From Sphingomonas sp. (GTDB lineage: Bacteria; Pseudomonadota; Alphaproteobacteria; Sphingomonadales; Sphingomonadaceae): DNA of 64,000 bases. Of the stretch, positions 1-64,000 are shown piece by piece. The translations under genes and the position numbers were made by a program. How positions within the stretch are numbered: position 1 is the stretch's first letter; each line of letters starts with the position of its first letter. The notes under the pieces were generated by a model that had not been told where the DNA came from, did not search any database, and worked only from the letters and a program-made list of their open reading frames with translations. The stretch lies in the NCBI RefSeq assembly GCF_017304635.1, contig NZ_JAFKMA010000003.1:375585-439584 (forward strand), in the 5' to 3' direction.

Positions 1-1
1 G

Positions 2-709
2 CGGCGGCACGACATGGCGGCGCTGACGGCAAAAGCGCATGCAGCGGGGGCGGTGACGGTGTGGGATCTCGCGCATTCGGCGGGCGCGGTACTGGTCGAC
101 CTGACCGCCGCCGATGCCGATTTCGCGGTTGGCTGTACATACAAATACCTCAACGGCGGCCCGGGCGCGCCCGCCTTCATCTACGTCGCCCCCCGTTTCG
201 CCGACAGCGCGCAGCCGATCCTGGCGGGGTGGATGGGGCATGCGGCGCCGTTCGCGTTCGATCTCGACTATCGCCCCCGCGCCGGGGTCGAGCGGATGCG
301 CGTGGGGACGCCGCCGGTGCTGGCGTTGGCAGTACTCGACGCCGCGCTCGACGTGTGGGACGGCGTCGACATGGCCGACGTCCGCGCCGCGTCGATCGCC
401 CTGAGCGAACGGTTCATCGTCGAGGTCGAGGCACGCTGCCCCGACCTCGCGCTCGCCAGCCCCCGCGATCCGCACGCCCGCGGCAGCCAGGTATCGTTCC
501 GCCATCCGCACAGCTATGCGATCATGCAGGCATTGATCGCCAGTCACGTCATCGGCGATTTCCGCGCGCCGGACCTGATCCGCTTCGGCTTCACGCCTTT
601 GTACCTGAGCGAGGACGACGTGGTCGCCGCCGCGCGCGTGCTCGAACGCGTGATGCGCGAGCGCTTGTGGGACGACCCCGCTTATGCGACGCGGAGCGCC
701 GTCACATGA
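2..709 (+). CDS. kynU: Kynureninase, C-terminal part (5' end outside window)
   Basis: Kynureninase is a PLP-dependent enzyme that cleaves kynurenine (or 3-hydroxykynurenine) to anthranilate (or 3-hydroxyanthranilate) and alanine in tryptophan catabolism. The reading frame is already open at base 2 ([16 protein letters not shown]...), which matches the interior of the family, so roughly the first 170 residues lie upstream of the window. The visible part has WDLAHSAGA and [11 protein letters not shown]; the Lys in the latter is the expected PLP Schiff-base residue. The C-terminal domain is complete ([15 protein letters not shown]). Its TGA stop overlaps the ATG of the dioxygenase gene by 4 nt (ATGA), so the two kynurenine-pathway genes are one coupled operon. 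An internal ATG at base 14 is not the start. Identification is secure. Confidence 0.95.
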
Positions 710-1542
710 CCGACGATTCCTCCAATACCGGCGTCGCCGCCGGGGCCGAAACCGACTTCGCCGGCAAGATGGCCTATGGCGATTACCTCCGGCTCGACCT
801 GATCCTGGCCGCGCAGGAGCCGAAGTCGCGCGCGCATGACGAATTGCTGTTCATCATCCAGCACCAGACATCCGAATTGTGGATGAAACTGGCGGTGCAC
901 GAGCTCGAATCGGCACGCGACGCGATCGCCGCCGACCGCCTGCCGCATGCGTTCAAGATGCTGGCGCGAGTGTCGCGGATCCTGGAGCAGCTCAACAATG
1001 CGTGGGACGTGCTGCGCACGCTGACGCCGAGCGAATATACCGAGTTTCGCAACAGCTTGGGCCAGTCGTCGGGGTTCCAGAGCCACCAGTATCGCGCGAT
1101 CGAGTTCCTGTGCGGCAATCGCGTCGCGTCGATGCTCAAACCCCATGCGCACCGCCCCGCGATCATGGGCGAGTTGCAGGTGATCCTGGCGCGGCCGAGC
1201 CTGTACGATGAAGCGATCCGGCTGCTTGCGCGCGCCGGGTTCGACGTGGGCGAGGAGCGCGCGGACCTCGCCGCGCCGCGGGCCGAAAGCGCCAAGGTGC
1301 GCGACGCGTGGCGCGCGGTGTACAAAACGCCCGAGCGGCACTGGACGCTGTACGAACTGGCCGAGGAACTGGTCGACCTGGAGGATTATTTCCGGCGCTG
1401 GCGGTTCAACCACGTCACTACGGTCGAGCGCGTGATCGGCCTGAAGCATGGCACCGGCGGCACCGGCGGCGTGCCGTATCTCCGCCGCATGCTCGAGGTC
1501 GAGCTGTTCCCGGAGCTGTGGCACGTACGGACGGAGCTGTAG
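706..1542 (+). CDS. kynA: Tryptophan 2,3-dioxygenase
   Basis: A 278-residue haem enzyme that opens the indole ring of L-tryptophan to N-formylkynurenine, the first step of the kynurenine pathway. The ATG at 706 overlaps the kynU stop by 4 nt. Family motifs are plain: [13 protein letters not shown] near the N-terminus, [35 protein letters not shown], the proximal haem His (about residue 236) in [14 protein letters not shown], and the glycine-rich substrate loop [11 protein letters not shown]. Length is normal for the bacterial enzyme. The coding frame continues open upstream of 706 but that part is antisense or shadow to kynU. With kynU it indicates conversion of tryptophan toward anthranilate or NAD precursors; no formamidase is visible in the window. 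Confidence 0.97.
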
Positions 1543-1604
1543 CTGGGAGCGGGCACGCAGCGGGTCGGTGACACGAGGTTTGGCGCGACGGCGCGAACGC
1601 GACC

Positions 1605-1631
1605 GTCACCCCGGCCTTATGCCGGGGTGAC
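1605..1631. repeat. Perfect palindromic hairpin after kynA
   Basis: GTCACCCCGGC (1605-1615), loop CTTAT, GCCGGGGTGAC (1621-1631): a perfect 11-bp stem. It lies 63 nt past the kynA stop and is not followed by a T-run, so it looks more like a dispersed GC-rich palindromic repeat of sphingomonad genomes than a standard intrinsic terminator. It could still stabilise the 3' end of the kynA mRNA. Confidence 0.8.
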
Positions 1632-1801
1632 GAAGCATGAGCGGCGACGTCACCGTCCAACGCGCAGAATGTCGATCTAACTTTACGGAAGCATGGACCC
1701 GGCCGGAAGAAGGAACGTCCGACGCAAATTGCACACCGTCCTGCGCCGGCCCGGAGCGGATCGCGATCGATGACTCCTCGCCGAGGAGCGTGCCGCCGCC
1801 G

Positions 1802-1912
1802 CTAGCTGATCGCTAGCGCCACACCCAGCATCACCGCCGCCAGTCCGACGCTGACGAGGTGCATCGCCAGACCGTAGCTGCAGGGACGATCGCTGGCGTG
1901 AAAGCCGTGCAT
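1802..1912 (-). CDS. Possible 36-residue single-span membrane peptide
   Basis: ATG at 1912 follows a purine-rich GAGAGG two bases upstream, and the frame runs to a TAG at 1802. The product begins MHGFHASDRPCSYG and ends in an uninterrupted hydrophobic stretch (residues about 15-36: LAMHLVSVGLAAVMLGVALA and IS), long enough to span the membrane once. It is not recognised as a known family. Small membrane peptides of this type are often missed, but the Shine-Dalgarno spacing is short and this may be chance. Presented as a candidate only. Confidence 0.3.
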   Translation of the reverse strand: MHGFHASDRPCSYGLAMHLVSVGLAAVMLGVALAIS

Positions 1913-2026
1913 ATCCTCTCAATCCGCGCGCCGTCGCTCTCTTGGCATGGGGTCGCGCCGGGATAATGCTACGCCGATTCGCGGCGATTTCCAGCATCTG
2001 TTTCGGGACGGACCGTCCCGCGGTCG

Positions 2027-2323
2027 TCACTCCGAGGCGGCGGGCTCGTCGCGCAACCGTTCGTGGTGACGGATCACTTCGTCGATGATGAAGCGCAGGA
2101 ACTTCTCGGAGAATTCGGGGTCCAGCCGTGCATCGGTCGCCAGCTTGCGCAACCGCGCGATCTGGCGCTCCTCGCGGCCCGGATCGGCGGGGGGTAGCCC
2201 GGCCTGCGCCTTGTAGCGGCCGACCGCCTGCGTCACCTTGAACCGCTCTGCCAGGATATGGACCAGCGCCGCGTCGATATTGTCGATGCTGCTGCGATAC
2301 TCGTCCAGCACGTCGTCTCTCAT
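2027..2323 (-). CDS. Chorismate mutase, AroQ type
   Basis: A 98-residue all-helical chorismate mutase that converts chorismate to prephenate for phenylalanine and tyrosine synthesis. The sequence has the AroQ pattern: an N-terminal helix (LDEYRSSIDNIDAALVHILAERF), then VTQAVGRYKAQAGLPPADPGREERQIARL, and a C-terminal helix FSEKFLRFIIDEVIRHHE. Length is typical of the monofunctional form. The frame is open further upstream, but that part translates the large inverted repeat at 2361-2440, so the ATG at 2323 (with GGGA upstream) is preferred; an ATG 12 nt further upstream is the alternative. The gene is transcribed divergently from ispB, with the inverted repeat between them. Confidence 0.9.
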   Translation of the reverse strand: MRDDVLDEYRSSIDNIDAALVHILAERFKVTQAVGRYKAQAGLPPADPGREERQIARLRKLATDARLDPEFSEKFLRFIIDEVIRHHERLRDEPAASE

Positions 2324-2360
2324 GAAAGGTCCCATCGGTTGGTCGGCTCTCGCCGACTGG

Positions 2361-2440
2361 CGGCACCAGCCCGCTCCCCCACCCGACCGCCCAGACATCG
2401 TACCCTATGGGCGGTCGGGTGGGGGTGCGGGCTGGTGCCG
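2361..2440. repeat. Large near-perfect inverted repeat (33-bp arms)
   Basis: The left arm at 2361-2393 and the right arm at 2408-2440 are complementary at 32 of 33 positions around a 14-nt loop. The arms are very GC-rich (CGGCACCAGCCCG... and ...CGGGCTGGTGCCG). The element sits in the divergent region between the chorismate mutase gene and ispB, so it would be transcribed as a leader of one or both. There is no transposase gene or evident target duplication. It resembles a mobile palindromic repeat (REP or MITE-like) or a strong cruciform. Confidence 0.85.
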
Positions 2441-2538
2441 CGCTATAAAGCACTGTCGCGCGCGTGATGCGCGCGCAAGCCCGCCTGCGCAACCTGCGCT
2501 TGCCATCGCGAGCCGCGTTCGCCACATGCGCGGACGAG

Positions 2539-3555
2539 ATGAGCGCCACGATCCACCGCCTCGATCCCGGCCGCCCCGCCCCCAGCCTCGATCCGATGAT
2601 GAGCCTGGTCGCGGCGGACATGAACGCGGTCAACGCCGTCATCCTCGATCGCATGCAGTCGGACATTCCGCTGATCCCCGAACTGGCCGGCCACCTGATC
2701 GCGGGCGGCGGCAAGCGGATGCGGCCGATGCTGACGCTCGCGAGCGCACGGCTGCTCGGCTATACCGGGACGCGCCACCATCGTCTGGCCGCGGCGGTCG
2801 AGTTCATCCACACCGCGACCTTGCTCCACGACGACGTGGTGGACGGCAGCGACCTGCGCCGGGGCAAGCGCACCGCCAACCTGATCTGGGGCAACCCCGC
2901 CTCGATCCTGGTCGGCGACTTCCTGTTCAGCCGCAGCTTCGAGCTGATGGTCGAGGACGGTAGCCTGAAGGTGCTGAAGATCCTGTCCAACGCGTCGGCC
3001 GTGATCGCGGAAGGGGAGGTCAACCAGCTGACCGCCGCACGCCGAGTCGACTTGGGCGAGGAGCGCTACCTCGACATCATCGGCGCGAAGACTGCGGCAT
3101 TGTTCGCCGCCGCCTGCCGCATCGCCGCCGTCGTCGCCGAGCGTCCGGAGGCGGAGGAAGCCGCGCTCGACGCGTTCGGCCGCAACCTGGGCATCGCATT
3201 CCAGCTGGTCGACGATGCGATCGACTACGTGTCTGACGCCGGCACGATGGGCAAGGATTCGGGCGACGACTTCCGCGAAGGCAAGGTCACGCTGCCGGTG
3301 ATCCTGGCCTATGCGCGCGGCAGCGACGAGGATCGCCGCTTCTGGAAGGACGCGATGATGGGCCATCGCGCGTCCGACGAGGATTTCGCGCACGCGCTGT
3401 CGCTGGTCCGCTCGACGCGCGCAATCGACGACACGCTCGCCCGCGCACGCCACTATGGCCAGCGCGCGATCGATTCGATCGCCGGCTTCGCGGCCGGCAA
3501 GGCGCGCGACGCGATGACCGAAGCAGTCGAGTTCGCCGTCGCGCGCGCCTACTGA
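2539..3555 (+). CDS. ispB: Octaprenyl (polyprenyl) diphosphate synthase
   Basis: A 338-residue trans-polyprenyl diphosphate synthase that elongates FPP with IPP units to make the ubiquinone side chain. Both aspartate-rich metal motifs are present: HDDVVDGSDLRRGKRTAN (first, DDxxD) and FQLVDDAIDY (second). GGGKRMRPML is the IPP-binding N-terminal motif, and KDSGDDFREGKVTLPVI is the typical C-terminal stretch. The ATG at 2539 (MSATIHRLDPG) is preceded by GGACGAG and fits family N-termini; the open frame upstream to 2464 is probably leader. Chain length (C40 versus C50) cannot be read from sequence by eye; alphaproteobacteria of this group generally use ubiquinone-10, so a decaprenyl product is equally possible. 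It is convergent with the CDF gene (7-nt gap). Confidence 0.95.
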   Translation: MSATIHRLDPGRPAPSLDPMMSLVAADMNAVNAVILDRMQSDIPLIPELAGHLIAGGGKRMRPMLTLASARLLGYTGTRHHRLAAAVEFIHTATLLHDDVVDGSDLRRGKRTANLIWGNPASILVGDFLFSRSFELMVEDGSLKVLKILSNASAVIAEGEVNQLTAARRVDLGEERYLDIIGAKTAALFAAACRIAAVVAERPEAEEAALDAFGRNLGIAFQLVDDAIDYVSDAGTMGKDSGDDFREGKVTLPVILAYARGSDEDRRFWKDAMMGHRASDEDFAHALSLVRSTRAIDDTLARARHYGQRAIDSIAGFAAGKARDAMTEAVEFAVARAY

Positions 3556-3562
3556 CTCGCGC

Positions 3563-4549
3563 TCAGCAGCCGCCGGCGCATTCGGAATCGTACTCGATCT
3601 GAATCGTCGTATGGGCGATCGCGAACCGTTTTCGCAGCATCGTTTGCGCCTCCGCCAGGAAAGTAGCGCCGGGCTGCTCCGTCATCACCAGATGTGCGGT
3701 CAGCACGGTCTCGGTCGTCGACATCGGCCAGATGTGGAGGTCGTGCATCGCGTTGACGCCGGGTAATCCGGTCAGCGCTGCCCTGACCTGATCGTAGTCG
3801 ATCGTCCGCGGCACAGCATTCAGCGACATCTCGATCGTTTCGCGGAGAAGCCCCCAAGTCTGCCAGAAGATGATCGCCGACACGACGATCGACACGACCG
3901 GATCGATCCACCCCGCACCGGTCCACCAGATCGCGACACCGGCCAGCATCACGCCCGCCGAAACGGTCGCGTCGGCCGCCATGTGGAGGTACGCGCCGCG
4001 CAGGTTGATGTCGCTCTTCTGTCCGCGCGCGAACAGCCACGCGGTACCGGCATTGACCAGGATCCCCGCCGCCGCCACGACCACGACCACTGCGCCCTTG
4101 ACGTGGGCGGGCTCGCCAATCCGCATCACCGCCTCGAACACGACGGCACCCATCGCCATCAGCAGCAGCAGCGCGTTGATGAGCGCGGCGAGGATGGTCG
4201 ATGCCTTCAGCCCATAGGTGAAGCGCTTCGACGGCCCGCGTTTCGCGAGCGTCGCACCGGCCCAGGCGACGCTCAGCCCCAGCACGTCGCTGAGATTGTG
4301 TCCGGCATCGGCCATCAGCGCGACCGACTGTGCGAAGAAGCCGGTGGCGAACTCGACGATCACGAAGGCGATGTTCAGGCTGATGCCGATCGCGAAGGCG
4401 CGGTCGAACGTCAGCGGACCGTGATGATGACCGCCGGGGCCGTGTGCGTGGCCGTGGCCATGCCCATGCGAATGTCCATGCGCATGGGCATGATCGTGCG
4501 AATGATCGTGCTCGTGGTCATGATCGTCATGGTCGTGCGCGCCGTGCAT
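3563..4549 (-). CDS. Cation diffusion facilitator (zinc/cadmium/cobalt exporter)
   Basis: A 328-residue inner-membrane antiporter expected to export Zn(II) or related divalent metals in exchange for protons. The first 46 residues are an unusually dense His/Asp-rich tail (HDHDDHDHEHDHSHDHAHAH and following), a metal-capture region typical of CzcD/ZitB. Six transmembrane segments follow, with metal-site motifs ALMADAGHNLSDV (TM2, H-x3-D) and AYLHMAADATVSAGV (TM5, H-x3-D). The C-terminal cytoplasmic domain (AMHDLHIWPMSTTETVLTAHLV) is the usual dimeric ferredoxin-like fold. Start ATG at 4549. No metal-sensor gene is next to it. The exact metal is inferred only from family resemblance. Confidence 0.94.
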   Translation of the reverse strand: MHGAHDHDDHDHEHDHSHDHAHAHGHSHGHGHGHAHGPGGHHHGPLTFDRAFAIGISLNIAFVIVEFATGFFAQSVALMADAGHNLSDVLGLSVAWAGATLAKRGPSKRFTYGLKASTILAALINALLLLMAMGAVVFEAVMRIGEPAHVKGAVVVVVAAAGILVNAGTAWLFARGQKSDINLRGAYLHMAADATVSAGVMLAGVAIWWTGAGWIDPVVSIVVSAIIFWQTWGLLRETIEMSLNAVPRTIDYDQVRAALTGLPGVNAMHDLHIWPMSTTETVLTAHLVMTEQPGATFLAEAQTMLRKRFAIAHTTIQIEYDSECAGGC

Positions 4550-4595
4550 GGGTGCTGCCTAGCATTGCCGGGGCGTGTGATACTAGGACGCGAGC

Positions 4596-7112
4596 GTGAC
4601 CGAGCAACTTCCCGTCCTGGCCGTGCTGCCCGACCTGCTGGCAAGCCTGTCCGCGCGGTCGAACGCCGTACTGGTCGCGCCGCCCGGTGCGGGCAAGACG
4701 ACCGCAGTGGCGCCAGCCTTGCTAGGCGAGGCGTGGTGCCGCGGCGAGGTTCTGCTACTGAGCCCACGTCGCATCGCCGCGCGCGCCGCGGCCGAACGCA
4801 TGGCGGCGCTGGCCGGAGAACCCGTCGGCCGCACCTTCGGCTACGCTACGCGGATGGACAGCAAGCGGTCGGCCGCGACTCGCGTGACGGTGGTGACCGA
4901 GGGCATCTTCGTCGCGCGGATCCAGGCCGATCCCGAACTGGCAGGGGTGTCGGCGGTGTTGTTCGACGAAGTGCACGAACGCAGCCTCGATTCGGATTTC
5001 GGCCTCGCGCTCGCGCTCGATGCGCAGGGCGCGCTGCGTCCCGACCTGCGAATCGTCGCGATGTCGGCGACGCTGGACGGCGTCCGGTTCGCCACGTTGC
5101 TCGGCGACGCGCCGGTGATCGAGAGCGCGGGGCGGAACCATCCGCTCGACCTGCGCTATCTCGGCCGGCGCGGCGAAGCGCGGATCGAAGACGAGGTGGC
5201 GAGCGCGATCCGGCTGGTTTTGCGCGAGGAAAGCGGCGGCGTGCTCGCCTTCCTGCCCGGCGTCGCAGAGATCGAACGGACCGCCGAGCGGCTTGGCGAC
5301 GTGCCCGGCATAGTGCTGCACAAGCTCCACGGCCAGGTGCCGCCCGCCGCCCAGCGCGCCGCGATCGCGCCCGAAGCGACACGCAAGCTCGTCCTCGCGA
5401 CCAGCATCGCCGAGACCAGCCTGACGCTCGACGGGATCCGCGTCGTGGTCGATTCGGGGCTGGCGCGGCGCCCGCGCTACGACCGCGCGGCGGGGATGAC
5501 CCGGCTGGTGACCGAACGCGCGAGCCAGGCGGCGGCGACGCAGCGGGCCGGGCGGGCGGCGCGACAAGGGCCGGGCGTCGCATATCGCTTGTGGGAAGAA
5601 GCGGCGACCGCCGGCCTGCCACGGTTCGACCCGCCGGAGATACTCGAAGCCGATTTGTCGGCACTAGTGCTCGACTGCGCGATCTGGGGCGTTGCCGATC
5701 CGCGCGCGTTGCGGTGGCTCGATCCGCCGCCGGAGGCTGCGGTGATGGAAGCACGGGCGCGGCTGGCGACGTTGGAGGCACTGGACGCGGATGGCCGCCC
5801 TACTTCGCACGGCCGGGCGATCGCCAGGCTGCCGATGGCGCCGCGACTGGCGCACATGCTGGTCCGCGCCGGCGAGATGGGCTTGTCGCGGGACGCGGCC
5901 GACGTCGCGGTGCTGCTCGGCGAGCGCGGACTCGGTGGACCGGGGACCGACCTGGAAACGCGCGTGCGTCGATTTCGCGGCGAGCGCGGGCCGAGGGCGG
6001 ACGGTGCGCGGCGGCTGGCGGAACGATGGGTCAGCCTCATCCGTCATCCCCGCGAAAGCGGGGAGCCAGCTCCTGCCGTTTCAGTAGACGATGCAGGGCG
6101 GGAGATCGGCTCCCGCTTTCGCGACAGTGACGGCGTAAATATCGCCATCGCCCTTGCCTTTCCCGATCGCGTGGCGCGGCGGCGCGACGCGAGCGGCGAG
6201 CGCTGGGTGTCGGTCGGCGGACGTGGGTTCCGGCTCGATCCGACCGATCCCCTCACCAGTGCCGAATGGCTCGCGGTCGCGGAGACGCAGGGCATCGCCG
6301 CCGGCGCGCGGATCCTGTCGGCAGCGACGATCGACCAGCCGACCGTCGAGACCCTGTTCGTCGAGCGGATCGAGACTCGCCGCCGCTTCGCGTTCGATCC
6401 CGCGACGGGGGGTGTCGAGGCGGTCCGCGAGCGACGGCTCGGCGCGATCGTGTTGGCGAGCGGCCCCGATCCGGCCGCCGATCCGACCGCGATCGCCGCC
6501 GCGCTGGTCGCGGGCGTGCGCGAGCATGGCCTTGCGCTGCTGCCCTGGGGCGACGCGTCGGCGGCGTTGCGCGCGCGCGCCGTGTTCGCTGCGCGGCATG
6601 GCTGGGACGGTAAACTCGACGACGACGCCCTCGCCGACCGCCTCGATGAATGGCTGCCCGCCGTGGTCGCCGGCAAGCGGCGGCTCGGGCAGATCGGCGA
6701 CGGCGAATTGGCGGAAACGTTGCGTGCCCTAATCGGCTGGGACGCGATGCGCGCGCTCGACCGCATCGCGCCGGCACGGCTCGACACACCGGCAGGGTCG
6801 AGCGCCGCGATCGACTACGCTGCCGAGGCCGGCCCGACCGTCGAGCTGCGCCCGCAGGCGCTGTTCGGCCTCGCCGTGCATCCGAGCGTGGCCGGCGGCG
6901 CGGTGCCGCTGGTGCTCAGCCTGACCTCGCCGGCCGGCCGGCCGATCCAGACCACGCGCGACCTGCCGGGTTTCTGGTCCGGCAGCTGGGCGGCGGTCGC
7001 GAAGGAGATGCGCGGCCGCTATCCCCGCCACCCTTGGCCGGACGATCCGGCGGGCGCGAACCCTACGCTGCGCACCAAAAACGCTGATGCAAGGGCCGCA
7101 AAGAAACGGTAG
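4596..7112 (+). CDS. hrpB: ATP-dependent helicase HrpB
   Basis: An 838-residue DExH-box (DEAH/RHA) helicase of the HrpB family. Start is GTG at 4596. Walker A is APPGAGKTT (residues 28-36), Walker B is DEVH at 124-127, then SAT (motif III), and QRAGRAARQGPG (motif VI). The HrpB C-terminal domain follows, ending PRHPWPDDPAGANPTLRTKN. The cellular substrate of HrpB is not established in most bacteria. Unusual: residues about 482-513 (RHPRESGEP...DSDGV) are encoded by a palindromic repeat inserted in frame between the helicase-associated part and the ALAFPDRVARRR segment. The reading frame is intact through it, so the protein is probably functional with an extra loop. The gene is divergent from the CDF gene. 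Confidence 0.95.
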   Translation: MTEQLPVLAVLPDLLASLSARSNAVLVAPPGAGKTTAVAPALLGEAWCRGEVLLLSPRRIAARAAAERMAALAGEPVGRTFGYATRMDSKRSAATRVTVVTEGIFVARIQADPELAGVSAVLFDEVHERSLDSDFGLALALDAQGALRPDLRIVAMSATLDGVRFATLLGDAPVIESAGRNHPLDLRYLGRRGEARIEDEVASAIRLVLREESGGVLAFLPGVAEIERTAERLGDVPGIVLHKLHGQVPPAAQRAAIAPEATRKLVLATSIAETSLTLDGIRVVVDSGLARRPRYDRAAGMTRLVTERASQAAATQRAGRAARQGPGVAYRLWEEAATAGLPRFDPPEILEADLSALVLDCAIWGVADPRALRWLDPPPEAAVMEARARLATLEALDADGRPTSHGRAIARLPMAPRLAHMLVRAGEMGLSRDAADVAVLLGERGLGGPGTDLETRVRRFRGERGPRADGARRLAERWVSLIRHPRESGEPAPAVSVDDAGREIGSRFRDSDGVNIAIALAFPDRVARRRDASGERWVSVGGRGFRLDPTDPLTSAEWLAVAETQGIAAGARILSAATIDQPTVETLFVERIETRRRFAFDPATGGVEAVRERRLGAIVLASGPDPAADPTAIAAALVAGVREHGLALLPWGDASAALRARAVFAARHGWDGKLDDDALADRLDEWLPAVVAGKRRLGQIGDGELAETLRALIGWDAMRALDRIAPARLDTPAGSSAAIDYAAEAGPTVELRPQALFGLAVHPSVAGGAVPLVLSLTSPAGRPIQTTRDLPGFWSGSWAAVAKEMRGRYPRHPWPDDPAGANPTLRTKNADARAAKKR
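6041..6133. repeat. Palindromic repeat element inserted in frame inside hrpB
   Basis: The left arm starts CCGTCATCCCCGCGAAAGCG at 6041; the right arm, read in reverse, starts CCGTCACTGTCGCGAAAGCG from 6133. The arms match over about 37 bp with several mismatches and a one-base gap, around a loop of about 18 nt. This is the form of the dispersed GTCATCCCCGCGAAAGCGGGGA palindromes common in proteobacterial intergenic DNA, here inside a coding sequence and read as 30-odd extra residues without a stop or frameshift. The arms have drifted from perfect complementarity, which suggests an old insertion under coding constraint. Confidence 0.8.
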
Positions 7113-7121
7113 AGCGCTCAC

Positions 7122-7403
7122 ATGCCTATCGCCCGTATCTATCAGCGCCCCAAGAACGCCATGCAGTCCGGCCGCGCGCGGACCGACCGCTGGGTGCTCG
7201 AATTCGAGCCCGCCGAGGCGAAGCGCGCCGACCCGCTGACCGGCTGGGCCGGGTCGGGTGACACGCGCGAACAGGTCCGGCTGGGGTTCGCGACGGTCGA
7301 GGCGGCGATCGCCTATGCCGAAAAGGCCGGGCTGGCCTTCACCGTGCAGCCGACCCCGACCAGGACGCTGAAGCTGCAAGCCTACGCGGACAATTTCCGC
7401 TAG
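7122..7403 (+). CDS. NDUFS4-like accessory subunit of respiratory complex I
   Basis: A 93-residue protein of the ETC complex I subunit family (bacterial counterpart of mitochondrial NDUFS4/AQDQ), found in alphaproteobacteria. The pattern ARIYQRPKNAMQSGRARTDRWVLEFEP...DPLTGWAGSGDTREQVRL.F.T.EAAIAYAEKAGLAFTVQP is characteristic. It is a soluble protein that binds the NuoEFG peripheral arm of NADH:quinone oxidoreductase on the cytoplasmic side. It follows hrpB by 9 nt. Its TAG stop overlaps the stop of the convergent NUDIX gene (shared CTAG at 7400-7403). The main nuo genes are elsewhere. Confidence 0.9.
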   Translation: MPIARIYQRPKNAMQSGRARTDRWVLEFEPAEAKRADPLTGWAGSGDTREQVRLGFATVEAAIAYAEKAGLAFTVQPTPTRTLKLQAYADNFR

Positions 7404-7945
7404 GCGAGCATTCCTGCACCGAGCAGCATCAGCAGCTTGACGTCCATCGCGACGCCAGCCGCGCGGCGCTCGGCGACGAACGCCGACAAGCGATCGAGCG
7501 GTACGCGGTGGACAATGATGTTCTCGTCGGCGGTGCCGCCGCCATCGCCGATCTTGGCCAGCCCCTCGGCGCGGACGAGCGTGAAACACTCGCTGACCAT
7601 GCCGGGCGACGAGTAAAAAGTGCCGAGCGAGGTCAGCCGCGCCGCGCGATAGCCGGTTTCCTCTTCCAGTTCGCGGGCCGCCGAATCCTCGACACTTTCA
7701 CCGGCCTGCTCGTCCCCGACCAATCCCGCGGGCAGTTCGAGGCAATAACCGCCGATCGGCACGCGATATTGCTCGACCAGGATGACGCAGCCCCCATCAT
7801 CGTCACCGGCGTCGATCGCGAGGATCACTGCTGCCTGGACGCCGCCGGTGCGGCCGACATACTCCCAGCGGCCGCGTTTCTTGATCGCCAGGAACTTGCC
7901 CGCCCACATCGTCCGTTCAGGCGCGTCGTGGTCGGGCGCGCTCAC
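7400..7945 (-). CDS. NUDIX hydrolase (ADP-ribose pyrophosphatase-like)
   Basis: A 181-residue NUDIX enzyme. The Nudix box is seen in the segment GLVGDEQAGESVEDSAARELEEETG (GX5EX7REUXEEXG pattern, with a slightly lengthened first spacer), preceded by ILVEQYRVPIGGYCLELPAG, which is typical of ADP-ribose/NDP-sugar pyrophosphatases; these hydrolyse ADP-ribose to AMP and ribose-5-phosphate. GTG at 7945 overlaps the TGA of the upstream TPM-domain gene by 4 nt (GTGA) and is chosen as start; a methionine 11 codons further in (MWAGKFLAIKKRGRWEYVGR) is the alternative. It is the last gene of the lemA-TPM-TPM-NUDIX cluster. Exact substrate is inferred. Confidence 0.88.
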   Translation of the reverse strand: MSAPDHDAPERTMWAGKFLAIKKRGRWEYVGRTGGVQAAVILAIDAGDDDGGCVILVEQYRVPIGGYCLELPAGLVGDEQAGESVEDSAARELEEETGYRAARLTSLGTFYSSPGMVSECFTLVRAEGLAKIGDGGGTADENIIVHRVPLDRLSAFVAERRAAGVAMDVKLLMLLGAGMLA

Positions 7946-8628
7946 AATTCGATCAGTCGGTCGGGCAGCTCGTTGACGTCGTCGGCGGTCTTGGGGAAAT
8001 GCTCGCCGACGATCGCGCCGATCCGCGCGACCGCCGCCGCCATTCCGTGCGCGGGCCGGCCGGCGCGGACTTCGACCAGCAGCGCCGCCATCGCCTCGCC
8101 CCAGCGTTCCGCGGGGACCTTGGCGTGGATCGCGGCATCGGCGACAATCTCCGCCCGGCGTTCGTCGAGCGACAGGAACAGCAACACACCGACCCGCGCC
8201 GCGGTGCGGCTTTCGGCGCCGACCTTGAAGTGCTGCACGGCGCGGCGTTGTACTCGCCGCGCCTTGGTATGGTCGGGCGTGACCGCCAGTCGCAGCGCCG
8301 GCGCCCGCAACGCCGCCCAAGCCAGCGCGAACGCCGCGACCTGCACGACCAGCACCACCAGCAACCGCACACCTTCGCCCGGGGCCTCATCCCAACCGCC
8401 ATGCCACGGCGCCAGCACGGCATCGATCCAGCGCGGCTCGAACGCGAGCAGGGCCAGTACCAGCAGCATCGCCAGCGCCCCGCCGATCAGCGCCGTATCG
8501 CGATAGTCGTCCGATCGCCGCGCGACGATCGTCACGATCTCGCCATCGGTGCCGGTCTCGGCCGCGGTCACTGCTGCGCCGACCAGGTCGCGGTCGGCCG
8601 CGCTGAAGGGGAAGCCGGCGCTTACCAT
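7942..8628 (-). CDS. TPM-domain membrane protein
   Basis: A 228-residue protein with a TPM (TLP18.3/Psb32/MOLO-1) domain: FSAADRDLVGAAVTAAETGTDGEIVTIVARRSDDY at the N-terminus and GVLLFLSLDERRAEIVADAAIHAKVPAERWGEAM after two transmembrane helices (residues about 45-60 and 80-105). The ATG at 8628 lies inside the last codons of the upstream TPM gene (7-nt overlap), so translation is coupled; the open frame further upstream reads the glycine-rich tail of that gene in another frame and is discarded. Function of bacterial TPM proteins is not firmly known; conserved linkage with lemA suggests a shared envelope role. The molecular activity is not predicted. Confidence 0.85.
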   Translation of the reverse strand: MVSAGFPFSAADRDLVGAAVTAAETGTDGEIVTIVARRSDDYRDTALIGGALAMLLVLALLAFEPRWIDAVLAPWHGGWDEAPGEGVRLLVVLVVQVAAFALAWAALRAPALRLAVTPDHTKARRVQRRAVQHFKVGAESRTAARVGVLLFLSLDERRAEIVADAAIHAKVPAERWGEAMAALLVEVRAGRPAHGMAAAVARIGAIVGEHFPKTADDVNELPDRLIEL

Positions 8629-9509
8629 CCGCCCGATGCTCCGCCACCGCCGAACGAGCCGCCACCGCCGCCGGTGAAACCGCCGCCACCCCAGCTGCCG
8701 TCGCTGTCCGACCCGCCGCCACCGCTGCCGCTCCACGAGCCGCCGCCCCAGGACGAGCCGCGCTCGTGCGAATCGAGCGCGTTGCTCAGGCCCCACAGGA
8801 TGATCGGCCAGCTACTGCCCCCGCCACCGCCGTCGCCATAATAGCGGCGCCCGCGCATCCGTCCGCGCAAACCCGACAGGACGACGAAACCGATAATCAT
8901 CACCCAGATCAGCACGCCGAACGGAATGCCCTCGCCGCTCCCGCGATTGCTGCGGCGATGCTGGCGGTCGAAATCGGCGGTCGCGGCATCGACCTTGGCC
9001 TTCGCTTCCTCCGGCGCCGCGCGCAGTTGCGCGATCAGCGCGTCGGCGCCCGCGACCATCGCGTCGGGCACCTTCTGCTGCTGGAGCAGTGGCATCATCT
9101 GCTGGTTGATAATCTGGCTAGAGAGCGCGTCGGTGACGATCGGCTCCAGCCCGGTGCCGACCTCGATACGGGGCCCGCGATGCCCCTTGGGCTCGTTCGG
9201 CGCGATGAACAGGATGATACCGTTATTGGCGTTCTTCAGCCCGACGCCCCAGGCGCGGCCGAGCTTGTAGCCATATTGCTCGATCGGATAGCCTTGCAGA
9301 TCGGGGATCGTCGCCACCACTAGCTGGCGCTTCGTATCCTTCTGCAACACCTCCAGCTTCGCGGTCAGCGACGCCTTGACGTCGGCGGGCAGCACGTTGG
9401 CGGCATCGACCACCAGCCCGGTGAACGGCGGGAAGGTCTGCGCGCCGGCCGGGCTCGCCGCCGCGAACAGCAGGAGCGCCAGCAGCGCGCAGAACCGGCG
9501 GAGCGTCAT
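8622..9509 (-). CDS. Secreted/anchored TPM-domain protein with glycine-rich tail
   Basis: A 295-residue protein with a cleavable signal peptide (ALLALLLFAAASPAGAQ), then a TPM domain (FPPFTGLVVDAANVLPADVK, then LEVLQKDTKRQLVVATIPDLQG, GIILFIAPNEPKGHRGPRIEVGTG in order), one transmembrane segment (IPFGVLIWVMIIGFVVLSGL, residues about 195-215) and a long Gly/Ser-rich, positively exposed tail (about residues 225-295). This is the YgcG-like architecture usually encoded next to lemA, as here: lemA lies 24 nt upstream. The TPM domain would sit in the periplasm. Role unknown; phosphatase activity has been reported for plant TPM relatives, but this is not evidence for it here. Confidence 0.88.
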   Translation of the reverse strand: MTLRRFCALLALLLFAAASPAGAQTFPPFTGLVVDAANVLPADVKASLTAKLEVLQKDTKRQLVVATIPDLQGYPIEQYGYKLGRAWGVGLKNANNGIILFIAPNEPKGHRGPRIEVGTGLEPIVTDALSSQIINQQMMPLLQQQKVPDAMVAGADALIAQLRAAPEEAKAKVDAATADFDRQHRRSNRGSGEGIPFGVLIWVMIIGFVVLSGLRGRMRGRRYYGDGGGGGSSWPIILWGLSNALDSHERGSSWGGGSWSGSGGGGSDSDGSWGGGGFTGGGGGSFGGGGASGGW

Positions 9510-9533
9510 GGCTCCGATCTCCCTATCCCAGGG

Positions 9534-10118
9534 TTAGTTCGAATTGCCGAAATTGACCGATGGCGCAGTCTCCGCCCCCGGGCTGGTCGCCTGGAACGGC
9601 ACCAGCGGCTTGGCGCCGTAGAAGATCTTCGCGCCAATCGAATCGGGGAAGGTACGGATGCGCGTATTATACGCCTGGACCGCATTGTTGTAATCGGTCC
9701 GCGCGATCGTGATGCGGTTCTCCGTCCCCTCCAGCTGGCTCATCAGCGTGGTGTAATTGGCCTGACTCTTGAGCTCGGGATAGGCTTCCTGCAGCTTTTG
9801 CAGCGACAGCGTGACGCCCGCCTGCGCGCGCTGGTACGCGGCCATCTTGTTGGGATCGCTCAGGTCGCCCGGCGCGACCTGGACCTGGTTGGCGGAAGCG
9901 CGCGCCTGAGTCACCTGGACCAGGATGTCCTTTTCCTGCGCGCCAGCGGCCTTCACCGTCGCGACCAGGTTGGGGATCAGGTCGGCGCGGCGCTGATACT
10001 GGTTCTGGACGTCGGCCCAGCGCGCCTTCGCATTCTCTTCCGCGGTCGGCACCGAATTGATCCCGCAGGCACTCAGCATCGCGGCGGCGGCGATCGCGAT
10101 CATGGCACGAAACTTCAT
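9534..10118 (-). CDS. lemA: LemA family lipoprotein
   Basis: A 194-residue LemA protein. The ATG at 10118 has GAGGGACC upstream and gives a lipoprotein signal (MIAIAAAAMLSAC, Cys18 as the lipidated residue). The body is a helical coiled bundle with the family core VQNQYQRRADLIPNLVATVK, YPELKSQANYTTLMSQLEGTENRI and YN.AVQAYNTRIRTFPDSI. The frame is open to 10178 but the extra 20 codons add no signal sequence. It heads the minus-strand lemA-TPM-TPM-NUDIX cluster. Family function is not defined beyond envelope association. Confidence 0.93.
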   Translation of the reverse strand: MKFRAMIAIAAAAMLSACGINSVPTAEENAKARWADVQNQYQRRADLIPNLVATVKAAGAQEKDILVQVTQARASANQVQVAPGDLSDPNKMAAYQRAQAGVTLSLQKLQEAYPELKSQANYTTLMSQLEGTENRITIARTDYNNAVQAYNTRIRTFPDSIGAKIFYGAKPLVPFQATSPGAETAPSVNFGNSN

Positions 10119-10260
10119 CGGTGGTCCCTCCAACTCCCGTGGCGGGGCGCAATGTAGTGCCGGCACCGGGTGTTGCAATGGGGTATAGCACTGCGCCCGT
10201 GCTTGCCGGTCACGCGGGCCGGGCCTACCCTGTCATTCGTTTCAGGCATGGAGACGGCGG

Positions 10261-10704
10261 ATGTTCAAGGAATTCAAGAAGTTCGTCATGCGCGGCAACG
10301 TCATGGACCTGGCGGTCGCGGTCATTATCGGTGCGGCATTCGGCAAGATCGTCACGTCTCTGACCGACGACATCATCATGCCGCTGGTCGGCAAGGTCTT
10401 CGGCGGGCTCGATTTCTCGAGCTATTTCGTCGTGCTCAATCCCGAAAAGGTGCCGGCAAACCTGGCCGGATCGACCGATTACGCCGCGCTGAAGAAAGCG
10501 GGCGTCCCGCTGCTCGGCTATGGCGAGTTCATCACCGTCGCGGTCAATTTCGTCATCGTCGCCTTCATCATCTTCCTGATCGTCCGGGCGATCAATCGAA
10601 TGGCGGAAGAGGTCGAGGGCAAGCCCGACGCGGCGCCCGCCGCCGAGCCGGCCGACGTCGCGCTGCTCCGCGAGATTCGTGACGAATTGCGCGCGAAAGG
10701 TTAA
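10261..10704 (+). CDS. mscL: Large-conductance mechanosensitive channel MscL
   Basis: A 147-residue pentameric inner-membrane channel that opens on hypo-osmotic shock. The N-terminus [42 protein letters not shown] is the conserved TM1 region, followed by the periplasmic loop and TM2 ([25 protein letters not shown]) and a charged C-terminal helix ending [21 protein letters not shown] precedes the ATG. Slightly longer than the E. coli protein, due to the periplasmic loop and C-terminal linker. It stands alone, convergent with the Rrf2 gene. Confidence 0.97.
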
Positions 10705-10765
10705 TTCGTCGGGTTTCGGTTGTGCCGAAGCGCGGTGCCGGCCCACGCGCGTGAGCGCGTCGGAC

Positions 10766-11197
10766 CTACGCCGCGACCAGATCCTCGGCGACGGCATCGG
10801 CCAGACTGGTGCCGTCGAGGATCCGCGCGGTCTCGTCGCGGACGCGGGCCATGGCGTGGCGAATCGCGCAGGTCGCCTCGTCGCGGCAATCGGTGCAGCG
10901 CTTGTAGGCGGTGCGGCTGACGCACGGCACCAGCGCCAGCGGCCCCTCGATCGCGCGGATGATCTCGCCCAGCGAGATCAGGTGGACCGGACGCGCCAGC
11001 GAATAGCCGCCCGCCTTGCCGCGGCGGCTGTGCAGCAGCCCCCCCTCACGCAGTTCGCCCAGGATCAGCTCCAGGAACTTGCGCGGCACGTTCGCGGCTT
11101 CGGCGATCCGGTTCATCGCGATCGGCGGGCCGCCCGCGGGGGCTTCGGCCAGATAGAGCATCGCGCGAAGCGCGTAACGGGAACGCTGGGTCAACAT
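10766..11197 (-). CDS. Rrf2-family Fe-S-type transcriptional regulator
   Basis: A 143-residue winged-helix regulator (MLTQRSRYALRAMLYLAEA... IAEAANVPRKFLELILGELREGGLLHSRRGKAGGYSLAR). It has four cysteines in the cluster loop at residues 92, 101, 104 and 110 (CVSRTAYKRCTDCRDEATC). IscR uses three Cys at 92, 98 and 104, so the spacing here differs from IscR and RirA; an Fe-S cluster is likely but the sensed signal is not clear. The open frame continues upstream through the tmRNA gene in antisense and is not coding there; ATG at 11197 is the start because the DNA-binding domain begins exactly there. It is divergent from ssrA, with about 90 nt between its start and the tmRNA transcript. Confidence 0.88.
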   Translation of the reverse strand: MLTQRSRYALRAMLYLAEAPAGGPPIAMNRIAEAANVPRKFLELILGELREGGLLHSRRGKAGGYSLARPVHLISLGEIIRAIEGPLALVPCVSRTAYKRCTDCRDEATCAIRHAMARVRDETARILDGTSLADAVAEDLVAA

Positions 11198-11254
11198 GAT
11201 CGAGCCGGTCCTATCGCGGACCAATGTGGCGACGTAAAGGCGTGGGGCACGCCA

Positions 11255-11283
11255 CTTTTCTTTTACGCGCCCGCGCCTATATT
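11255..11283 (+). promoter_or_regulatory. Probable promoter of the tmRNA gene
   Basis: TATATT at 11278-11283 is a good -10 element; CTTTTC at 11255-11260, 17 nt upstream, is a weak -35 of the kind seen in alphaproteobacterial housekeeping promoters. Initiation would be near 11290, just ahead of the acceptor half of the tmRNA. Confidence 0.5.
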
Positions 11284-11289
11284 GGGCGG

Positions 11290-11640
11290 GCAAGGGCTTC
11301 GGCCCGGCTATGGCGATAAATGAGGGCGTATAATAGACGCAGCGGACCCGGGGGCAGTACCCGGCGGCTCCACCATAAGGTGGTGTATCTGGACACCGTT
11401 TACGACGGGGCCGAACCAGGATCGACGTGTGTTGAAAGGCGCTTTCTTTTGCTCGGAATGGGACCACCGTGACGGCCCGTACACAAGTGCCAACGATAAC
11501 GAAGCACTCGCTATTGCGGCGTAACCCCAAGGCCTAACGGCCTAAGGTTATTCTAAAATGCGCGGTCGGACCCACCGGGCAACAGAAGGGATTCCAGCGG
11601 TTCGGGGAGCACCGGGCAACAGAAGCTCCCCACCGCTTCG
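11290..11640 (+). ncRNA. ssrA: Transfer-messenger RNA, permuted two-piece (alpha type)
   Basis: tmRNA rescues stalled ribosomes. The gene is circularly permuted as in alphaproteobacteria: the acceptor piece comes first and ends CGGCTCC-ACCA (11365-11375), with a T-arm CCGGG-GGCAGTA-CCCGG just before it; a spacer of about 31 nt is removed; the coding piece begins GGGGCCG at 11407. GGGGCCG pairs with CGGCTCC, leaving a G3:U70 wobble, the alanine identity element. The tag frame is 11489-11524 and encodes ANDNEALAIAA followed by TAA. Repeats of CACCGGGCAACAGAAG after the tag belong to the downstream pseudoknot region. The 5' and 3' outer limits are approximate; the CCA end, the coding 5' end and the tag are exact. 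Confidence 0.95.
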
Positions 11641-11798
11641 CGCAGCGGATTAGCGTAGCTAGTCGGCGCCCGGCGCGAAGCGCGGCCGGCCTCGCGCCAG
11701 AGAGGATCGACGGCGCCGCTTCGTCACGCCGCACCACCCCTTCCCCTCGCCTTCGAAATCGCGGTATGCTCGCTTCGACAAAGAATCGGAGAGAGACG

Positions 11799-12569
11799 AT
11801 GGCGACGCTGGCGAAGGTCGAGGACACCGCGATGGCCCCCGGCGAATGGGAGGCGCGCGTCGACCTCGCCGCCGCCTATCGCCTGGTCGCGCTGTACGGC
11901 TGGGACGATCTGATCTTCACGCATCTGTCGGCGCGGGTGCCGGGGCCGGAACACCATTTCCTCATCAATCCCTACGACATGATGTTCGAGGAGATCACCG
12001 CCTCGTCGCTGGTCAAGATCGACGTCGAGGGCAATCCGGTCGGCAAATCCGACCATCCGGTCAACCCGGCCGGGTTCACGATCCACTCGGCGATCCACAT
12101 GGCGCGCGAGGATGCCGCAGCGGTGATGCACCTCCACACGCCCTACGGCCAGGCCGTGTCGGCGATGGAGTTCGGGCTGTTGCCGCACACCCAGACCGCG
12201 ATGATCGCCAAGCATAACGTCGCCTATCACGACTATGAAGGCATCGCGACCGACCTCGACGAGCGCGAGCGGCTGGTCCAGGATCTGGGCGACAAGCATG
12301 CGATGATCCTGCGCAACCACGGCACGCTGACCGTGGGCAACTCGGTCGCGGCGTGTTTCCTGCGGCTCTATTTCCTCGAACGCGCGTGCGAGGCGCAGGT
12401 CCACATGCTGGCGGCGGGCAAGGACAACCTCAACAACCCGCCGCAGGGAACCGAGGAAAAGGTCGCGGTGCAATCGGCGCCGGGCGGGATGGGGATGCTG
12501 GCCGAGCGACTGGCGTGGCCAGCCTTGTTGCGCAAGCTCGACCGGATCGATCCGTCGTTCCGCAACTGA
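11799..12569 (+). CDS. Class II aldolase/adducin family protein
   Basis: A 256-residue protein of the zinc-dependent class II aldolase/adducin fold. Metal ligands are in VMHLHTPYGQAVS and LRNHGTLTVG; the N-terminal WEARVDLAAAYRLVALYGWDDLIFTHLSARVPG and YDMMFEEITASSLVKIDVEGN are typical of the widespread subgroup annotated only as class II aldolase. The start at 11799 has CGGAGAGAG upstream; an ATG at 11766 in the same frame lacks one. Members act on fuculose- or ribulose-phosphates, or are not characterised; the substrate here cannot be named. Monocistronic as far as can be seen. Confidence 0.9.
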   Translation: MATLAKVEDTAMAPGEWEARVDLAAAYRLVALYGWDDLIFTHLSARVPGPEHHFLINPYDMMFEEITASSLVKIDVEGNPVGKSDHPVNPAGFTIHSAIHMAREDAAAVMHLHTPYGQAVSAMEFGLLPHTQTAMIAKHNVAYHDYEGIATDLDERERLVQDLGDKHAMILRNHGTLTVGNSVAACFLRLYFLERACEAQVHMLAAGKDNLNNPPQGTEEKVAVQSAPGGMGMLAERLAWPALLRKLDRIDPSFRN

Positions 12570-12834
12570 CGGACGGCGACTGGGGGCGTTAAGTACGATT
12601 GTGGCACGACGTGGTTACTGCGCCCGACGCCACTAATACAATGATCTCCGTCGCTTAGGCTATCGATATCGCCCCAAACGGCGTTCGAATTACCACCGGA
12701 CAGGGTTAACGTCCCGAATCCGCCGCCGCCGCACGATCGTGCCGGTGGACAGGCCGCCCGCGCCCCGATACCCGCACCCATCGACCGCCGACGACGCGCG
12801 GTCGGCCAGCTGATGGGACAAGCGCGGGCGGGGC

Positions 12835-14466
12835 ATGCTGTTCAATTCACTCACTTTCGCGATCTTCCTGCCGATCGTGTACCTGCTCTATCGCGGGTTG
12901 CCCTTCCGTGGGCAGAACCGGATGCTGCTCGTCGCCAGCTACCTGTTCTACGGCTGGTGGGACTGGCGCTTCCTGTTCCTGATGATCGTGTCGACGGTGC
13001 TCGATTTCTGGACCGGGCTGATCCTCGAACGCGCCAAGATGACGAAGGCGCAGGTATGGCAACCGCTCGCCTTCCTGACCGCCGGCGCGCTGCTGCTGGT
13101 CGGCTGTCACTTCGGCGCGCTGTGCCGGACGCTCGTCGGGATGCCGAGCGATGGGCCGATCGTCAGCGCGGTGATGCCGTCGGTGCTGCTCTATCTACCG
13201 CTCGGGCTCGGGATTGCCGCGCTCCTGTTCCGCTGGCTTTCGGGCCTGCCTGAGGACAAGCGCCGCAAATATTCGATGATCCTCAGCATGTGCGTCAATT
13301 TGGCGATCCTGGCGACGTTCAAATATTTCAACTTCTTCGTCGACAGTTTGGTCAGCGCGCTCAACGAAGTCGGCATCGCCGCCGCGCCGCGGCACTTCAA
13401 CATCGTGCTGCCGGTCGGCATCTCGTTCTACACCTTCCAGTCGATGAGCTACGCGATCGACATCTACAAGCGCGAGTTGAAGCCGGCCGAGCGTTTCCTC
13501 GACTTCGCGTTGTTCGTGGCGTTCTTTCCGCAGCTCGTCGCCGGCCCGATCGAGCGCGCGCGTCACCTGCTGCCCCAGATCTGCAACCCGCGCACGCTGA
13601 GCTTCGGCGACACGACGCGCGGGCTGATGCTGATCCTGATCGGCCTGTTCAAGAAGATCGCGATCGCCGACGGCGCGGCGATGACGGTCGACCAGATCTT
13701 CAACAGCACGGGATCGGTCAGCTGGCTGGAGGTCGTGGTCGGCACCGTCTTCTTCGCGGCCCAGATCTATGCCGATTTCTCCGGCTATTCCGACATCGCG
13801 CGCGGCACCGCCAAGCTGTTCGGCGTCGACATCATGGTCAATTTCCGCCTGCCCTATTTCGCGCGGAGCCCGCGTGATTTCTGGAACCGCTGGCACATCA
13901 GCCTGTCGACCTGGCTCGGCGACTATCTCTACAAGCCGCTCGGCGGCAATCGCGGGAGCCTCGCGTTCACGTGCCGCAACCTGATGCTGACGATGCTGCT
14001 CGGCGGGCTGTGGCACGGCGCCGCGTGGAACTACATCCTGTGGGGCGCCTTCCACGGCACCGCGCTCAGCATCCACCGCGTGATGACACACGGCAAGGGG
14101 CGGCCCGATCGTCCCGACGGCCGGATCGAGGCGGTGGCGAAGACGCTCGGCTTCGGGCTCGTCACGCTCTACGGCTGGCTGCTGTTCCGCGCGCATTCGT
14201 TCGATCAGGTGGCCGTGTTTACCCGTACGCTGTTCACTGGCGCTGGCGGCCTGCGCCTGTCGGCCAGCCTGCCGCCGCTGTCGGCGTTGCTCGGCATCCT
14301 GGTGCTGGGCACGTGGGAGATCGGCCAGTATCGCGCCGGCGGCGACGGTCGCTTCTACCAGCGTTATCCCGCCTGGACGGTCGGGCTGTTCATGGCGCTG
14401 ATGGTTTTCCTGTTGGTCATGGGCATGAGCAATGCACCCGCACAGTTCATCTACTTCCAGTTCTGA
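12835..14466 (+). CDS. MBOAT family O-acyltransferase (AlgI-like)
   Basis: A 543-residue polytopic inner-membrane protein of the membrane-bound O-acyltransferase family. The N-terminus MLFNSLTFAIFLPIVYLLYRGLP and ASYLFYGWWDWRF are the AlgI/DltB signature; FPQLVAGPIERARHLLPQ, FSGYSDIARGTAKLFGVDIM, FNRWHISLSTWLGDYLYKPLGGN (read FWNRWHISLS) and the catalytic His in LLGGLWHGAAWNYILWG complete it. Such proteins pass acetyl groups across the membrane for O-acetylation of exported polysaccharide. It overlaps the next gene by 35 nt, and the pair lies upstream of the rhamnose and EPS genes, so it probably decorates that polymer. Confidence 0.92.
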   Translation: MLFNSLTFAIFLPIVYLLYRGLPFRGQNRMLLVASYLFYGWWDWRFLFLMIVSTVLDFWTGLILERAKMTKAQVWQPLAFLTAGALLLVGCHFGALCRTLVGMPSDGPIVSAVMPSVLLYLPLGLGIAALLFRWLSGLPEDKRRKYSMILSMCVNLAILATFKYFNFFVDSLVSALNEVGIAAAPRHFNIVLPVGISFYTFQSMSYAIDIYKRELKPAERFLDFALFVAFFPQLVAGPIERARHLLPQICNPRTLSFGDTTRGLMLILIGLFKKIAIADGAAMTVDQIFNSTGSVSWLEVVVGTVFFAAQIYADFSGYSDIARGTAKLFGVDIMVNFRLPYFARSPRDFWNRWHISLSTWLGDYLYKPLGGNRGSLAFTCRNLMLTMLLGGLWHGAAWNYILWGAFHGTALSIHRVMTHGKGRPDRPDGRIEAVAKTLGFGLVTLYGWLLFRAHSFDQVAVFTRTLFTGAGGLRLSASLPPLSALLGILVLGTWEIGQYRAGGDGRFYQRYPAWTVGLFMALMVFLLVMGMSNAPAQFIYFQF

Positions 14467-15586
14467 GCCCGACGGCACGACCGTGCGCCGCCGCGCGTGG
14501 CGGACGCTGACTTGGGCATTGCTGTGGCTGGTGCTGCTCGACATCGGCGCGAGCGTCGCCTTCTCTTTCTCGAAAGACGTGAAGGACGTCAATCCGGGCA
14601 AGCTGCAGCTGTTCTTCGATTATGGCCGCTCGATGGAGGCGCGGGTGCGCCGGATGACGCGTGCCGACCCGAGCGCGACCGCGCCGATCACGCTGGCCGG
14701 CTGGTACAGCCCGCTCAAGGCGACCGATCGACCCGCCGCGCCGGGCGCGACCCCGGTCACCGTCTACGGCATGAGCCACGCGATGCGGCTGGCCGAGGCG
14801 CTGCATAACGAATCGCCGAATTATGCGGTGCGCAGCGTCGGCGCGCCGGGCGCCACCACCAACTGGTCGTTAGGCGCGTATCGCCGCGACGCCGCCGGGC
14901 GGAAGAGCAAGGTCGTGGTGCTGGCGATCATGTCGTCGACGCTGCCCGAGATCACGTCGATGACGCCGATGACCTGGAACGTTAGCTTCCCGCTCGCCTA
15001 TACGCAGGATCGCTACCTGATCGGCGGCGACGGCAAGCTGCGCGTCATTACCCCACCCTACGAATCGTTCACCGACTTTGTCGCGACGCTAGACGATCCG
15101 CGGAAATGGGCGGCGGCGGTGGCGATGTATGAACGCTACGACCCGTTCTACGACTCGCTGATGTTCCGCGCGACGTGGCTCGACCATTCGACGCTGGTAC
15201 GCCTTGCTCGACGCGCCTGGATCAATCGCCGCGACCGTGAAACGGCGGGTGACGTGCTGACCGCGCGTGGCTTCAATGCCGACAGCGAGGCGGTGCGCGT
15301 CGCCAATGCGATCATCGCGCAATTCGCCGCGATGGCGCGGCATAACGGGCAAGTGCCGGTGATCTACGTCGTCAACAATTACGGCTACGGTGACCAGCTC
15401 CACCGCGCGCTGGCCGATACGCTGGAGCGCGACCATATCCCGTATCTGAGCTCCGAAAGCGTGGTCGATCCCAACGACCCGTCCAATTACTTGCCCGACA
15501 CCCATTTCACCGATGCCAACGATCAGAAGCTGGCGCAGGCGCTCGACCAGGTGATCGCCGCCAATCTGCCGGCGGCGGCGCGGTGA
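14432..15586 (+). CDS. Membrane-anchored partner of the MBOAT acyltransferase (unrecognised family)
   Basis: A 384-residue protein with one N-terminal membrane anchor (TLTWALLWLVLLDIGASVAF, residues about 25-45) and a large periplasmic domain. It starts VTVYGMSHAMRLAEAL (a GMSH turn where SGNH proteins have GxS) and ends with YLPDTHFTDANDQKLAQAL (a DxxH-like block near the C-terminus), an arrangement resembling AlgJ/AlgX-type SGNH-like acetyltransferases that work with MBOAT proteins. No direct family was recognised by sequence. ATG at 14432 overlaps the MBOAT gene; an in-frame GTG at 14483, after the MBOAT stop, is an alternative start. Inferred role: transfer of the acetyl group to polysaccharide in the periplasm. 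Confidence 0.7.
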   Translation: MHPHSSSTSSSEPDGTTVRRRAWRTLTWALLWLVLLDIGASVAFSFSKDVKDVNPGKLQLFFDYGRSMEARVRRMTRADPSATAPITLAGWYSPLKATDRPAAPGATPVTVYGMSHAMRLAEALHNESPNYAVRSVGAPGATTNWSLGAYRRDAAGRKSKVVVLAIMSSTLPEITSMTPMTWNVSFPLAYTQDRYLIGGDGKLRVITPPYESFTDFVATLDDPRKWAAAVAMYERYDPFYDSLMFRATWLDHSTLVRLARRAWINRRDRETAGDVLTARGFNADSEAVRVANAIIAQFAAMARHNGQVPVIYVVNNYGYGDQLHRALADTLERDHIPYLSSESVVDPNDPSNYLPDTHFTDANDQKLAQALDQVIAANLPAAAR

Positions 15587-15590
15587 GGAC

Positions 15591-16655
15591 ATGGCGGCGC
15601 TGACCCTTCCTGCCCGGCGCGGCTGGCGGCCGACGCGGCGCGAGCTGTGGCTGGCGCTGGCCGTCGTGCTGGTGATCGTCGTGCCGCTGATCCTCGGCAG
15701 CGATCGGCTGACGAAGATGCCGTGGGCCGGGCATCCCCGGTCGAGCGTGACGCAGCCGGTACCGCCGCCCGCCCCGGTGCCGACCGGCGACGTCGCGACG
15801 TTGCTGACCAACACCCCGCTCGCGATCGCGCCGGCCGATGCGGTGATGCTCAACGCGGCGCGGCCCAACGATCGCGCCGTTCACGACCGGGCGCGACCGT
15901 TCATCCTGCCCGCCGCGGCGACGGTGCCGCTGGGCAGCAGCGATGCCGCGCTCACCTGCATGACGCAGGCGATCTATTACGAAGCGGCGGTCGAGAGCGA
16001 CACCGGCAAGCGCGCCGTCGCGCAGGTCGTGCTCAACCGCATGCGCAGCCCGATCTTCCCGCACACCGTCTGCGGCGTGGTGTTCCAGGGATCCGAACAG
16101 CGCACCGGCTGCCAGTTCAGCTTCACCTGCGACGGCAGCCTCGCGCGCAAGCCGTCGCTCGCCGGATGGATCGCCGCGCGCAGGATCGCGAGCGACGCGC
16201 TGGCGGGCCGTGTCGAGCGCTCGATCGGCCTCGCGACGCATTATCATGCCAACTACGTCGTGCCCTATTGGGCCGGGAGCCTGGACAAGGTGGCGACGAT
16301 CGGCGCGCATATCTTCTACACGATGCGCGGGCCGCTCGGCCGGCCGCTGGCGTTCGGCGCACCGTACGATGCGATGGCCGAGGCGAGCGTGACGCCCGCC
16401 GCCGGCGATTCGGCCGCCGATGCTGCCGCGGCGCTGGCCTTGACGGGAGCGACGCCCGCGCCCGCCGTCGTCGCCCGGCCGATCAACCGCACGACCGTCC
16501 GCGACGACGCGCTCGGCACCGCGATCCACCCGACCCAGGCGCTGACCGCGCCCCCGGTCAGCGTGCTTCGCGCCGACGAAACCGGTGGCAAGCTGATGGC
16601 CGATCAGACCAAAGGCACGCTCGGTGCCGCGAAGCCGGCGATTAACCCGAAATAA
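15591..16655 (+). CDS. Cell wall hydrolase, SleB family
   Basis: A 354-residue protein with an N-terminal membrane anchor (LALAVVLVIVVPLILG, residues about 20-36) and a SleB/hydrolase_2 domain (CMTQAIYYEAAVESDTGKRAVAQVVLNRMRSPIFPHTVCGVVFQGS, then QFSFTCDGS and THYHANYVVPYWAGSLDKVATIGAHIFY). SleB enzymes are lytic transglycosylases; the conserved Glu is in YYEAA. The C-terminal 120 residues are low-complexity Ala/Pro-rich. It begins 4 nt after the MBOAT partner gene. Similar SleB proteins are common in sphingomonads; whether it takes part in polysaccharide passage through the peptidoglycan is speculation from position. Confidence 0.9.
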   Translation: MAALTLPARRGWRPTRRELWLALAVVLVIVVPLILGSDRLTKMPWAGHPRSSVTQPVPPPAPVPTGDVATLLTNTPLAIAPADAVMLNAARPNDRAVHDRARPFILPAAATVPLGSSDAALTCMTQAIYYEAAVESDTGKRAVAQVVLNRMRSPIFPHTVCGVVFQGSEQRTGCQFSFTCDGSLARKPSLAGWIAARRIASDALAGRVERSIGLATHYHANYVVPYWAGSLDKVATIGAHIFYTMRGPLGRPLAFGAPYDAMAEASVTPAAGDSAADAAAALALTGATPAPAVVARPINRTTVRDDALGTAIHPTQALTAPPVSVLRADETGGKLMADQTKGTLGAAKPAINPK

Positions 16656-16718
16656 TAGGATGATCGCGCAGGGGCTTCAACGTACAGGGCGGCTGCGCGC
16701 AAGGAACGACGACACACG

Positions 16719-17285
16719 ATGAGCGACAGCCCCGTCCGCCTGATCCGCGCCAAGCGCCACAGCGACGCGCGCGGTTGGTTTACCGAAACCTACAACCGCG
16801 ACACGTTCGCCGGACTCGGCATCGATACGGTGTTCGTGCAGGACAATCATTCCTATTCGGCGCCCGCCTTCACGCTGCGCGGCCTGCATTTCCAGGCGCC
16901 CCCGCGCGCGCAGGCGAAGCTGGTGCGGTGCATCCGCGGTCGCGTGTTCGATGTCGCAGTCGATATCCGCCGCGGCTCGCCGACTTTTGGCCAGTGGGTC
17001 GGCGCCGAATTGTCAGCCGAAAATGGCGACCAGCTCTACATCCCGGTCGGGTTCGCACATGGGTTCGTAACGCTCGAGCGCGATTGCGAGGTCGTCTACA
17101 AATGCTCCGACCTGTACGCGCCGCAGGCGGATGGCGGGGTGCGCTGGGACAGCGCAGGGATCGACTGGCCGATCCCCGCCGGCACGACGCCCGAACTGTC
17201 CGACAAGGACAAGGTGCAGCCCCTGCTCGCCGACTTCGACACCCCGTTCAGCTATGACGGCCGCCCGCTGGCGCCGTTGGTCTAA
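16719..17285 (+). CDS. rfbC: dTDP-4-dehydrorhamnose 3,5-epimerase
   Basis: A 188-residue cupin-fold epimerase, third step of dTDP-L-rhamnose synthesis. The catalytic His is His57 in TLRGLHFQ; YIPVGFAHGFVTLERDCEVVYKCSDLYAPQADGGVRWDSAGIDWP is the conserved C-terminal half. First gene of the rfbC-rfbB-rfbD-rfbA operon; 12 nt separate it from rfbB. The presence of the full set shows that rhamnose is made here, most likely for the exopolysaccharide built by the neighbouring glycosyltransferases. Confidence 0.97.
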   Translation: MSDSPVRLIRAKRHSDARGWFTETYNRDTFAGLGIDTVFVQDNHSYSAPAFTLRGLHFQAPPRAQAKLVRCIRGRVFDVAVDIRRGSPTFGQWVGAELSAENGDQLYIPVGFAHGFVTLERDCEVVYKCSDLYAPQADGGVRWDSAGIDWPIPAGTTPELSDKDKVQPLLADFDTPFSYDGRPLAPLV

Positions 17286-17297
17286 GAGGTTCCCCAG

Positions 17298-18350
17298 ATG
17301 CGCATCTTCGTCACCGGCGGCGCCGGGTTCATCGGATCGGCGCTGGTCCGCCACCTGATCGAACGGACCGACCACGTCGTGCTCAACTTCGACAAGCTGA
17401 CCTATGCCGGCAACCTGTCGACGGTCGCGCAGGTAGCGGACTCGAACCGCTACGGCTTCGTGCGGGGCGACATCTGCGACGCGGCGGCGGTGCGCGCGGC
17501 GATCGCCGAGTTCCGGCCCGACGTCGTCACGCACCTGGCCGCCGAAAGCCATGTCGACCGCTCGATCGACGGACCGGGCGCGTTCATCGAGACCAACGTG
17601 GTCGGCACCTACACAATGCTCGGCGAAGCACTGGCCTATTGGCAGTCGCTCGACTCGGACGCGAAGGCACGATTCCGCTTCCATCACATCTCGACCGACG
17701 AGGTGTACGGTTCGCTCGGCGAGACCGGCTTCTTTACCGAGGATACGCCCTACGATCCGCGCTCGCCCTATTCGGCGTCGAAGGCGGGGTCGGACCATCT
17801 CGTGTCAGCCTGGGGGCATACGTTCGGACTGCCGGTGCTGGTGACCAACTGCTCGAACAATTACGGGCCCTATCACTTCCCCGAAAAGCTGATCCCGCTG
17901 ATGATCGCCAAGGCGCTCGATGGCGAGCTGCTGCCGATCTACGGTAAGGGCGACCAGGTGCGCGACTGGCTATTCGTCGAGGATCACGTCCGCGCGTTGC
18001 AGACCGTATTCGAGCGGGGCGTGCCGGGACGCAGCTACAATATCGGCGGGAACAACGAGAAGCAGAATATCGAGGTGGTGCATACGCTGTGCGCGATCCT
18101 CGATCGCCTGCGCCCGCGCGCCGACGGCCACGCCTATGCCGAGCAGATCACCTCGGTCGCCGACCGGCCTGGGCACGACAAGCGCTACGCGATCGACGCC
18201 TCGCGCATTCGCGACGAGCTCGGCTGGTCGCCCGCCGAGACGTTCGAGAGTGGGATCGAGAAGACAATTGCCTGGTACCTCGCCAACGAGGCGTGGTGGC
18301 GGCCGCTGGTCGCGGCCAAGGCGGCCGAGCGCCGCGGGCTGGCGGCGTAA
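17298..18350 (+). CDS. rfbB: dTDP-glucose 4,6-dehydratase
   Basis: A 350-residue extended short-chain dehydrogenase, second step of dTDP-L-rhamnose synthesis. NAD-binding motif TGGAGFIGS at residues 6-14; [28 protein letters not shown]; active-site Tyr158-x3-Lys162 in [27 protein letters not shown]. The end matches family ([16 protein letters not shown]...[11 protein letters not shown]). CCCAG rather than a strong Shine-Dalgarno precedes the ATG. Seven nt separate it from rfbD. Confidence 0.98.
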
Positions 18351-18356
18351 GCGGCG

Positions 18357-19244
18357 ATGCCTGACATCCTCGTCACCGGCGGCGGCGGCCAACTCGGCTC
18401 GGAGTTGCAGCGCGCGAACTGGCCCGCGGGCTGGCGGGTGGTCGCGATCGACGTCGCCGATCTCGATATGCGCGACACCGCCGCGATCGCCGCCAAGGTC
18501 ACCGAACGCCCCTGGGCCGCGATCATCAACGGCGCGGCCTACACCGCCGTCGACCAGGCCGAGAGCGACCAAGTCACCGCCTGGGCGATCAACGCGCTCG
18601 CCCCCGCCGCCTTCGCCGCCGCCTGCGCGACGGCGGATATCCCGCTGATCCAGGTCTCGACCGACTATGTCTTCGCCGGCGACAAGGTCGGCGCCTACGA
18701 GCCCGGCGACGCGGTCGGCCCGATCGGCGTCTATGGCGCCTCCAAGCTGGGCGGCGAATTCGCAGTCCGCACCAGCGGCGCGCGGCACGTCGTCGTTCGC
18801 ACCGCCTGGGTGATTTCCGCGCACGGCCGCAACTTCGTGAAGACGATGCTCGCGCTCGCCGCCGACCGCGACCAATTGCGCGTCGTCGCCGATCAGCACG
18901 GCTCGCCGACCGCCGCCGCCGACCTGGCCGACACGCTGATGCGGATCGCGGTCCGGCTGGTGGAGGACAAAGACGCTCCGACCGGCACGTTCCATTTCAG
19001 TAATGCCGGCGCGACCGACTGGGCCGCGTTCGCGACCGAGATCTTCCGCCAGTCGACCGCGCGCGGCGGCCCATCCGCGACGGTCGAGCCGATCCCGTCC
19101 GCCGCCTACCCCACGCCGGCCCGGCGTCCGGCCAATTCGCTGCTGTCGCACGACGCGATCGGCCAGGCCTATGGCATCACCCCCCGCGCGTGGCAGGACG
19201 CGCTGGGCGACATCCTCGACGAACTGATCGGACCCGTAACATGA
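18357..19244 (+). CDS. rfbD: dTDP-4-dehydrorhamnose reductase
   Basis: A 295-residue NADPH-dependent reductase completing dTDP-L-rhamnose. N-terminal [10 protein letters not shown] (residues 8-17), substrate-region [25 protein letters not shown], and catalytic Tyr126-x3-Lys130 in [10 protein letters not shown]. The C-terminus carries [10 protein letters not shown]. Its TGA overlaps the rfbA ATG by 4 nt. Confidence 0.97.
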
Positions 19245-20161
19245 AGGGCATCATCCTCGCCGGCGGTTCCGGCACGCGGCTGCACCCGGCGACGCTGGCG
19301 GTGAACAAGCAGTTGCTGCCGGTCTACGACAAGCCGATGATCTATTATCCGCTGTCGGTGCTGATGCTCGCCGACATCCGCGACATCCTCATCATCTCCA
19401 GCCCCGAATATCTCGCCAACTACCAGCGCCTGTTCGGCGACGGGTCGGCGATCGGGCTGGCGATCAGCTATGCCGAGCAGCCGCGACCGGAGGGGCTGGC
19501 GCAGGCGTTCACGATCGGGGCGGACTTCATCGGCGACGATCGCGTCGCGCTGGTGCTGGGCGACAACATCTTCTTCGGCGCCGGCCTGCCCGAACTGCTG
19601 GCGAGCGCGGTCGCGCGCGACCAGGGGGCGACCGTGTTCAGCTATCAGGTCGAGGATCCCGAACGCTACGGCGTGGTCGAGCTCGACGCCGACGGCCGCG
19701 CGATCAGCATCGAGGAAAAGCCGGCGGTGCCGAAGTCGAACTGCGCGGTGACGGGCCTGTATTTCTACGACAATCGCGTCGTCGACTATGCCCGCAACCT
19801 GACGCCGTCGGCGCGCGGCGAGCTGGAGATCACCGACCTCAACCGGCTCTACATGGCGGCGGGCGACCTGTTCGTCGAACAGATGGGCCGCGGCTATGCC
19901 TGGCTCGACACCGGCACGCACGACAGCCTGCTCGAGGCAAGCGAGTTCGTTCGCACACTGCAACATCGCCAAGGCATCCAGATCGCCTGTCTGGAGGAGA
20001 TCGCGTTCGAGCACGGTTTCATCGATGCCGACACCGCGACCGCGCTCGGCAAACGCTACGAGAAGACGGCGTACGGCCGCGCCATCCTGCGCGCGGTCGA
20101 GCGCGGCCCGCGCGAACGCCGCGTGCGCGGTCCCGACCGCCGCCGGGACGAGCGGGCGTGA
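19241..20161 (+). CDS. rfbA: Glucose-1-phosphate thymidylyltransferase
   Basis: A 306-residue nucleotidyltransferase making dTDP-glucose from dTTP and glucose-1-phosphate, the first step of the rhamnose pathway. [19 protein letters not shown] is the nucleotide-binding motif; [24 protein letters not shown] and [17 protein letters not shown] are typical of RfbA/RmlA. Start ATG at 19241 sits in the ATGA overlap with rfbD; the open frame upstream to 19190 is out-of-frame rfbD. The stop overlaps the GTG of the next glycosyltransferase (GTGA). The last 20 residues are unusually Arg-rich. Confidence 0.97.
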
Positions 20162-21153
20162 GCGAACCGGCCATGGCGTCCGCCGCGGTCAACGTCGCCG
20201 AGTTCGACGGCAGCGTCACCTCGTTCGTGCCGTTCCCGCCGGGCCTGCGCGTGACCGAGATCAGCGCGCAGCCGGCCAATGCGATCGAACGCGCCGTCAC
20301 GCGGCCCAAACTGTCGCGGCTGCGCGCCGGGGCGCAGGCCGTGCTGGCCTCGTCGCACGGCGAGCCGATCGTGTCGCACATGCCGCGCGTGTCGCTGATG
20401 GTGGCGTGGCAGAAACGGTTCTGGGGCAGGAAGTCGCGGCACCTCGCCTTCACCTTCAACTTCACCGACCTGCCGCAGGGATCGCGCTATCGCAAAGCTT
20501 GGGCACCGCTTGAGGACGTAACGCGGTTCATCGTATTCTCCGCGTTCGAACGGGAGCTCTATTCGGCCCATTTCGGCCTGCCGATCGAGCGGTTCGAGCG
20601 GCTGCTCTGGGCGCAGACCACGCCGGTCGTCGCGCCGACCAATGCCTTTGCCACACCGGGCAACTATGTCGCCGCGGTCGGTGGCGAGGGGCGCGATCAC
20701 GTCACGCTGATGCGCGCCGCCGCGATGCTGCCGCACATCCCGTTCCTCGTCGTCTGCCGGCCGCACAATCGGCTGCCCGAGATCCCGGCGAACGTCACGG
20801 TCCACACCAATCTCGACGCGCCGACGTCGTGGCGGATCACGCAGGACGCCGCCTGTTCGATCGTCCCGCTGAAGTCGGCGGAGACGTGTTGCGGGCACAT
20901 CACCATCGTCGGATCGGAGTTGGTCGGCACGCCGGTCGTCGCGACGCGGAGTGCGGCGACCGTCGAATATACCGAGGATGTCGCACAGTGCGAGCCGGGG
21001 GACGCGCAAGGGCTAGCCGCGCTGATCGATCACGCGTTCCGCTCGTCGGCGACGCTTCGTGCCGAGACGCAAGCGCGGATTCCGGCCAAGCTCGCCAAGT
21101 ATGATCGCGACGCGTGGCAGCGATCGATCGCCGACTTCCTCGCCGGCGGTTGA
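20158..21153 (+). CDS. Glycosyltransferase-like protein, GT4-type C-terminal half
   Basis: A 331-residue protein translated from a GTG that overlaps the rfbA stop by 4 nt. The C-terminal half has a nucleotide-sugar-binding Rossmann pattern ([33 protein letters not shown], then [25 protein letters not shown]), like retaining glycosyltransferases of the GT4/GT1 type. The N-terminal half contains [20 protein letters not shown] and [19 protein letters not shown]. No clear specific family. Coupled to the rhamnose genes, it may transfer rhamnose or another sugar to the EPS repeat, but this is positional inference. Cytoplasmic, no signal or membrane segment. Confidence 0.8.
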
Positions 21154-21156
21154 CCG

Positions 21157-21220
21157 GCCCCAACGAAAAAGGGGCAGCTATCGCCGCCCTGCTGGTCCAC
21201 TCGATTGACGGCGATCAGCT
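21157..21220. terminator. Convergent gap with two hairpins
   Basis: GCCCC (21157-21161) and GGGGC (21171-21175) enclose a loop containing five A on the plus strand; next to it AGCTATCGCCG (21176-21186) and CGGCGATCAGCT (21209-21220) form a larger imperfect stem that overlaps the stop of the PEP-CTERM gene. Placed between the ends of two convergent transcription units, this probably acts as a bidirectional transcription end. No long T-run, so efficiency is uncertain. Confidence 0.45.
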
Positions 21221-21541
21221 GTAGCGAACGCGCGCGCGGGGCTTGCGCGTGGTGCGACCGCGGACGGCAAAGCTGAGCCCGAAAAAGCCCAGGATCATCA
21301 TCGCCCAAGTCGCCGGCTCGGGCAAGTGCTCGCGGCTCGCGTCGCGCGCGACCGCCGCTCCGTTGACGTAGGGCGGCGCCGGCTCGAAATTGTACGCGGC
21401 CACGGTGCCGCTATACGTCGCTTCGCTGGACATCGACGTCACGACCACCGACGCATTGGCCGACATCGGCACGACGGCGCAGCTGATAGCTGCTACGACG
21501 AAGGCTTTCGAGAGCCCCAGGTGGATCGACGAACGAGCCAC
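21215..21541 (-). CDS. Small PEP-CTERM sorting-domain protein
   Basis: A 108-residue exported protein. A signal peptide (SKAFVVAAISCAVVPMSANAS) is followed by only about 50 residues of mature chain (VVVTSMSSEATYSGTVAAYNFEPAPPYVNGAA) and a C-terminal sorting signal: LPEPATWAMMILGFFGLSFAVRGR, then a basic tail RTTRKPRARVRYS. PEP-CTERM tails are recognised by exosortase and are typical partners of EPS loci, and an exosortase gene lies at 34014-35015. Start is GTG at 21541 with a good upstream AAGGAAAAGGGG. The mature part is much shorter than most PEP-CTERM proteins. It has its own leader (175 nt to the next gene), so may have its own promoter. Confidence 0.85.
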   Translation of the reverse strand: MARSSIHLGLSKAFVVAAISCAVVPMSANASVVVTSMSSEATYSGTVAAYNFEPAPPYVNGAAVARDASREHLPEPATWAMMILGFFGLSFAVRGRTTRKPRARVRYS

Positions 21542-21716
21542 AACCCCTTTTCCTTCTGTTACGCATCATGGCCGAATACGACCGGCGACTCGCTCAACCC
21601 CGCGTCAACGAGTCGGTTCCCGATACTCCCGCAAAACGTGCCGGTAAACGCGCGATTCGGGCGGAAAATCGGCCTGTGTCAAAGTGAAACGTCGTGACCG
21701 GTGTTAAGAAAAGCGG

Positions 21717-22700
21717 TCAGTCGGCACGTTTGACGAGCCTCGCGACCCCGGTGGCCAGATCGACTCTCGGCGTCCAGCCAAGCGCTTCGCGTGCCCGCAC
21801 GTTCGGATAGTGCAACGGCCGCCAACGCACCCGCTGGCGCGGCGGGTCGAGCAGTTCTGGCAACCGCGCCTTCCCCTTGAAGAACAGCCGGCTGGCGAGC
21901 TTCGCCGACCAGCCGAGCGCGAGCACGGCGACATAGGGCACCGGCACCGCAATGCCGGTCGGCACGCCCGCCTGCTTCGCGAGGCGGTGGTAACGCCAGT
22001 GCGACGGCTGCTCGGGATCGATCAGGTCGACCGTCAACGGCGCGTCGAGCGGGGCCGCCAACGCGGCGACGATCGCATCGGCGCAATTGTCGACATGCAC
22101 CAGCCGCATCCGCGACCGCGGCGCGAAGATCAGGTCGAACCGTCCGGCCTTCAGCCCGGTCCCCGCGTCCCAATCCTTGCCCGGCCCGTAGATCGCGCCG
22201 GGGCGGACGACGACCAGTTCGATCTCCTGCCGCGTGGCGTGATCGCGCACCAGCCGCTCCTGCAACAGCTTGGTCTGGGTGTAGGCGTCGCGGCGCAGCG
22301 GATCGCGCTCGAGCGGGGTCGCTTCGTCGAGCACGCCGTTGAATTTGGGCGCATCGAAATCGTAGACCGACAGGCTGCTGACATGGACGATCCGCCGCAG
22401 CGTATGGGGCAGCGCGGCGAGCAGGTTCTCGGTCGCGAGCACCGTGCCCGCCAGCTGCGACGGCAAGTCGCCGAACGCCGCGGCGCAGTGCACCACCGCG
22501 TCGACGTCGCCGATCGCGTCGCACCACGCCCCGCGCTGGCGCAGATCACCGGCAAGCGGCGTCACGCCGGCCGGGAACGTGCCGCCCTTCGCCAGCGATA
22601 CCGGGCGGACCATCGCCAGCACCTGATGCCCGGCCCGCGCCGCCGCCGCCGCGACCGCCCGGCCTAGGAAGCCGCCGGCACCCGTGACCAGAACCTTCAC
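21717..22700 (-). CDS. NAD(P)-dependent sugar epimerase/reductase (extended SDR)
   Basis: A 327-residue extended short-chain dehydrogenase. Cofactor motif GAGGFLGRAV at the N-terminus, DVDAVVHCAAAFGD, HVSSLSVYDFD, active Tyr-x3-Lys in DAYTQTKLLQERLV, and VVRPGAIYGPG. The start is GTG at 22700, overlapping the stop of the upstream oxidoreductase (GTGA); the frame extends to 22733 but that would overlap more of the previous gene. Reaction on an NDP-sugar or lipid-linked sugar is expected; the specific one is not known. Last glycan gene of the minus-strand EPS operon before the PEP-CTERM gene. Confidence 0.85.
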   Translation of the reverse strand: MKVLVTGAGGFLGRAVAAAAARAGHQVLAMVRPVSLAKGGTFPAGVTPLAGDLRQRGAWCDAIGDVDAVVHCAAAFGDLPSQLAGTVLATENLLAALPHTLRRIVHVSSLSVYDFDAPKFNGVLDEATPLERDPLRRDAYTQTKLLQERLVRDHATRQEIELVVVRPGAIYGPGKDWDAGTGLKAGRFDLIFAPRSRMRLVHVDNCADAIVAALAAPLDAPLTVDLIDPEQPSHWRYHRLAKQAGVPTGIAVPVPYVAVLALGWSAKLASRLFFKGKARLPELLDPPRQRVRWRPLHYPNVRAREALGWTPRVDLATGVARLVKRAD

Positions 22701-23761
22701 GACGCGTCCGCCAACGCGACCAGCCGGTCGCACATCCGCGCGGTCGCGATCATCTCCGTCGCAGTGATCGGGGGCGGCGTACCGTCGATGATCGCACGAT
22801 AGACCGCCTCCAGCATCCGCGGCAGGCCGTGCATCGTCCCGTGCTGCATGATCTTGTTGCGCAGGTTCGCCCAGCCGGCGCGGCGCAACGCCTTGCCGTT
22901 GGCGACCTGGCCGAACGGGGCGCGCTTGCCGACATTGGGCGCGGCATCGTAGCGCAGATAGGGGTTGTAGAGGTCGGTCTCCGCCGTCCCCTCGGTTCCG
23001 CGCACGACCACGCGGAACGCTTCGGGATAGGCGTCGGTCGCGATCCGCAGCCGTCCGCGCACGCGCCCGTCGTCGATCAGCGCATCGATATGGTCGAACC
23101 CGGCGCGTGGGTTGGCGGTACGATTCTGCAGGAACCCGCGCGCCTCATATTCGTCGCCGACGCCGCTCAGCGCTTCGAACAGATAGATTAGATGCGGCAG
23201 GAAATCGTGCACCGCGCCGGCCGGCAACGCCACCGCCCGCCCGCTCAGGTTGCGATCGCCGAACGGACCGGCGAGGAAATCGAGCGACAGCAACACGTCG
23301 CATTCGGCGACGCGGCCAAGCCGGCCGTCGGCGATCAGCTTGCGCAGCGCGATCACCGCGTCGTTCCACAACAGGTTACGGCTTTCGACCAGCACCTTGC
23401 CCGCCAGGTCGGCGGCGTGGATCAGCCCGGCGGTCTCCGCCTCGGTTCCCGTCATCGGCTTTTCGCAGACGACGTGGGCGCCGGCCGCCAGCGCCTGACG
23501 GACGATCGCATCATGGGTGTGCGGCGGGGTCAGGACGTGGACGATGTCCGGCGTCACTTGCGCGAGCAACGTCGCGACGTCGGTGTAGGTGGCGCCAGCG
23601 CCGAACCGCTCGCCAGCCGCGGCGGCCATCGCCGGCGACATGTCGCACACCGCGACCAGGTCGGCGAGCGGCGAGGTGGCGACGAACGGCAGATGCTCGT
23701 ACGCGATCGCGCCGCAGCCGATCACCGCCGCACGCAGGGGTTGCTGCCGGATCGGAGTCAT
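22697..23761 (-). CDS. Gfo/Idh/MocA family oxidoreductase
   Basis: A 354-residue NAD(P)-dependent oxidoreductase. N-terminal Rossmann motif VIGCGAIAYEHLPF, PPHTHDAIVRQALAAGAHVVCEKPMTGT (the EKP motif that ends the nucleotide-binding fold), and the C-terminal alpha/beta domain with AVHDFLPHLIYLFEAL (expected catalytic-region His). ATG at 23761 overlaps the upstream glycosyltransferase stop by 4 nt. In EPS loci these enzymes usually oxidise or reduce UDP-sugars at C3 or C4. It lies next to the SDR epimerase, so the two may make one special sugar. Confidence 0.88.
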   Translation of the reverse strand: MTPIRQQPLRAAVIGCGAIAYEHLPFVATSPLADLVAVCDMSPAMAAAAGERFGAGATYTDVATLLAQVTPDIVHVLTPPHTHDAIVRQALAAGAHVVCEKPMTGTEAETAGLIHAADLAGKVLVESRNLLWNDAVIALRKLIADGRLGRVAECDVLLSLDFLAGPFGDRNLSGRAVALPAGAVHDFLPHLIYLFEALSGVGDEYEARGFLQNRTANPRAGFDHIDALIDDGRVRGRLRIATDAYPEAFRVVVRGTEGTAETDLYNPYLRYDAAPNVGKRAPFGQVANGKALRRAGWANLRNKIMQHGTMHGLPRMLEAVYRAIIDGTPPPITATEMIATARMCDRLVALADAS

Positions 23762-25008
23762 GCGCCGAGCCTGCGCAACAGGTCGGCCATCGCGCGGCCA
23801 TTGGCGGCCTGGTCGTGCAGCTGTTCGACGCGCGCGCGACCGGCGGCGGCGCGCGTCGCGGCAAGCGCCGGGTTCTCGATCGCCTCGCGCAAGGCATCGG
23901 CCAGCGCGTCGGCGCGCGCGGGCGGCACCGTCCAGGCGGTTACGCCGTTTTCGGCAAGCTCCGGAATTCCGGCGATCCAGGTGGTCACGACAGGCACGCC
24001 GGCCGCCATCGCCTCCATGATCGACACGGGCAACCCCTCGCTGAACGACGGCAGGCAGAAAATGTCGGCGCGGCGCAGTTCGGTCCGGACATCGGCGGGG
24101 GCGAGTTCGCCCATGAGCGTCACGCGATCCGCGAGATCGAACCGGGCGATCGCCGCTTCCAGCGCTCCCCGCTCCGGCCCTTCGCCGATCAGCAGCAGCC
24201 GCGCCACGACCCCCGCGTCGCGCAACCGTGCCATCGCGTCGAGCAGGACCGAAAACCCCTTTTCGGGCGACAGCCGCCCCAGCGCGACGATCGTCGGCGC
24301 CTCGCTCCCTCGCTCGCGCGGCGCGAACTGCCACGCGGTCAGATCGACCCCGCAGCGAACGACATGCGCGCGCGGCCAGATCGCGGAGTCGGCCTGCAGG
24401 AACAGCTGCCCACGCGTGAAGTCGCTGACGCACACCACGGCCGCCGCCGCCGGCGCCTTCAGGTCGAGGCGCGTCTCGGCCGGATCGACGAAATCGTGGA
24501 AGCCGTGGATCGTGAAGCTGAACCCGGCGGGCTTGCCGTCGAGTGCGATTATCCGGCTGGCGAACCAGGCGATGGTCGCCGGCGCCAGCCCAAAATGCGC
24601 GTGGAGGTGGCGGATGCCCTGCCGCTGCGCCACACGCGCGACGCGCGCGGCCTGGACGAAGTGCGCCAGCCGCCGCGCCATCCGGCGCGGACTGCCGCCG
24701 GCACTCGTCAGCGCCAGCCACTTGATCCGCGCCATCCCGATCGGATGGCGGAGCGTCAGCGCGATCGCGTCGCCGATCGCGCCGAGCGGTCGATCCTTGA
24801 GGTAGTGCGTCGCCGCGCTGCGTTCGCGCGCCCTCGGAACGGCGAGTTCGACGGCGTCCGGCCGATTCATTGCAAACGTTTCGACGGCCATGCCGGTCGC
24901 CATGACGCTGTCGATCTCGCCCGCGATGAAGGTCTGCGCATTCCGCGGGTAATGCGTCATGACATAGCCGACCGCGCCGGCCGGGTTCGCGGCGGCAGGA
25001 TCGGTCAT
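23758..25008 (-). CDS. Glycosyltransferase family 4
   Basis: A 416-residue retaining glycosyltransferase of the GT4 type. GRLSPEKGFSVLLDAMARL starts the C-terminal nucleotide-sugar domain, followed by LLIGEGPERGALEAAI and FCLPSFSEGLPVSIMEAMAAGVPVVTTWIAGIPELAENG, which carries the E-x7-E motif. The N-terminal domain has YVMTHYPRNAQTFIAGEI and HLHAHFGLAPATIAW. ATG at 25008 overlaps the stop of the GT2 gene by 4 nt. Cytoplasmic or membrane-associated; adds a sugar to the lipid-linked EPS unit. Donor unknown. Confidence 0.93.
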   Translation of the reverse strand: MTDPAAANPAGAVGYVMTHYPRNAQTFIAGEIDSVMATGMAVETFAMNRPDAVELAVPRARERSAATHYLKDRPLGAIGDAIALTLRHPIGMARIKWLALTSAGGSPRRMARRLAHFVQAARVARVAQRQGIRHLHAHFGLAPATIAWFASRIIALDGKPAGFSFTIHGFHDFVDPAETRLDLKAPAAAAVVCVSDFTRGQLFLQADSAIWPRAHVVRCGVDLTAWQFAPRERGSEAPTIVALGRLSPEKGFSVLLDAMARLRDAGVVARLLLIGEGPERGALEAAIARFDLADRVTLMGELAPADVRTELRRADIFCLPSFSEGLPVSIMEAMAAGVPVVTTWIAGIPELAENGVTAWTVPPARADALADALREAIENPALAATRAAAGRARVEQLHDQAANGRAMADLLRRLGA

Positions 25009-25970
25009 TTGTAGATCAACGTCCCGCCGGCATCGCCGCGCATGGCGCGCCACATATAGCGCAGGGCCCCCGCCAATTCGGCGAAATGGGCGACCGCCGC
25101 CAGCGTCGCATGCCGCACGCCGACGCGGCCCGACCAGCGCGCGATCTGGAGCAGGTTGACGCCCGGCCACAGCAGGATCGCGAGCGGATGCACGGCGATG
25201 GCGAGAGCGATGCTGACCAGCGGCAGCGCGGCGCCCCAGCCGAACGCCCGGCTTAGCTCGCGATTGTAGAGCGGCTGGCCCTGCCCGCGTGTCGCCCGCC
25301 ACGCCTGGGCATAGCCGAACCCGCTGCGCACGCCGCGCCGCCACCACTGGCTGAACCTGAATGTCGCGGCGTCGTGGATCGTCATCGGCGCGTCGAGCCG
25401 CATGATCCGCCACCGTGTGGCGCGCAGGCGGCTGCACAGCTCCGGCTCCTCACCGGCGATCATCCGGGCGTCGAAGCCCCCCACGGCGCGATAGGCATCG
25501 GCCCGCATCATCGCGTCGCCGCCGCACGAATCGGTCTCGCCCGCCGGCTGCCGCCACTCGTAATCGGCGAGCGCGTTGTAGAACGACGCTTCCGGATGCC
25601 GCTCCCGCCGCCGCCCGCCGACCGCGGCGAAGTCGGGATGCGCGGCCAGGAAATCAGCCGCCGTCGTCAGCCAGCCTGCCTCCAGCTCGCAATCGCCGTC
25701 GACGAACATCACCAGCGACGTCTCCGGGTGCCGGTCGAACAGCAACGCCGCGCCTTCCGTCCGCGCCCGCGCCGCGGTGAACGGTCGCGCCAGGTCGAGC
25801 GGCAGGACGATGGCGCCGGCGGCGCGTGCCGCCTCCGGGCTGCCGTCGGTCGAGGCGCTGTCGACATAGACCACCGGCACGCCGCCGCCGATCGAGGCGA
25901 GGCAGCGTTTCAGCCGCTCGCCCTCGTTGCGGCCGATCGCGACGACGCCGATGGCGGGCACGTCAGCCAT
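25005..25970 (-). CDS. Glycosyltransferase family 2
   Basis: A 321-residue inverting GT2 enzyme. AIGVVAIGRNEGERLKRCLAS and VVYVDSASTDGSPEAARAAG are the nucleotide-binding GT-A start; the DxD-like metal motif is VMFVDGDCEL; EPELCSRLRATRWRI is the ED-x motif region. Two weak membrane helices near the C-terminus (ALPLVSIALAIAVHPLAILLW) suggest membrane attachment. Overlaps the flippase gene at its start by 8 nt and the GT4 gene at its end by 4 nt. Confidence 0.9.
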   Translation of the reverse strand: MADVPAIGVVAIGRNEGERLKRCLASIGGGVPVVYVDSASTDGSPEAARAAGAIVLPLDLARPFTAARARTEGAALLFDRHPETSLVMFVDGDCELEAGWLTTAADFLAAHPDFAAVGGRRRERHPEASFYNALADYEWRQPAGETDSCGGDAMMRADAYRAVGGFDARMIAGEEPELCSRLRATRWRIMRLDAPMTIHDAATFRFSQWWRRGVRSGFGYAQAWRATRGQGQPLYNRELSRAFGWGAALPLVSIALAIAVHPLAILLWPGVNLLQIARWSGRVGVRHATLAAVAHFAELAGALRYMWRAMRGDAGGTLIYK

Positions 25971-27459
25971 GCACCGCCGCCCCCAGCGCCCACCATTGCT
26001 GGAAGGTCGGCACCAGCCCGACCGCCCCCAGCGCGAACTTAAGTGCCACCGCCAGCACCGCGATGCCGACCGTGATCGCCACGTCGTCGCGGACCGACGC
26101 CAGGCTCTCCGCCCGCAGCGCCAGCGCCAGCGCCAGCCAGCGCCCGATCTCGCCGAACATCAGCACGATCAGCCCGGCGAACACGCCGTAATGCGGCACG
26201 AACAGCGGCAGGCCGACGATCAGGATGGCGAACTTGGCGACGTTGCCGGCGGCACTCGCGCGCGGCTTGTCGAGCCCGAACAGCGTCGCCTCGCCGAACG
26301 CGCCGAGCACCGCGAACCATGCGCTCGCCAGCAGCACCGGCAGCATGAACGCAGCTTCGTGATAGCGCTTGTCGTAGAGGAACAGGATCAGCCGGTCGGA
26401 CACCGCCAGCGACACCGCCAGCGCGACGCCGATCGCCGCCAGCGCCAGCCGCCGCTTGCGCTGGAACGTCGCCGACACCTCGCCGCGCTTGTGCCGCAGC
26501 TCGACGATCTTGGGGAAGACCAGGAACGATCCGAACCGCTGCGCCAGCGCGTTGAGCATGTCGGAAAAGGTGCGGCTGACGCCGTACACGCCGACCAGCG
26601 CCAGTGGCAGCACCGCGCTGAAATAGATCTTGTCGGTGCTCATCGCCGCGAAATAGATCGCCGTCGACAGGAACACCCATTTGCCGAAATGGAAGATCTC
26701 CGACGAATATTCGGGATGCCAGGTCAGCCGCGGCAGACGGAACGGCGCGAAGCAATAGGTCAGGACGGTCGACACCAGCGAGCTGAAGAACAATCCCCAG
26801 ACCAGCGCCCAGACGTTCCCCCACCACCAGGCGAGCCCGATCGTGATCGCCGATTGCAGCACGGTGCACGCCATGTCGTATACGCCGCGCTGGCCGACGC
26901 GCATGTCGCGCTGCATCACGAAGATGTCGGGCGATTGCAGGCCGGTGAAGATGAACGTGACGCCGACCACCGCGACGATCGGCGCTAGGTCGGGGTTGCC
27001 GTAGGCGCGCGACAGCGGCACCGCCGCCAGCAGCGCGAGCACCATCAGCGCGACGCCGCGCAGGAACTGCACCGTGAACGCCGTGTCCAGGAACGTCTGG
27101 TCGTGGGCGTGCGGGCTGCGCACCACGCTTTGCCCGATGCCCAGGTCGGACAGCAATTCGGTGCCCGTGCGGAAGGTGTTGATGAGCACCATCACACCGA
27201 ACATCTCCGGCGCGAGCAGGCGGGCGAGGACGATGTTGGTCAGCAGGCGCAGCATCTGCTGCACCCCGAACGGCAGGGTCAGCCAGATCGCGCGCCGCGC
27301 CATCGGATCGCGCAGCGCCGCCGCCGCCACGTTGCGCGGGCGCAAGCGGCGGTCGGGCGGCGGCGGCAGCGTCGCGGCGTCCGTGTCGAGCAGCGGACCG
27401 CCGGCGCTCAAGGCGTCATTCGTCGGCGTGCGAGGATCGCGCGCCTGGGACGGGGTCAT
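25963..27459 (-). CDS. Polysaccharide flippase (Wzx/MviN-like, oligosaccharidyl-lipid)
   Basis: A 498-residue protein with about 12 predicted transmembrane helices of the MOP (polysaccharide transporter) superfamily. RRAIWLTLPFGVQQMLRLLTNIVLARLLAPEMFGVMVLINTF is the typical first helix pair; LGIGQSVVRSPHAHDQTFLDTAFTVQFLRG follows the family pattern. It would flip the undecaprenyl-linked EPS repeat from cytoplasm to periplasm. A charged, Pro-rich 55-residue N-terminal tail precedes the first helix. ATG at 27459 overlaps the methyltransferase stop by 4 nt; the longer open frame upstream is out of frame with that gene. Confidence 0.92.
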   Translation of the reverse strand: MTPSQARDPRTPTNDALSAGGPLLDTDAATLPPPPDRRLRPRNVAAAALRDPMARRAIWLTLPFGVQQMLRLLTNIVLARLLAPEMFGVMVLINTFRTGTELLSDLGIGQSVVRSPHAHDQTFLDTAFTVQFLRGVALMVLALLAAVPLSRAYGNPDLAPIVAVVGVTFIFTGLQSPDIFVMQRDMRVGQRGVYDMACTVLQSAITIGLAWWWGNVWALVWGLFFSSLVSTVLTYCFAPFRLPRLTWHPEYSSEIFHFGKWVFLSTAIYFAAMSTDKIYFSAVLPLALVGVYGVSRTFSDMLNALAQRFGSFLVFPKIVELRHKRGEVSATFQRKRRLALAAIGVALAVSLAVSDRLILFLYDKRYHEAAFMLPVLLASAWFAVLGAFGEATLFGLDKPRASAAGNVAKFAILIVGLPLFVPHYGVFAGLIVLMFGEIGRWLALALALRAESLASVRDDVAITVGIAVLAVALKFALGAVGLVPTFQQWWALGAAVHG

Positions 27460-28154
27460 TTGTAAGCCTTGATATACGCGTAGCTCGACAGGCTGGTCCA
27501 TTCGCGACGCGCCGCCAGGTCCGAGAACCAGCGGTGGACGCTGCGCAGGACCGGAATTTTCTCGTAGTAGAAATGGCCGTAGAAGTTGCGAATCTCGACC
27601 TTCTTGTACCCGATCTCGGTCAGCTTGCGCGCCATCTTGTCGGGATTGCCATAGCACATCGAGTAATAAGCCGGAAACTTCGGGTTGATCGCGCGGCGCG
27701 GCGCGAACTTCGCCAGCACCCAGCTGGTCAGCCGTTCTGGCAGGAACTTGTTGATGACGAACGGCACCGCATACAGCGTCGGGATCAGGTGGAACGCCGC
27801 CCCGCCTTCCCGCAGCACCTGATAGACGTTGCGGTGCATCGCCTCGCCGTCCGCCACGTGCTCGGCCAGGAAGCGCGAGAACACGACGTCATACTGGTCG
27901 CGGAAGTTGCTCGCGTCGCCGCTGACGTCGAAACGCGCCGCGTCATAGCCTTCGGGCAGCAGCGCCAGTTCCTCCGCGCTGATGTCGTTGACCGTGTACG
28001 AGCGGATCGACGACGGCATCTCCTCCAATGTGAAGGACGGCCGTCGTCCGGCGCCCAGTTCGAGGACGCCGGCATGCGGATACGACGCGACGATGCCTTT
28101 CAGGACATCGCCATAGCCGAGCATCCCGGTTTCCCAGCTCTTTTCGACTTCCAT
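27456..28154 (-). CDS. Class I SAM-dependent methyltransferase
   Basis: A 232-residue protein. GVLELGAGRRPSFTLEEM is the SAM-binding motif I, YDAARFDVSGD the acidic motif II position, and DVVFSRFLAEHVADGEAMHRNVYQVLREGGAAFHLIPTLYA the motif III/post-III part. No signal peptide or membrane segment, so it acts in the cytoplasm. Being inside the EPS operon, it may methylate a sugar or cap a chain, but the acceptor is unknown. The gap of 81 nt to the polymerase/ligase gene upstream is the largest inside this part of the operon. Confidence 0.85.
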   Translation of the reverse strand: MEVEKSWETGMLGYGDVLKGIVASYPHAGVLELGAGRRPSFTLEEMPSSIRSYTVNDISAEELALLPEGYDAARFDVSGDASNFRDQYDVVFSRFLAEHVADGEAMHRNVYQVLREGGAAFHLIPTLYAVPFVINKFLPERLTSWVLAKFAPRRAINPKFPAYYSMCYGNPDKMARKLTEIGYKKVEIRNFYGHFYYEKIPVLRSVHRWFSDLAARREWTSLSSYAYIKAYK

Positions 28155-28235
28155 GTTACTCTCGGCCCCCTGGTGAGAAAGGTTGCGTCCCCCCGAACGC
28201 CGAATGTCGCCCCGTGTGCATAATCATGATCCCTG

Positions 28236-29591
28236 TCAACGCGCGCGCCGGCCGGCCACAGCCAGCCCCGGCGTCAGGCGAGGCGCCGGCGCCCGCTGTG
28301 GCGCAGGTCGCGCGTTCTTGCGATAGCGTTCACCACGAATCTGCGACGCGATGATCGCCAGGTTGAGGAACACCATCGCTAGCACGTTGTACGTCACCAC
28401 CGCGAACTCGAAATTGTTGTGGACGATGTTGACGCCCATCGCGACCGCCGAGCCCAGCGCCATCTCGCCGGCGAAGCCCTGGCGGCGCGAAAAGGCCAGC
28501 CGCAGGCCGGCGAGCAACGGCACCACCAGCATCAGGATCAGCGCCAGCTCGCCCAGCCAGCCCGTTTCGGCGCGCGTCAGCAGATAGGCATTGTGCACCG
28601 GCGCGGAGCGGTTGGCGAAGTTCCACGCGACGCCCGCGCGATCGGCATAGCCCTTGGTATTGGCGGTCGGCACGTAGAGGTTGGCGCCGACCCCGAACGG
28701 GTGGTCGCTCGCCATCGCCGTCGCGGCACGTTCGAACGCCGGGCGCTGGTCGTCCTGCGCGGTGATCGAGTTCGACCCGAAGCGATCCTTCAGCGTCAGC
28801 GCGGCGAGCGGGGCGGCGATCGCCAGGGCCAGCATGCCGAGACCGACCACCTTGCCCTTGACCGGCGTGTAGCCCCGGATCAGCGACAACAGCATCAGCA
28901 CGACGACCCCGCCGCCCGAAATCGCCATCGCGCCGCGCGATCCGCCGCCCGCGATCACGATCAGGCCCGCGCCGATCCCCGCCACGATCAGCTTGCGCCG
29001 GTCCCCGGCCAGCAGCGCGGCGAGCAGCGGCAGCAGCGCCAGTTCGGTCATCATGCCCAGCGAGTTCTGGTGGAACATCGTGCCGGTCGCCTGGACCATG
29101 CCGTGCGCCTTCTGCTGAATGACGTAGCTCGCTTGCAGCATCAGCCCGAGCGACAGGCCGGTCAGCAACCCTCCGCGCAGGTCGTCGCGGTGAATTTCGC
29201 TCGCCAGGGCCGCGAACAGCAACGTCATTCGCGCGAACTGCCAGCAGACGAAGAACGTCGCCATCGGCACCGACGCCGGCACCAGCGACATGGTGACGGC
29301 CGCGCCGTAGAAGGCGATCACCCCCCATAACGGCACGCGGCCGGGCAAGCGCGGGCGCGTCAGGATCAGCGCGAGCGACAGCGAATCGATCGGCGAGATT
29401 TCCATCCCGCGGACGGTCCCGGTCCACAACGGCCAGGCGATGATCGCGCCATCGATGCGCAGCGTGTCGCCCAGGAACAGCATCAGGCCGATCGCCGTGA
29501 ACGCCAGCCCGCGCTTGTGCGGATGCGACCGCAGCATCGACATGAACGCCGGCAGGCTGACGAGGATGACGGCAAGGACGACGAAGCGCAT
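28236..29591 (-). CDS. O-antigen ligase/polymerase-like membrane protein (Wzy/WaaL type)
   Basis: A 451-residue polytopic membrane protein with about 11 helices and a long periplasmic loop near the C-terminal third (DRFGSNSITAQDDQRPAFERAATAMASDHPFGVGANLYVPT). This loop holds the PFGVGAN / VHNAYLLTRAETGWLGEL pattern of the Wzy_C (O-antigen ligase) domain; in it the H in APVHNAYLL is the conserved residue. In this context it is the candidate EPS polymerase. Start ATG at 29591 is chosen; the frame is open to a TTG at 29618. A 63-nt gap lies to the priming transferase gene upstream. Confidence 0.88.
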   Translation of the reverse strand: MRFVVLAVILVSLPAFMSMLRSHPHKRGLAFTAIGLMLFLGDTLRIDGAIIAWPLWTGTVRGMEISPIDSLSLALILTRPRLPGRVPLWGVIAFYGAAVTMSLVPASVPMATFFVCWQFARMTLLFAALASEIHRDDLRGGLLTGLSLGLMLQASYVIQQKAHGMVQATGTMFHQNSLGMMTELALLPLLAALLAGDRRKLIVAGIGAGLIVIAGGGSRGAMAISGGGVVVLMLLSLIRGYTPVKGKVVGLGMLALAIAAPLAALTLKDRFGSNSITAQDDQRPAFERAATAMASDHPFGVGANLYVPTANTKGYADRAGVAWNFANRSAPVHNAYLLTRAETGWLGELALILMLVVPLLAGLRLAFSRRQGFAGEMALGSAVAMGVNIVHNNFEFAVVTYNVLAMVFLNLAIIASQIRGERYRKNARPAPQRAPAPRLTPGLAVAGRRAR

Positions 29592-29654
29592 GGCTAGCGG
29601 CCCACCCCATCGGCGCAACGCCGAGCGGCCGGGCGACTCGCCGCGGCCGCCGCC

Positions 29655-31022
29655 TCAATACGCATTGTCATGGCTGATGACCTTTACCGTGGCGAACAGG
29701 ATAACAAGATCGCGCCAGAAGCTCCAGTTCTGTAGATATTCCAGGTCGCTGCGCAACCGAGCCTCGAGATCCTCGGGCCGTTCGGTGTTGCCGCGGAAGC
29801 CGCGCACCTGGGCGAGGCCGGTGATGCCCGGCTTCGACGCGTGGCGCATCCAGTAATGCTGCGATACTTCCCAGAACAACTGGTCGCCGGCGGTCGACGC
29901 GGTGGCGTGCGGCCGCGGGCCGACCAGGCTCATGTTGCCGATCAGCACGTTGAACAGCTGCGGCAGTTCGTCGATGCTGGTCGCGCGGATGAAACGGCCG
30001 ACGCGCGTCACGCGCTTGTCGCCGCGGCTGGCCGAGACCTTGCCGTCATGGTCGGTCTTGTCGGTGCTCATCGAGCGGAACTTGTAGATCCTGAACGGCC
30101 GGTTGCTGCGGCCGATCCGGGTCTGCGCGAACAGGGCCGGGCCCGGCGAATCGAGCCGAATCGCAATCGCGACGACGATCAGCAACGGCGCCAGGAAGAT
30201 CAGGATCGGGATCGTCAGCGCCAGGTCGAACGCCCGCTTCTGCGCGCGGCTGGCGAGGCTGAGCGGGCCGAGCGACAGGATCAGCGTGTCGGCATTGCCG
30301 AAATGCCCGAGCCCGACCGCGCCGTGGATCGCCTGGGTCGGCACCAGCAATTCGGCGGCGACGCCGGTCGCCTTGAGTGCGGTGACCCACGCATCGCGAT
30401 ACGTCTCGCTCACATCCAGAAACACGCGGTCATAGGGTTCGACCAGCTCGCCGAGCCGCGCATTGCTGTCGGGCTGCGCCAGATCGGGCAGGATACCGTG
30501 TGCCTGAGCGTCGATCACGTCGCACCCCGGCACGATCTCGATCGGCTTGCCCTCGACGATCAACAGGTTACGCTCGACCGCATCCCCCATCCGCCACCGA
30601 ATGAACGCCGATACCAATGCGCGCCCGGTCAGGATGAAGGCGCCCGACAGGAACACCGCATAGACCAGAGCGAGACGCGAAATGACCGAGCTGACCTGCG
30701 CGAAGAAGGCGAAGGTCAACATGATGATCGCGGTCGCACCGAGCGCCGCCAGCGTCGCCCGCGCGGCCTCGTTGAAATCGGTCAGGCAGCGAACGCTGTA
30801 CGCGCCGCAGATCAGCGCGAAGACGGTATAGGCCGGCAACAGTCCGTAGAGCAGCGAGACGCCGCCGATCTCCAGCCCGTGCGGGCCTTTCAGATAATCG
30901 CCCAGCAGGAACCCTGCGACGATCGACACCAGATCGAGGATCCAGCAGGCGGCATACAGCCGCGTCCGCTGCTGTTCCATCGACAGGCGGTTCGATGTGA
31001 GCAAGGCCTTGGTTGCCGTCAT
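29655..31022 (-). CDS. Priming sugar-phosphate transferase of EPS synthesis (bacterial sugar transferase)
   Basis: A 455-residue polyprenyl-phosphate sugar-1-phosphate transferase of the WbaP/ExoY type. Four N-terminal helices and a cytoplasmic domain precede the catalytic part: [90 protein letters not shown] and [16 protein letters not shown] are the family motifs. It starts the lipid-linked EPS unit by loading the first sugar phosphate on undecaprenyl phosphate. Two starts compete: ATG at 31022, and a TTG two codons earlier (31028) that has a better spaced GGGA. The 182-nt gap upstream may hold an internal promoter. Confidence 0.92.
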
Positions 31023-31204
31023 GTCCAAAAGGAACGTCCCGCCCTGTGATTGCCGTGCGCCTGCCCCTGGCGCGCGGCATGCCCCAACTCCCCGCCGTCC
31101 GCAAACGCAACCTCGCAGGATTCGGCGGAAATTAGCCGTTCTTGTGTTACGATTTCTCTACGACGCGCGCTCGGGTCCTGAATCGGGACGTTGCCGCGCC
31201 GCGG

Positions 31205-32281
31205 TCATCGGCTCGATCCTACCCAGGTCGCGGCGGCCAGCCCGCTTCGCTCGACCTTGCGCCGCCACCGATTGAGCGGACGCTCGACCAGCCGATGCAT
31301 CGCGATCGCATAGACGAAGGCCAGCGCGATCGCGATCACCTTGCGCGCGACAGCGTGGCCGCCGTCGGCGGGGACCAGCATCGCGATCAGCCCGCTATGG
31401 ACGAGATAGAGCGTGTACGACAGGATCGCGATCTGTCCAGTGACGGGGTTGTTGAACAACTTGCTCGCCCAGCCGCGCTCACGGATCAGCGTGTTGAACA
31501 GCACCATCAGCCCGAGGCCCTGGACCGTGTAGCGGTACGTCTGGCGGAACGCGTCGTCGCGGATGACGAAGGTCGGCAGCAGCAGCGCCGCGGCCATCAG
31601 ATAGCCCGTCGTCCCGCGCGAGACGACGTCGCCGCGATCGGCGACCGGGTTGTTCCACAATGCGAGGATCGACCCGAACAGGATCGAATCGATCCGCGTA
31701 TGAGTCCAGAAATTGACCTGCGAGAAGTCGGCCAGGCGATGCACTTCCCACAGCCGTACCACCAACACGACGCCGCACAGCGCCAGGAAGATCGCCGCGC
31801 ACTGCGCAAAGCTGAACCGCCGCGCGAGCAGGCCGAGCAACAGCGGGAAGGCGAGATAGAAATGCTCCTCGACCGCCAGCGACCACAGCCCGATCGGCGT
31901 CCCGCTGATCGGGAGGTAATTGGACAGGAACGCGAAGTCGACCGGCAGCGCATGCCAGTTCAGCGGGTGGAGCAACCCCACCGCCGACAGCACCATAAAG
32001 AACGCGATGGTCAGATACATCGGCGGCAGGATGCGCACGATGCGGCGCAGGTAGAACCGCCCGAGATCGATGCGGCCGTGCGCCTCGATCTCCTGCCGCA
32101 GCAGCGTGGTGATGAGATAGCCGCTGAGGAAGAAGAACAACGTCACGCCGAACTGGCCGGGGACGATCTGTTGCAGGCCGAGATGCGAGCACATGACGAT
32201 GACGATCGCCAGCGCGCGCAGCCCGTCGAGCGCGGGGATTTTCGCGTGGTGCCGCGTTACGTCATCCGTGAGAAGTGTCAC
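31205..32281 (-). CDS. Acyltransferase family 3 membrane protein
   Basis: A 358-residue polytopic membrane protein of the acyltransferase-3 family (OafA/NodX-like). IPALDGLRALAIVIVMCSHLGL is the diagnostic first helix with the conserved His; FFFLSGYLITTLLRQEIEAHGRIDLGRFYLRRIVRILPPMYL and WSLAVEEHFYLAFPLLL are the other hallmark blocks. About ten helices. Likely O-acetylates a sugar of the EPS, in addition to the MBOAT system at 12835-15586. The start appears to be GTG at 32281; a 93-nt gap containing a hairpin lies between it and epsD-like gene. Confidence 0.93.
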   Translation of the reverse strand: MTLLTDDVTRHHAKIPALDGLRALAIVIVMCSHLGLQQIVPGQFGVTLFFFLSGYLITTLLRQEIEAHGRIDLGRFYLRRIVRILPPMYLTIAFFMVLSAVGLLHPLNWHALPVDFAFLSNYLPISGTPIGLWSLAVEEHFYLAFPLLLGLLARRFSFAQCAAIFLALCGVVLVVRLWEVHRLADFSQVNFWTHTRIDSILFGSILALWNNPVADRGDVVSRGTTGYLMAAALLLPTFVIRDDAFRQTYRYTVQGLGLMVLFNTLIRERGWASKLFNNPVTGQIAILSYTLYLVHSGLIAMLVPADGGHAVARKVIAIALAFVYAIAMHRLVERPLNRWRRKVERSGLAAATWVGSSR

Positions 32282-32313
32282 GTCTGCCCCACCCGTTGCC
32301 GATCCGCCGCCTT

Positions 32314-32339
32314 CCTGTCCCGACCGGAGCCGGGACAGG
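32314..32339. repeat. Perfect 9-bp hairpin in the EPS operon
   Basis: CCTGTCCCG (32314-32322), loop of 8 nt, CGGGACAGG (32331-32339). It sits in the 93-nt gap between the EpsD gene and the acyltransferase gene. There is no T-run on the minus strand, so it is not a standard terminator; it may be a small dispersed palindrome or an mRNA-processing structure. Confidence 0.6.
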
Positions 32340-32374
32340 ATCGGCGTTCCCCTGCGGATCGATGTCGACCCGCC

Positions 32375-33268
32375 TTACTTGGCGGGCGTTCCGGTCGCCG
32401 CGGTGCCGGGCGCGCCGGCCGGGGCGCTGAAGCCCGGCTGGTACTGGATCTGCGCCTTGCCGCGCTCGGCGGTCAGGCGCTGCTGGAGCGCTTTGCCGAG
32501 CTCGTTGTTGCGCACCGCATTGGCCGCCAGCGGCCGCGCGACGTCGCCGGCGAGCGGCGCCGGCTTGGTACCGGTGATGACGCTGACGGTGATCTTACCC
32601 GGGGTCGGCACGACGAACGGTTCGCCCGCCGGCAGCTTGGTGATCTGGGTCAGCATCTGCGGCGGCACCATTGCCGAATCGACCTGGGTGTTCTGGCGCT
32701 GATACTTGATGCCCAGCTTGTCGAGAACCGCGATCACCGCCTCCATCGTGTGGGCGTTGGTCAGTTCCTTGACGTAATCGTCGCGCTTCGGCGTGTCGAA
32801 CTGCAACTGGTCGACGGCGAAGATGGTACGGCCGGCGAACATGTTCGAATTGTCCGAGATGAACTTGTCGACGTCGCCCGTTGCCGGGGTCTTGATACCG
32901 CCGGCGATCTTCTGCGCCAGCATCTGGACGAGCAGGGCGTCCTCGAGCTGCTTGCGCTTGACGATGAATTCGGGGCTCTGGTCGATGCCGTCCTGACGCG
33001 CCGCGCCCGCCAGCAGCTTGCGCTCGACGATCCGCTCGAGCGCCGCCTTCTGCAACGCCGCCTTGTCGGCATTGGCGCCGCCGGCCTGCATGTTGCCGAG
33101 TTCGGCATTGAGCTCGGTCTGCGTGATCTCGTCACCGTTGACGGTCGCGACGACTTGGCCGGTGGGCTTCGAGTGGCAGCCGGCGAGCAGCACGGCCGCC
33201 CCCATCGTCACCAGGATGCCGCGGCGGGAGCCGGTGGACAGCAACCGTCCGAGGGTAATACGAGTCAT
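32375..33268 (-). CDS. EpsD family peptidyl-prolyl cis-trans isomerase, lipoprotein
   Basis: A 297-residue predicted lipoprotein: lipobox AVLLAGC with Cys31, then a SurA/PrsA-like N-terminal chaperone region (VVATVNGDEITQTELNAELGNM, ALQKAALERIVERKLLAGAARQDGIDQSPEFIVKRKQLED). It matches the EpsD proteins encoded with exosortase in EPS loci, and probably assists folding or secretion in the periplasm. No rotamase core with catalytic residues was clearly identified by eye. Start: of two close ATGs (33274 and 33268), the second has AAGGAAA at correct spacing. The gene is separated from epsI by 47 nt. Confidence 0.88.
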   Translation of the reverse strand: MTRITLGRLLSTGSRRGILVTMGAAVLLAGCHSKPTGQVVATVNGDEITQTELNAELGNMQAGGANADKAALQKAALERIVERKLLAGAARQDGIDQSPEFIVKRKQLEDALLVQMLAQKIAGGIKTPATGDVDKFISDNSNMFAGRTIFAVDQLQFDTPKRDDYVKELTNAHTMEAVIAVLDKLGIKYQRQNTQVDSAMVPPQMLTQITKLPAGEPFVVPTPGKITVSVITGTKPAPLAGDVARPLAANAVRNNELGKALQQRLTAERGKAQIQYQPGFSAPAGAPGTAATGTPAK

Positions 33269-33315
33269 GGGCATTTTCCTTTCTAGGTCTCTCACGTGGC
33301 CGTCCCCGCGGCCGA

Positions 33316-34017
33316 TCATCCCAAGGGTCCGAACAAGATGCGACGCAGCGCCGGCGGCGATGCCTTGCGCAGTTCCTCGACGAACTTAACCATCACCGGA
33401 CGGCTGGCAATCATGTCGTCGCTGGGCATCGACACGCGCGCCAGCATGCCATCCGGGTTGATCCGCATCAGGTTGGCGCGCAGCACCGCCATGCGCTGTT
33501 CGGACCAGCGCAGCGGAAATTCGTCGCCGATCCGGGTCCAGTACAGCACTTGCTCGTCATGCTGGTTGCCGTCCGCCGAAAAGGCGTTGGCGGGCAACGG
33601 CGTGCGGCCGGGCAGCGGAATCTCGGTCTCCAGCGTCGGCGACAATTTGTAGCCTCCCGCCGGATAGCAGATTTCCGGGCGATGGATCTGCAGCACGCCG
33701 TCCTGATAATTCTTGTACGCGATCAAGAACATGATCGTCTGGCCGGCGGGATCGGTATACACCCGCGTGACCAGATTGTCGTAGAGGCGCGCCGACAACG
33801 CGTCGTCGGGGGGCAGGACGAGCCCGCTGCTCTGCTGGAACTTCCACGGCCCGATCGTGTCGGGGACCAGCGCCTTGAACTTGTCGTTGGCGATCGGCGA
33901 GACGTCGGGCACCGGGATGCGCGCCGCCGCTGCACCGGCCGCCACGACCATGGTGCCGCCGATCAGGAACGCGCGGCGATCGAGGCGCGGACCGCGGAAG
34001 GGTGTCGCGTCGTTCAT
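33316..34017 (-). CDS. EpsI family exosortase-associated protein
   Basis: A 233-residue protein with an EpsI domain. VLQIHRPEICYPAGGYKL and VTRVYTDPAGQTIMFLIAYKNYQDGVLQIHRPEICYP cover the diagnostic block; some exosortases are fused to this domain, but here it is a separate gene. The N-terminus has a twin-arginine-like signal (DRRAFLIGGTMVVAAGAAAA, RR at 14-15), so it is probably exported, possibly by Tat. ATG at 34017 overlaps the exosortase stop by 4 nt (ATGA). Function is needed for EPS in systems where tested, with mechanism unclear. Confidence 0.9.
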   Translation of the reverse strand: MNDATPFRGPRLDRRAFLIGGTMVVAAGAAAARIPVPDVSPIANDKFKALVPDTIGPWKFQQSSGLVLPPDDALSARLYDNLVTRVYTDPAGQTIMFLIAYKNYQDGVLQIHRPEICYPAGGYKLSPTLETEIPLPGRTPLPANAFSADGNQHDEQVLYWTRIGDEFPLRWSEQRMAVLRANLMRINPDGMLARVSMPSDDMIASRPVMVKFVEELRKASPPALRRILFGPLG

Positions 34018-35015
34018 GCCATCACTCCCCGTGCCGCCACCGACTTGCGCCGGACCCGTGCCAGCAGCGGCCCCACCGCCGCATCGATCCCGAACAGGAT
34101 GATGAGCGCGGCTGCGAACATCGTCAGCCCTGCGAAATTATGCAGGAAGCCCTGCGCCGTCGCCTCGCCCGCATGATAGGTCAGCAGGATCAGGATCATC
34201 ACGCGAACCAAGTTCGCTGCCATCGCGACCGGCACGATGAACAAGGCCAGCACCAGCGCGCGCAACACATCCCCGGCATGGCGGACATAGATGTAGAAGG
34301 TCGCCAGTACCGACAGCGAAATGATCGAATTGAGCCCCGCGCACGCCGCCGCGACGAGCAGCTGGTACTGCCCGATCTGGATCCACACGCCGGTATAGCC
34401 GACCGGATAACCGAACAGCGCCAGCACCCCGACCGCGGTCTTGGTGATGACGATCTTCATCGGCAGCGTCAGCGCGTAGACGACGGTGTCGGGCGGCGGG
34501 AACACGAACACCATGTAGAACAACGGAAACGCCAGCCGCCGCAGGACATGCCCACCGACCAGAGCATAGAATGCGGTCAGCAGCACCGCGTACATCACGT
34601 ACCCCTCGATCTCGACGATCTGCGAGATGCGCGCGAGCACGAACAAGGCGAGCGCCGGGACCATCATCAGCGCCGGGCGCCACCATGGCGGCGGTGCGAT
34701 CGGGACCGCCTGCTTCCAGGCGTGGTAGAGCAGCCAGATACCGGTCAGCAGCACGATCGGGCCGTGCGCGCCCTGCTCGGTCGCCCAGCTTTCGCGCGCC
34801 ACCATCACCATCGTCGGCATGGCGACCACGAGCGCGCCGATCGCCAGCACGATTCCCGGCAACAGTCCGATCGCGAGCTTCGGCGCGGCCGGCGCCGGGA
34901 CGGCGGACCCGAGCGGTGCCGCGGCCGGTGCCGGCGTGACGGCGATGTCGTCGGGACCGAACGGTTCGGCGGACGCGGTCGAGCGATCAACCGGGGGCTG
35001 GATGTCGTCGGTCAT
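34014..35015 (-). CDS. Exosortase (EPS-type)
   Basis: A 333-residue membrane cysteine protease/transpeptidase that processes PEP-CTERM-type proteins. After a 45-residue Ala/Pro-rich N-terminal tail come about eight helices. The catalytic triad is visible: Cys225 in VAAACAGLNSIISLSVL, Arg271 in PVAMAANLVRVMILI, and His292 in GFLHNFAGLTMF. EpsI is encoded directly downstream with a 4-nt overlap. It resembles the exosortase type named V in sphingomonads, but I assign the class tentatively. Start ATG at 35015 chosen; the frame reaches a TTG at 35027. Its likely local substrate is the small PEP-CTERM protein at 21215-21541. Confidence 0.92.
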   Translation of the reverse strand: MTDDIQPPVDRSTASAEPFGPDDIAVTPAPAAAPLGSAVPAPAAPKLAIGLLPGIVLAIGALVVAMPTMVMVARESWATEQGAHGPIVLLTGIWLLYHAWKQAVPIAPPPWWRPALMMVPALALFVLARISQIVEIEGYVMYAVLLTAFYALVGGHVLRRLAFPLFYMVFVFPPPDTVVYALTLPMKIVITKTAVGVLALFGYPVGYTGVWIQIGQYQLLVAAACAGLNSIISLSVLATFYIYVRHAGDVLRALVLALFIVPVAMAANLVRVMILILLTYHAGEATAQGFLHNFAGLTMFAAALIILFGIDAAVGPLLARVRRKSVAARGVMA

Positions 35016-35117
35016 CGCATGGTGCAATCGATCATGGAACTCTTCGAACCCCGGGCATGGTCGTGATCCGGCCCCCCCGGGCCTCGTGGCGCGCCGATCG
35101 CGCGTCCGGCAACAAGC

Positions 35118-35939
35118 TCAGTTATAACGCTTCATACCATAGACGTCGCCGTATCCGTAGCCATAGGGATCGGCGAAACCGCCCTTGTACCGGTTCAGGA
35201 CGGTGCCGACGCACGGTGACGGATCGAGCAGGCGGACGCCCTCCTCGATCTGACGCGCGGTGGTGATGCCGTGGTCGATCACCATCAGGTACGCGTCGAG
35301 ATATTCCATGCAGATCATCGCGTCGTCGTCGGCGAACACCGGCGGCAGGTCGAAGATCATCTTCGCGCCCGCCGGCATCGCGTGCAGCCGGTCCATCAGC
35401 GTGCGGAAATTCTCGGTGGTCAGCAATTCGGTCGACGAGCCGGCGCACGGCTTGGTCGGCAGCACGACAAGCTTGCTGTCGTTGATCCGCAAGGCGACGT
35501 CGTGCGGATCGGCGATGTTGCCCGCCAGATAGTCGCCCAGCCCGTGGTCGGGCACGTAGTTGAGCATCTCGCCGATCGACCCGCGACGGAAGTCGAGATC
35601 GCACAGGATCACGTCGCTGTCGGCCGTCGCGGCCAGCGTCGCGGCGATGTTGACCGAGGTGAAGGTCTTGCCAGCCGCCGGCGTCGCACTGGTGATGCCG
35701 ATCATCCGCCAGTCGTTGCGCGCCATGATCTTGCCGATCTGCGTGCGCAGCAGGTGATAGGGCCGCGCACGGCGATCACGGCTGTTGAAGCCGACGATCC
35801 GCTGGCGGTCGAGTTCCTCGGGCGTCAGCGACAGCGCGGGCAGCGTCTCACCCGACACGATGAGCGGCTTCGCGCCCGTGGCCGGACGGTGGGACATGGC
35901 GGCGGCGGGCGGGGTGCCGGCGATCGGTTGATCGGTCAT
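35118..35939 (-). CDS. Tyrosine autokinase of the EPS locus (CpsD/CapB, BY-kinase)
   Basis: A 273-residue cytoplasmic bacterial tyrosine kinase. Walker A is ATPAAGKT (residues 85-92), Walker A' is LCDLDFR (112-118), Walker B is in KMIFDLPPVFADDDA. The C-terminus is a tyrosine cluster (DPYGYGYGDVYGMKRYN), the autophosphorylated tail that modulates Wzz-dependent chain length. The kinase is a separate gene from the membrane Wzz-like protein, which starts directly upstream: its stop and this start touch. Start ATG at 35939. Confidence 0.93.
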   Translation of the reverse strand: MTDQPIAGTPPAAAMSHRPATGAKPLIVSGETLPALSLTPEELDRQRIVGFNSRDRRARPYHLLRTQIGKIMARNDWRMIGITSATPAAGKTFTSVNIAATLAATADSDVILCDLDFRRGSIGEMLNYVPDHGLGDYLAGNIADPHDVALRINDSKLVVLPTKPCAGSSTELLTTENFRTLMDRLHAMPAGAKMIFDLPPVFADDDAMICMEYLDAYLMVIDHGITTARQIEEGVRLLDPSPCVGTVLNRYKGGFADPYGYGYGDVYGMKRYN

Positions 35940-37409
35940 TTACGCGGCTTTCTGCGATCGGCGGAACGGGTTGCGGAAGATGCGGGCGGCGAGCGAACGC
36001 GCCCCGCTGCCGTCGTCGATCATCGGCACCATCGCGAGCGTCGGCGCGCCGGTCAGCATGGCGATGCGGCCCGGGGTGCGGATCGGACGGAGCAGCATCT
36101 CGACCGCGAACGCCAGCAGCAAGCCGAGGCCGAGCCCGCCGGCGATGCCGCCGCCCAGGATCAGCAGGCGGTTGGGCGAGACGGGCTTGTCGGGCACGAC
36201 CGGCGGATCGACCACGACGAGGCGCTGGCCGAGTTGTTCGTTGGCGGCGCGCGACGAGGCTTGCGCCGTCATCAGCCGCTGCGACACCATGTCGTACTGC
36301 TTGTAGAGCCCCTCGAGCTTCTGCTGGAGCTGCGCGGTTTCCTGCTGCACCGCCGGGGCCATCGACTGCGAGCCGATGCTGGCACTGACCTGACCCGCTT
36401 CGCGTGCCTTGGCCGCGCGCAGGTTCGAGATCTGCTGGTTGTTGAACGCGATCTGCTGGTCGAGGTTGCTGACCGGCATCTTCTTCACGTTCTGCGCCGC
36501 CAGCCGCTTGGCTTCTTCCAGCCGCTGCTTGGCGATGATGACGTCGGGATGCGTCTCGGCATAGGTCGCACGCGCGGCTGCCAGCGCGGCCTCCGCATTG
36601 GCGACGATCGGATCGCGCTGGTCGGCGGTGCCGAGATTTTCCTTCTGCATCGCCAGCGCTTGGTTGGCGCGGACCAGTTCGGCGATCTGCATGTCGTAGC
36701 CCGCGCCGTTGCTGCCGATCACCGGCGAATTGGCGCGCGACAGGATGCCGCCGTATCGGGTGTTGAGCCCGGCGACCTGCTGCTCGAGCGCAGTGATGTC
36801 GCGCTTCAGGTTGTTGCTCTGCTCGGTCAGGAACTGGACCGTCTGGCTGGCATTGGCGACGTCGGAGGTCGAGTTGAGCTCGACGATCTGCTCCATCAGG
36901 CTTTGCGCAATCGCCTGGGTCTTGCCCGGATCGGAATAGCGATACGCGAGCTTGAACGCGATCGTGCGATCCTCGGGCTTGCTCGCGTTGAGATCGGCGT
37001 CGATCGAGGTGACGGTGATGTTTTCGCGCATCGTATCGATGATCGCCGACAGCGGCTTGCGCGCGCGGTCGGCGGCGTAGAGCTGGTTCGCCTCGATCAG
37101 CGCCAGCAGCTTGGGCCGGGTGATGACCTGCTGGCGCAGGCTTTCGATGCGGCGGTCGATGACGTCGCTGTCGCTGCCGCCGCCGATCACGTCGGTCGGC
37201 AGGCTCGGCGCCTGGACCAGCAGGGTCGCGCTCGATTCGTACTGGCGCGGCAGCACCAGCACCGCGGCGACCGCCACCACCGCCAGCACGATCGGCGGAA
37301 TGATGAGGAACCACCGGCGCTGCCACAGGATCGAGGGCAGCTGGGCGATGAAACCGCCGTCGCCGGGCGGTGCGATCGGCGCGTCGCCGCCGCTGTAATA
37401 ATCGTTCAC
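35940..37409 (-). CDS. Wzz-like polysaccharide co-polymerase (chain-length regulator)
   Basis: A 489-residue inner-membrane protein with TM1 at residues about 32-55 (WFLIIPPIVLAVVAVAAVLVL), a Wzz domain (YESSATLLVQAPS), long periplasmic coiled coils (residues about 190-390: TEQSNNLKRDITALEQQVAGLNTRYG, KQRLEEAKRLAAQNVKK, LQQKLEGLYKQYDMVSQRLMTAQASS), the GNVR-type segment VVDPPVVPDKPVSPNR and TM2 (LLILGGGIAGGLGLGLLLAFAVEMLL). It sets chain length and activates the adjacent tyrosine kinase. Overlaps the outer-membrane barrel gene by 4 nt. Confidence 0.93.
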   Translation of the reverse strand: MNDYYSGGDAPIAPPGDGGFIAQLPSILWQRRWFLIIPPIVLAVVAVAAVLVLPRQYESSATLLVQAPSLPTDVIGGGSDSDVIDRRIESLRQQVITRPKLLALIEANQLYAADRARKPLSAIIDTMRENITVTSIDADLNASKPEDRTIAFKLAYRYSDPGKTQAIAQSLMEQIVELNSTSDVANASQTVQFLTEQSNNLKRDITALEQQVAGLNTRYGGILSRANSPVIGSNGAGYDMQIAELVRANQALAMQKENLGTADQRDPIVANAEAALAAARATYAETHPDVIIAKQRLEEAKRLAAQNVKKMPVSNLDQQIAFNNQQISNLRAAKAREAGQVSASIGSQSMAPAVQQETAQLQQKLEGLYKQYDMVSQRLMTAQASSRAANEQLGQRLVVVDPPVVPDKPVSPNRLLILGGGIAGGLGLGLLLAFAVEMLLRPIRTPGRIAMLTGAPTLAMVPMIDDGSGARSLAARIFRNPFRRSQKAA

Positions 37410-38692
37410 TGCGGATTCCCGAGATGGACCTGGATACCGATCGCGCCGCTGATATTGGCGGTGCGCGGCGCGATCGAGCTATAGATCTTGGAGACGCTGG
37501 CGCTGACGAAACCGGTCAGCTTTTTGTTGAAATCGTTGTCGTAGCGCGCGGTTCCGGTGGCGAAATCGACCGCCGGATCGGTCAGGATCTGGCTGTGGCT
37601 GCTGCCGGTGCGGGCATAGGCCGCGCTGAGCGTGAGGCGCTGGCGCGCCGCCAGCGTCCAGCTATAGTCGGCGTTGATGTTGGTCGTGACGCGCACGTTG
37701 CCGTTGATCGACGGCTGCGGGCTGCGGTCGCCGGCCACGCAGAACCGCGTGAACTCGCCCTGCCGGCAGAAGCGCACGCGCCCGGTCAGCGCGGTAAAGT
37801 GCGTATCCGGCTGGCCGAGCCGCCCGTCGATGTTGGTGAACGATGCGCCGAGCGCGACCGATGCCGACCAGCGCTCGCCGAACTTGCGGTCGACCGACAG
37901 CAATGCCGAAATCACCCCGGCATCGCCCTGATTGGGGTCGAGATAGTTGGTGCGGTCGTACCCGCCGATCACCCCAACCGACAGATATTCGTCGAACTGG
38001 TGGCTGAAGCGCAACTCGCCGCCCAGCGTGTTGTAGTCCGATCCCAGCGCCGACTGGTAGCGGAGCGCCCGCGCGTTGAAATCGGCCGACAGGCTGCTGC
38101 GCGGCGACAACAGGTAATCGACGCCGACGTTCGACGCGAGCGACGTCAGCCGCGTCCGCGTACCGATCAGGTTGACGTCGGTGATGCCGTTCAGCGAGTT
38201 CTGCAACGAGGTGTCGGGCGTCGTCGCAGCGGGATCGACCGGGGACGAATTGAGCGGATCGGACGCGATCAGGCCCGGCCGGCCATATCCGGCGAACCCG
38301 CCCTCGCTATAGGCGAACAGCCCGCTGCCGCGCAGCGTCACGCGCTCCGACCGCTTCGACACGATCTCGGCATCGACCGAGTAATTGTCCTCGAGCCCGT
38401 AGCGGTGGAGGAACTGGCGGAACTGCGCCGACCCGCGGATCGACACTTGCGTCAGCGCGTCCTGCACCGTCAGCGAGGGGCGCAGTTCGGCGTTCGCGGC
38501 GAATTCCGCGTTGCTCGAATCGGAGGCGTTGTACGGATTGGTCTCGACGCTCAGGCCGGTCGAGGCGATCAGCCCGGTGCGCACTTCCTGCGCCTGCGCC
38601 AATCCGGGGGCGAGCATCGGCACCCCCGTCAGGGCGACCAGCCCGATACAGCGTCCGGCGTGCCGAACTGCCTTGCTGCGCATCGTCTTCAA
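37406..38692 (-). CDS. Outer-membrane beta-barrel protein of the EPS locus
   Basis: A 428-residue protein with signal peptide (CIGLVALTGVPMLAPGLAQAQ) and a repeated beta-hairpin pattern (alternating hydrophobic strands ending in ...ANISGAIGIQVHLGNPQ) typical of EPS-associated outer-membrane barrels annotated as outer membrane beta-barrel or EpsL-like proteins. Only two cysteines, both in a short loop at FCRQGEFTRFC. It probably forms or supports the outer-membrane exit of the polymer with the export protein encoded just upstream. Gap of 26 nt to that gene, 4-nt overlap with the Wzz gene. Confidence 0.78.
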   Translation of the reverse strand: MKTMRSKAVRHAGRCIGLVALTGVPMLAPGLAQAQEVRTGLIASTGLSVETNPYNASDSSNAEFAANAELRPSLTVQDALTQVSIRGSAQFRQFLHRYGLEDNYSVDAEIVSKRSERVTLRGSGLFAYSEGGFAGYGRPGLIASDPLNSSPVDPAATTPDTSLQNSLNGITDVNLIGTRTRLTSLASNVGVDYLLSPRSSLSADFNARALRYQSALGSDYNTLGGELRFSHQFDEYLSVGVIGGYDRTNYLDPNQGDAGVISALLSVDRKFGERWSASVALGASFTNIDGRLGQPDTHFTALTGRVRFCRQGEFTRFCVAGDRSPQPSINGNVRVTTNINADYSWTLAARQRLTLSAAYARTGSSHSQILTDPAVDFATGTARYDNDFNKKLTGFVSASVSKIYSSIAPRTANISGAIGIQVHLGNPQ

Positions 38693-38718
38693 ACCCCCAA
38701 TGACCGGTACCGTACCCC

Positions 38719-39348
38719 TTACGGTACGATAACGATATCGCCCGGGAGCAGCGGAACGGCCGTCCCCTTGTCGATCGTGCCCGCCGCATTCCCCTTGAAC
38801 ACCGAGGACAAGCGCACGCGCAACGTGACGTCATGGTCACCCTGGCGGCGAATGATTGAAACATTGTCAAGATTGGCGAACTCGGCCGGGCCGCCGGCCA
38901 GGCTGACCGCGTCGATGACGTTGATGTAGCGGCCCGGGGTGAACGACCCCGGCGAGCGCACCTTGCCCATCACCGAGAATTGCAGGCCGGCCGGGTTGCG
39001 CACCGACACGGTCACGTTGGGCACTTCGCCGCGATATTGCGGCTTCAGCCGCTCGCTAATCATCCGCTCGACCGCCTGGGGCAGCATGCCCTGGACGTGG
39101 ATCTGGCCGACCAGCGGGAACGCCACCGTGCCGTCGGGGAGCACGCGCAGCACGCGCTGCAACCGCTCCTCGCCCCACACATAGACTTCGAGCTCGTCGC
39201 CCGGATTGATCGTGTAGGTCGGGGCCGGATCCGCGGCCCCCTGTGCCGAGGCCGCCCGCGGCGCGCTAAGCGCCAGCGAAGCGAACGAAGCCACGATCAG
39301 ACCAGCCGCCGCGATGCGGCGCCCCACCCCTGCCAGACGGAAACGCAA
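38719..39348 (-). CDS. Polysaccharide export protein (Wza/outer-membrane auxiliary family)
   Basis: A 209-residue exported protein. The start is TTG at 39348, preceded by GGAG seven bases upstream, giving a signal peptide (AAAGLIVASFASLALSAPRAASA). The body has the polysaccharide-biosynthesis/export domain (YTINPGDELEVYVWGEERLQRVLRVLPDGTVAFPLVGQIHVQGMLPQAVERMI) and an SLBB domain (VSVRNPAGLQFSVMGKVRSPGSFTPGRYINVIDAVSLAGG). There is no lipobox Cys, unlike classical Wza, and it is short, so the pore may need the barrel protein. It heads the long minus-strand EPS operon and diverges from the TPR gene with only 53 nt between starts. Confidence 0.92.
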   Translation of the reverse strand: MRFRLAGVGRRIAAAGLIVASFASLALSAPRAASAQGAADPAPTYTINPGDELEVYVWGEERLQRVLRVLPDGTVAFPLVGQIHVQGMLPQAVERMISERLKPQYRGEVPNVTVSVRNPAGLQFSVMGKVRSPGSFTPGRYINVIDAVSLAGGPAEFANLDNVSIIRRQGDHDVTLRVRLSSVFKGNAAGTIDKGTAVPLLPGDIVIVP

Positions 39349-39401
39349 GCCGTAACTCCAATATACTCGACGGAAAGAACCTCGGCGCTATAGCAGCGGG
39401 T

Positions 39402-40973
39402 ATGCGCGCCTTCCAGCCTAAACTCCGGTGGTTAACCCTCTTTAAAGGAAACGCTATTGCCGCATTACTTGTGGCAGGCGTCGTCACCGCGGGTTGCAGC
39501 AGCAAAACGCAGCGCGCGTATGTCGAGGGACAGACCGCGCAATCGCTGTTCGACGCGGGGAATCTGCCCGCGGCGCTGAACGCGATCAACCGGGCGCTGG
39601 CGCTGCGCGACGACCAGATCGACCTGATCCTGCTGAGCGGGCGCATCCGCTATCGCATGGGCGACTATAGTGGCGCGTTCGACGCCTACAACATGGCGCT
39701 CGCGATCGATCCGATGAACCCCGAAGCGTTGCAGGCGGTGTCACAGATCGGCGCCTCGATCGGCCACGACGCCGAATCCGCCTCGGCGACCGATCGCATC
39801 CTGTCGGTCGAGCCCAACAATGCCAGCGCCCTGCTCATCAAGGGCGTCGGCATGCTCAACCATCACGATTATGCCGGGGCCGAGGCGATCGGCGACAAGA
39901 TGCTGAAGGCCGACGCGCAGAGCGAGCCGGGGGTCGTGCTGAAGGCGCGCGCGATGTTCCTGTCGGATCGCCAGGCCGACGCGCTGGCGCTGCTGCGCGA
40001 TGCGCTCAAGCGGCTCGGGCCCAAGCAGATGATCGTGACCGCCTTGCTCGAATGCGCGCGCGACCAGGGCGATTCGGCCCTGATGCTCGACCAGTTCCGC
40101 GCGTTGGGAGAGATCGTCCCCGACAATGTCGACCTGACGATCGACGAGGCTAATCTCGACTACAAGCTCGGCCATGTCGACGACGCTCGCAAGCGCGGCG
40201 CGGCGTTGCTGGCCAAGCATGGCGACGACCTCGACGCGGTCGCGCGGCTCGCCAACCTGTGGACGGAATACGACGCGACTCCGCTCGATCGCGGCCAGAT
40301 CGACGATCTGGCGAGCAACGGCCCGCCGGCGGCGCGGCTCGCGGTCGCGCGCTTCCTGCTGGGCAAGGGCGATACGACAAGCGCCGCCGCGCTGATCGGA
40401 TCGCTGCCGGGCGGCGAGGCGACGGGCATGCGCGCGCGCATCGCCTATGCCGAGAATGGCGATACCGGCCCGGCCGAGAAGGTGCTGACGACCGACCAGA
40501 GCAATTGCGACGCGCTGAGCGTCCGCGCGATCGATGCGCTCAAGCAGCAGGATCCGACCAAGTCGGTGATCGCCGCGCAGGAAGTCGCGAGCCAGTGCCC
40601 CGAACGCGACGGCTTCGACCTGCTCGCCAACGCCTATCGCGCCAAGGGCAATGCGGTCGCGGTGCGCCAGGCCTATCTCGACGCGTCCCGGGCGCGGCCG
40701 CTCGACACCGTGCGCGTCGATCACTTCGCGGCGTGGCTGATCGAAAGCGGCGATCGCCAGGAAGCGGTCAACGTCGCACGGCGGCTGACGCAGCGCGCGC
40801 CGGCCAAGATCAGCGCGTGGCAGCTGCTCGGCAAGGTCTGCACGAAGGTCGGCGACAAAGCGTGCATCGACGAGGCCCGCGCCGGCGAGGCGGCCGCGCG
40901 CCGGAACTTCGCGATGGACCTGCCGCCGGGCCAGCGCCGGCCCAACCCGCTGCTCGGCAGCAGCTGGCGGTGA
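39402..40973 (+). CDS. TPR-repeat lipoprotein of the EPS/exosortase system
   Basis: A 523-residue predicted lipoprotein: lipobox VTAGC with Cys32 followed by SS. Tetratricopeptide repeats run through most of the chain (for example LFDAGNLPAALNAINRALALRDDQIDLILLSGRIRYRMGDYSGAFDAYNMALAIDPMNPEAL). It resembles the TPR proteins encoded beside exosortases (PrsT-like), which are thought to scaffold the secretion complex in the periplasm. GTG of the next gene overlaps its stop by 4 nt. Divergent from the export gene. The exact partner is inferred. Confidence 0.88.
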   Translation: MRAFQPKLRWLTLFKGNAIAALLVAGVVTAGCSSKTQRAYVEGQTAQSLFDAGNLPAALNAINRALALRDDQIDLILLSGRIRYRMGDYSGAFDAYNMALAIDPMNPEALQAVSQIGASIGHDAESASATDRILSVEPNNASALLIKGVGMLNHHDYAGAEAIGDKMLKADAQSEPGVVLKARAMFLSDRQADALALLRDALKRLGPKQMIVTALLECARDQGDSALMLDQFRALGEIVPDNVDLTIDEANLDYKLGHVDDARKRGAALLAKHGDDLDAVARLANLWTEYDATPLDRGQIDDLASNGPPAARLAVARFLLGKGDTTSAAALIGSLPGGEATGMRARIAYAENGDTGPAEKVLTTDQSNCDALSVRAIDALKQQDPTKSVIAAQEVASQCPERDGFDLLANAYRAKGNAVAVRQAYLDASRARPLDTVRVDHFAAWLIESGDRQEAVNVARRLTQRAPAKISAWQLLGKVCTKVGDKACIDEARAGEAAARRNFAMDLPPGQRRPNPLLGSSWR

Positions 40974-41758
40974 GCGAGGACACCGGGGGCGGCCCGCCCT
41001 TCGCCACGGTCGAGTTCCTCGGCATGGAGTTCGCGCGGACCGACCTCGACGCGGTGCGCCGCTGGGTGCTGGCGGCGATGGCCGACGAGCGATTCCGCTA
41101 CGTCGTCACGCCCAACGTCGATCACGTCGTGCGGATGCACCAGCGCGACGCGCCACCCTGGCAAGCTGCGTTCGTCGCCGCCGAGCGCGACGCGGACCTG
41201 TGCGTCAACGACAGCCGCGTGCTGGCGAAGTTGGCGAAGCTGTCGCGGATCGACCTGCCCGTCGTGCCGGGCAGCGACCTGACGCGCATACTGCTCGACG
41301 GCGGCATCCCGGCGGGGACGACGGTCGCGCTGATCGGCGGGGGGACGGCCGATGCGGCATGGCTGCGCGAGCGGCTGCCCGGCGCGCGCATCCTCCATTT
41401 CGACCCGCCGATGCGCGTGCTGCACAGCGCCGAGGCGCAGCAGGCGATCGTCGATGTCGTCGAGGCCGAGCGGCCGCATCTGACCCTGTTCGCGATCGGC
41501 GCGCCGCAAAGCGAGATCGTCGCGCACCAGCTCCAGCGGCGCGGCCGTGCCCGCGGCGTCGCGCTGTGCATCGGCGCGTCGATCGAGTTCCTGACTGGCG
41601 CCAAACGCCGCGCGCCGCGCTTCGTCCAGCGGCTGGGGATGGAATGGGCGTTCCGCCTACTCAGCGAACCGCGCCGGCTGTGGCGCCGCTATCTGGTCGA
41701 GGGACCGCGCGTGTTCGCGATCTGGCGGCGGTGGCACCGGCGGCGGACGGCCGGCTGA
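40970..41758 (+). CDS. WecG/TagA/CpsF family glycosyltransferase (GT26)
   Basis: A 262-residue GT26 glycosyltransferase, start GTG at 40970 in a GTGA overlap with the TPR gene. Family motifs: YVVTPNVDHVVRMHQRD, ADLCVNDSRVLAKLAKL, VALIGGGTADAAWLRERLPGAR, LTLFAIGAPQSEIVAHQLQRRG, CIGASIEFLTGAKRRAPRFVQRLGMEWAFRLLSEPRRLWRRY. It transfers a sugar (ManNAcA or ManNAc in known members) to lipid-linked intermediates, so it likely adds the second sugar of the EPS unit. The open frame extends upstream to 40259 but is a shadow of the TPR gene. Basic C-terminus suggests membrane association. Confidence 0.93.
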   Translation: MSEDTGGGPPFATVEFLGMEFARTDLDAVRRWVLAAMADERFRYVVTPNVDHVVRMHQRDAPPWQAAFVAAERDADLCVNDSRVLAKLAKLSRIDLPVVPGSDLTRILLDGGIPAGTTVALIGGGTADAAWLRERLPGARILHFDPPMRVLHSAEAQQAIVDVVEAERPHLTLFAIGAPQSEIVAHQLQRRGRARGVALCIGASIEFLTGAKRRAPRFVQRLGMEWAFRLLSEPRRLWRRYLVEGPRVFAIWRRWHRRRTAG

Positions 41759-41786
41759 ACCGGCCGCCCGCGCCAGCGCGTCACTT

Positions 41787-43505
41787 TCAGGTCCCCGCCG
41801 CCTTGAACACCACCGCGCCGCGCGAGAAGGTGCCGAACGCGAAATCGAAGCTGGCGACGCCGCTGGTCGTGCGCTTGGCGACGATCAGGCCCACCCGCTC
41901 GCCATTGCTGACCGCGCCGAGCAGCTCGTCGACCGGCGTCGTCCCGCTATTGACCGACCCGCCGGTCGCGCCCGCCCCGCCATATTCGGACAGGAACGCG
42001 AGCGCGAGGCCCGATGCCGGTACGGTCAGCGCGTTGGTCAGATGCGGCTGGCTCTCGTTCGCTGGCGCGCCGTAATCGACCTGCACCGGCGTCGGATCGG
42101 CCCCGGTCATCACGCCCCAGGCCAATGTCGTCTGGTTGGTGAACCCGCCATAGGTCACGACTACCGTCCGCGCGCCCGCCGCCGCGATCGGGCACGTCCA
42201 GATGTCGAGCGAATCGCCGTTGCCCGAGACGATCCCCGTGCCGCACCGTGTCGCCGCCACGCCGTCGACGGTCATGCCGCTCGCGATCCGCCCGCTGTTG
42301 AGCGCGATCACCGCCGTGCCCGCCGCGGCGAACGCCACGCCGAAGCTTTGCGTGAAGGCCGGAGACACCGCGGGCGTCTGGTTGTTGGCGATGCCGCCAT
42401 GGGCGTAGGCGACCGGCGTCACGCTGGCGACCGTGCGGTAGGTCAGCGTCCGCGTCTCGCTGCCGATGGTCAGGTCGACGCCGACGGTGCTCGCATTGCT
42501 GTCGCTCGTCGTCAGCTTCAGGTCGATCGTGTCGCCATTGTACAGGCGGTAGCCGTTACCGCCGTCAGAGCCGATCGCCGCGCCGAACGCGCCGCCGTTG
42601 AGGCTGATCTGCGCGCCCGTGACGCTCGCGCCGAGCGAGGTGCCCGCCGGATCGAGTCCCGACACGACGATCCGCCGCACGATCACGGTCGCAGTCGCGA
42701 GGTTGGTCTCACTCGACGGCCAGCGCGCGGCGTACATCCGCGTCGATCCCGCGCGCGTCGCATCGAACAGGCTGTCCGCGACGGTCTTCAGGATCGTGCC
42801 GAGCACATCTTGGCCCGCCTGGGTCGGATGCACGCCATCGATATTGTTGATGAGCGCCGTATTGTCGGCGGCGTTGAAATCGGGCTGCTCGCCCATCGGA
42901 TAGTAGAAATCGGCCCATTGTCCCCACACCGCCGGGTCGCGGGCGCTGGCCAGCAACGCGGCGCGCTTGGCGGTGAACGCGCCGTAGTTGGCGTAGACCT
43001 GGTTGGTGCAGAGCGGAATCGGCGGCGACCAGCCGATGCGGACGCCCGATGCGTGCGCCGACGTTGCCCACGCCGTCAGCCGCTGCCGGTAATTGGCGAC
43101 CGAATAGGTCTGCAGGTCGTTGGTCCCGATCATCGTCAGGATCGCCTGCGCGCCCGCGGCGACGTCGGCGGACAGGTTGAGCGCCAGCGTGTTGCCGCTC
43201 GGCGTGCCGTCGTCCGCCCCCTCGACCGGCGGCCCGGCGAACGCCGCGCCGCCGACGGTGCGGCTGTTCTGCGCGTTGACCGTCGCGGTCTTGCCCGCCG
43301 GCGCCGCCGCGGCATAGCGCCACGCGAAGCCGTCATTGCCCGCGCCGCCGGCGAAGGTGATGCTGTCGCCCTCGATCACGATGCGGTCGATCGATGCCGA
43401 TGGGGTCGGGGTCGGCGACGGCGCGGGTGTCGGCGATGGCGTCGGCGTCGCTAATGCGGTTCGGCGGCGCGCGATCTCGGGCAGGCGCAACCCCAGCCCG
43501 AACAT
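41787..43505 (-). CDS. SGNH/GDSL hydrolase with Ig-like C-terminal modules
   Basis: A 572-residue protein. After a short N-terminus and a proline-threonine linker (ATPTPSPTPAPSPTPTPS, residues about 19-37) comes a catalytic SGNH domain: Ser48 in VIEGDSITF, the GTND block (MIGTNDLQTYS), and the C-terminal catalytic pair in DGVHPT. The second half is a beta-rich region with repeated GGAFGAAIG, SGMTVDG and TYGGF hairpins. Such proteins are esterases or lipases that often deacetylate polysaccharides. The absence of a clear signal peptide is unusual for such a domain; secretion is uncertain. Its ATG is coupled to a 16-codon upstream ORF (43505-43555). Confidence 0.8.
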   Translation of the reverse strand: MFGLGLRLPEIARRRTALATPTPSPTPAPSPTPTPSASIDRIVIEGDSITFAGGAGNDGFAWRYAAAAPAGKTATVNAQNSRTVGGAAFAGPPVEGADDGTPSGNTLALNLSADVAAGAQAILTMIGTNDLQTYSVANYRQRLTAWATSAHASGVRIGWSPPIPLCTNQVYANYGAFTAKRAALLASARDPAVWGQWADFYYPMGEQPDFNAADNTALINNIDGVHPTQAGQDVLGTILKTVADSLFDATRAGSTRMYAARWPSSETNLATATVIVRRIVVSGLDPAGTSLGASVTGAQISLNGGAFGAAIGSDGGNGYRLYNGDTIDLKLTTSDSNASTVGVDLTIGSETRTLTYRTVASVTPVAYAHGGIANNQTPAVSPAFTQSFGVAFAAAGTAVIALNSGRIASGMTVDGVAATRCGTGIVSGNGDSLDIWTCPIAAAGARTVVVTYGGFTNQTTLAWGVMTGADPTPVQVDYGAPANESQPHLTNALTVPASGLALAFLSEYGGAGATGGSVNSGTTPVDELLGAVSNGERVGLIVAKRTTSGVASFDFAFGTFSRGAVVFKAAGT

Positions 43506-43555
43506 CAGCGGCGCTCCCAGTCGGTCAGGTCATTGGTGATCGCAGCGTCGCGCAT
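43505..43555 (-). CDS. Possible 16-residue leader peptide coupled to the SGNH gene
   Basis: ATG at 43555, preceded by a strong GGGAGGA five bases upstream, encodes MRDAAITNDLTDWERR and stops at a TGA that overlaps the ATG of the SGNH gene (TGATG). The strong ribosome-binding site belongs to this short frame, while the SGNH start has only GGGAGCG inside it, so re-initiation is likely to govern translation of the hydrolase. No function for the peptide itself is claimed. Confidence 0.45.
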   Translation of the reverse strand: MRDAAITNDLTDWERR

Positions 43556-43653
43556 CGGCGTCCTCCCGCAAGCGAGGGCATGCCGCACCGCGCGGCCCCT
43601 TCGACAAGGGGCGCGCCAATAATTGCTAGATCGGCGTGTAGGAAAGTAGAAAG

Positions 43654-43670
43654 ATAACCTATCCGGTTAT
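43654..43670. terminator. Small hairpin at the end of the hypothetical membrane protein gene
   Basis: ATAACC (43654-43659), loop TATCC, GGTTAT (43665-43670). Read on the minus strand it is followed by CTTTCTACTTTCC. It overlaps the stop codon of the gene at 43659-43982. A weak stem, so a possible but not strong terminator. Confidence 0.35.
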
Positions 43671-43982
43671 CAGTCGAGCCAGCGCCAGATAGATGCCGCC
43701 CCATAGCAGCCCGCTGATCGTCACGATCGTCGCGATTCGCGCCGGCATCGGCAACTTCGCCTCGATCGCGCCACCCGACGATGCGGGCATGCCGGGCGCC
43801 GCTAGGTCGCCCATCCGCAATTGCAATTCCTGGTGCAGCATCCGCGCCGGCGACGCGATCGGCTCGCGCACGGCGGGCTGGTGGGGATCGCCGTGATAGA
43901 CCCACTCCTGGCGCAGTTCGAGCTCGTCCTCGGCCGGGGTCGCCGGCTGGGCGGAATCGTAATGCACGCGCTGCGGTAGCAT
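43659..43982 (-). CDS. Hypothetical single-span membrane protein
   Basis: A 107-residue protein with a hydrophilic N-terminal region (residues 1-75, rich in Gln, Glu and Pro: AEDELELRQEWVYHGDPHQPAVREPI) and one C-terminal hydrophobic segment (ARIATIVTISGLLWGGIYLALARLITG, residues about 80-107). It would be a tail-anchored inner-membrane protein. No known family recognised. Codon use fits neighbouring genes, and it is followed on the minus strand by a weak hairpin. Monocistronic. Confidence 0.6.
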   Translation of the reverse strand: MLPQRVHYDSAQPATPAEDELELRQEWVYHGDPHQPAVREPIASPARMLHQELQLRMGDLAAPGMPASSGGAIEAKLPMPARIATIVTISGLLWGGIYLALARLITG

Positions 43983-44405
43983 CGGCCAGTCTCCGGTCGC
44001 GGCACGTCGCCGCCGTTCCTTCGGTGTTAGCCGTCAAATCGTTAATGAAATCTTGTCGGCAGTGGTCAATGCATGACCTTCAATCTAGATAGGGGCCGCA
44101 CGAAGTCGGCGCCAACCGGCCCAATGGTTCGGCCAATGGCGCGCTACAGGCCATGCATGAAGCGCTCGGCGGACCTGAGGCGAAGCAAGCACCGATCAGC
44201 GACGTCGCATGGCAGGACTGATAGCCTGCAACCTGCTCGTCCCGACAGCATCACGACCTGTAGAGACGCTTTAGCGGACTTTGATACATTCGAAGAGCAC
44301 AGTCTTAATTACGCTACCTAGCCGAAAATTTCGAATTGAAATGGTGACCCGTGCGCCAGTCGTCCGACATAATCATACTCTATATCTTAATTATAGTTCT
44401 ATAAC
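43983..44405. other. Intergenic stretch, AT-rich in its right part
   Basis: About 420 nt without a convincing gene, between the hypothetical membrane gene and the end of the LacI gene. The right half (about 44270-44410) is clearly poorer in G+C than the surrounding sequence (for example TATATCTTAATTATAG). A short open frame on the plus strand (44073-44321) has no Shine-Dalgarno and no recognisable product. Nothing else was found. Confidence 0.5.
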
Positions 44406-45464
44406 CTATTCGGTTTCCCTGATAGCTGTAGTTGAATTCCTGACTTCTACACGGGCAGGTACGACGATCGGTTGGCTACCATCGACCTGTCCGGCCTGGT
44501 CAGCGATAATCAGTTCAACCGCTTTCGCACTCACCTCCGCGATCGGTTGGACGACGGCGGTCAGGGGGGGGTGTGCGAAGCGGACGATCGGCGTGTCGTC
44601 GAAGCTGATGAGCGAGAGGTCGGCAGGCACCTCGATGCCGCGTTCGCGCGCCAGGGCGAGCGTCGCCAGCGTCATCTGATCGTTGCTGGCGATGATCGCG
44701 GTCGGCGGGTCGAGGGCGTCGAGCAAGGCCCGCGCCGCCGCCGTCCCCGACGCATAGCCGAAGTCCCCTTGCGCCAGCAGACCGTCGGTCGCCAGGCCTG
44801 CCGCCGCCATCGCGCCGCGCCAGCCATCGACGCGCCAGCCGCTCAGTTCGAAATCGTCGGGCCCGGCGATGAAGCCGATCCGTCGATGTCCCAGGCCGAC
44901 CAGATGCTCGGTCGCCAGCCGCGCGGCGCGTTCGTCATCCATTGTCAACGCAAAGCCGGGGCCCGGCTTGACCGAACCGATCCGCGCGAAGCTGATCCGA
45001 TGCTCTGCAAGCAAGTCGATGATGAGCGGATTTTCCGAATGCGGCGGGGTCAGGATCACGCCGTCGGGCTGAAGTGCGGCGATCGCGGCGAGCAGTTCGC
45101 GCTCGATATGGTCGCTATGCGTGTCGACCAGTTCGACGATCATGCGATAGCCGTGCCTGGCGCAGGTCAGCATGCCGCCGAGCAACATCTGATCGACCCA
45201 GTCGGTGCCTTCGCGCGATTGCCAGCCGGCGATCGTCCGCTCGCGGTCGTTGAGCGCGAGGATCAGGTAGGAGCGCGAGCCGCCCATCCGCTGCGCTGCG
45301 ATCGACGGCACGTAGCCGAGCTTGGCGATCGACGCCTGCACCCGCTCGATCATTTCCGGGCGGACATTGGGCTCCTTGTTGATGACGCGGCTGACGGTCT
45401 GCAGCGACACGCCCGCGTCCGCCGCGACATGCTTGATCGTGACCGATTGCCGGCGCCGCGCCAT
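44406..45464 (-). CDS. LacI family transcriptional regulator
   Basis: A 352-residue LacI/GalR repressor. Helix-turn-helix: VTIKHVAADAGVSLQTVSRVINKEPNVRPEMIERV (residues 8-42), with hinge IAKLGYVPSIAAQRMGG; the periplasmic-binding-protein-like effector domain follows (DGVILTPPHSEN, GFIAGPDDFELSGWRVDGWRGAM, AIIASNDQMTLATLALARERGIEVPADLSLISFDDTPIVRFAHPPLTAV). It is the last gene of the receptor/halogenase operon; ATG at 45464 shares one base with the halogenase TGA (TGATG). The perfect palindrome at 53512 in the receptor promoter is the probable operator, so it likely autoregulates the operon and also GH3/MFS. Effector sugar unknown. Confidence 0.93.
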   Translation of the reverse strand: MARRRQSVTIKHVAADAGVSLQTVSRVINKEPNVRPEMIERVQASIAKLGYVPSIAAQRMGGSRSYLILALNDRERTIAGWQSREGTDWVDQMLLGGMLTCARHGYRMIVELVDTHSDHIERELLAAIAALQPDGVILTPPHSENPLIIDLLAEHRISFARIGSVKPGPGFALTMDDERAARLATEHLVGLGHRRIGFIAGPDDFELSGWRVDGWRGAMAAAGLATDGLLAQGDFGYASGTAAARALLDALDPPTAIIASNDQMTLATLALARERGIEVPADLSLISFDDTPIVRFAHPPLTAVVQPIAEVSAKAVELIIADQAGQVDGSQPIVVPARVEVRNSTTAIRETE

Positions 45465-46975
45465 CAGCCCTGCGCCGCCGCGACCGGGCGCCGCGCGCCG
45501 CAATAATTGGCGACATAGGCGGCATGGTCGGGCAGGCCGGCGACCGTCCGGCTGACCGTGTCGCGCAGCATCGCCAGCAGCTTCGCCAGTTCGTCGTCGC
45601 GCAGTTTCTCCGCGATCGGATGATGCGATTGCGGCATGATCCCCTGCCCCAGCATCACCTGCACCCAGCTGTTTTCCGCGAACAGTTCCTCGTGACGGCG
45701 GAAGACGCGGCCGGTCTCGCGGAACAGTTCGATCTTCTGCGTCAGGCTGTCGGGGATCGGCATCGCGGCGCAATACCGCCAGAACGCGCTGTCGCGGCGG
45801 TCGGTCGCCTTGTAGTGCAGGATCAGGAAGTCGCGGATCTGCCGCATGTCCTCGTCCTGCTGGTCGTTAAACTCGGCGATATCGCGCGGCGACACGTCGC
45901 CCAGCGGCATCATCCGCAGCAGCCGCAGCACCGCGCGCTGGATCAGATGGATGCTGGTCGATTCGAGCGGTTCCATGAACCCGCCCGACAGCCCGATCGC
46001 GACGCAGTTGCGGTGCCATTGCCGCCGCCGCGCACCGGTCGTGAAGCGGATGACGTTCGGCTTGGTCAGAGCCTCGCCCTCGATATTGCCGAGCAGTCGG
46101 TCGAGCGCCGCATCCTGCGCGAGGTAACGACTGCACCACACCAAGCCGTTGCCGGTGCGATGCTGGAGCGGAATGCGCCATTGCCATCCTGAATCGTGCG
46201 CGATCGCGCGGGTATAGGGGACCGGCGGCCGGACATTCTCGGTCTGGAGCGCGATCGCGGAATCGCACGGCAGCCAGTGCGTCCAGTCGTCGAACCCGGC
46301 GTGGAGCGCGCCCTCGATCAGCAATGCGCGGAAGCCGGTGCAGTCGAGAAACAGGTCGCCCTCGATCCGCGTACCCGCCTCCAGCACCAACGCGGCGATA
46401 TTGCCGCTCTCGCCGTCGAGCTCGACCTGCGCGATCTTGCCTTCGACCCGGCGCGTGCCGTCGCCCTCGGCCATGGTGCGCAGCATCTTCGCGTAGGCCG
46501 TCGAATCGAGCTGATACGCATAATTCATGGCATCGTCGGGCAGGTGGGCGAACTTGCCCTGCAACGCGGCGACCAGTTCGAGGCAGTAATCGTCGTAGGG
46601 CTGGTCGTGGCCCTTGGTCAGGCCATAGAGCCAGAAATGCTGAAATCCCGCCGACCAGTGATCCTTGCCCGTCAGGCCGAACGAGTGGAAATAGCGGTCG
46701 CCGACATTCTTCCAATTGTCGAACAGGATGCCGAGCTTGAACGTCGCGTTGGTCGCCCGCATGAAATCGGCTTCGTTGATGCCGAGCAGCCGGTTGTAGG
46801 TAATCATCGGCGGGATGGTCGACTCCCCAACCCCGATCGTGCCGATGGCGTCGGATTCGACCAGCGTCACTTCAGCGATGCGGCCCATCGTCCGTGCGAT
46901 CGCCGCGGCCGCCATCCAGCCGGCGGTGCCGCCGCCCGCGATCACGATCCGGCGCGGCCGGGCCATCCCACTCAT
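45464..46975 (-). CDS. Flavin-dependent halogenase, tryptophan-halogenase family (copy 2)
   Basis: A 503-residue FADH2-dependent halogenase. FAD motif IAGGGTAGW (residues 12-20); GVGESTIPP; the catalytic Lys is Lys80 in NATFKLGILFDNW; WxWxIP motif present as GWQWRIPLQHR; the active-site Glu in GGFMEPLESTSIHL. These features point to a catalytically competent halogenase. Named for tryptophan, but relatives linked to TonB receptors act on free indoles or unknown substrates, so the substrate is not assigned. Start ATG at 46975 overlaps the cupin stop by 4 nt. It requires a flavin reductase, none of which is in the window. Confidence 0.92.
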   Translation of the reverse strand: MSGMARPRRIVIAGGGTAGWMAAAAIARTMGRIAEVTLVESDAIGTIGVGESTIPPMITYNRLLGINEADFMRATNATFKLGILFDNWKNVGDRYFHSFGLTGKDHWSAGFQHFWLYGLTKGHDQPYDDYCLELVAALQGKFAHLPDDAMNYAYQLDSTAYAKMLRTMAEGDGTRRVEGKIAQVELDGESGNIAALVLEAGTRIEGDLFLDCTGFRALLIEGALHAGFDDWTHWLPCDSAIALQTENVRPPVPYTRAIAHDSGWQWRIPLQHRTGNGLVWCSRYLAQDAALDRLLGNIEGEALTKPNVIRFTTGARRRQWHRNCVAIGLSGGFMEPLESTSIHLIQRAVLRLLRMMPLGDVSPRDIAEFNDQQDEDMRQIRDFLILHYKATDRRDSAFWRYCAAMPIPDSLTQKIELFRETGRVFRRHEELFAENSWVQVMLGQGIMPQSHHPIAEKLRDDELAKLLAMLRDTVSRTVAGLPDHAAYVANYCGARRPVAAAQG

Positions 46976-48006
46976 CGGCTGAGCTGCCGCAGGAGGAAGG
47001 CGCGGATCAGGCCGGCGGTCGTGGCGTCGAGCGGATCGAGGATGCTGCGTCCGCCCTCGGGAATGTGCGCGACCACATCGTCATCGTTGTCGAACACGTA
47101 ATAGTCGAACAGATCGCGCCAATACGCCTTCTGCGCCGACGGCAGGTCGCGCACGGCCATGATCGCGTGGTTGAGCGCATCCTGCGGACTGCCCAGCCAG
47201 CGCGGCGTCTCGCGCCACCAATAGTTCACCAGGACGTTGAACGGCGCCAGCCCCTCGACATGGTGCCACCACATCGACGGGATGTAGAGCGCGTCGCCGG
47301 CATCGAGTTCGGCGACCTGCGCGTGCGCCAGCGCCTCAGCGAAGCGGGGGAAACGATCGGAATCGGGCGCGTGGAAGTCGACCATGCTGACGGCGCGCCC
47401 GGCCGGAGTGTTGTCGATCGGGCCCAGATACAAGTTCCGGAACTGGTCGTGCGGGAACAATGTGAACCGCCGCAGCCCGACCGCGACGCAGGCGAGGTTG
47501 GACGGGATGTCGTTGTGCGCCGCGACCCGGGTCCGCGTGCCGATCCAGATGCTCTCGAGCAGCTGGCGGTCGCCGAGATCGAGCCGGTTCTCTTCGTGCA
47601 GGCCGGCGAAGAAACCCTTCACGTCGATCGAGGCGAGGTAGACGGGCGGCGCGTCGGGCTTGTGCTCGAACTGGTCGATCTGGCCGAAAATGTCGGCCAG
47701 TCCGGCGCGGATGGTGCGAAAGTTCATCGCCATCGCATCGTCGTAGAACAGCCGGCCGCCATCGGTGGTCGGCTGGCCGACCGATGCCGTGAACGGTACG
47801 CCGCGCGCCTTGCTCAGCAGATAGGCCCGTGCATCGCGGGTCGAGCGTTTCCCGGCCTGGACCAGTGGCCAGTCGGCGACCAGCCCGCGCACCACGAACG
47901 GCTCGGTCGCGCTGCGCAGGCGCGCGTCGAGCTCGGCGGCATCGGCCACCGTCACGTCCGGAATGACGGCCAGCGCGCCGAAGATGCCGGGATCCGCCTC
48001 AGCCAT
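46972..48006 (-). CDS. Cupin-like (JmjC/FIH type) Fe(II)/2-oxoglutarate oxygenase-like protein
   Basis: A 344-residue protein of the cupin-8/JmjC group. Fe(II) ligands by pattern: His164 and Asp166 in RVAAHNDIPSN and a distal His in MWWHHVEGLAPFNVLVNYWW (248-249). It therefore has the facial triad (HxD...H). The N-terminal PFVVRGLVADWPLVQAG is the typical start of cupin-8. Known relatives are hydroxylases or lysyl/asparaginyl oxygenases; here the target is unknown. It overlaps SapC by 8 nt at its start and the halogenase by 4 nt at its end. Confidence 0.88.
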   Translation of the reverse strand: MAEADPGIFGALAVIPDVTVADAAELDARLRSATEPFVVRGLVADWPLVQAGKRSTRDARAYLLSKARGVPFTASVGQPTTDGGRLFYDDAMAMNFRTIRAGLADIFGQIDQFEHKPDAPPVYLASIDVKGFFAGLHEENRLDLGDRQLLESIWIGTRTRVAAHNDIPSNLACVAVGLRRFTLFPHDQFRNLYLGPIDNTPAGRAVSMVDFHAPDSDRFPRFAEALAHAQVAELDAGDALYIPSMWWHHVEGLAPFNVLVNYWWRETPRWLGSPQDALNHAIMAVRDLPSAQKAYWRDLFDYYVFDNDDDVVAHIPEGGRSILDPLDATTAGLIRAFLLRQLSR

Positions 48007-48718
48007 GACCGACCCTGGCGTTCTTGCGCGCGATCAGTTCGGGAATGTTGGACAGCGAGGCGAGCGCCATGAACACCGGCAGCAGATAACCCGCTTCGTG
48101 CAATTCGCCGAGTGCGGCCGCATCGAGCCGCTGCAACCGGTCTTCGTCGATCGCATGATACCCGACGAGCCGGTTGGTCGACCGATCGGCCAGCGTGATC
48201 TCGAGCGTCAGCGGTTCGAGCAGGTCGTGGCGGGTCAGCGTGGCGAAGAAGTCGTCCAGCTCCTGCCAGCCGGCGTCGAGTTCGCCGAGCTGCCCGGTGA
48301 TCGCCTCCAGATAGGGCGACGGGCGGCCGAGTTCGTCGAACACGCGGATACCCTCGCCGCCGGTTGCGATGCGCGGGCTGTCCAGGTCGAGATGGACCTG
48401 CTTGTCGCCGCCTTCCCGCGCCGGATGGCCGACCAGGAACGGCTGGATCTGCATCGCGAGCGGACGGTAGCGCGCGTCCCAGCGATCCCCATCGAGAAAC
48501 AGATTCTCCCCCGCCTCGAACCCGAACAGCGCCAGCGGCTGGAAACGATCGCGCTCCGGGGTCAGGCGGAACAGGATCGGATAGTCGTTCTGCACCCGGC
48601 GGAACTCGCTCGGCACGACGATGCACGACATTACCGCGTCGCCTTGTGCGGCACCGTGCGCGGGCGTGATGCGCAGGTCGCGATGATCGTCGGTCGAGAG
48701 AATGGCGTGGTTGGCCAT
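47999..48718 (-). CDS. SapC family protein
   Basis: A 239-residue SapC-like protein (FRRVQNDYPILFRLTPERDRFQPLALFGFEAGENLFLDGDRWDARYRPLAMQIQPFLVG...; VHLDLDSPRIATGGEGIRVFDELGRPSPYL). No signal peptide or membrane segment, so cytoplasmic. The name comes from the Campylobacter fetus SapC, an S-layer related protein, but in sphingomonads and caulobacters the gene is usually found as here, next to halogenase and cupin genes behind a TonB receptor. Function there is not known. ATG at 48718 shares a base with the first halogenase stop (TGATG). Confidence 0.88.
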   Translation of the reverse strand: MANHAILSTDDHRDLRITPAHGAAQGDAVMSCIVVPSEFRRVQNDYPILFRLTPERDRFQPLALFGFEAGENLFLDGDRWDARYRPLAMQIQPFLVGHPAREGGDKQVHLDLDSPRIATGGEGIRVFDELGRPSPYLEAITGQLGELDAGWQELDDFFATLTRHDLLEPLTLEITLADRSTNRLVGYHAIDEDRLQRLDAAALGELHEAGYLLPVFMALASLSNIPELIARKNARVGHG

Positions 48719-50235
48719 CAGCGATGCTGCTCCTTGGGAATCGGTGGCTGCGCGGCGCGGCACGCGTCGAGATAGGCGCGGATCGGCGGCAGCGAAGCGG
48801 CGAGCGCGTGCCCGCGTTGCGCGACCGCGGCGAGCGACGGCGGAGTGCCGACGGCGATCGGCCCGGCGGCGGGGAGCGGCGCGCCCATGCCGTAGAGGAC
48901 ATATTGGTAGCTCGCGGCGGGGAACACTTCGTCGACTATCGGCAGATCGGCGCGGCTCGGCGGACGATGGCGCCACAACGTCAGCAGGTCGGCGAGGCGC
49001 GGCGGCACCGAGGCGGCGGCACGATGGTCGCGCCAATAGGGTTCCTCGCGCCGGCTGAGGACGTAATGCAGCTTCAGGAATTCGACGATCCGGTCCCAGC
49101 GATAGCGGAACAACGTATTGAAGCGGTCCGCAATCAAGCCGATCGTCGCGCGCGTCGGCCAATCGTCGAGTAACGCGTCGAGCGACAGCTCGATCGTGAC
49201 GATCGCCGACGCTTCGAGCGGTTCGAGAAACCCCGCCGACAGGCCGACCGCCAGGCAATTGCCGCGCCAGAACCGCTCGCGATGGCCGGAGCGGAAGGCC
49301 AACCGACGCGCGGCGGGGGCCTCCGCGACCCCGAGGTATCTCGCCAGCGTCGCCGCCGCCTCGTCGTCGCTCATGTGTGCCGAGGAATAGACGCAGCCGA
49401 CGCCACGGCGGGCGGGCAGGCCGATGTTCCAGATCCAGCCCGCTGCGTGCGCGGTCGCATCGGTCTGCGCCGTGATCGCGCTGTCCGGGGCGACCGGCAC
49501 CTGCACCGCCAGCGCGCGGTCGTTGAACAGGACATCGCCGCGATCGACGAACGGGATGTCGCCGACCAGCAGCGCGGCATGGCCGGTGCAATCGAGGAAC
49601 AGGTCGCCCGCGATCGCGCCGTGCGCGCGCGTGCGTACGGCGGCGACATCGCCGCTCGTCACCCGCTCCACCTCCGTCACGTGATCGCGCACATGGCGGA
49701 CGCCGAGCCGCGCGGTCGCATGGTGCCGCAACAGCGCCGCCAGCTTGCCGGAGTCGAGATGATAGCCGTAGTTCAGCGCCCCCGCATAATCGGGCATCGC
49801 CCGCTGGCGTGGCGCGAGCCCGAGGCGCGCGACGCGCGGCTGCGGCGACACCGCATCGGCAAAGGTGCCGCCCTCTGCCTGCCATGCGGCCAGCAGAGCG
49901 CGGCCGTCGCCGTCGACCGGCGGCGTGAAGGGGTGGAAATAGGCATCGTCGGTCTCACCGGTCGCCCAGCCGATAAACCGCGAGCCATGCTTGAACGAGG
50001 CGTCGCAGGCGGCGAGGAACTCCGCCTCGCCGATGCCGATCCGCTCCAGCGTCCCGCGCATCGTCGGCCACGTGCCCTCGCCGACGCCGATCGTCTCGAC
50101 CTCCGGCGATTCCACCAGCGTCACGGTGAGCGGCGGCGTCGCGTCCGGCCGCACCGCGGCGGCGATCCGACACGCCGCGAGCCAGCCGGCGGTGCCGCCG
50201 CCGACGATCACGACGTGAGAGATGGCCGTGTCCAC
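48718..50235 (-). CDS. Flavin-dependent halogenase-like protein, tryptophan-halogenase family (copy 1)
   Basis: A 505-residue FAD-dependent halogenase-like protein. FAD motif [18 protein letters not shown], and the Lys in the catalytic position (Lys82, [12 protein letters not shown]). The WxWxIP motif is altered: [13 protein letters not shown] has Gly in place of Pro, and the acid motif reads [13 protein letters not shown] where copy 2 has LEST. It may bind a different substrate or use a different halide, or not halogenate. First cistron of the halogenase module; starts at GTG 50235, and a hairpin (50306-50337) separates it from the receptor gene. Not a duplicate of copy 2 at the sequence level. 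Confidence 0.88.
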
Positions 50236-50305
50236 GCAGGCTGGTCCTGTCCTACCGCCACCCGACCGGCAGCGCCGTCACTTGTGCCGCCGCCATCGAC
50301 AAAAG

Positions 50306-50337
50306 GCCATCCCCGCGGGGAGGAATGCGGGGATGGC
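50306..50337 (-). terminator. Terminator-like hairpin between the TonB receptor and the first halogenase
   Basis: On the minus strand: GCCATCCCCGC, loop of 10 nt, GCGGGGATGGC, then CTTTTG. A perfect 11-bp stem directly after the receptor stop (50346) with a short T stretch. It probably reduces read-through into the halogenase genes and so sets a higher receptor-to-enzyme ratio, or marks an RNA-processing site. Confidence 0.55.
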
Positions 50338-50345
50338 TAGCCGGT

Positions 50346-53300
50346 TCAGAACGAGAAGCGGGCACCGAGCGAGTAGCGCGCGGCCTGCTTCTGGACGAAG
50401 TTGATGGCCTGGTCGGAGCGCAGATGCCCGCTGCGATCCTCCCCGGTCACGTTGATGCCTTCGAAGAAGACACCGATGTTCTTGGTGATCGCGTAGCTCG
50501 CGCTGACGTCGAGCTGTCCATACGGATCGACGTATTGCGGGTCGGTCGAGCCGCCGGCGAAATAGCCCGCGCGCCAGTTGTACGCCGCGCGCGCCTGGAT
50601 CCCGTTCTTGTCGTAGAACAGGACCGCGTTGGCACTGTTCGAGATGCCGGCGACCGCGAACTGCGCGATCGTATGCGGGATCGTGTTGTTGAACTTCTGG
50701 TTGGTGTTCACGATCGTGTAGTTGAGGATGACGCCGAAGCCGGTGTGCCAGAAATTGTGCTGGATGCCGAATTCGAAGCCGTCGATCGTCGCCGTCTGGT
50801 TGCTGTTGTACGGCGTGCTGATGACGAAATTGACCAGCGGATCACCCGGCCCAGCGAGCAACTGACCCAGCGGCCCGACATATTGCGGGTAGTTGGTCTG
50901 ATAATATTGCTGGATCTGGAAGAACGTGGCGTTCGGGCCCAGCGCGTTCAACGCCGCCTGATACCGCGGTCCGTTCGTCGTCACGCCGTTGACGGTCGTG
51001 GTCGGCGCCGCGACGTTCGGAATGGTCGTGTTGAACTGCGTCTGGCCGATATAGTTCGACACGTGCTTGTTGAAGTAGGCGACCGAGAGGAAGCTCTCGT
51101 TGCCGTAATACCATTCGGCCGACAGATCGATGTTCTTCGACTTGTACGGCACGAGACCCGGATTGCCGACCGACCCGCCGCCGCCGCCGATGCGGAACAG
51201 CGTACTCAGGTTGCGGCCACCTTGCAGGCTGCCGTAATCGGCCCGCGTGATCGTGTGGCTGTACGACGCGCGCAGCTTCACGCCGTTGAGCGGCTCGATA
51301 TCGAAATCGACCGCGGGCAGCCAGTTGTCGTAATTGCCCTTGAACGACGTGAAGCCCGAACCAGAGAACAGCACGTTGAACTCGTTCTGCGAGTTCTGCT
51401 GCCCGCCGACCGGTGTCGGCACCAGCGCGCTCGCATTCACTTGGGTGTTCTCGTAGCGGATGCCCGCGATCAGGTGCCCCGGTCGCGAGAACAGTTCGAA
51501 CTTGCCGTTGAACTGGAAATAGGGCGCCAGCGTGCGCTCGTGAATGCGCGAGTCCGTGGTGTAGGGCAGCAGGCAGGTGAGCGTGCCGCCGCAAGTCTTG
51601 TAGGCAGCGTCGGTCAGCTTCAGCGCGGTCGGCAGGTCGAAGGTGTAGAACTGGCTGACGATGTTCGAGTTGTTGGCGCCGCTGATCCCGGAGAATTTGT
51701 CGGGAATGCTGACGAGGTGGAAGATGCTGTCGGGCAGGAGCGCGGCCGCCGCGGCGCGCTGCGCGATGGAGCTGCCGCCGGCGCCGCCCCAAGTGTCGTT
51801 CTGCAGGACGCTATAGGCCGAGCGGACCTGATTGTCGGTATATTCGAAGCCCCAGTCCAGGCTGTCCATGAAGCCGTGGCCGTTGTCGTAATGCCCCTTC
51901 AGCGAGATCTGGTTGATCCGGTCCTTGAAGTACGAATTGCGGAAGGCGTTGCCGGTGGGCACGATTAGCGACGCGTTGAGCGGATCGATCCCGGGATACA
52001 TGTTGAACGAGATGACCGGCAGCTTGTTCTGGAAATTGATCGTCTGGCTCTGCACGCCGAAGATGGCGGTGCCGAACGAGTTGCTGTTGCCGTACGGGCT
52101 GTCGGGCTTCGACTCCGCGGTCGAGTGATGCGCGTCCAGCGTGATGGTGACGCCGCCCGGTCCCTTCCACACCAGGTTGCCGCCGAGCGACTTGTTCTCG
52201 CTGCGATAGGCGGTTTCCGACGCGGAATAGGCGAGATCCTTGTACGCCGAGTTGACGTTCTCCGCATTCTGCGCCGCGGTCAGGGTCGGATCGTAGGCGG
52301 GCAGGCCGAAGCGTTCGGTGTAGAAGTTCGCGCCCGCGACCGGCCCGTTGGTCCACGAACTCGACGTGTCGCCATGATTGTACCAGATGCCGACGCTGTC
52401 GTCGCGGATGTGCACCGTCTCGCGCGAATAGGTGTAGTCGATCGTGCCGGTCAGATTGTCGGTCGGGCGGAATTGCAGCACCGCCTGGCCGTTGATGCGT
52501 TCACGCCGGCCATCGACAATGTCGTAGCCGCCGTTCTGCGGCACCTGATAGACGTCGTTCGGCCCGGGACGGTTCTGGATATTGGCGTAGCGCGAGTCGC
52601 CGGGCATCGCGAGCGAGCCCCAATTGTTTTCGGACCCGAGATACCCCTCGCGGAACCCGATATTGGCGGCGTTCTGGCTGAACCGGCGCAACTGGTAGCT
52701 GCCGTCGATCAGGATGCCGATCCGGTCGTCGGCGAAGGTGTCGGAAATGATCCCCGACACTTCCGGCGTGACGTCGACATGGTTGTTCTGCGACGTGTCG
52801 TAATCGCCCCGCGCGCTGATCGACCCGCGCAGGCCCATCTTGTCGAACGGCCGGGGCGTACGGATGTTGATGGTCGAGCCGATGCCGCCGGTCGGGATCG
52901 TCGCGCGACCCGATTTGTACACTTCCAGCGCGGCGACGCCTTCCGACGCCAGGTTGGAGAAGTCGAACGACCGCGAGACGGGCGCGCTGTTGCCGTCGCC
53001 GATGATCGACGTCGGCATCTGGCGGCCGTTCAAGAGGACGAGATTGTATTCGGGCCCGAAGCCGCGAACGGTGACGAACTGGCCCTCGCCGTTGGAGCGG
53101 TCGATCGACACGCCGGTGATGCGCTGGAGCGACTCGGCGAGGTTGGTGTCGGGAAACTTGCCGATCTCCTCTGCGGAGATCGCATCGACGACGCCCTGCG
53201 CATCGCGCTTGAGCTCGAGCGACTTGCGAAGGCTGGCGCGGATGCCGGTGACGACGATGTCGGCGTTCGCGTCGCCGCCTGCCTGGCTCTGGTCGGGCGT

Positions 53301-53411
53301 GGGAGCGGGCGGCGCATCCTGCGCCACTGCGACTCGCGGTATGGCCGCCAGACCGATTGCCGAAACGCCCAACAACAGCCGCGACAGCGTGCCGCTCGAG
53401 ATGCCCCGCAT
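50346..53411 (-). CDS. TonB-dependent receptor
   Basis: A 1021-residue outer-membrane active transporter. Signal peptide (LLLGVSAIGLAAIPRVAVAQ), TonB box DIVVTGIR (residues about 50-57), plug domain (SLELKRDAQGVVDAISAEEIGKFPDTNLAESLQRITGVSI...VRGFGPEYNLVLLNGRQMPTS), and a 22-strand barrel ending YSLGARFSF with terminal Phe. This is the large TonB subfamily typical of Xanthomonadales/Sphingomonadales glycan loci. No N-terminal signalling (STN) domain is seen. Gene starts at ATG 53411 with GGGGAG upstream; two palindromes (53455-53468, 53512-53527) lie just before it. Substrate probably an oligosaccharide, judging from the adjacent GH3 and MFS genes. Confidence 0.94.
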   Translation of the reverse strand: MRGISSGTLSRLLLGVSAIGLAAIPRVAVAQDAPPAPTPDQSQAGGDANADIVVTGIRASLRKSLELKRDAQGVVDAISAEEIGKFPDTNLAESLQRITGVSIDRSNGEGQFVTVRGFGPEYNLVLLNGRQMPTSIIGDGNSAPVSRSFDFSNLASEGVAALEVYKSGRATIPTGGIGSTINIRTPRPFDKMGLRGSISARGDYDTSQNNHVDVTPEVSGIISDTFADDRIGILIDGSYQLRRFSQNAANIGFREGYLGSENNWGSLAMPGDSRYANIQNRPGPNDVYQVPQNGGYDIVDGRRERINGQAVLQFRPTDNLTGTIDYTYSRETVHIRDDSVGIWYNHGDTSSSWTNGPVAGANFYTERFGLPAYDPTLTAAQNAENVNSAYKDLAYSASETAYRSENKSLGGNLVWKGPGGVTITLDAHHSTAESKPDSPYGNSNSFGTAIFGVQSQTINFQNKLPVISFNMYPGIDPLNASLIVPTGNAFRNSYFKDRINQISLKGHYDNGHGFMDSLDWGFEYTDNQVRSAYSVLQNDTWGGAGGSSIAQRAAAAALLPDSIFHLVSIPDKFSGISGANNSNIVSQFYTFDLPTALKLTDAAYKTCGGTLTCLLPYTTDSRIHERTLAPYFQFNGKFELFSRPGHLIAGIRYENTQVNASALVPTPVGGQQNSQNEFNVLFSGSGFTSFKGNYDNWLPAVDFDIEPLNGVKLRASYSHTITRADYGSLQGGRNLSTLFRIGGGGGSVGNPGLVPYKSKNIDLSAEWYYGNESFLSVAYFNKHVSNYIGQTQFNTTIPNVAAPTTTVNGVTTNGPRYQAALNALGPNATFFQIQQYYQTNYPQYVGPLGQLLAGPGDPLVNFVISTPYNSNQTATIDGFEFGIQHNFWHTGFGVILNYTIVNTNQKFNNTIPHTIAQFAVAGISNSANAVLFYDKNGIQARAAYNWRAGYFAGGSTDPQYVDPYGQLDVSASYAITKNIGVFFEGINVTGEDRSGHLRSDQAINFVQKQAARYSLGARFSF

Positions 53412-53454
53412 TCAAACTCCCCTCTTTTATCGCGATTTTCGGCTCGCGCTTTTT

Positions 53455-53468
53455 TGATAACGTTCACA
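53455..53468. promoter_or_regulatory. Second, imperfect LacI-type operator-like site
   Basis: TGATAACGTTCACA, centred on AACGTT like the perfect site at 53512-53527. It lies 44 nt before the receptor ATG, where bound repressor would block its transcription. Imperfect dyad symmetry, so a weaker site. Confidence 0.5.
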
Positions 53469-53511
53469 TGATCCGGCCCAATCCCACTGTCAATAGTGGT
53501 CGATCAATGTC

Positions 53512-53527
53512 TTGAGAACGTTCTCAA
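53512..53527. promoter_or_regulatory. Perfect 16-bp palindrome, probable LacI-family operator
   Basis: TTGAGAACGTTCTCAA is perfectly self-complementary, with the central CG of LacI-family operators (pattern TGANAACGTTNTCA). It is about 100 nt from both the receptor ATG and the GH3 ATG, in their shared divergent promoter region. The LacI gene at the end of the receptor operon is the likely binder. Confidence 0.75.
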
Positions 53528-53626
53528 ACTGTGCTTTCCATGTGACATCGGCTGATCCAAGGCCGTAGACGTCACGGGAACGCGACCGAAAGATTGGCGC
53601 GCGGCTCAGCGCGGGGGAGAGAAGGA

Positions 53627-55879
53627 ATGTCCAGGAAAATCGCCGCCGCGCTGATCGGCACGTCGCTCGTCGCCGCGGCCAGCGCGCAGACCCATCGATC
53701 CGCGAAACCCGCCGTCGCGACCGCCCGGCATGACGCCCGCGCCCGCGCCATGGCGATCGTCGCGCGCATGACGCTCGATGAAAAGATCGCGCTGCTCCAC
53801 GGCCTGTTCCCGCCGCTTGCGGCCGGCAAGACGACCAACGAACTGGTCCCGTCAGCCGGGCACATCGACGGCATCCCGCGGCTCGGTATTCCGTTGATCC
53901 GCGAAAGCGACGCGTCGCTCGGCGTCGCCAATCAGGTCGAGCAGCGCAAGGGCGACGTGGCGACCGCCCTCCCCTCCAGCCTCGCGACGGCCGCGAGCTT
54001 CGATCCGGCGATCGCGCGCGCCGGCGGCACGATGATCGGCGCCGAAGCACGCGCCAAACGGTTCAGCGTCCTGCTCGCCGGTGGCGTCAACCTGACGCGC
54101 GATCCGTGGAACGGGCGCAACTTCGAATATCTGGGGGAGGATCCGCTGCTCGCCGGCATCATGGCGGGCGCGCATATCGCGGGCGTGCAGTCGAACCATA
54201 TCGTCTCGACGATCAAACATTACGCGATCAACGCGCAGGAGACCGGCCGCACGATCGCCGACGCGCGGATCGGCGAGGCGGCGCTGCGGATGAGCGACCT
54301 GCTCGCGTTCGAGATCGCGATCGAGCGCGGTCATCCCGGGTCGGTCATGTGCGCATACAACAAGCTAAACGGCGACTATGCCTGCGAGAACGAGTGGCTG
54401 CTGAACCGCGTGCTCAAGCGCGACTGGGGCTATCGCGGCTGGGTGATGAGCGACTGGGGCGCCGTCCATTCGACGGTGAAAGCGGCCAATGCCGGGCTCG
54501 ACCAGCAATCGGGCCAGGAACTCGACAAGCAGATCTATTTCGGCGCCCCGCTCAAGGCGGCGGTCGAGGCAGGTCAGGTCCCGATGGCGCGGATCGACGA
54601 CATGGTCGCGCGCTACCTGACCGGCCTGATCGAAACCGGGGTGTACGATACGCCGGTGCCGACCACGCTCGGCCCCATTCCCTACGCCGCGCATGCCGAT
54701 GTCGCGCAGCGCGCCGCCGAGGCCGGGATCGTGCTGCTCAAAAATGACGGTCGTCTGCTGCCGCTGGCGCGGACCGCGAAGCGCATCGTGCTGATCGGCG
54801 GCCATGCCGATGTCGGCGTGCTGTCGGGCGGCGGATCGAGCCAGGTCCGCTCGGTCGGCGGCGCGCCGGTCGAGATCCCGCTGACGTCGGGTGCGGCGAT
54901 GTCGTTCGCGCGCGTGACGTACCACGCCTCCTCCCCGCTCAAGGCGATCCGCGCCGCGATGCCGGGCGCCGACGTGACCTATGTCGACGGTCGCGACGTG
55001 GCGGCAGCCGCCGCGGCGGCGCGGTCCGCCGATGTCGCGATCGTGTTCGCGACGCAATGGACGACCGAGGCGGAGGATGTGCCCGACCTCAAGCTCCCCG
55101 ACGATCAGGACGCGCTGATCGCCGCCGTCGCCGCCGCGCAGCCGCGCACCCTCGCGGTGATGGAGACGGGCGGGCCGGTGCTGATGCCGTGGATCGACCG
55201 CGTGCCCGCCGTGCTGCAGGCGTGGTATCCGGGCCAGCGCGGCGGCGAGGCGATCGCGGCGATCCTGAGCGGTGCGGTCAATCCGTCGGGTCACCTGCCG
55301 ATCACCTTCCCGCGTTCCGCCGACCAGCCGCCGCGCGTCGCGCCGGTCGGGCTCGACACGCTGACCGGGCTCGCCGCGCAAGCCGCCGCCGATCCCGCCA
55401 AGGCCGGTCAATACCAGTTGCAGAGCTTCCCGATCGATTATGTCGAGGGCGCCAATGTCGGCTATCGCTGGTACGAGCAGCGTCGCCTGACGCCGTTGTT
55501 CGCGTTCGGTCACGGGCTCAGCTACACCAGCTTCGCCTATCGCCGCCCGACGGTCACCGGCGGCGCCAGGCTGACGGTGTCGTTCGACGTCACCAACACC
55601 GGCACGGTCGCGGGCGTCGACATCCCGCAGGTCTATGTCGCGCGCGACGGGTCGAGCGATCCGATGCGCCTAGTCGCGTTCCAACGCGTCACGCTCAAGC
55701 CCGGCGAGACGTGCCGCATCACGCTGACCGCCGAGCCGCGCGTCGTCGCCGATTACGACCCGGCGCTGCCGGGCTGGCGGATTGCGGCCGGTCGCTATCG
55801 CGTCGCGGTGGCGCACGACGCGGCCGACCGGTCGATGGTGGTGACGACCACACTCGGGGGAGCCCGGATGAAACCCTGA
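53627..55879 (+). CDS. Glycoside hydrolase family 3 beta-glucosidase-like enzyme
   Basis: A 750-residue exported GH3 enzyme. Signal peptide (KIAAALIGTSLVAAASAQ) then GH3 N-terminal TIM barrel with PRLGIPLIRESDASLGVA, FEYLGEDPLLAG and KHYAINAQE; the nucleophile is Asp276 in GWVMSDWGAVHS. The GH3 C-terminal domain (GIVLLKNDGRLLPL...VAIVFATQWTTEAEDVPDLKLP, PWIDRVPAVLQAWYPGQRGG) and a Fn3-like C-terminal domain follow. Start ATG at 53627 has GAAGGA; an ATG 33 nt upstream in frame lacks the signal-peptide start. Hydrolyses beta-linked gluco- or xylo-oligosaccharides in the periplasm, presumably those brought in by the TonB receptor. The LacI palindrome lies upstream. Confidence 0.93.
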   Translation: MSRKIAAALIGTSLVAAASAQTHRSAKPAVATARHDARARAMAIVARMTLDEKIALLHGLFPPLAAGKTTNELVPSAGHIDGIPRLGIPLIRESDASLGVANQVEQRKGDVATALPSSLATAASFDPAIARAGGTMIGAEARAKRFSVLLAGGVNLTRDPWNGRNFEYLGEDPLLAGIMAGAHIAGVQSNHIVSTIKHYAINAQETGRTIADARIGEAALRMSDLLAFEIAIERGHPGSVMCAYNKLNGDYACENEWLLNRVLKRDWGYRGWVMSDWGAVHSTVKAANAGLDQQSGQELDKQIYFGAPLKAAVEAGQVPMARIDDMVARYLTGLIETGVYDTPVPTTLGPIPYAAHADVAQRAAEAGIVLLKNDGRLLPLARTAKRIVLIGGHADVGVLSGGGSSQVRSVGGAPVEIPLTSGAAMSFARVTYHASSPLKAIRAAMPGADVTYVDGRDVAAAAAAARSADVAIVFATQWTTEAEDVPDLKLPDDQDALIAAVAAAQPRTLAVMETGGPVLMPWIDRVPAVLQAWYPGQRGGEAIAAILSGAVNPSGHLPITFPRSADQPPRVAPVGLDTLTGLAAQAAADPAKAGQYQLQSFPIDYVEGANVGYRWYEQRRLTPLFAFGHGLSYTSFAYRRPTVTGGARLTVSFDVTNTGTVAGVDIPQVYVARDGSSDPMRLVAFQRVTLKPGETCRITLTAEPRVVADYDPALPGWRIAAGRYRVAVAHDAADRSMVVTTTLGGARMKP

Positions 55880-55968
55880 AGCCGATCACCCGACAGGAGT
55901 TGCGGACAAAGCGCGACCGTCGCACAACGCCGCACGACGATGTCGCTCCGTCTGCCGCCAGCTTTGCC

Positions 55969-57162
55969 GTGACGCCCTCCGGCCCGTCGCGTCGCTCGAC
56001 CGGTTTCCTGCTGGTCTATGCGCTTGCCAATGCCGGCGGCGTCATCGGCTTCCTGCCGTTGCTCAGCCTGTTGCTGCCGATCAAGATCGAGGCGGTCGCG
56101 GGCGAGGCACGGCTCGGCCTGTTCACCGCGACCGTGATTGCGGGGTCGATCGCCGCGAGCATTTCCAACGTCGTCGCCGGCTGGCTGAGCGACCGATCGG
56201 TCGCGGCGGGACGCGGCCGGCGCGGCTGGGTGGCGGGCGGCGCGGTCGCGACCGCCGTTTCCTATGGCGGCATCGCGATGGCGACGACGCCGACCGCGAT
56301 CGTCGTCGCGACGGTGGCGTTTCAGGCGGCGCTGAACACCGCGCTAGGACCACTGGTCGCGATCATGGCCGACGAAGTCCCCGACGAGCAGAAGAGCTTC
56401 ACCGGCGGTCTGCTCGCGCTCAGTAACCCGGTGGCGTCTGGTGTTCTCGCGCTCGTGATGAGCCTCGGCCCGGCGAGCGAGGCAGCTCGGCTGGCGCTGG
56501 TGGTTGCGGCATTCGCGATCTGCATCGCGCCAATCCTGGCGACCCGAACGCACCTGCTGCCGGCCGAGCCGAATGCGCCGCCGCGTGCCGCCTTGCGCCG
56601 CGACCTGGCCGCGACCTGGGCGGCGCGATTGCTCGTCCAGCTCGCCGGCGCCGTGTTGTCGCTCTATCTGCTCTATTATTTCGAGAGCATCGCGCCCGCC
56701 GAACCGCGGGCCGACCTCGCCGCCAGTGTCAGCACGCTGCTGACGGTCGGTTTCGTGGTAGCGTTGCCGATCGCGATCCTGTTCGGACGGCTGTCCGATC
56801 GGCTCGACCGTCGCAAGCCCTTCCTGCTTATCGCCGCGGCAGTGACCGCGCTCGGCCTGAGCGCAATGGCGGTCGCGCACGACTGGCGCGCGGGGGCGAT
56901 CGGGTTCGTGCTCTACGCGGTCGGCGTCGGCGTGTTCCTGCCGCTGCAAAACGCCTTTTCGATGCAGTTGCTGCCCGACCCACGCCATCGCGGGCGCGAT
57001 CTCGGGCTGCTCAACCTGACCAACACCCTGCCCTCGCTGCTCGGGCCGTTGCTGACTTGGCTGCTGGCGACGCCGCGCGACTTCGGCACATTGCTGCTGG
57101 TCCTCGCCGTGCTGGCGATGGTCGGCGGCCTGCTGCTGCTTGGCGTGCGCAACCGGCGCTAG
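55969..57162 (+). CDS. MFS sugar transporter
   Basis: About 397 residues, 12 transmembrane helices, of the major facilitator superfamily. TGFLLVYALANAGGVIGFLPLLSLLLPIKI is TM1; the cytoplasmic loop motif appears as SNVVAGWLSDRSVAAGRGRRGW between TM2 and TM3 and as FGRLSDRLDRRKPFLLI between TM8 and TM9 (A-loop D-R-x-x-R/K). It probably takes the sugar released by the GH3 enzyme into the cytoplasm. The start is uncertain: GTG 55969 fits the first helix, but an in-frame TTG at 55900 follows AGGAG without a proper spacer. It is convergent with the beta-helix gene (8 nt). Confidence 0.88.
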   Translation: MTPSGPSRRSTGFLLVYALANAGGVIGFLPLLSLLLPIKIEAVAGEARLGLFTATVIAGSIAASISNVVAGWLSDRSVAAGRGRRGWVAGGAVATAVSYGGIAMATTPTAIVVATVAFQAALNTALGPLVAIMADEVPDEQKSFTGGLLALSNPVASGVLALVMSLGPASEAARLALVVAAFAICIAPILATRTHLLPAEPNAPPRAALRRDLAATWAARLLVQLAGAVLSLYLLYYFESIAPAEPRADLAASVSTLLTVGFVVALPIAILFGRLSDRLDRRKPFLLIAAAVTALGLSAMAVAHDWRAGAIGFVLYAVGVGVFLPLQNAFSMQLLPDPRHRGRDLGLLNLTNTLPSLLGPLLTWLLATPRDFGTLLLVLAVLAMVGGLLLLGVRNRR

Positions 57163-57170
57163 GGCCAGCG

Positions 57171-58922
57171 CTAGGGATAATGCCGCAGCGTCTGGCGGAT
57201 CGCGCCCGCGCGCGCCGCGTCGCCGGCGTCGTTGACCAGATGGGCGATCGTTCCCTTGCCGCCGCCCAGCGAGATTGTCGTGATGTCGGTGAAGCGCACA
57301 CCCGGCCGTCGCGGCGCGACGATCGCACTCGGCACGACGATCGCGGGGTCGGCCGTGAAATTGGCGTAGATGCCGAGCCCGGTCGCCTGATGCTCCCGCA
57401 CATGGTCGGCAACGCGATAGGCCGTCCAGTCGTGCGGCGACCCAGCGCGATAGGCGGCCTGGCTCGGCGGGTCGTAGGGCAACTCGTTCTGGAAGAAATA
57501 GGTACGTCCGCGCTCGCCGTTCCATGCCACGTTGTCGCGCCGGAAATGCTCGACGAACAGGCCGTACATCGTGACGTCGTGGCCATTGACGACCAGCCCG
57601 CGATCGGCGGTGCTTTCGTCCCAGCCGACATGGACCCGGACGTGCGCGCGGTCGCCATGATCGGCGCGCCAGATCCACAAATGGTCGCCGATGACTCCGC
57701 GGCTGTTGATCTCCAGGCACGTGTCCGCCCTGCCGACGGCGGCACCGCCGACGCGGAAGAACACGTCCGCAAGCAAGGTCGGATCGGCGCGGTGGTCGCG
57801 TGACGATCCGCGCGGACCGATTTCCATCAGCACCGGGGACGACTGCGCCCCGGCATCGATCAACAGGCCGGCGATGCTGACGCCGGGCACATCGGCGACG
57901 GTGAGCGCCGGGGCGCCACCGTCCGCGCGCAACGTCGCCAGACCGAGGCCCAGTACGACGGTGCCGCCCCGCGTCACGCGGATCGGCTCCGTCAGCGGAT
58001 AGATCCCCGGCGTCACCAGCAGATGCAGCCCCCGCCTCAGCGCGGCATTGATCCGGCGCGCGGTCATGCCGGGGCGAGCGATGAAGAACCGCTCCAGCGG
58101 GAGCGTCGTCCCACTCGCCGTGCCGGTCCAGCCGGGTCCGCGAGCGTCACGGCGCAACGACGGGACGAACACGCCCCATGCGCCACGCGCGCCAACCGTC
58201 AGGAACGGCTTTTCGCGGATCACCCGGACATCGGACACGGTCGTGATCGGCGGCTCCGGAAAGGTCGTCGGCGGCGCACCCTCAACGCCCAGGAACATCA
58301 TGTTCCAATTCGCGCCGTGCCAGCCGCCGATGGTGCTGGCGCGCGTGAACCATTGCTGCTGACTGCCCGACCGTATCGTCCCGCCGATCCGGCAATCGGC
58401 GATGAAGCCACCGCTCGACCATCCCCCGTCGTCTAGCGCCAGGTTTCCGGCCAGATGGATGCGCCGATAGGGCGCCGCCTGCGACACCGCCCAGCGATCG
58501 GCGCCGTCGGGCGGGCGAACGGTCAGATTCTCGGCCCCGCGCCAGAAATTGACCAGCGCCATGCCGCCGTTCCAGTCGGCTTCGGCATGGACATGGCCGG
58601 CGATATCGACCTCTCCCGGCACCCGGCCCAGCCCCGCGACCTGCGTGTAGAAACCGACATTGACGTCGCACGCATATCGCCCGGGCTTGAACAGGATCGC
58701 GTAGCGCTCGTCGCCGAACTCGGCCCGCTCCATCCGACCGAAAATCGCGTCGATGCGACGCTGGATGTCATCGGGTCGCATCGACGCATCGACGATCAGC
58801 ACGTTCGGCCCTAGGTCCGGCTGAGGCGAACCGGGCGACGCAACGGAACGCCCGACATGCCCCCCGGCCGCGAACAGCGAAAGCGCAACGACGGTAGACC
58901 TTCGATCAATATCTTGATGCAT
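57171..58922 (-). CDS. Secreted right-handed beta-helix protein (unrecognised enzyme)
   Basis: A 583-residue exported protein. ATG at 58922 gives a short N-region followed by a plausible signal peptide (STVVALSLFAAGGHVGRSVA). The body is a long repetitive beta-helix (pectin-lyase-like) pattern: YAILFKPGRYACDVNVGFYTQVAGLGRVPGEVDIAGHVHAEADW, RWAVSQAAPYRRIHLAGNLAL, GMTARRINAALRRGLHLLVTPGIYPLTEPIRVTRGG, DHLWIWRADHGDRAHVRVHVGWDES. It resembles uncharacterised proteins from streptomycetes and other soil bacteria annotated loosely as coagulation factor 5/8 or cyclase-like. Probably a polysaccharide lyase or hydrolase, but catalytic residues are not identified. The frame upstream to 59048 is not needed. 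Confidence 0.72.
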   Translation of the reverse strand: MHQDIDRRSTVVALSLFAAGGHVGRSVASPGSPQPDLGPNVLIVDASMRPDDIQRRIDAIFGRMERAEFGDERYAILFKPGRYACDVNVGFYTQVAGLGRVPGEVDIAGHVHAEADWNGGMALVNFWRGAENLTVRPPDGADRWAVSQAAPYRRIHLAGNLALDDGGWSSGGFIADCRIGGTIRSGSQQQWFTRASTIGGWHGANWNMMFLGVEGAPPTTFPEPPITTVSDVRVIREKPFLTVGARGAWGVFVPSLRRDARGPGWTGTASGTTLPLERFFIARPGMTARRINAALRRGLHLLVTPGIYPLTEPIRVTRGGTVVLGLGLATLRADGGAPALTVADVPGVSIAGLLIDAGAQSSPVLMEIGPRGSSRDHRADPTLLADVFFRVGGAAVGRADTCLEINSRGVIGDHLWIWRADHGDRAHVRVHVGWDESTADRGLVVNGHDVTMYGLFVEHFRRDNVAWNGERGRTYFFQNELPYDPPSQAAYRAGSPHDWTAYRVADHVREHQATGLGIYANFTADPAIVVPSAIVAPRRPGVRFTDITTISLGGGKGTIAHLVNDAGDAARAGAIRQTLRHYP

Positions 58923-59090
58923 GGCCGCGCATTCAATCACTTGGCGGCTGGATCGCCAATACCCTGTGTCGGGAAAAGCACGGTCGAGGGCAGGTCGGTG
59001 TGTTTCAGCGCGTCTCGATCGCCAGGCTGTCACAGATCCTTCGCGCAATCATCATGCGACCGCCATGGAGCGAGGCTAGCGGCCCCTAGA

Positions 59091-59107
59091 ATGCTCAAAA
59101 TGAGCAT
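59091..59107. promoter_or_regulatory. Perfect palindrome overlapping the leader of the second TonB receptor
   Basis: ATGCTCA (59091-59097), AAA, TGAGCAT (59101-59107). Perfect 7-bp arms, 17 nt before the receptor ATG. It could be an operator or an mRNA stem near the ribosome-binding site (GGGGAAAAAAC). Different from the LacI palindrome. Confidence 0.5.
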
Positions 59108-59124
59108 CTATCCGGGGAAAAAAC

Positions 59125-61665
59125 ATGTCGTCAGGTCTCGCCATCCGCGCTGCCGTTTCCGTAAGCGCGCTCGCCGTCGCGCTGTTTTCGGTTCCCGCAA
59201 TGGCGCAGGACGCCGCGCCGGCGACGACCCCGCCGGCAGACAAGGCGGCCGATCCCGATACGATCGTCATCACGGCCAAGTCGACCCGATCGGCGACCGC
59301 CATCCCGCAGTCCGAAATTCAGAAGATCCTGCCCGGTGTATCCCCGCTCAAGGCGATCGAGACATTGCCGGGCGTGCTTTATATCACGGCCGATCCGTGG
59401 GGGAATAACGAGCAGAACGCGCAGATCTTTATCCACGGGTTCAATTTCCAGCAGCTCGGCTACACGATGGACGGGATCCCGCTGGGCGACCAGAATTACG
59501 GCAATTACAACGGCCTGTCGCCGCAACGCGCGGTCATTTCGGAAAATGTCGGTCGCGTCGTCGTGACGACGGGGGCCGGCGACCTCGCCACGCCGTCGAG
59601 CAGCAATCTGGGCGGCACGGTCGAGACCTATTCGGCCGAGCCGCTCCATCGCCTGGGGCTACAGGCCAATGCGACGGTCGGCAGCTACAGCACGACTCGC
59701 GGCTACCTCCGCCTCGACATCGGCGACAGCACCAATGCGGGCTACGTCTCCGGCATGCGCCAGCGCGCCCGGGCCTGGGACTTCAACGGTTATCAGCAGG
59801 GCTGGCAGGCCAACGCCAAGTTCGTCCATGACGACCATATCGGCAAGCTGACCTTGTTCCTCGACTATTCGGACAAGCAGGAACCGAACGAGGACGCCAC
59901 CGTGTTCCGCGTGCCCGCGACCAATGCGGTGCAAGCCTATCTGCCCTATACCCGGCCATTCTATTATGCCGACCTGACGGGCGTCCGCGGCTATATGGAC
60001 GCGTTCGGCAATACGCCGGCGGCGGTCGGCAGCAATTATCGCAACTATTATTCGGATGCGCAGCGGACCGACTGGCTTGGCTATGGGCGCTACGACGCGC
60101 ATCTGGCGAAGAACGCGACGTGGTCGACGACGGGTTACTACCATCACAATGACGGCGTCGGGGTCGTCGCCGGGCCGCTCGGCCAGTCGATCACGGTCAT
60201 CCAGGCCTATCTGGATCCCAATTACGCGACCGACTGCCATTTCGGCGGCAACAGCAATGGCGCGTTCGCGTCGAGTTGCACGACGATGACGAGCACACAG
60301 GCACAGACGCTGGGCAGCCAGTTGGTCGCCGCGACCGGCGGTTCCGGCCTAGTGACGCGCACGACCGAATACCGGATCGACCGGGCGGGCGTGATCTCCA
60401 GCCTGGATGTAACGCTGGGCGATCACCAGATCGAGCTCGGCGGCTGGTTCGAACGCAATTCTGCGACGCAGTGGCGGCGCTGGTACGCGGTGCCGCTGGC
60501 GAGCCCGGCGATCAGCACGCCCTATATCCGCCCGCGCAACGTCGAAGCACCGCTGTTCACGCAATACCAGGGCGAAGCGCGCGTCAATACGCTTCAGCTC
60601 CACGTGCAGGACCATTGGCAAGCGACCGACCGCCTGTCGATCGAGGCCGGGGTCAAGACGAGCGCGCAATGGGCCAACGGCTATTATCTCGTGCAGCCGG
60701 TGGCGGGCTCGCTCTCCGGCCTGACCGGCGGCTTACCCAGCGGCCGGATCAGGACGCTCAACTGGTTCCTGCCCGCGGTCGGCGCGACCTATGACGTCAA
60801 CGGGCACGAGCAACTGTATTTCAACGTGCAGAAGAACCTTCACCAGTTCATGACCTATCTGGGCGGCGGGTCGATCTCGCCATGGTTCACCGGCAGCCAG
60901 GCCGCCTTCAACGCCGTCGCGCAGCAGGGTCGCCCCGAAACCAGCTGGACCTATGATGCGGGCGTGCGCACGCGGCGGAGCTTTGCCGGCGCGCTCCGCG
61001 GGTTCGAGGCGCAGGTGAATTATTACCACGTCGTCTTCAGCGACCGGCAACTCGGCATCTCGACCAACCCGGGCGGCATCGCGGGCGGCGCGATCACCGG
61101 CGGCACCTCGATCCTCGTCAATGCCGGCGCGGTGCATACCGACGGCGTCGACGCGGCCTTCACGTGGCGGTTCGGCCGAACTTTCTCGCTCTACAATGCG
61201 ACGTCGTACAACCTGTCGACCTACAAGAGCGACTATACCTCGACCGCGAGCGGGATCGGCGCCGCAACCGGGACGTGCATCGGCGGCTTCGCGGTCGTGT
61301 CGGGGGTCGTGCCGACCTGCGGCAAGCAACTGCCCGGTGTGCCCAAGTTGATGAACAAGACGGTCGCCACGCTCGACGTCGGCCCGTTCGAGGCGCAGCT
61401 GGTCGGAGATTTCGTCGGCAAGCGGTTCGCGACCTACACCAACGACACCAGCGTGCCGGACTATTTCCTGACGTCGCTCCGCCTTGCATTCCAGGTGCCG
61501 ACCGACGTGCTGCACCTGCGCAAAGCCGAGATCAGCCTCAACGTCACCAACCTGACCGACGAGAAGGGGTGGTCGACGGTGTCGATCGGCTCGGCGAACA
61601 ACAGCTATTCGGCCTATCCGATCCCGCCGCGGCAATTCTTCGTCACGGTATCGGCAGGGTTCTGA
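59125..61665 (+). CDS. TonB-dependent receptor (second)
   Basis: An 846-residue outer-membrane transporter. Signal peptide (VSVSALAVALFSVPAMAQ), TonB box DTIVITA (residues about 46-52), plug domain (PGVSPLKAIETLPGVLYITADPWGNNEQNAQIFIHGFNFQQLGYTMDGIPLGDQNYGNYNGLSPQRAVISENVGRVVVTTGAGDLATPSSSNLGGTV), and a barrel ending PPRQFFVTVSAGF. Distinct in sequence from the first receptor and shorter, similar to siderophore/small-ligand type receptors as well as glycan ones. GGGGAAAAAAC precedes the ATG. Divergent from the beta-helix gene, so these two may be co-regulated by the palindrome at 59091. Substrate not known. Confidence 0.93.
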   Translation: MSSGLAIRAAVSVSALAVALFSVPAMAQDAAPATTPPADKAADPDTIVITAKSTRSATAIPQSEIQKILPGVSPLKAIETLPGVLYITADPWGNNEQNAQIFIHGFNFQQLGYTMDGIPLGDQNYGNYNGLSPQRAVISENVGRVVVTTGAGDLATPSSSNLGGTVETYSAEPLHRLGLQANATVGSYSTTRGYLRLDIGDSTNAGYVSGMRQRARAWDFNGYQQGWQANAKFVHDDHIGKLTLFLDYSDKQEPNEDATVFRVPATNAVQAYLPYTRPFYYADLTGVRGYMDAFGNTPAAVGSNYRNYYSDAQRTDWLGYGRYDAHLAKNATWSTTGYYHHNDGVGVVAGPLGQSITVIQAYLDPNYATDCHFGGNSNGAFASSCTTMTSTQAQTLGSQLVAATGGSGLVTRTTEYRIDRAGVISSLDVTLGDHQIELGGWFERNSATQWRRWYAVPLASPAISTPYIRPRNVEAPLFTQYQGEARVNTLQLHVQDHWQATDRLSIEAGVKTSAQWANGYYLVQPVAGSLSGLTGGLPSGRIRTLNWFLPAVGATYDVNGHEQLYFNVQKNLHQFMTYLGGGSISPWFTGSQAAFNAVAQQGRPETSWTYDAGVRTRRSFAGALRGFEAQVNYYHVVFSDRQLGISTNPGGIAGGAITGGTSILVNAGAVHTDGVDAAFTWRFGRTFSLYNATSYNLSTYKSDYTSTASGIGAATGTCIGGFAVVSGVVPTCGKQLPGVPKLMNKTVATLDVGPFEAQLVGDFVGKRFATYTNDTSVPDYFLTSLRLAFQVPTDVLHLRKAEISLNVTNLTDEKGWSTVSIGSANNSYSAYPIPPRQFFVTVSAGF

Positions 61666-61962
61666 GCGGGCATCGGTCACCGGATCCGATACGAACGATT
61701 CGCTGACCGACGACTGGCGTTCGATCTCGGTGGTCACGCGGCATCGTAGAACTTTACGGCGTCTCTCGACGGTAACGCGCGGGGTCGAAAATCGCGGGGT
61801 CGCGATTAACCCTCCGATCGCAATGATTTAGATTGCTCGGACGGCAGACAAGCCATCGCCAATGACAGTTTTATTACAGTAAAGTCCAATCTTTTCAGCA
61901 AGTTGATTACGTGGTTCTAACCATTCGGCGGTACCGGCCGCGACGATTGGTCGGGGGGTTCG

Positions 61963-63699
61963 ATGTTGGGGCGAAGTATCGTCGCGCGCATGCTGTTGCC
62001 GCTGGTTATCATGGCGGCCCTGGTCGCCGCGATCGTGGCGAGCGAGCGGCACGGGCGGCACAGCATCGCGCTGGCGCAGGAGTCGGTGCAGGCCCAATTC
62101 ACCCGTTCGCTGCAATTGACCGAATTGCGCGCGACGAGCCGAGCGCTGCAACGCGATGCGCTCAACCTGCTGACCGAGCGTGATCCCGCCGCCCTGAAGG
62201 AACTGGGCGAGCGCTTCGCGCACCGCTACGTCGATTTCCGGCACGGCCTCGATACCTTCACACCGCGCGATGCCCGCGACCGCGCCTATCTCGCCACGCA
62301 GCGTGACGTCGCGGCGCATCTGGCAACGGTGCGGCAGGCGGCGGCGCGTGATCGCGTCGGTGCCCTCCGCCTGTTCCAGACCGTGCTGCGCCCCAGCGAA
62401 CGACAGGCGTCCAAAGTCGCCGACGCGATGATTACGGCGGACGTCGCCCGGTCCCATAGCCTGGCGAGCGAGCAGCAGGAGCTCGAACGGCAGGTCGACC
62501 GGCAAAGCGTGATGATCGCCGTCGTCCTGACCGTCATCGCCGTTTGCGTGGCGCTGTGGAGTACCTTCTCCACCGTGCTGCGGCCGCTTCGCGAGATCGG
62601 CGACGCGATGCGCGGACTCGCCGGCGGGGATGCGGATATCGACATCCCGCATCGCACACGCCGCGATGCTATCGGTGCGATGGCGCGAGCAGTCGAGGTT
62701 TTTCAGGCCGCCGCACGCGATCGCGACACGTTGCGGGCCGCCGCCGATCGTGCGCACAACGAGGCGACGGCGCTGGCGCAGGCGCGCGAGGCGCACGAGG
62801 CCCGTCAGCGCGCCGACGATCGCCGGCGCGCCGAACTGGACTTGCAGCGCCGTGCGATCGCGACGGAAATGGCGGCGATGATGGAAAGCAGCATTTCCAC
62901 GGTGAACGAAAAGCTGCGCGCATCGGCGTCGCGCGTGTCGAAATCAGCGGATAGCGTCGCCCTCAACGCCGGCGCGGCCGGCCGCAACGCCTCGCGAACC
63001 GCTCGCTCCGCCGACCGAGTCAGCAACGATCTCAACCAGATGATCGCGGGCAGCGACATGACTACGCGATCGATGACGCATCTGCACGACGAAACTCGTC
63101 TGGTCGGAATGGCGACGCGAGCCGCGAGCCGGCGAGCGGACGCGGCAATCGCCGAAATGAACGCGATGATGGCGCATGCCGACCGCGTCGGCGCGATGGC
63201 CGAACTGATCCGAGCGGTGGCGCACAAGGCGAACCTGCTCGCGGTCAACGCCACGATCGAAGCGGCGCGCGTCGGCGAGGCGGGGCAAGGCTTCGCCGTG
63301 GTCGCCAACGAGATGAAGGGGCTGGCACGACAGACCGCCGACGCCACCCGGCAGGTCGATCATCAGGTCGAAGCGATCCGCGAGACCGCGATCGCGACGC
63401 GGCAATCGCTCGGCGAGATCGGCGACGCGGTCAATACGGTGGAGCGGCATGCCGCGCTGGTCGATGAGGCGGTGGAGGATCATCGCGCGAACAGCGCCGA
63501 GCTGAATCGCGGCATCGGTGTCAGTCTCGAACTGCTCGAATCGGCGCACGCGGAGATGCGCGAGCTGACCGCGACGGCCGACGCGACGGTGACGCTGGCC
63601 CATTCGCTCGACAGCGAGGCCAAGTTATTGGCGGCAGACGCCGACGAGGTGGACCTGGCGTTGCGGCGCGTGGTCGACCATTTGCGCGCTGCGACCTGA
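61963..63699 (+). CDS. Methyl-accepting chemotaxis-type receptor
   Basis: A 578-residue membrane receptor. TM1 (residues about 9-26), a periplasmic helical sensor domain (about 27-175), TM2 (about 178-200), a HAMP domain (VLRPLREIGDAMRGLAGGDADIDIPHRTRRDAIGAMARAVEVFQAA), and a signalling domain with the conserved hairpin tip IRAVAHKANLLAVNATIEAARVGEAGQGFAVVANEMKGLA. This departs from the usual QTNLLALNAAIEAARAGE in several positions, so it could serve a chemotaxis-like or other signalling pathway. No CheA/CheW genes are near. Start ATG at 61963. Confidence 0.9.
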   Translation: MLGRSIVARMLLPLVIMAALVAAIVASERHGRHSIALAQESVQAQFTRSLQLTELRATSRALQRDALNLLTERDPAALKELGERFAHRYVDFRHGLDTFTPRDARDRAYLATQRDVAAHLATVRQAAARDRVGALRLFQTVLRPSERQASKVADAMITADVARSHSLASEQQELERQVDRQSVMIAVVLTVIAVCVALWSTFSTVLRPLREIGDAMRGLAGGDADIDIPHRTRRDAIGAMARAVEVFQAAARDRDTLRAAADRAHNEATALAQAREAHEARQRADDRRRAELDLQRRAIATEMAAMMESSISTVNEKLRASASRVSKSADSVALNAGAAGRNASRTARSADRVSNDLNQMIAGSDMTTRSMTHLHDETRLVGMATRAASRRADAAIAEMNAMMAHADRVGAMAELIRAVAHKANLLAVNATIEAARVGEAGQGFAVVANEMKGLARQTADATRQVDHQVEAIRETAIATRQSLGEIGDAVNTVERHAALVDEAVEDHRANSAELNRGIGVSLELLESAHAEMRELTATADATVTLAHSLDSEAKLLAADADEVDLALRRVVDHLRAAT

Positions 63700-63829
63700 T
63701 CGACGAGTAGGCTACGATCGAGGTGCGAGTGCATGGCGAGGCGCCATGCCGAGAAAATCCGCGCCCCATGCACCGCCGGACCAATGCAGACGCGCGGGCA
63801 CCCGATTTATCTGGGCAGCGGCCCGAACG

Positions 63830-64000
63830 TTATCTTCCCGGCTCGACCAGGATCGACTGGTCGATCGAAGCGATGTCGCGGACGCCGGTCAGGGCCATGG
63901 CGACGCGCATTTCCTTCTCGATGAGCTGTAGCAGATTCTCGACGCCGGCCTTCCCACCGGCCGCCAGCGCGTAGAGCCAGGCGCGACCGAGCAGGACGCC
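63830..64000 (-). CDS. lldD: L-lactate dehydrogenase (FMN, LldD family), C-terminal end
   Basis: The last 56 codons of an FMN-dependent alpha-hydroxy-acid dehydrogenase, reading [56 protein letters not shown] and then TAA at 63830. This is the typical LldD C-terminus (VLLGRAWxYAL...[26 protein letters not shown]). The gene continues beyond the window. The family oxidises L-lactate to pyruvate and passes electrons to quinone at the inner membrane. The 130 nt between it and the chemoreceptor gene have no visible feature. Confidence 0.88.

Follow-up and report, generated by a model that had tools for sequence, protein, structure and literature searches.

The window analysed here is a stretch of 64,000 nucleotides from Sphingomonas sp., in which six genes on the minus strand follow one another in the order TonB receptor, HAL-I, SapC, cupin, HAL-II and LacI (Table 1). 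The initial annotation had placed the same six genes at these positions and on this strand, and the Pfam domains agree with it. The operon was read in open reading frames of at least 100 aa. The overlaps calculated from the coordinates were 1 nt between HAL-I and SapC, 8 nt between SapC and cupin, 4 nt between cupin and HAL-II, and 1 nt between HAL-II and LacI, whereas the receptor and HAL-I are separated by a gap of 110 nt with no overlap. Thus, the range of 1 to 8 nt given in the initial annotation is right for the enzymes and LacI, and the tight unit described there is supported. The receptor, the two halogenases, SapC, the cupin and LacI are predicted to be a real operon, and the score of the receptor against TIGR01782 of NCBIfam is 572 bits where the cut-off is 310. 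Judged from its gene content, the locus is a carbohydrate-uptake (CUT-type) locus, as the TonB receptor, the GH3 glycosidase, the MFS inner-membrane transporter and LacI that mark such a locus are all present. In this it resembles published CUT loci such as the sux locus, which combine a receptor with an enzyme for sugar, a transporter of the inner membrane and a regulator of the LacI type (PMC1790865). It differs from them in that four extra genes follow the receptor here, whereas halogenase, SapC and cupin are not mentioned in the main text of PMC1790865. LacI-type operators in the promoter had also been claimed, and two such sites are indeed predicted there. A scan of the whole window allowing up to 2 mismatches gave 3 matches where 0.6 were expected, the third being distant at 37528, and 3 matches were reached in 2 of 100 shuffles of the window. 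A site with at most 1 mismatch was found upstream of 36 of 123 SapC-linked receptors and in 0 of 123 shuffled controls, for which each upstream region was given one simple shuffle.

Table 1. Genes and predicted features at the receptor locus (positions in the window)
Feature	Position	Strand	Basis or location
LacI-family regulator, 352 aa	44406..45464	-	PF00356 + PF13377; NCBIfam
HAL-II, PF04820 flavin-dependent halogenase, Xcc4156/BrvH type	45464..46975	-	Pfam 617 bits
Cupin, Cupin_8 / JmjC-like	46972..48006	-	PF13621, 214 bits
SapC family protein, 239 aa	47999..48718	-	PF07277, 212 bits, cut-off 28.9
HAL-I, PF04820 halogenase-type flavoenzyme, GTG start	48718..50235	-	Pfam 374 bits
TonB-dependent receptor, 1021 aa	50346..53411	-	Pfam PF00593/PF07715; TIGR01782 (TonB-Xanth-Caul)
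Proposed site of modification, W541 codon (within LQNDTWGGAGG)	51789..51791	-	Conserved column + model
Second LacI-type operator TGATAACGTTCACA, 1 mismatch, predicted	53455..53468	.	Upstream of receptor
LacI-type operator TGAGAACGTTCTCA, perfect palindrome, 0 mismatches, predicted	53513..53526	.	Between receptor and GH3
GH3 glycosidase, divergent from receptor operon	53627..55879	+	Pfam, NCBIfam
MFS transporter, likewise divergent, PF13347 (MFS/sugar transport) also matches	55969..57162	+	Pfam

Both halogenase-type enzymes score well above the PF04820 cut-off of 21 bits. Among 179 halogenases the catalytic Lys column is kept in 174 and the Glu column in 175, and neither HAL-I nor HAL-II is one of the six exceptions at these columns, which were placed by motif with K79 and E346 of PrnA, as named in PMC5945002, for reference, PrnA itself being absent from the alignment. 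Lost activity, which had been named as one way in which the initial proposal could fall, is therefore not indicated for either protein, although HAL-I is without the Pro of the WxWxIP motif. HAL-II has this motif as WQWRIP, whereas HAL-I reads WIWNIG with Gly in place of Pro. At this position 105 of the 179 halogenases have Pro, 50 have Gly and 17 have Ala, and Gly or Ala is usual in the clade of HAL-I. Because of this departure from WxWxIP we file HAL-I as a PF04820 relative and not as a typical tryptophan halogenase. The closest solved structures to HAL-I are 9ltb and 2pyx, and the closest to HAL-II is Xcc4156 (6y1w, E 3e-203) followed by 9luq and BrvH, so that within the structure set HAL-II, in which WxWxIP, Lys and Glu are all present, is most like the BrvH/Xcc4156 pair (PDB 6frl and 6y1w). 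The native substrates of BrvH and Xcc4156 are stated in print to be unknown, and peptides or larger substrates have already been suggested for them (PMC5945002, PMC7336383). In vitro they accept indoles, free indole or its derivatives being halogenated, but they refuse free Trp, and their active sites are open (PMC5945002, PMC7336383). Against the NCBIfam equivalog for QhpG, an enzyme that dihydroxylates peptidyl Trp, HAL-I scores 34.2 bits and HAL-II 24.3 bits, far below the cut-off of 240 bits. These weak matches and the lost Pro of HAL-I are what would favour an alternative in which the enzymes do not halogenate but hydroxylate or oxidise a Trp of the receptor or of another exported protein, perhaps to give a crosslink or a redox-active site. 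We consider this quite unlikely in view of the conservation of Lys and Glu described above and of the closeness of HAL-II to Xcc4156, which is described as a halogenase (PMC7336383).

The closest solved relative of the cupin is the asparaginyl hydroxylase FIH (E 4e-19), and JMJD5 is also near. The alignment with FIH spans residues 154-274 of the cupin, with HxD, LFPxDQFxxLY and WWHH in common, and residues 1-150 gave no alignment to FIH. The columns of the HxD...H iron triad (H, D and the distal H) are invariant in 123 of 123 Cupin_8 sequences. This suggests that the cupin is an FIH-like member of the Cupin_8/JmjC family and a putative protein hydroxylase, and that it may act on protein because FIH and JMJD5, its nearest solved relatives, are known protein hydroxylases; a difference is that the solved relatives are eukaryotic. 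The AlphaFold2 model of SapC has a pLDDT of 93.5, and its comparison with PDB folds gave no match at E<=0.001. The SapC of Campylobacter fetus, which gave PF07277 its name, is linked to an exported surface-layer protein, and it is not known to be associated with a halogenase or receptor. In five of eight plasmid loci SapC adjoins, or is at most two genes from, a giant gene presumably encoding an exported surface protein, and in one of the eight it is inside a receptor-halogenase-SapC run. A six-frame scan of the fetched stretches gave 62 SapC loci, of which 28 were linked and 34 were not, and 60 SapC regions were chosen by hand from the matches listed with extra copies preferred.

Of the 80 best SapC matches in named genomes, 79 have the receptor ahead of the module, and in 18 genomes outside the order Sphingomonadales a receptor is beside the halogenase in 34 of 40 halogenase loci, the other six having no receptor within the stretch read. 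The linkage of the module to a receptor is thus borne out, and the gene order in relatives, which had been set beforehand as a point on which the proposal could fail, is conserved. Searches of an open-access library gave no paper on this linkage. The control genome of Caulobacter vibrioides also has matches to PF04820, SapC and Cupin_8. In the source genome, which has about 32 receptors, all nine halogenases are in four clusters and each cluster is next to a receptor; the chance of all four clusters adjoining receptors is roughly 4e-5. One candidate-scoring step of the wider analysis covered 7 candidates per genome. The halogenase-linked receptors of this genome are in loci with GH3, GH10, GH13 and GH32/GH36 enzymes. 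Since all these loci carry halogenases, a single aromatic cargo is unlikely, and since their sugar enzymes differ, the common element is the receptor and not the cargo. The suggestion of the initial annotation that the genes modify a compound linked to receptor cargo is therefore not supported, and of the substrates it had offered, an indole- or phenol-type compound or a peptide, it is the peptide that fits best, in the form of the receptor polypeptide. A related alternative is that the target of the halogenases and the cupin is a small aromatic compound entering through the receptor, such as indole or an aglycone set free from imported glycosides, which would agree with the action of BrvH and Xcc4156 on free indole in vitro and with the GH3 glycosidase adjoining the operon. 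This is unlikely in our judgement, as the same enzyme family is found at receptor loci with such different glycosidases and the operon is without a further enzyme for an aromatic compound. As a side observation, the sugar enzyme at locus L015 is an alpha-amylase.

When the receptor rows had been thinned for similarity from 182 to 151, the column of W541 was Trp in 94% of the SapC-linked receptors (n = 85), in 85% of those with a halogenase only (n = 13) and in 4% of the unlinked ones (n = 53). The smaller linked Trp frequency minus the unlinked one is 0.81, compared to 0.52 for the best of the 12 other columns that are above 0.4. In taxa outside the discovery set Trp was found in 12 of 16 SapC-linked and in 4 of 20 other linked receptors. 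W541 is at the beginning of a long loop, counted from residue 539, that we infer to be extracellular from the strand order and turn lengths of the AlphaFold2 model of the receptor (mean pLDDT 79). The receptors were then grouped by a tree of 166 rows, 36 of them from outside the order, in which the SapC-linked rows had been thinned again; the clade tables hold 58 linked and 44 or 47 unlinked receptors and leave out lone or long-branch rows, e.g. L016, L241, L242, L172 and L236. A Trp column (at least 80%) followed by a small residue (at least 80%) was present in four of five linked clades (19/19, 13/13, 15/16 and 6/6) and in none of six diverse unlinked clades, a motif that was picked after inspecting the data and that falls in a variable loop where the aligner may draw Trp residues together. 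Two such columns are present in C7, a group of three unlinked receptors related to one another, and when this group is counted the contrast falls to four of five linked versus one of seven unlinked clades. The linked clade of L184, L226, L257 and L261 has no such column, and no Trp site is named for L246_11105. Tyr and Phe columns gave no comparable split between linked and unlinked clades. Conserved Trp columns of any kind number 2, 5, 7, 4 and 2 in the linked clades and 1, 0, 0, 4, 3 and 1 in the unlinked ones, conserved Trp in general being somewhat commoner in linked clades, and the overall Trp content per 1000 residues is 12.7 and 11.2 in the linked groups and 9.0 in the unlinked. In an independent-pairs test on the tree, which was underpowered, 2-3 pairs agreed and none opposed (median p 0.25). 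In one sister pair, L210 has a halogenase and the Trp, and L230 has neither the Trp nor a halogenase in the fetched stretch. The unlinked receptors L242 and L221 carry the Trp, and halogenases are found elsewhere in their genomes; for L225_3349, one of the rows counted as unlinked, there is a cupin gene at a distance of 0.5 kb. The presence of HAL-I changes nine times on the receptor tree, and among the 25 receptor residues that differ most with HAL-I none is aromatic or tracks it well. It could be that Trp-Gly is an ordinary sugar-stacking residue and that the enzymes serve a different step common to uptake, by acting on some other protein or by protecting the pathway. Linked receptors do sit in carbohydrate loci and are richer in Trp than unlinked ones, and L093 retains receptor, SapC, cupin and Trp with 0 PF04820 matches in a genome of unstated completeness. 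However, the unlinked receptors with GH3, the one sugar enzyme screened for there, in the fetched stretch are without Trp in the column (L206 twice, L222 and L237), and the small residue after Trp is kept in linked clades although the Trp is in different loops in different clades, and we hold the sugar-stacking explanation to be improbable.

What we tentatively favour, with a confidence a little short of even, is that the enzymes encoded with the receptor modify it, the halogenases acting on one of its Trp residues and the cupin and SapC also taking part. The case for this is comparative, and several observations described above speak against it: L093, L242, L221 and C7 have the Trp with no linked halogenase, one linked clade is without such a Trp, no receptor residue tracks HAL-I well, and six of the 40 halogenase loci have no receptor in the stretch read. 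This is proposed because the linkage follows the receptor and not one sugar, because the W541-type Trp tracks halogenase-linked receptors, and because BrvH and Xcc4156, with their open active sites, accept indoles and not free Trp. A sugar would free LacI from its operators and the operon would be expressed. HAL-II, perhaps with HAL-I, would then halogenate or otherwise oxidise the indole of the receptor Trp that precedes a small residue (W541), the target being the receptor precursor in the cytoplasm ahead of export, and the FIH-like cupin would hydroxylate the receptor too. SapC may hold or present the unfolded outer-membrane protein to the modifying enzymes, and the modified Trp would end up in an extracellular loop, where it could adjust the capture of ligands or how well oxidation or phage are resisted. 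Modification of a protein Trp before export is plausible because the related flavoenzyme QhpG, which resembles halogenases, dihydroxylates a Trp in a protein before export, although its target is an enzyme subunit in which a quinone cofactor is built (PMC7876137). The RiPP halogenases MibH and SrpI also carry out flavin-dependent halogenation of Trp within a peptide, and MibH needs macrocyclization and proline hydroxylation of its substrate (PMC12615548), whereas the substrate proposed here is a membrane receptor of 1021 aa. Slightly more doubtful is the generalization that many Proteobacteria may post-translationally halogenate, and also hydroxylate, their own TonB sugar receptors at a conserved extracellular Trp-Gly-type site by means of operon halogenases, an FIH-like hydroxylase and a SapC adaptor. 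If true, this would give the orphan halogenases BrvH and Xcc4156 a native role and would amount to a novel way of modifying proteins of the outer membrane, with enzymatic halogenation routine there and possible consequences for nutrient capture, phage entry and tools for site-specific protein halogenation. As the operon and the receptor alignment name one protein and one residue, the native-substrate question becomes a mass-spectrometry experiment. The available text on BrvH and Xcc4156 describes no receptor operon, whereas here a native substrate is proposed; a further likeness is that a second halogenase gene lies upstream of brvH too (PMC5945002).

The receptor, HAL-I, SapC, cupin, HAL-II and LacI genes that the initial annotation had read on the minus strand at 44406-53411 are all present there; the overlaps between adjacent enzyme genes are 1, 8, 4 and 1 nt, in that order, and the 3' end of the receptor gene lies 110 nt from HAL-I. 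Two LacI-type operators are found in the receptor/GH3 intergenic stretch, and a sigma-70 consensus scan gave 2 matches against 1.8 expected, no excess over chance.

The module is real and conserved. SapC was found in 113 of 147 genomes of the order. When 62 SapC loci were read (the window and L017-L077, picked by hand with extra copies favoured), SapC was in one run with a receptor in 28, all with a same-strand halogenase and 25 with a cupin; in the remaining 34, receptor, halogenase and cupin were all absent from the fetched stretch. Among the best 80 SapC matches in named genomes, which are nearest relatives and hence no gauge of breadth, a receptor was upstream of the module on the same strand in 79, the 80th (L136) being a contig end; the cupin was present in 80, at least one halogenase in 79, and a halogenase immediately before SapC in 72. 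A phylum-wide halogenase search covered 219 genomes with 7 candidates scored per genome; the loci then examined were the 40 with strong listed matches (at least 298 bits), in 18 genomes that do not belong to the order. A receptor was within 2.5 kb of a halogenase in 34, and none was found at L250, L262, L276, L278, L281 and L282, even at a loose threshold. The proposed co-occurrence of these genes beside receptors holds in relatives. In the genome of the window there are 9 halogenases in 4 clusters, every one adjoining a receptor; since about 32 receptors place about 8% of the genome within 2.5 kb of one, rough arithmetic puts the chance of 4/4 at about 4e-5. Searches of an open-access library listed no description of the receptor-halogenase-SapC-cupin module as a unit. 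A Sphingomonas-type module was also seen in a record titled Arthrobacter (L120, QDFQ01000002.1), which is probably mislabelled or contaminated.

Features at the window locus and at the compared loci
Feature	Locus	Position (nt)	Remarks
GH3 glycosidase	window	53627-55879	divergent from receptor operon
MFS transporter	window	55969-57162	divergent from receptor operon
Long gene beside locus	window	57171-58802	no NCBIfam match at E<=0.001
Long gene beside locus	window	59200-61665	no NCBIfam match at E<=0.001; start resembles TonB receptor by eye
Exopolysaccharide cluster (by eye)	window	12835-41758	dTDP-rhamnose genes (16719-20161), export genes
Own-genome cluster	window		receptor, GH3
Own-genome cluster	L014		4 halogenases, 2 cupins, receptor, GH10 gene close by
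Own-genome cluster	L015		receptor, 2 alpha-amylase genes
Own-genome cluster	L016		receptor, GH32, GH36
Degenerate halogenase	L014	10666-12159	halogenase alignment
Degenerate halogenase	L225	~11772	halogenase alignment
Degenerate halogenase	L213	~10103	halogenase alignment
Degenerate halogenase	L243	~7410	halogenase alignment
Plasmid SapC	L287		receptor-halogenase-SapC run, galactosidases
Plasmid SapC	L284, L289		SapC starts 46 nt past giant filamentous haemagglutinin gene
Plasmid SapC	L285		SapC divergent from giant LEPR-XLL gene
Plasmid SapC	L286		SapC one or two genes after giant autotransporter-type gene
Plasmid SapC	L290		SapC one or two genes after giant LEPR-XLL gene; with an HlyD-type gene
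Stand-alone SapC	L017	9156-9926	

A tree of 179 halogenases split into two deep clades, HAL-I (75 rows, WxWDIG/A in most, 56 located between receptor and SapC) and HAL-II (104 rows, WQWRIP in most, 56 located after the cupin), with the Lys column retained in 174/179 and the Glu column in 175/179. The nearest solved structures were 9ltb and 2pyx for HAL-I and, in order, Xcc4156 (6y1w), 9luq and BrvH (6frl) for HAL-II. The available parts of the reports on BrvH (PMC5945002) and Xcc4156 (PMC7336383) describe open active sites that accept indole or its derivatives and not free Trp; for both enzymes a peptide or larger substrate has been proposed. In multi-halogenase arrays one member is degenerate, with Arg or Ser in place of the catalytic Lys and, in 2/4, also Gly in place of Glu; these members are on long branches, which makes their alignment less certain, and judged by sequence they are retained, probably inactive partners. 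A Sphingomonas 'tryptophan halogenase', RS06730, was hit by one transposon insertion in a colony-morphology screen, as the accessible text of PMC11340318 states.

The best-supported reading, which we hold only tentatively, is that the receptor itself is the substrate. In an alignment of 151 receptors (85 SapC-linked, 13 with a halogenase beside them but no SapC, and 53 that had neither one nor the other within 2.5 kb), the W541 column was Trp in 94%, 85% and 4%, respectively. It was the single outstanding column common to both linked groups and absent from the unlinked group, with a linked/unlinked contrast of 0.81; 12 other columns exceeded 0.4, the highest at 0.52. Among 36 receptors from outside the order, none of which was used in finding the column, Trp was present in 12/16 SapC-linked and 4/20 others. 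In the receptor tree (n=166), the 71-member clade round the window and the multi-halogenase clade (12 members plus L210) were all Trp; members of the maltose-type clade did not have this Trp, nor did those of two smaller SapC-linked clades. The clades lacking it were then searched for a site of their own. With every clade aligned separately, a Trp column with a small residue just after it was found in 4/5 linked clades (19/19; 13/13; 15/16 twice; 6/6), the exception being that of L184, L226, L257 and L261, and in 0/6 diverse unlinked clades of 5-10 rows each; including C7, a trio of related unlinked rows with two such columns, the tally is 4/5 against 1/7. This motif was picked post hoc in a variable loop, where the aligner may favour Trp-Trp matching, and conserved Trp of any kind was also somewhat commoner in linked clades. 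The split was unchanged at other thresholds and was not seen for Tyr-small or Phe-small columns. The predicted receptor structure (mean pLDDT 79) places W541 after strand 515-538, which itself follows a short turn (510-514), so that W541, to judge from turn lengths, would open a long extracellular loop; pLDDT falls below 50 in four segments, among them residues 540-542.

By eye, both halogenases start straight at the FAD motif and have no signal peptide, so they would act in the cytoplasm on the receptor precursor. A precedent is QhpG, a halogenase-like flavoenzyme which, in the available text of PMC7876137, dihydroxylates Trp within a protein before export; judged by sub-cut-off scores, it is a weak relative of both (NCBIfam model, 34 bits for HAL-I and 24 for HAL-II). 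The cupin's closest solved relatives, FIH and JMJD5, are protein hydroxylases, and its HxD...H triad is invariant (123/123). By analogy, the pairing of cupin and halogenases would fit MibH, for which the accessible portion of PMC12615548 states that peptide halogenation can require earlier hydroxylation.

Other observations count against the receptor as substrate. L093 (Allosphingosinicella vermicomposti) has the receptor, SapC, cupin and Trp, and no halogenase was found at the locus or in its 2.5 Mb genome of unstated completeness, which makes it a natural test of halogenase dependence. The L242 and L221 receptors are unlinked yet have the Trp; both genomes hold halogenases, that of L221 about 12 kb from the receptor. 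The unlinked maltose-type receptor of L227 keeps its own Trp-Gly, with a same-strand halogenase 14 kb off. Alternatively, Trp-Gly could be a sugar contact. HAL-I presence was tracked by none of the 25 receptor residues that differed most, and a tree-based test gave 2-3 pairs the same way and 0 opposite (median p 0.25), too few pairs.

The predicted SapC model is confident (pLDDT 93.5) and had no PDB match at E<=0.001. Of 40 plasmid records with SapC, 8 were read, and L283 and L288 had neither a giant gene nor a receptor-halogenase run. Annotation points to export of the giant plasmid-encoded proteins, and these neighbours (L284, L285, L286, L289, L290) suggest a general role of SapC with exported surface proteins. 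SapC would often accompany surface proteins, and in the module that protein is the receptor. Many loci of the order have a SapC gene that stands alone (L017, L058-L067, L069-L077), and in the three whose surroundings were inspected (L061, L071 and L072) it adjoins genes that by eye resemble FAD-linked oxidase and N-formylglutamate amidohydrolase genes.
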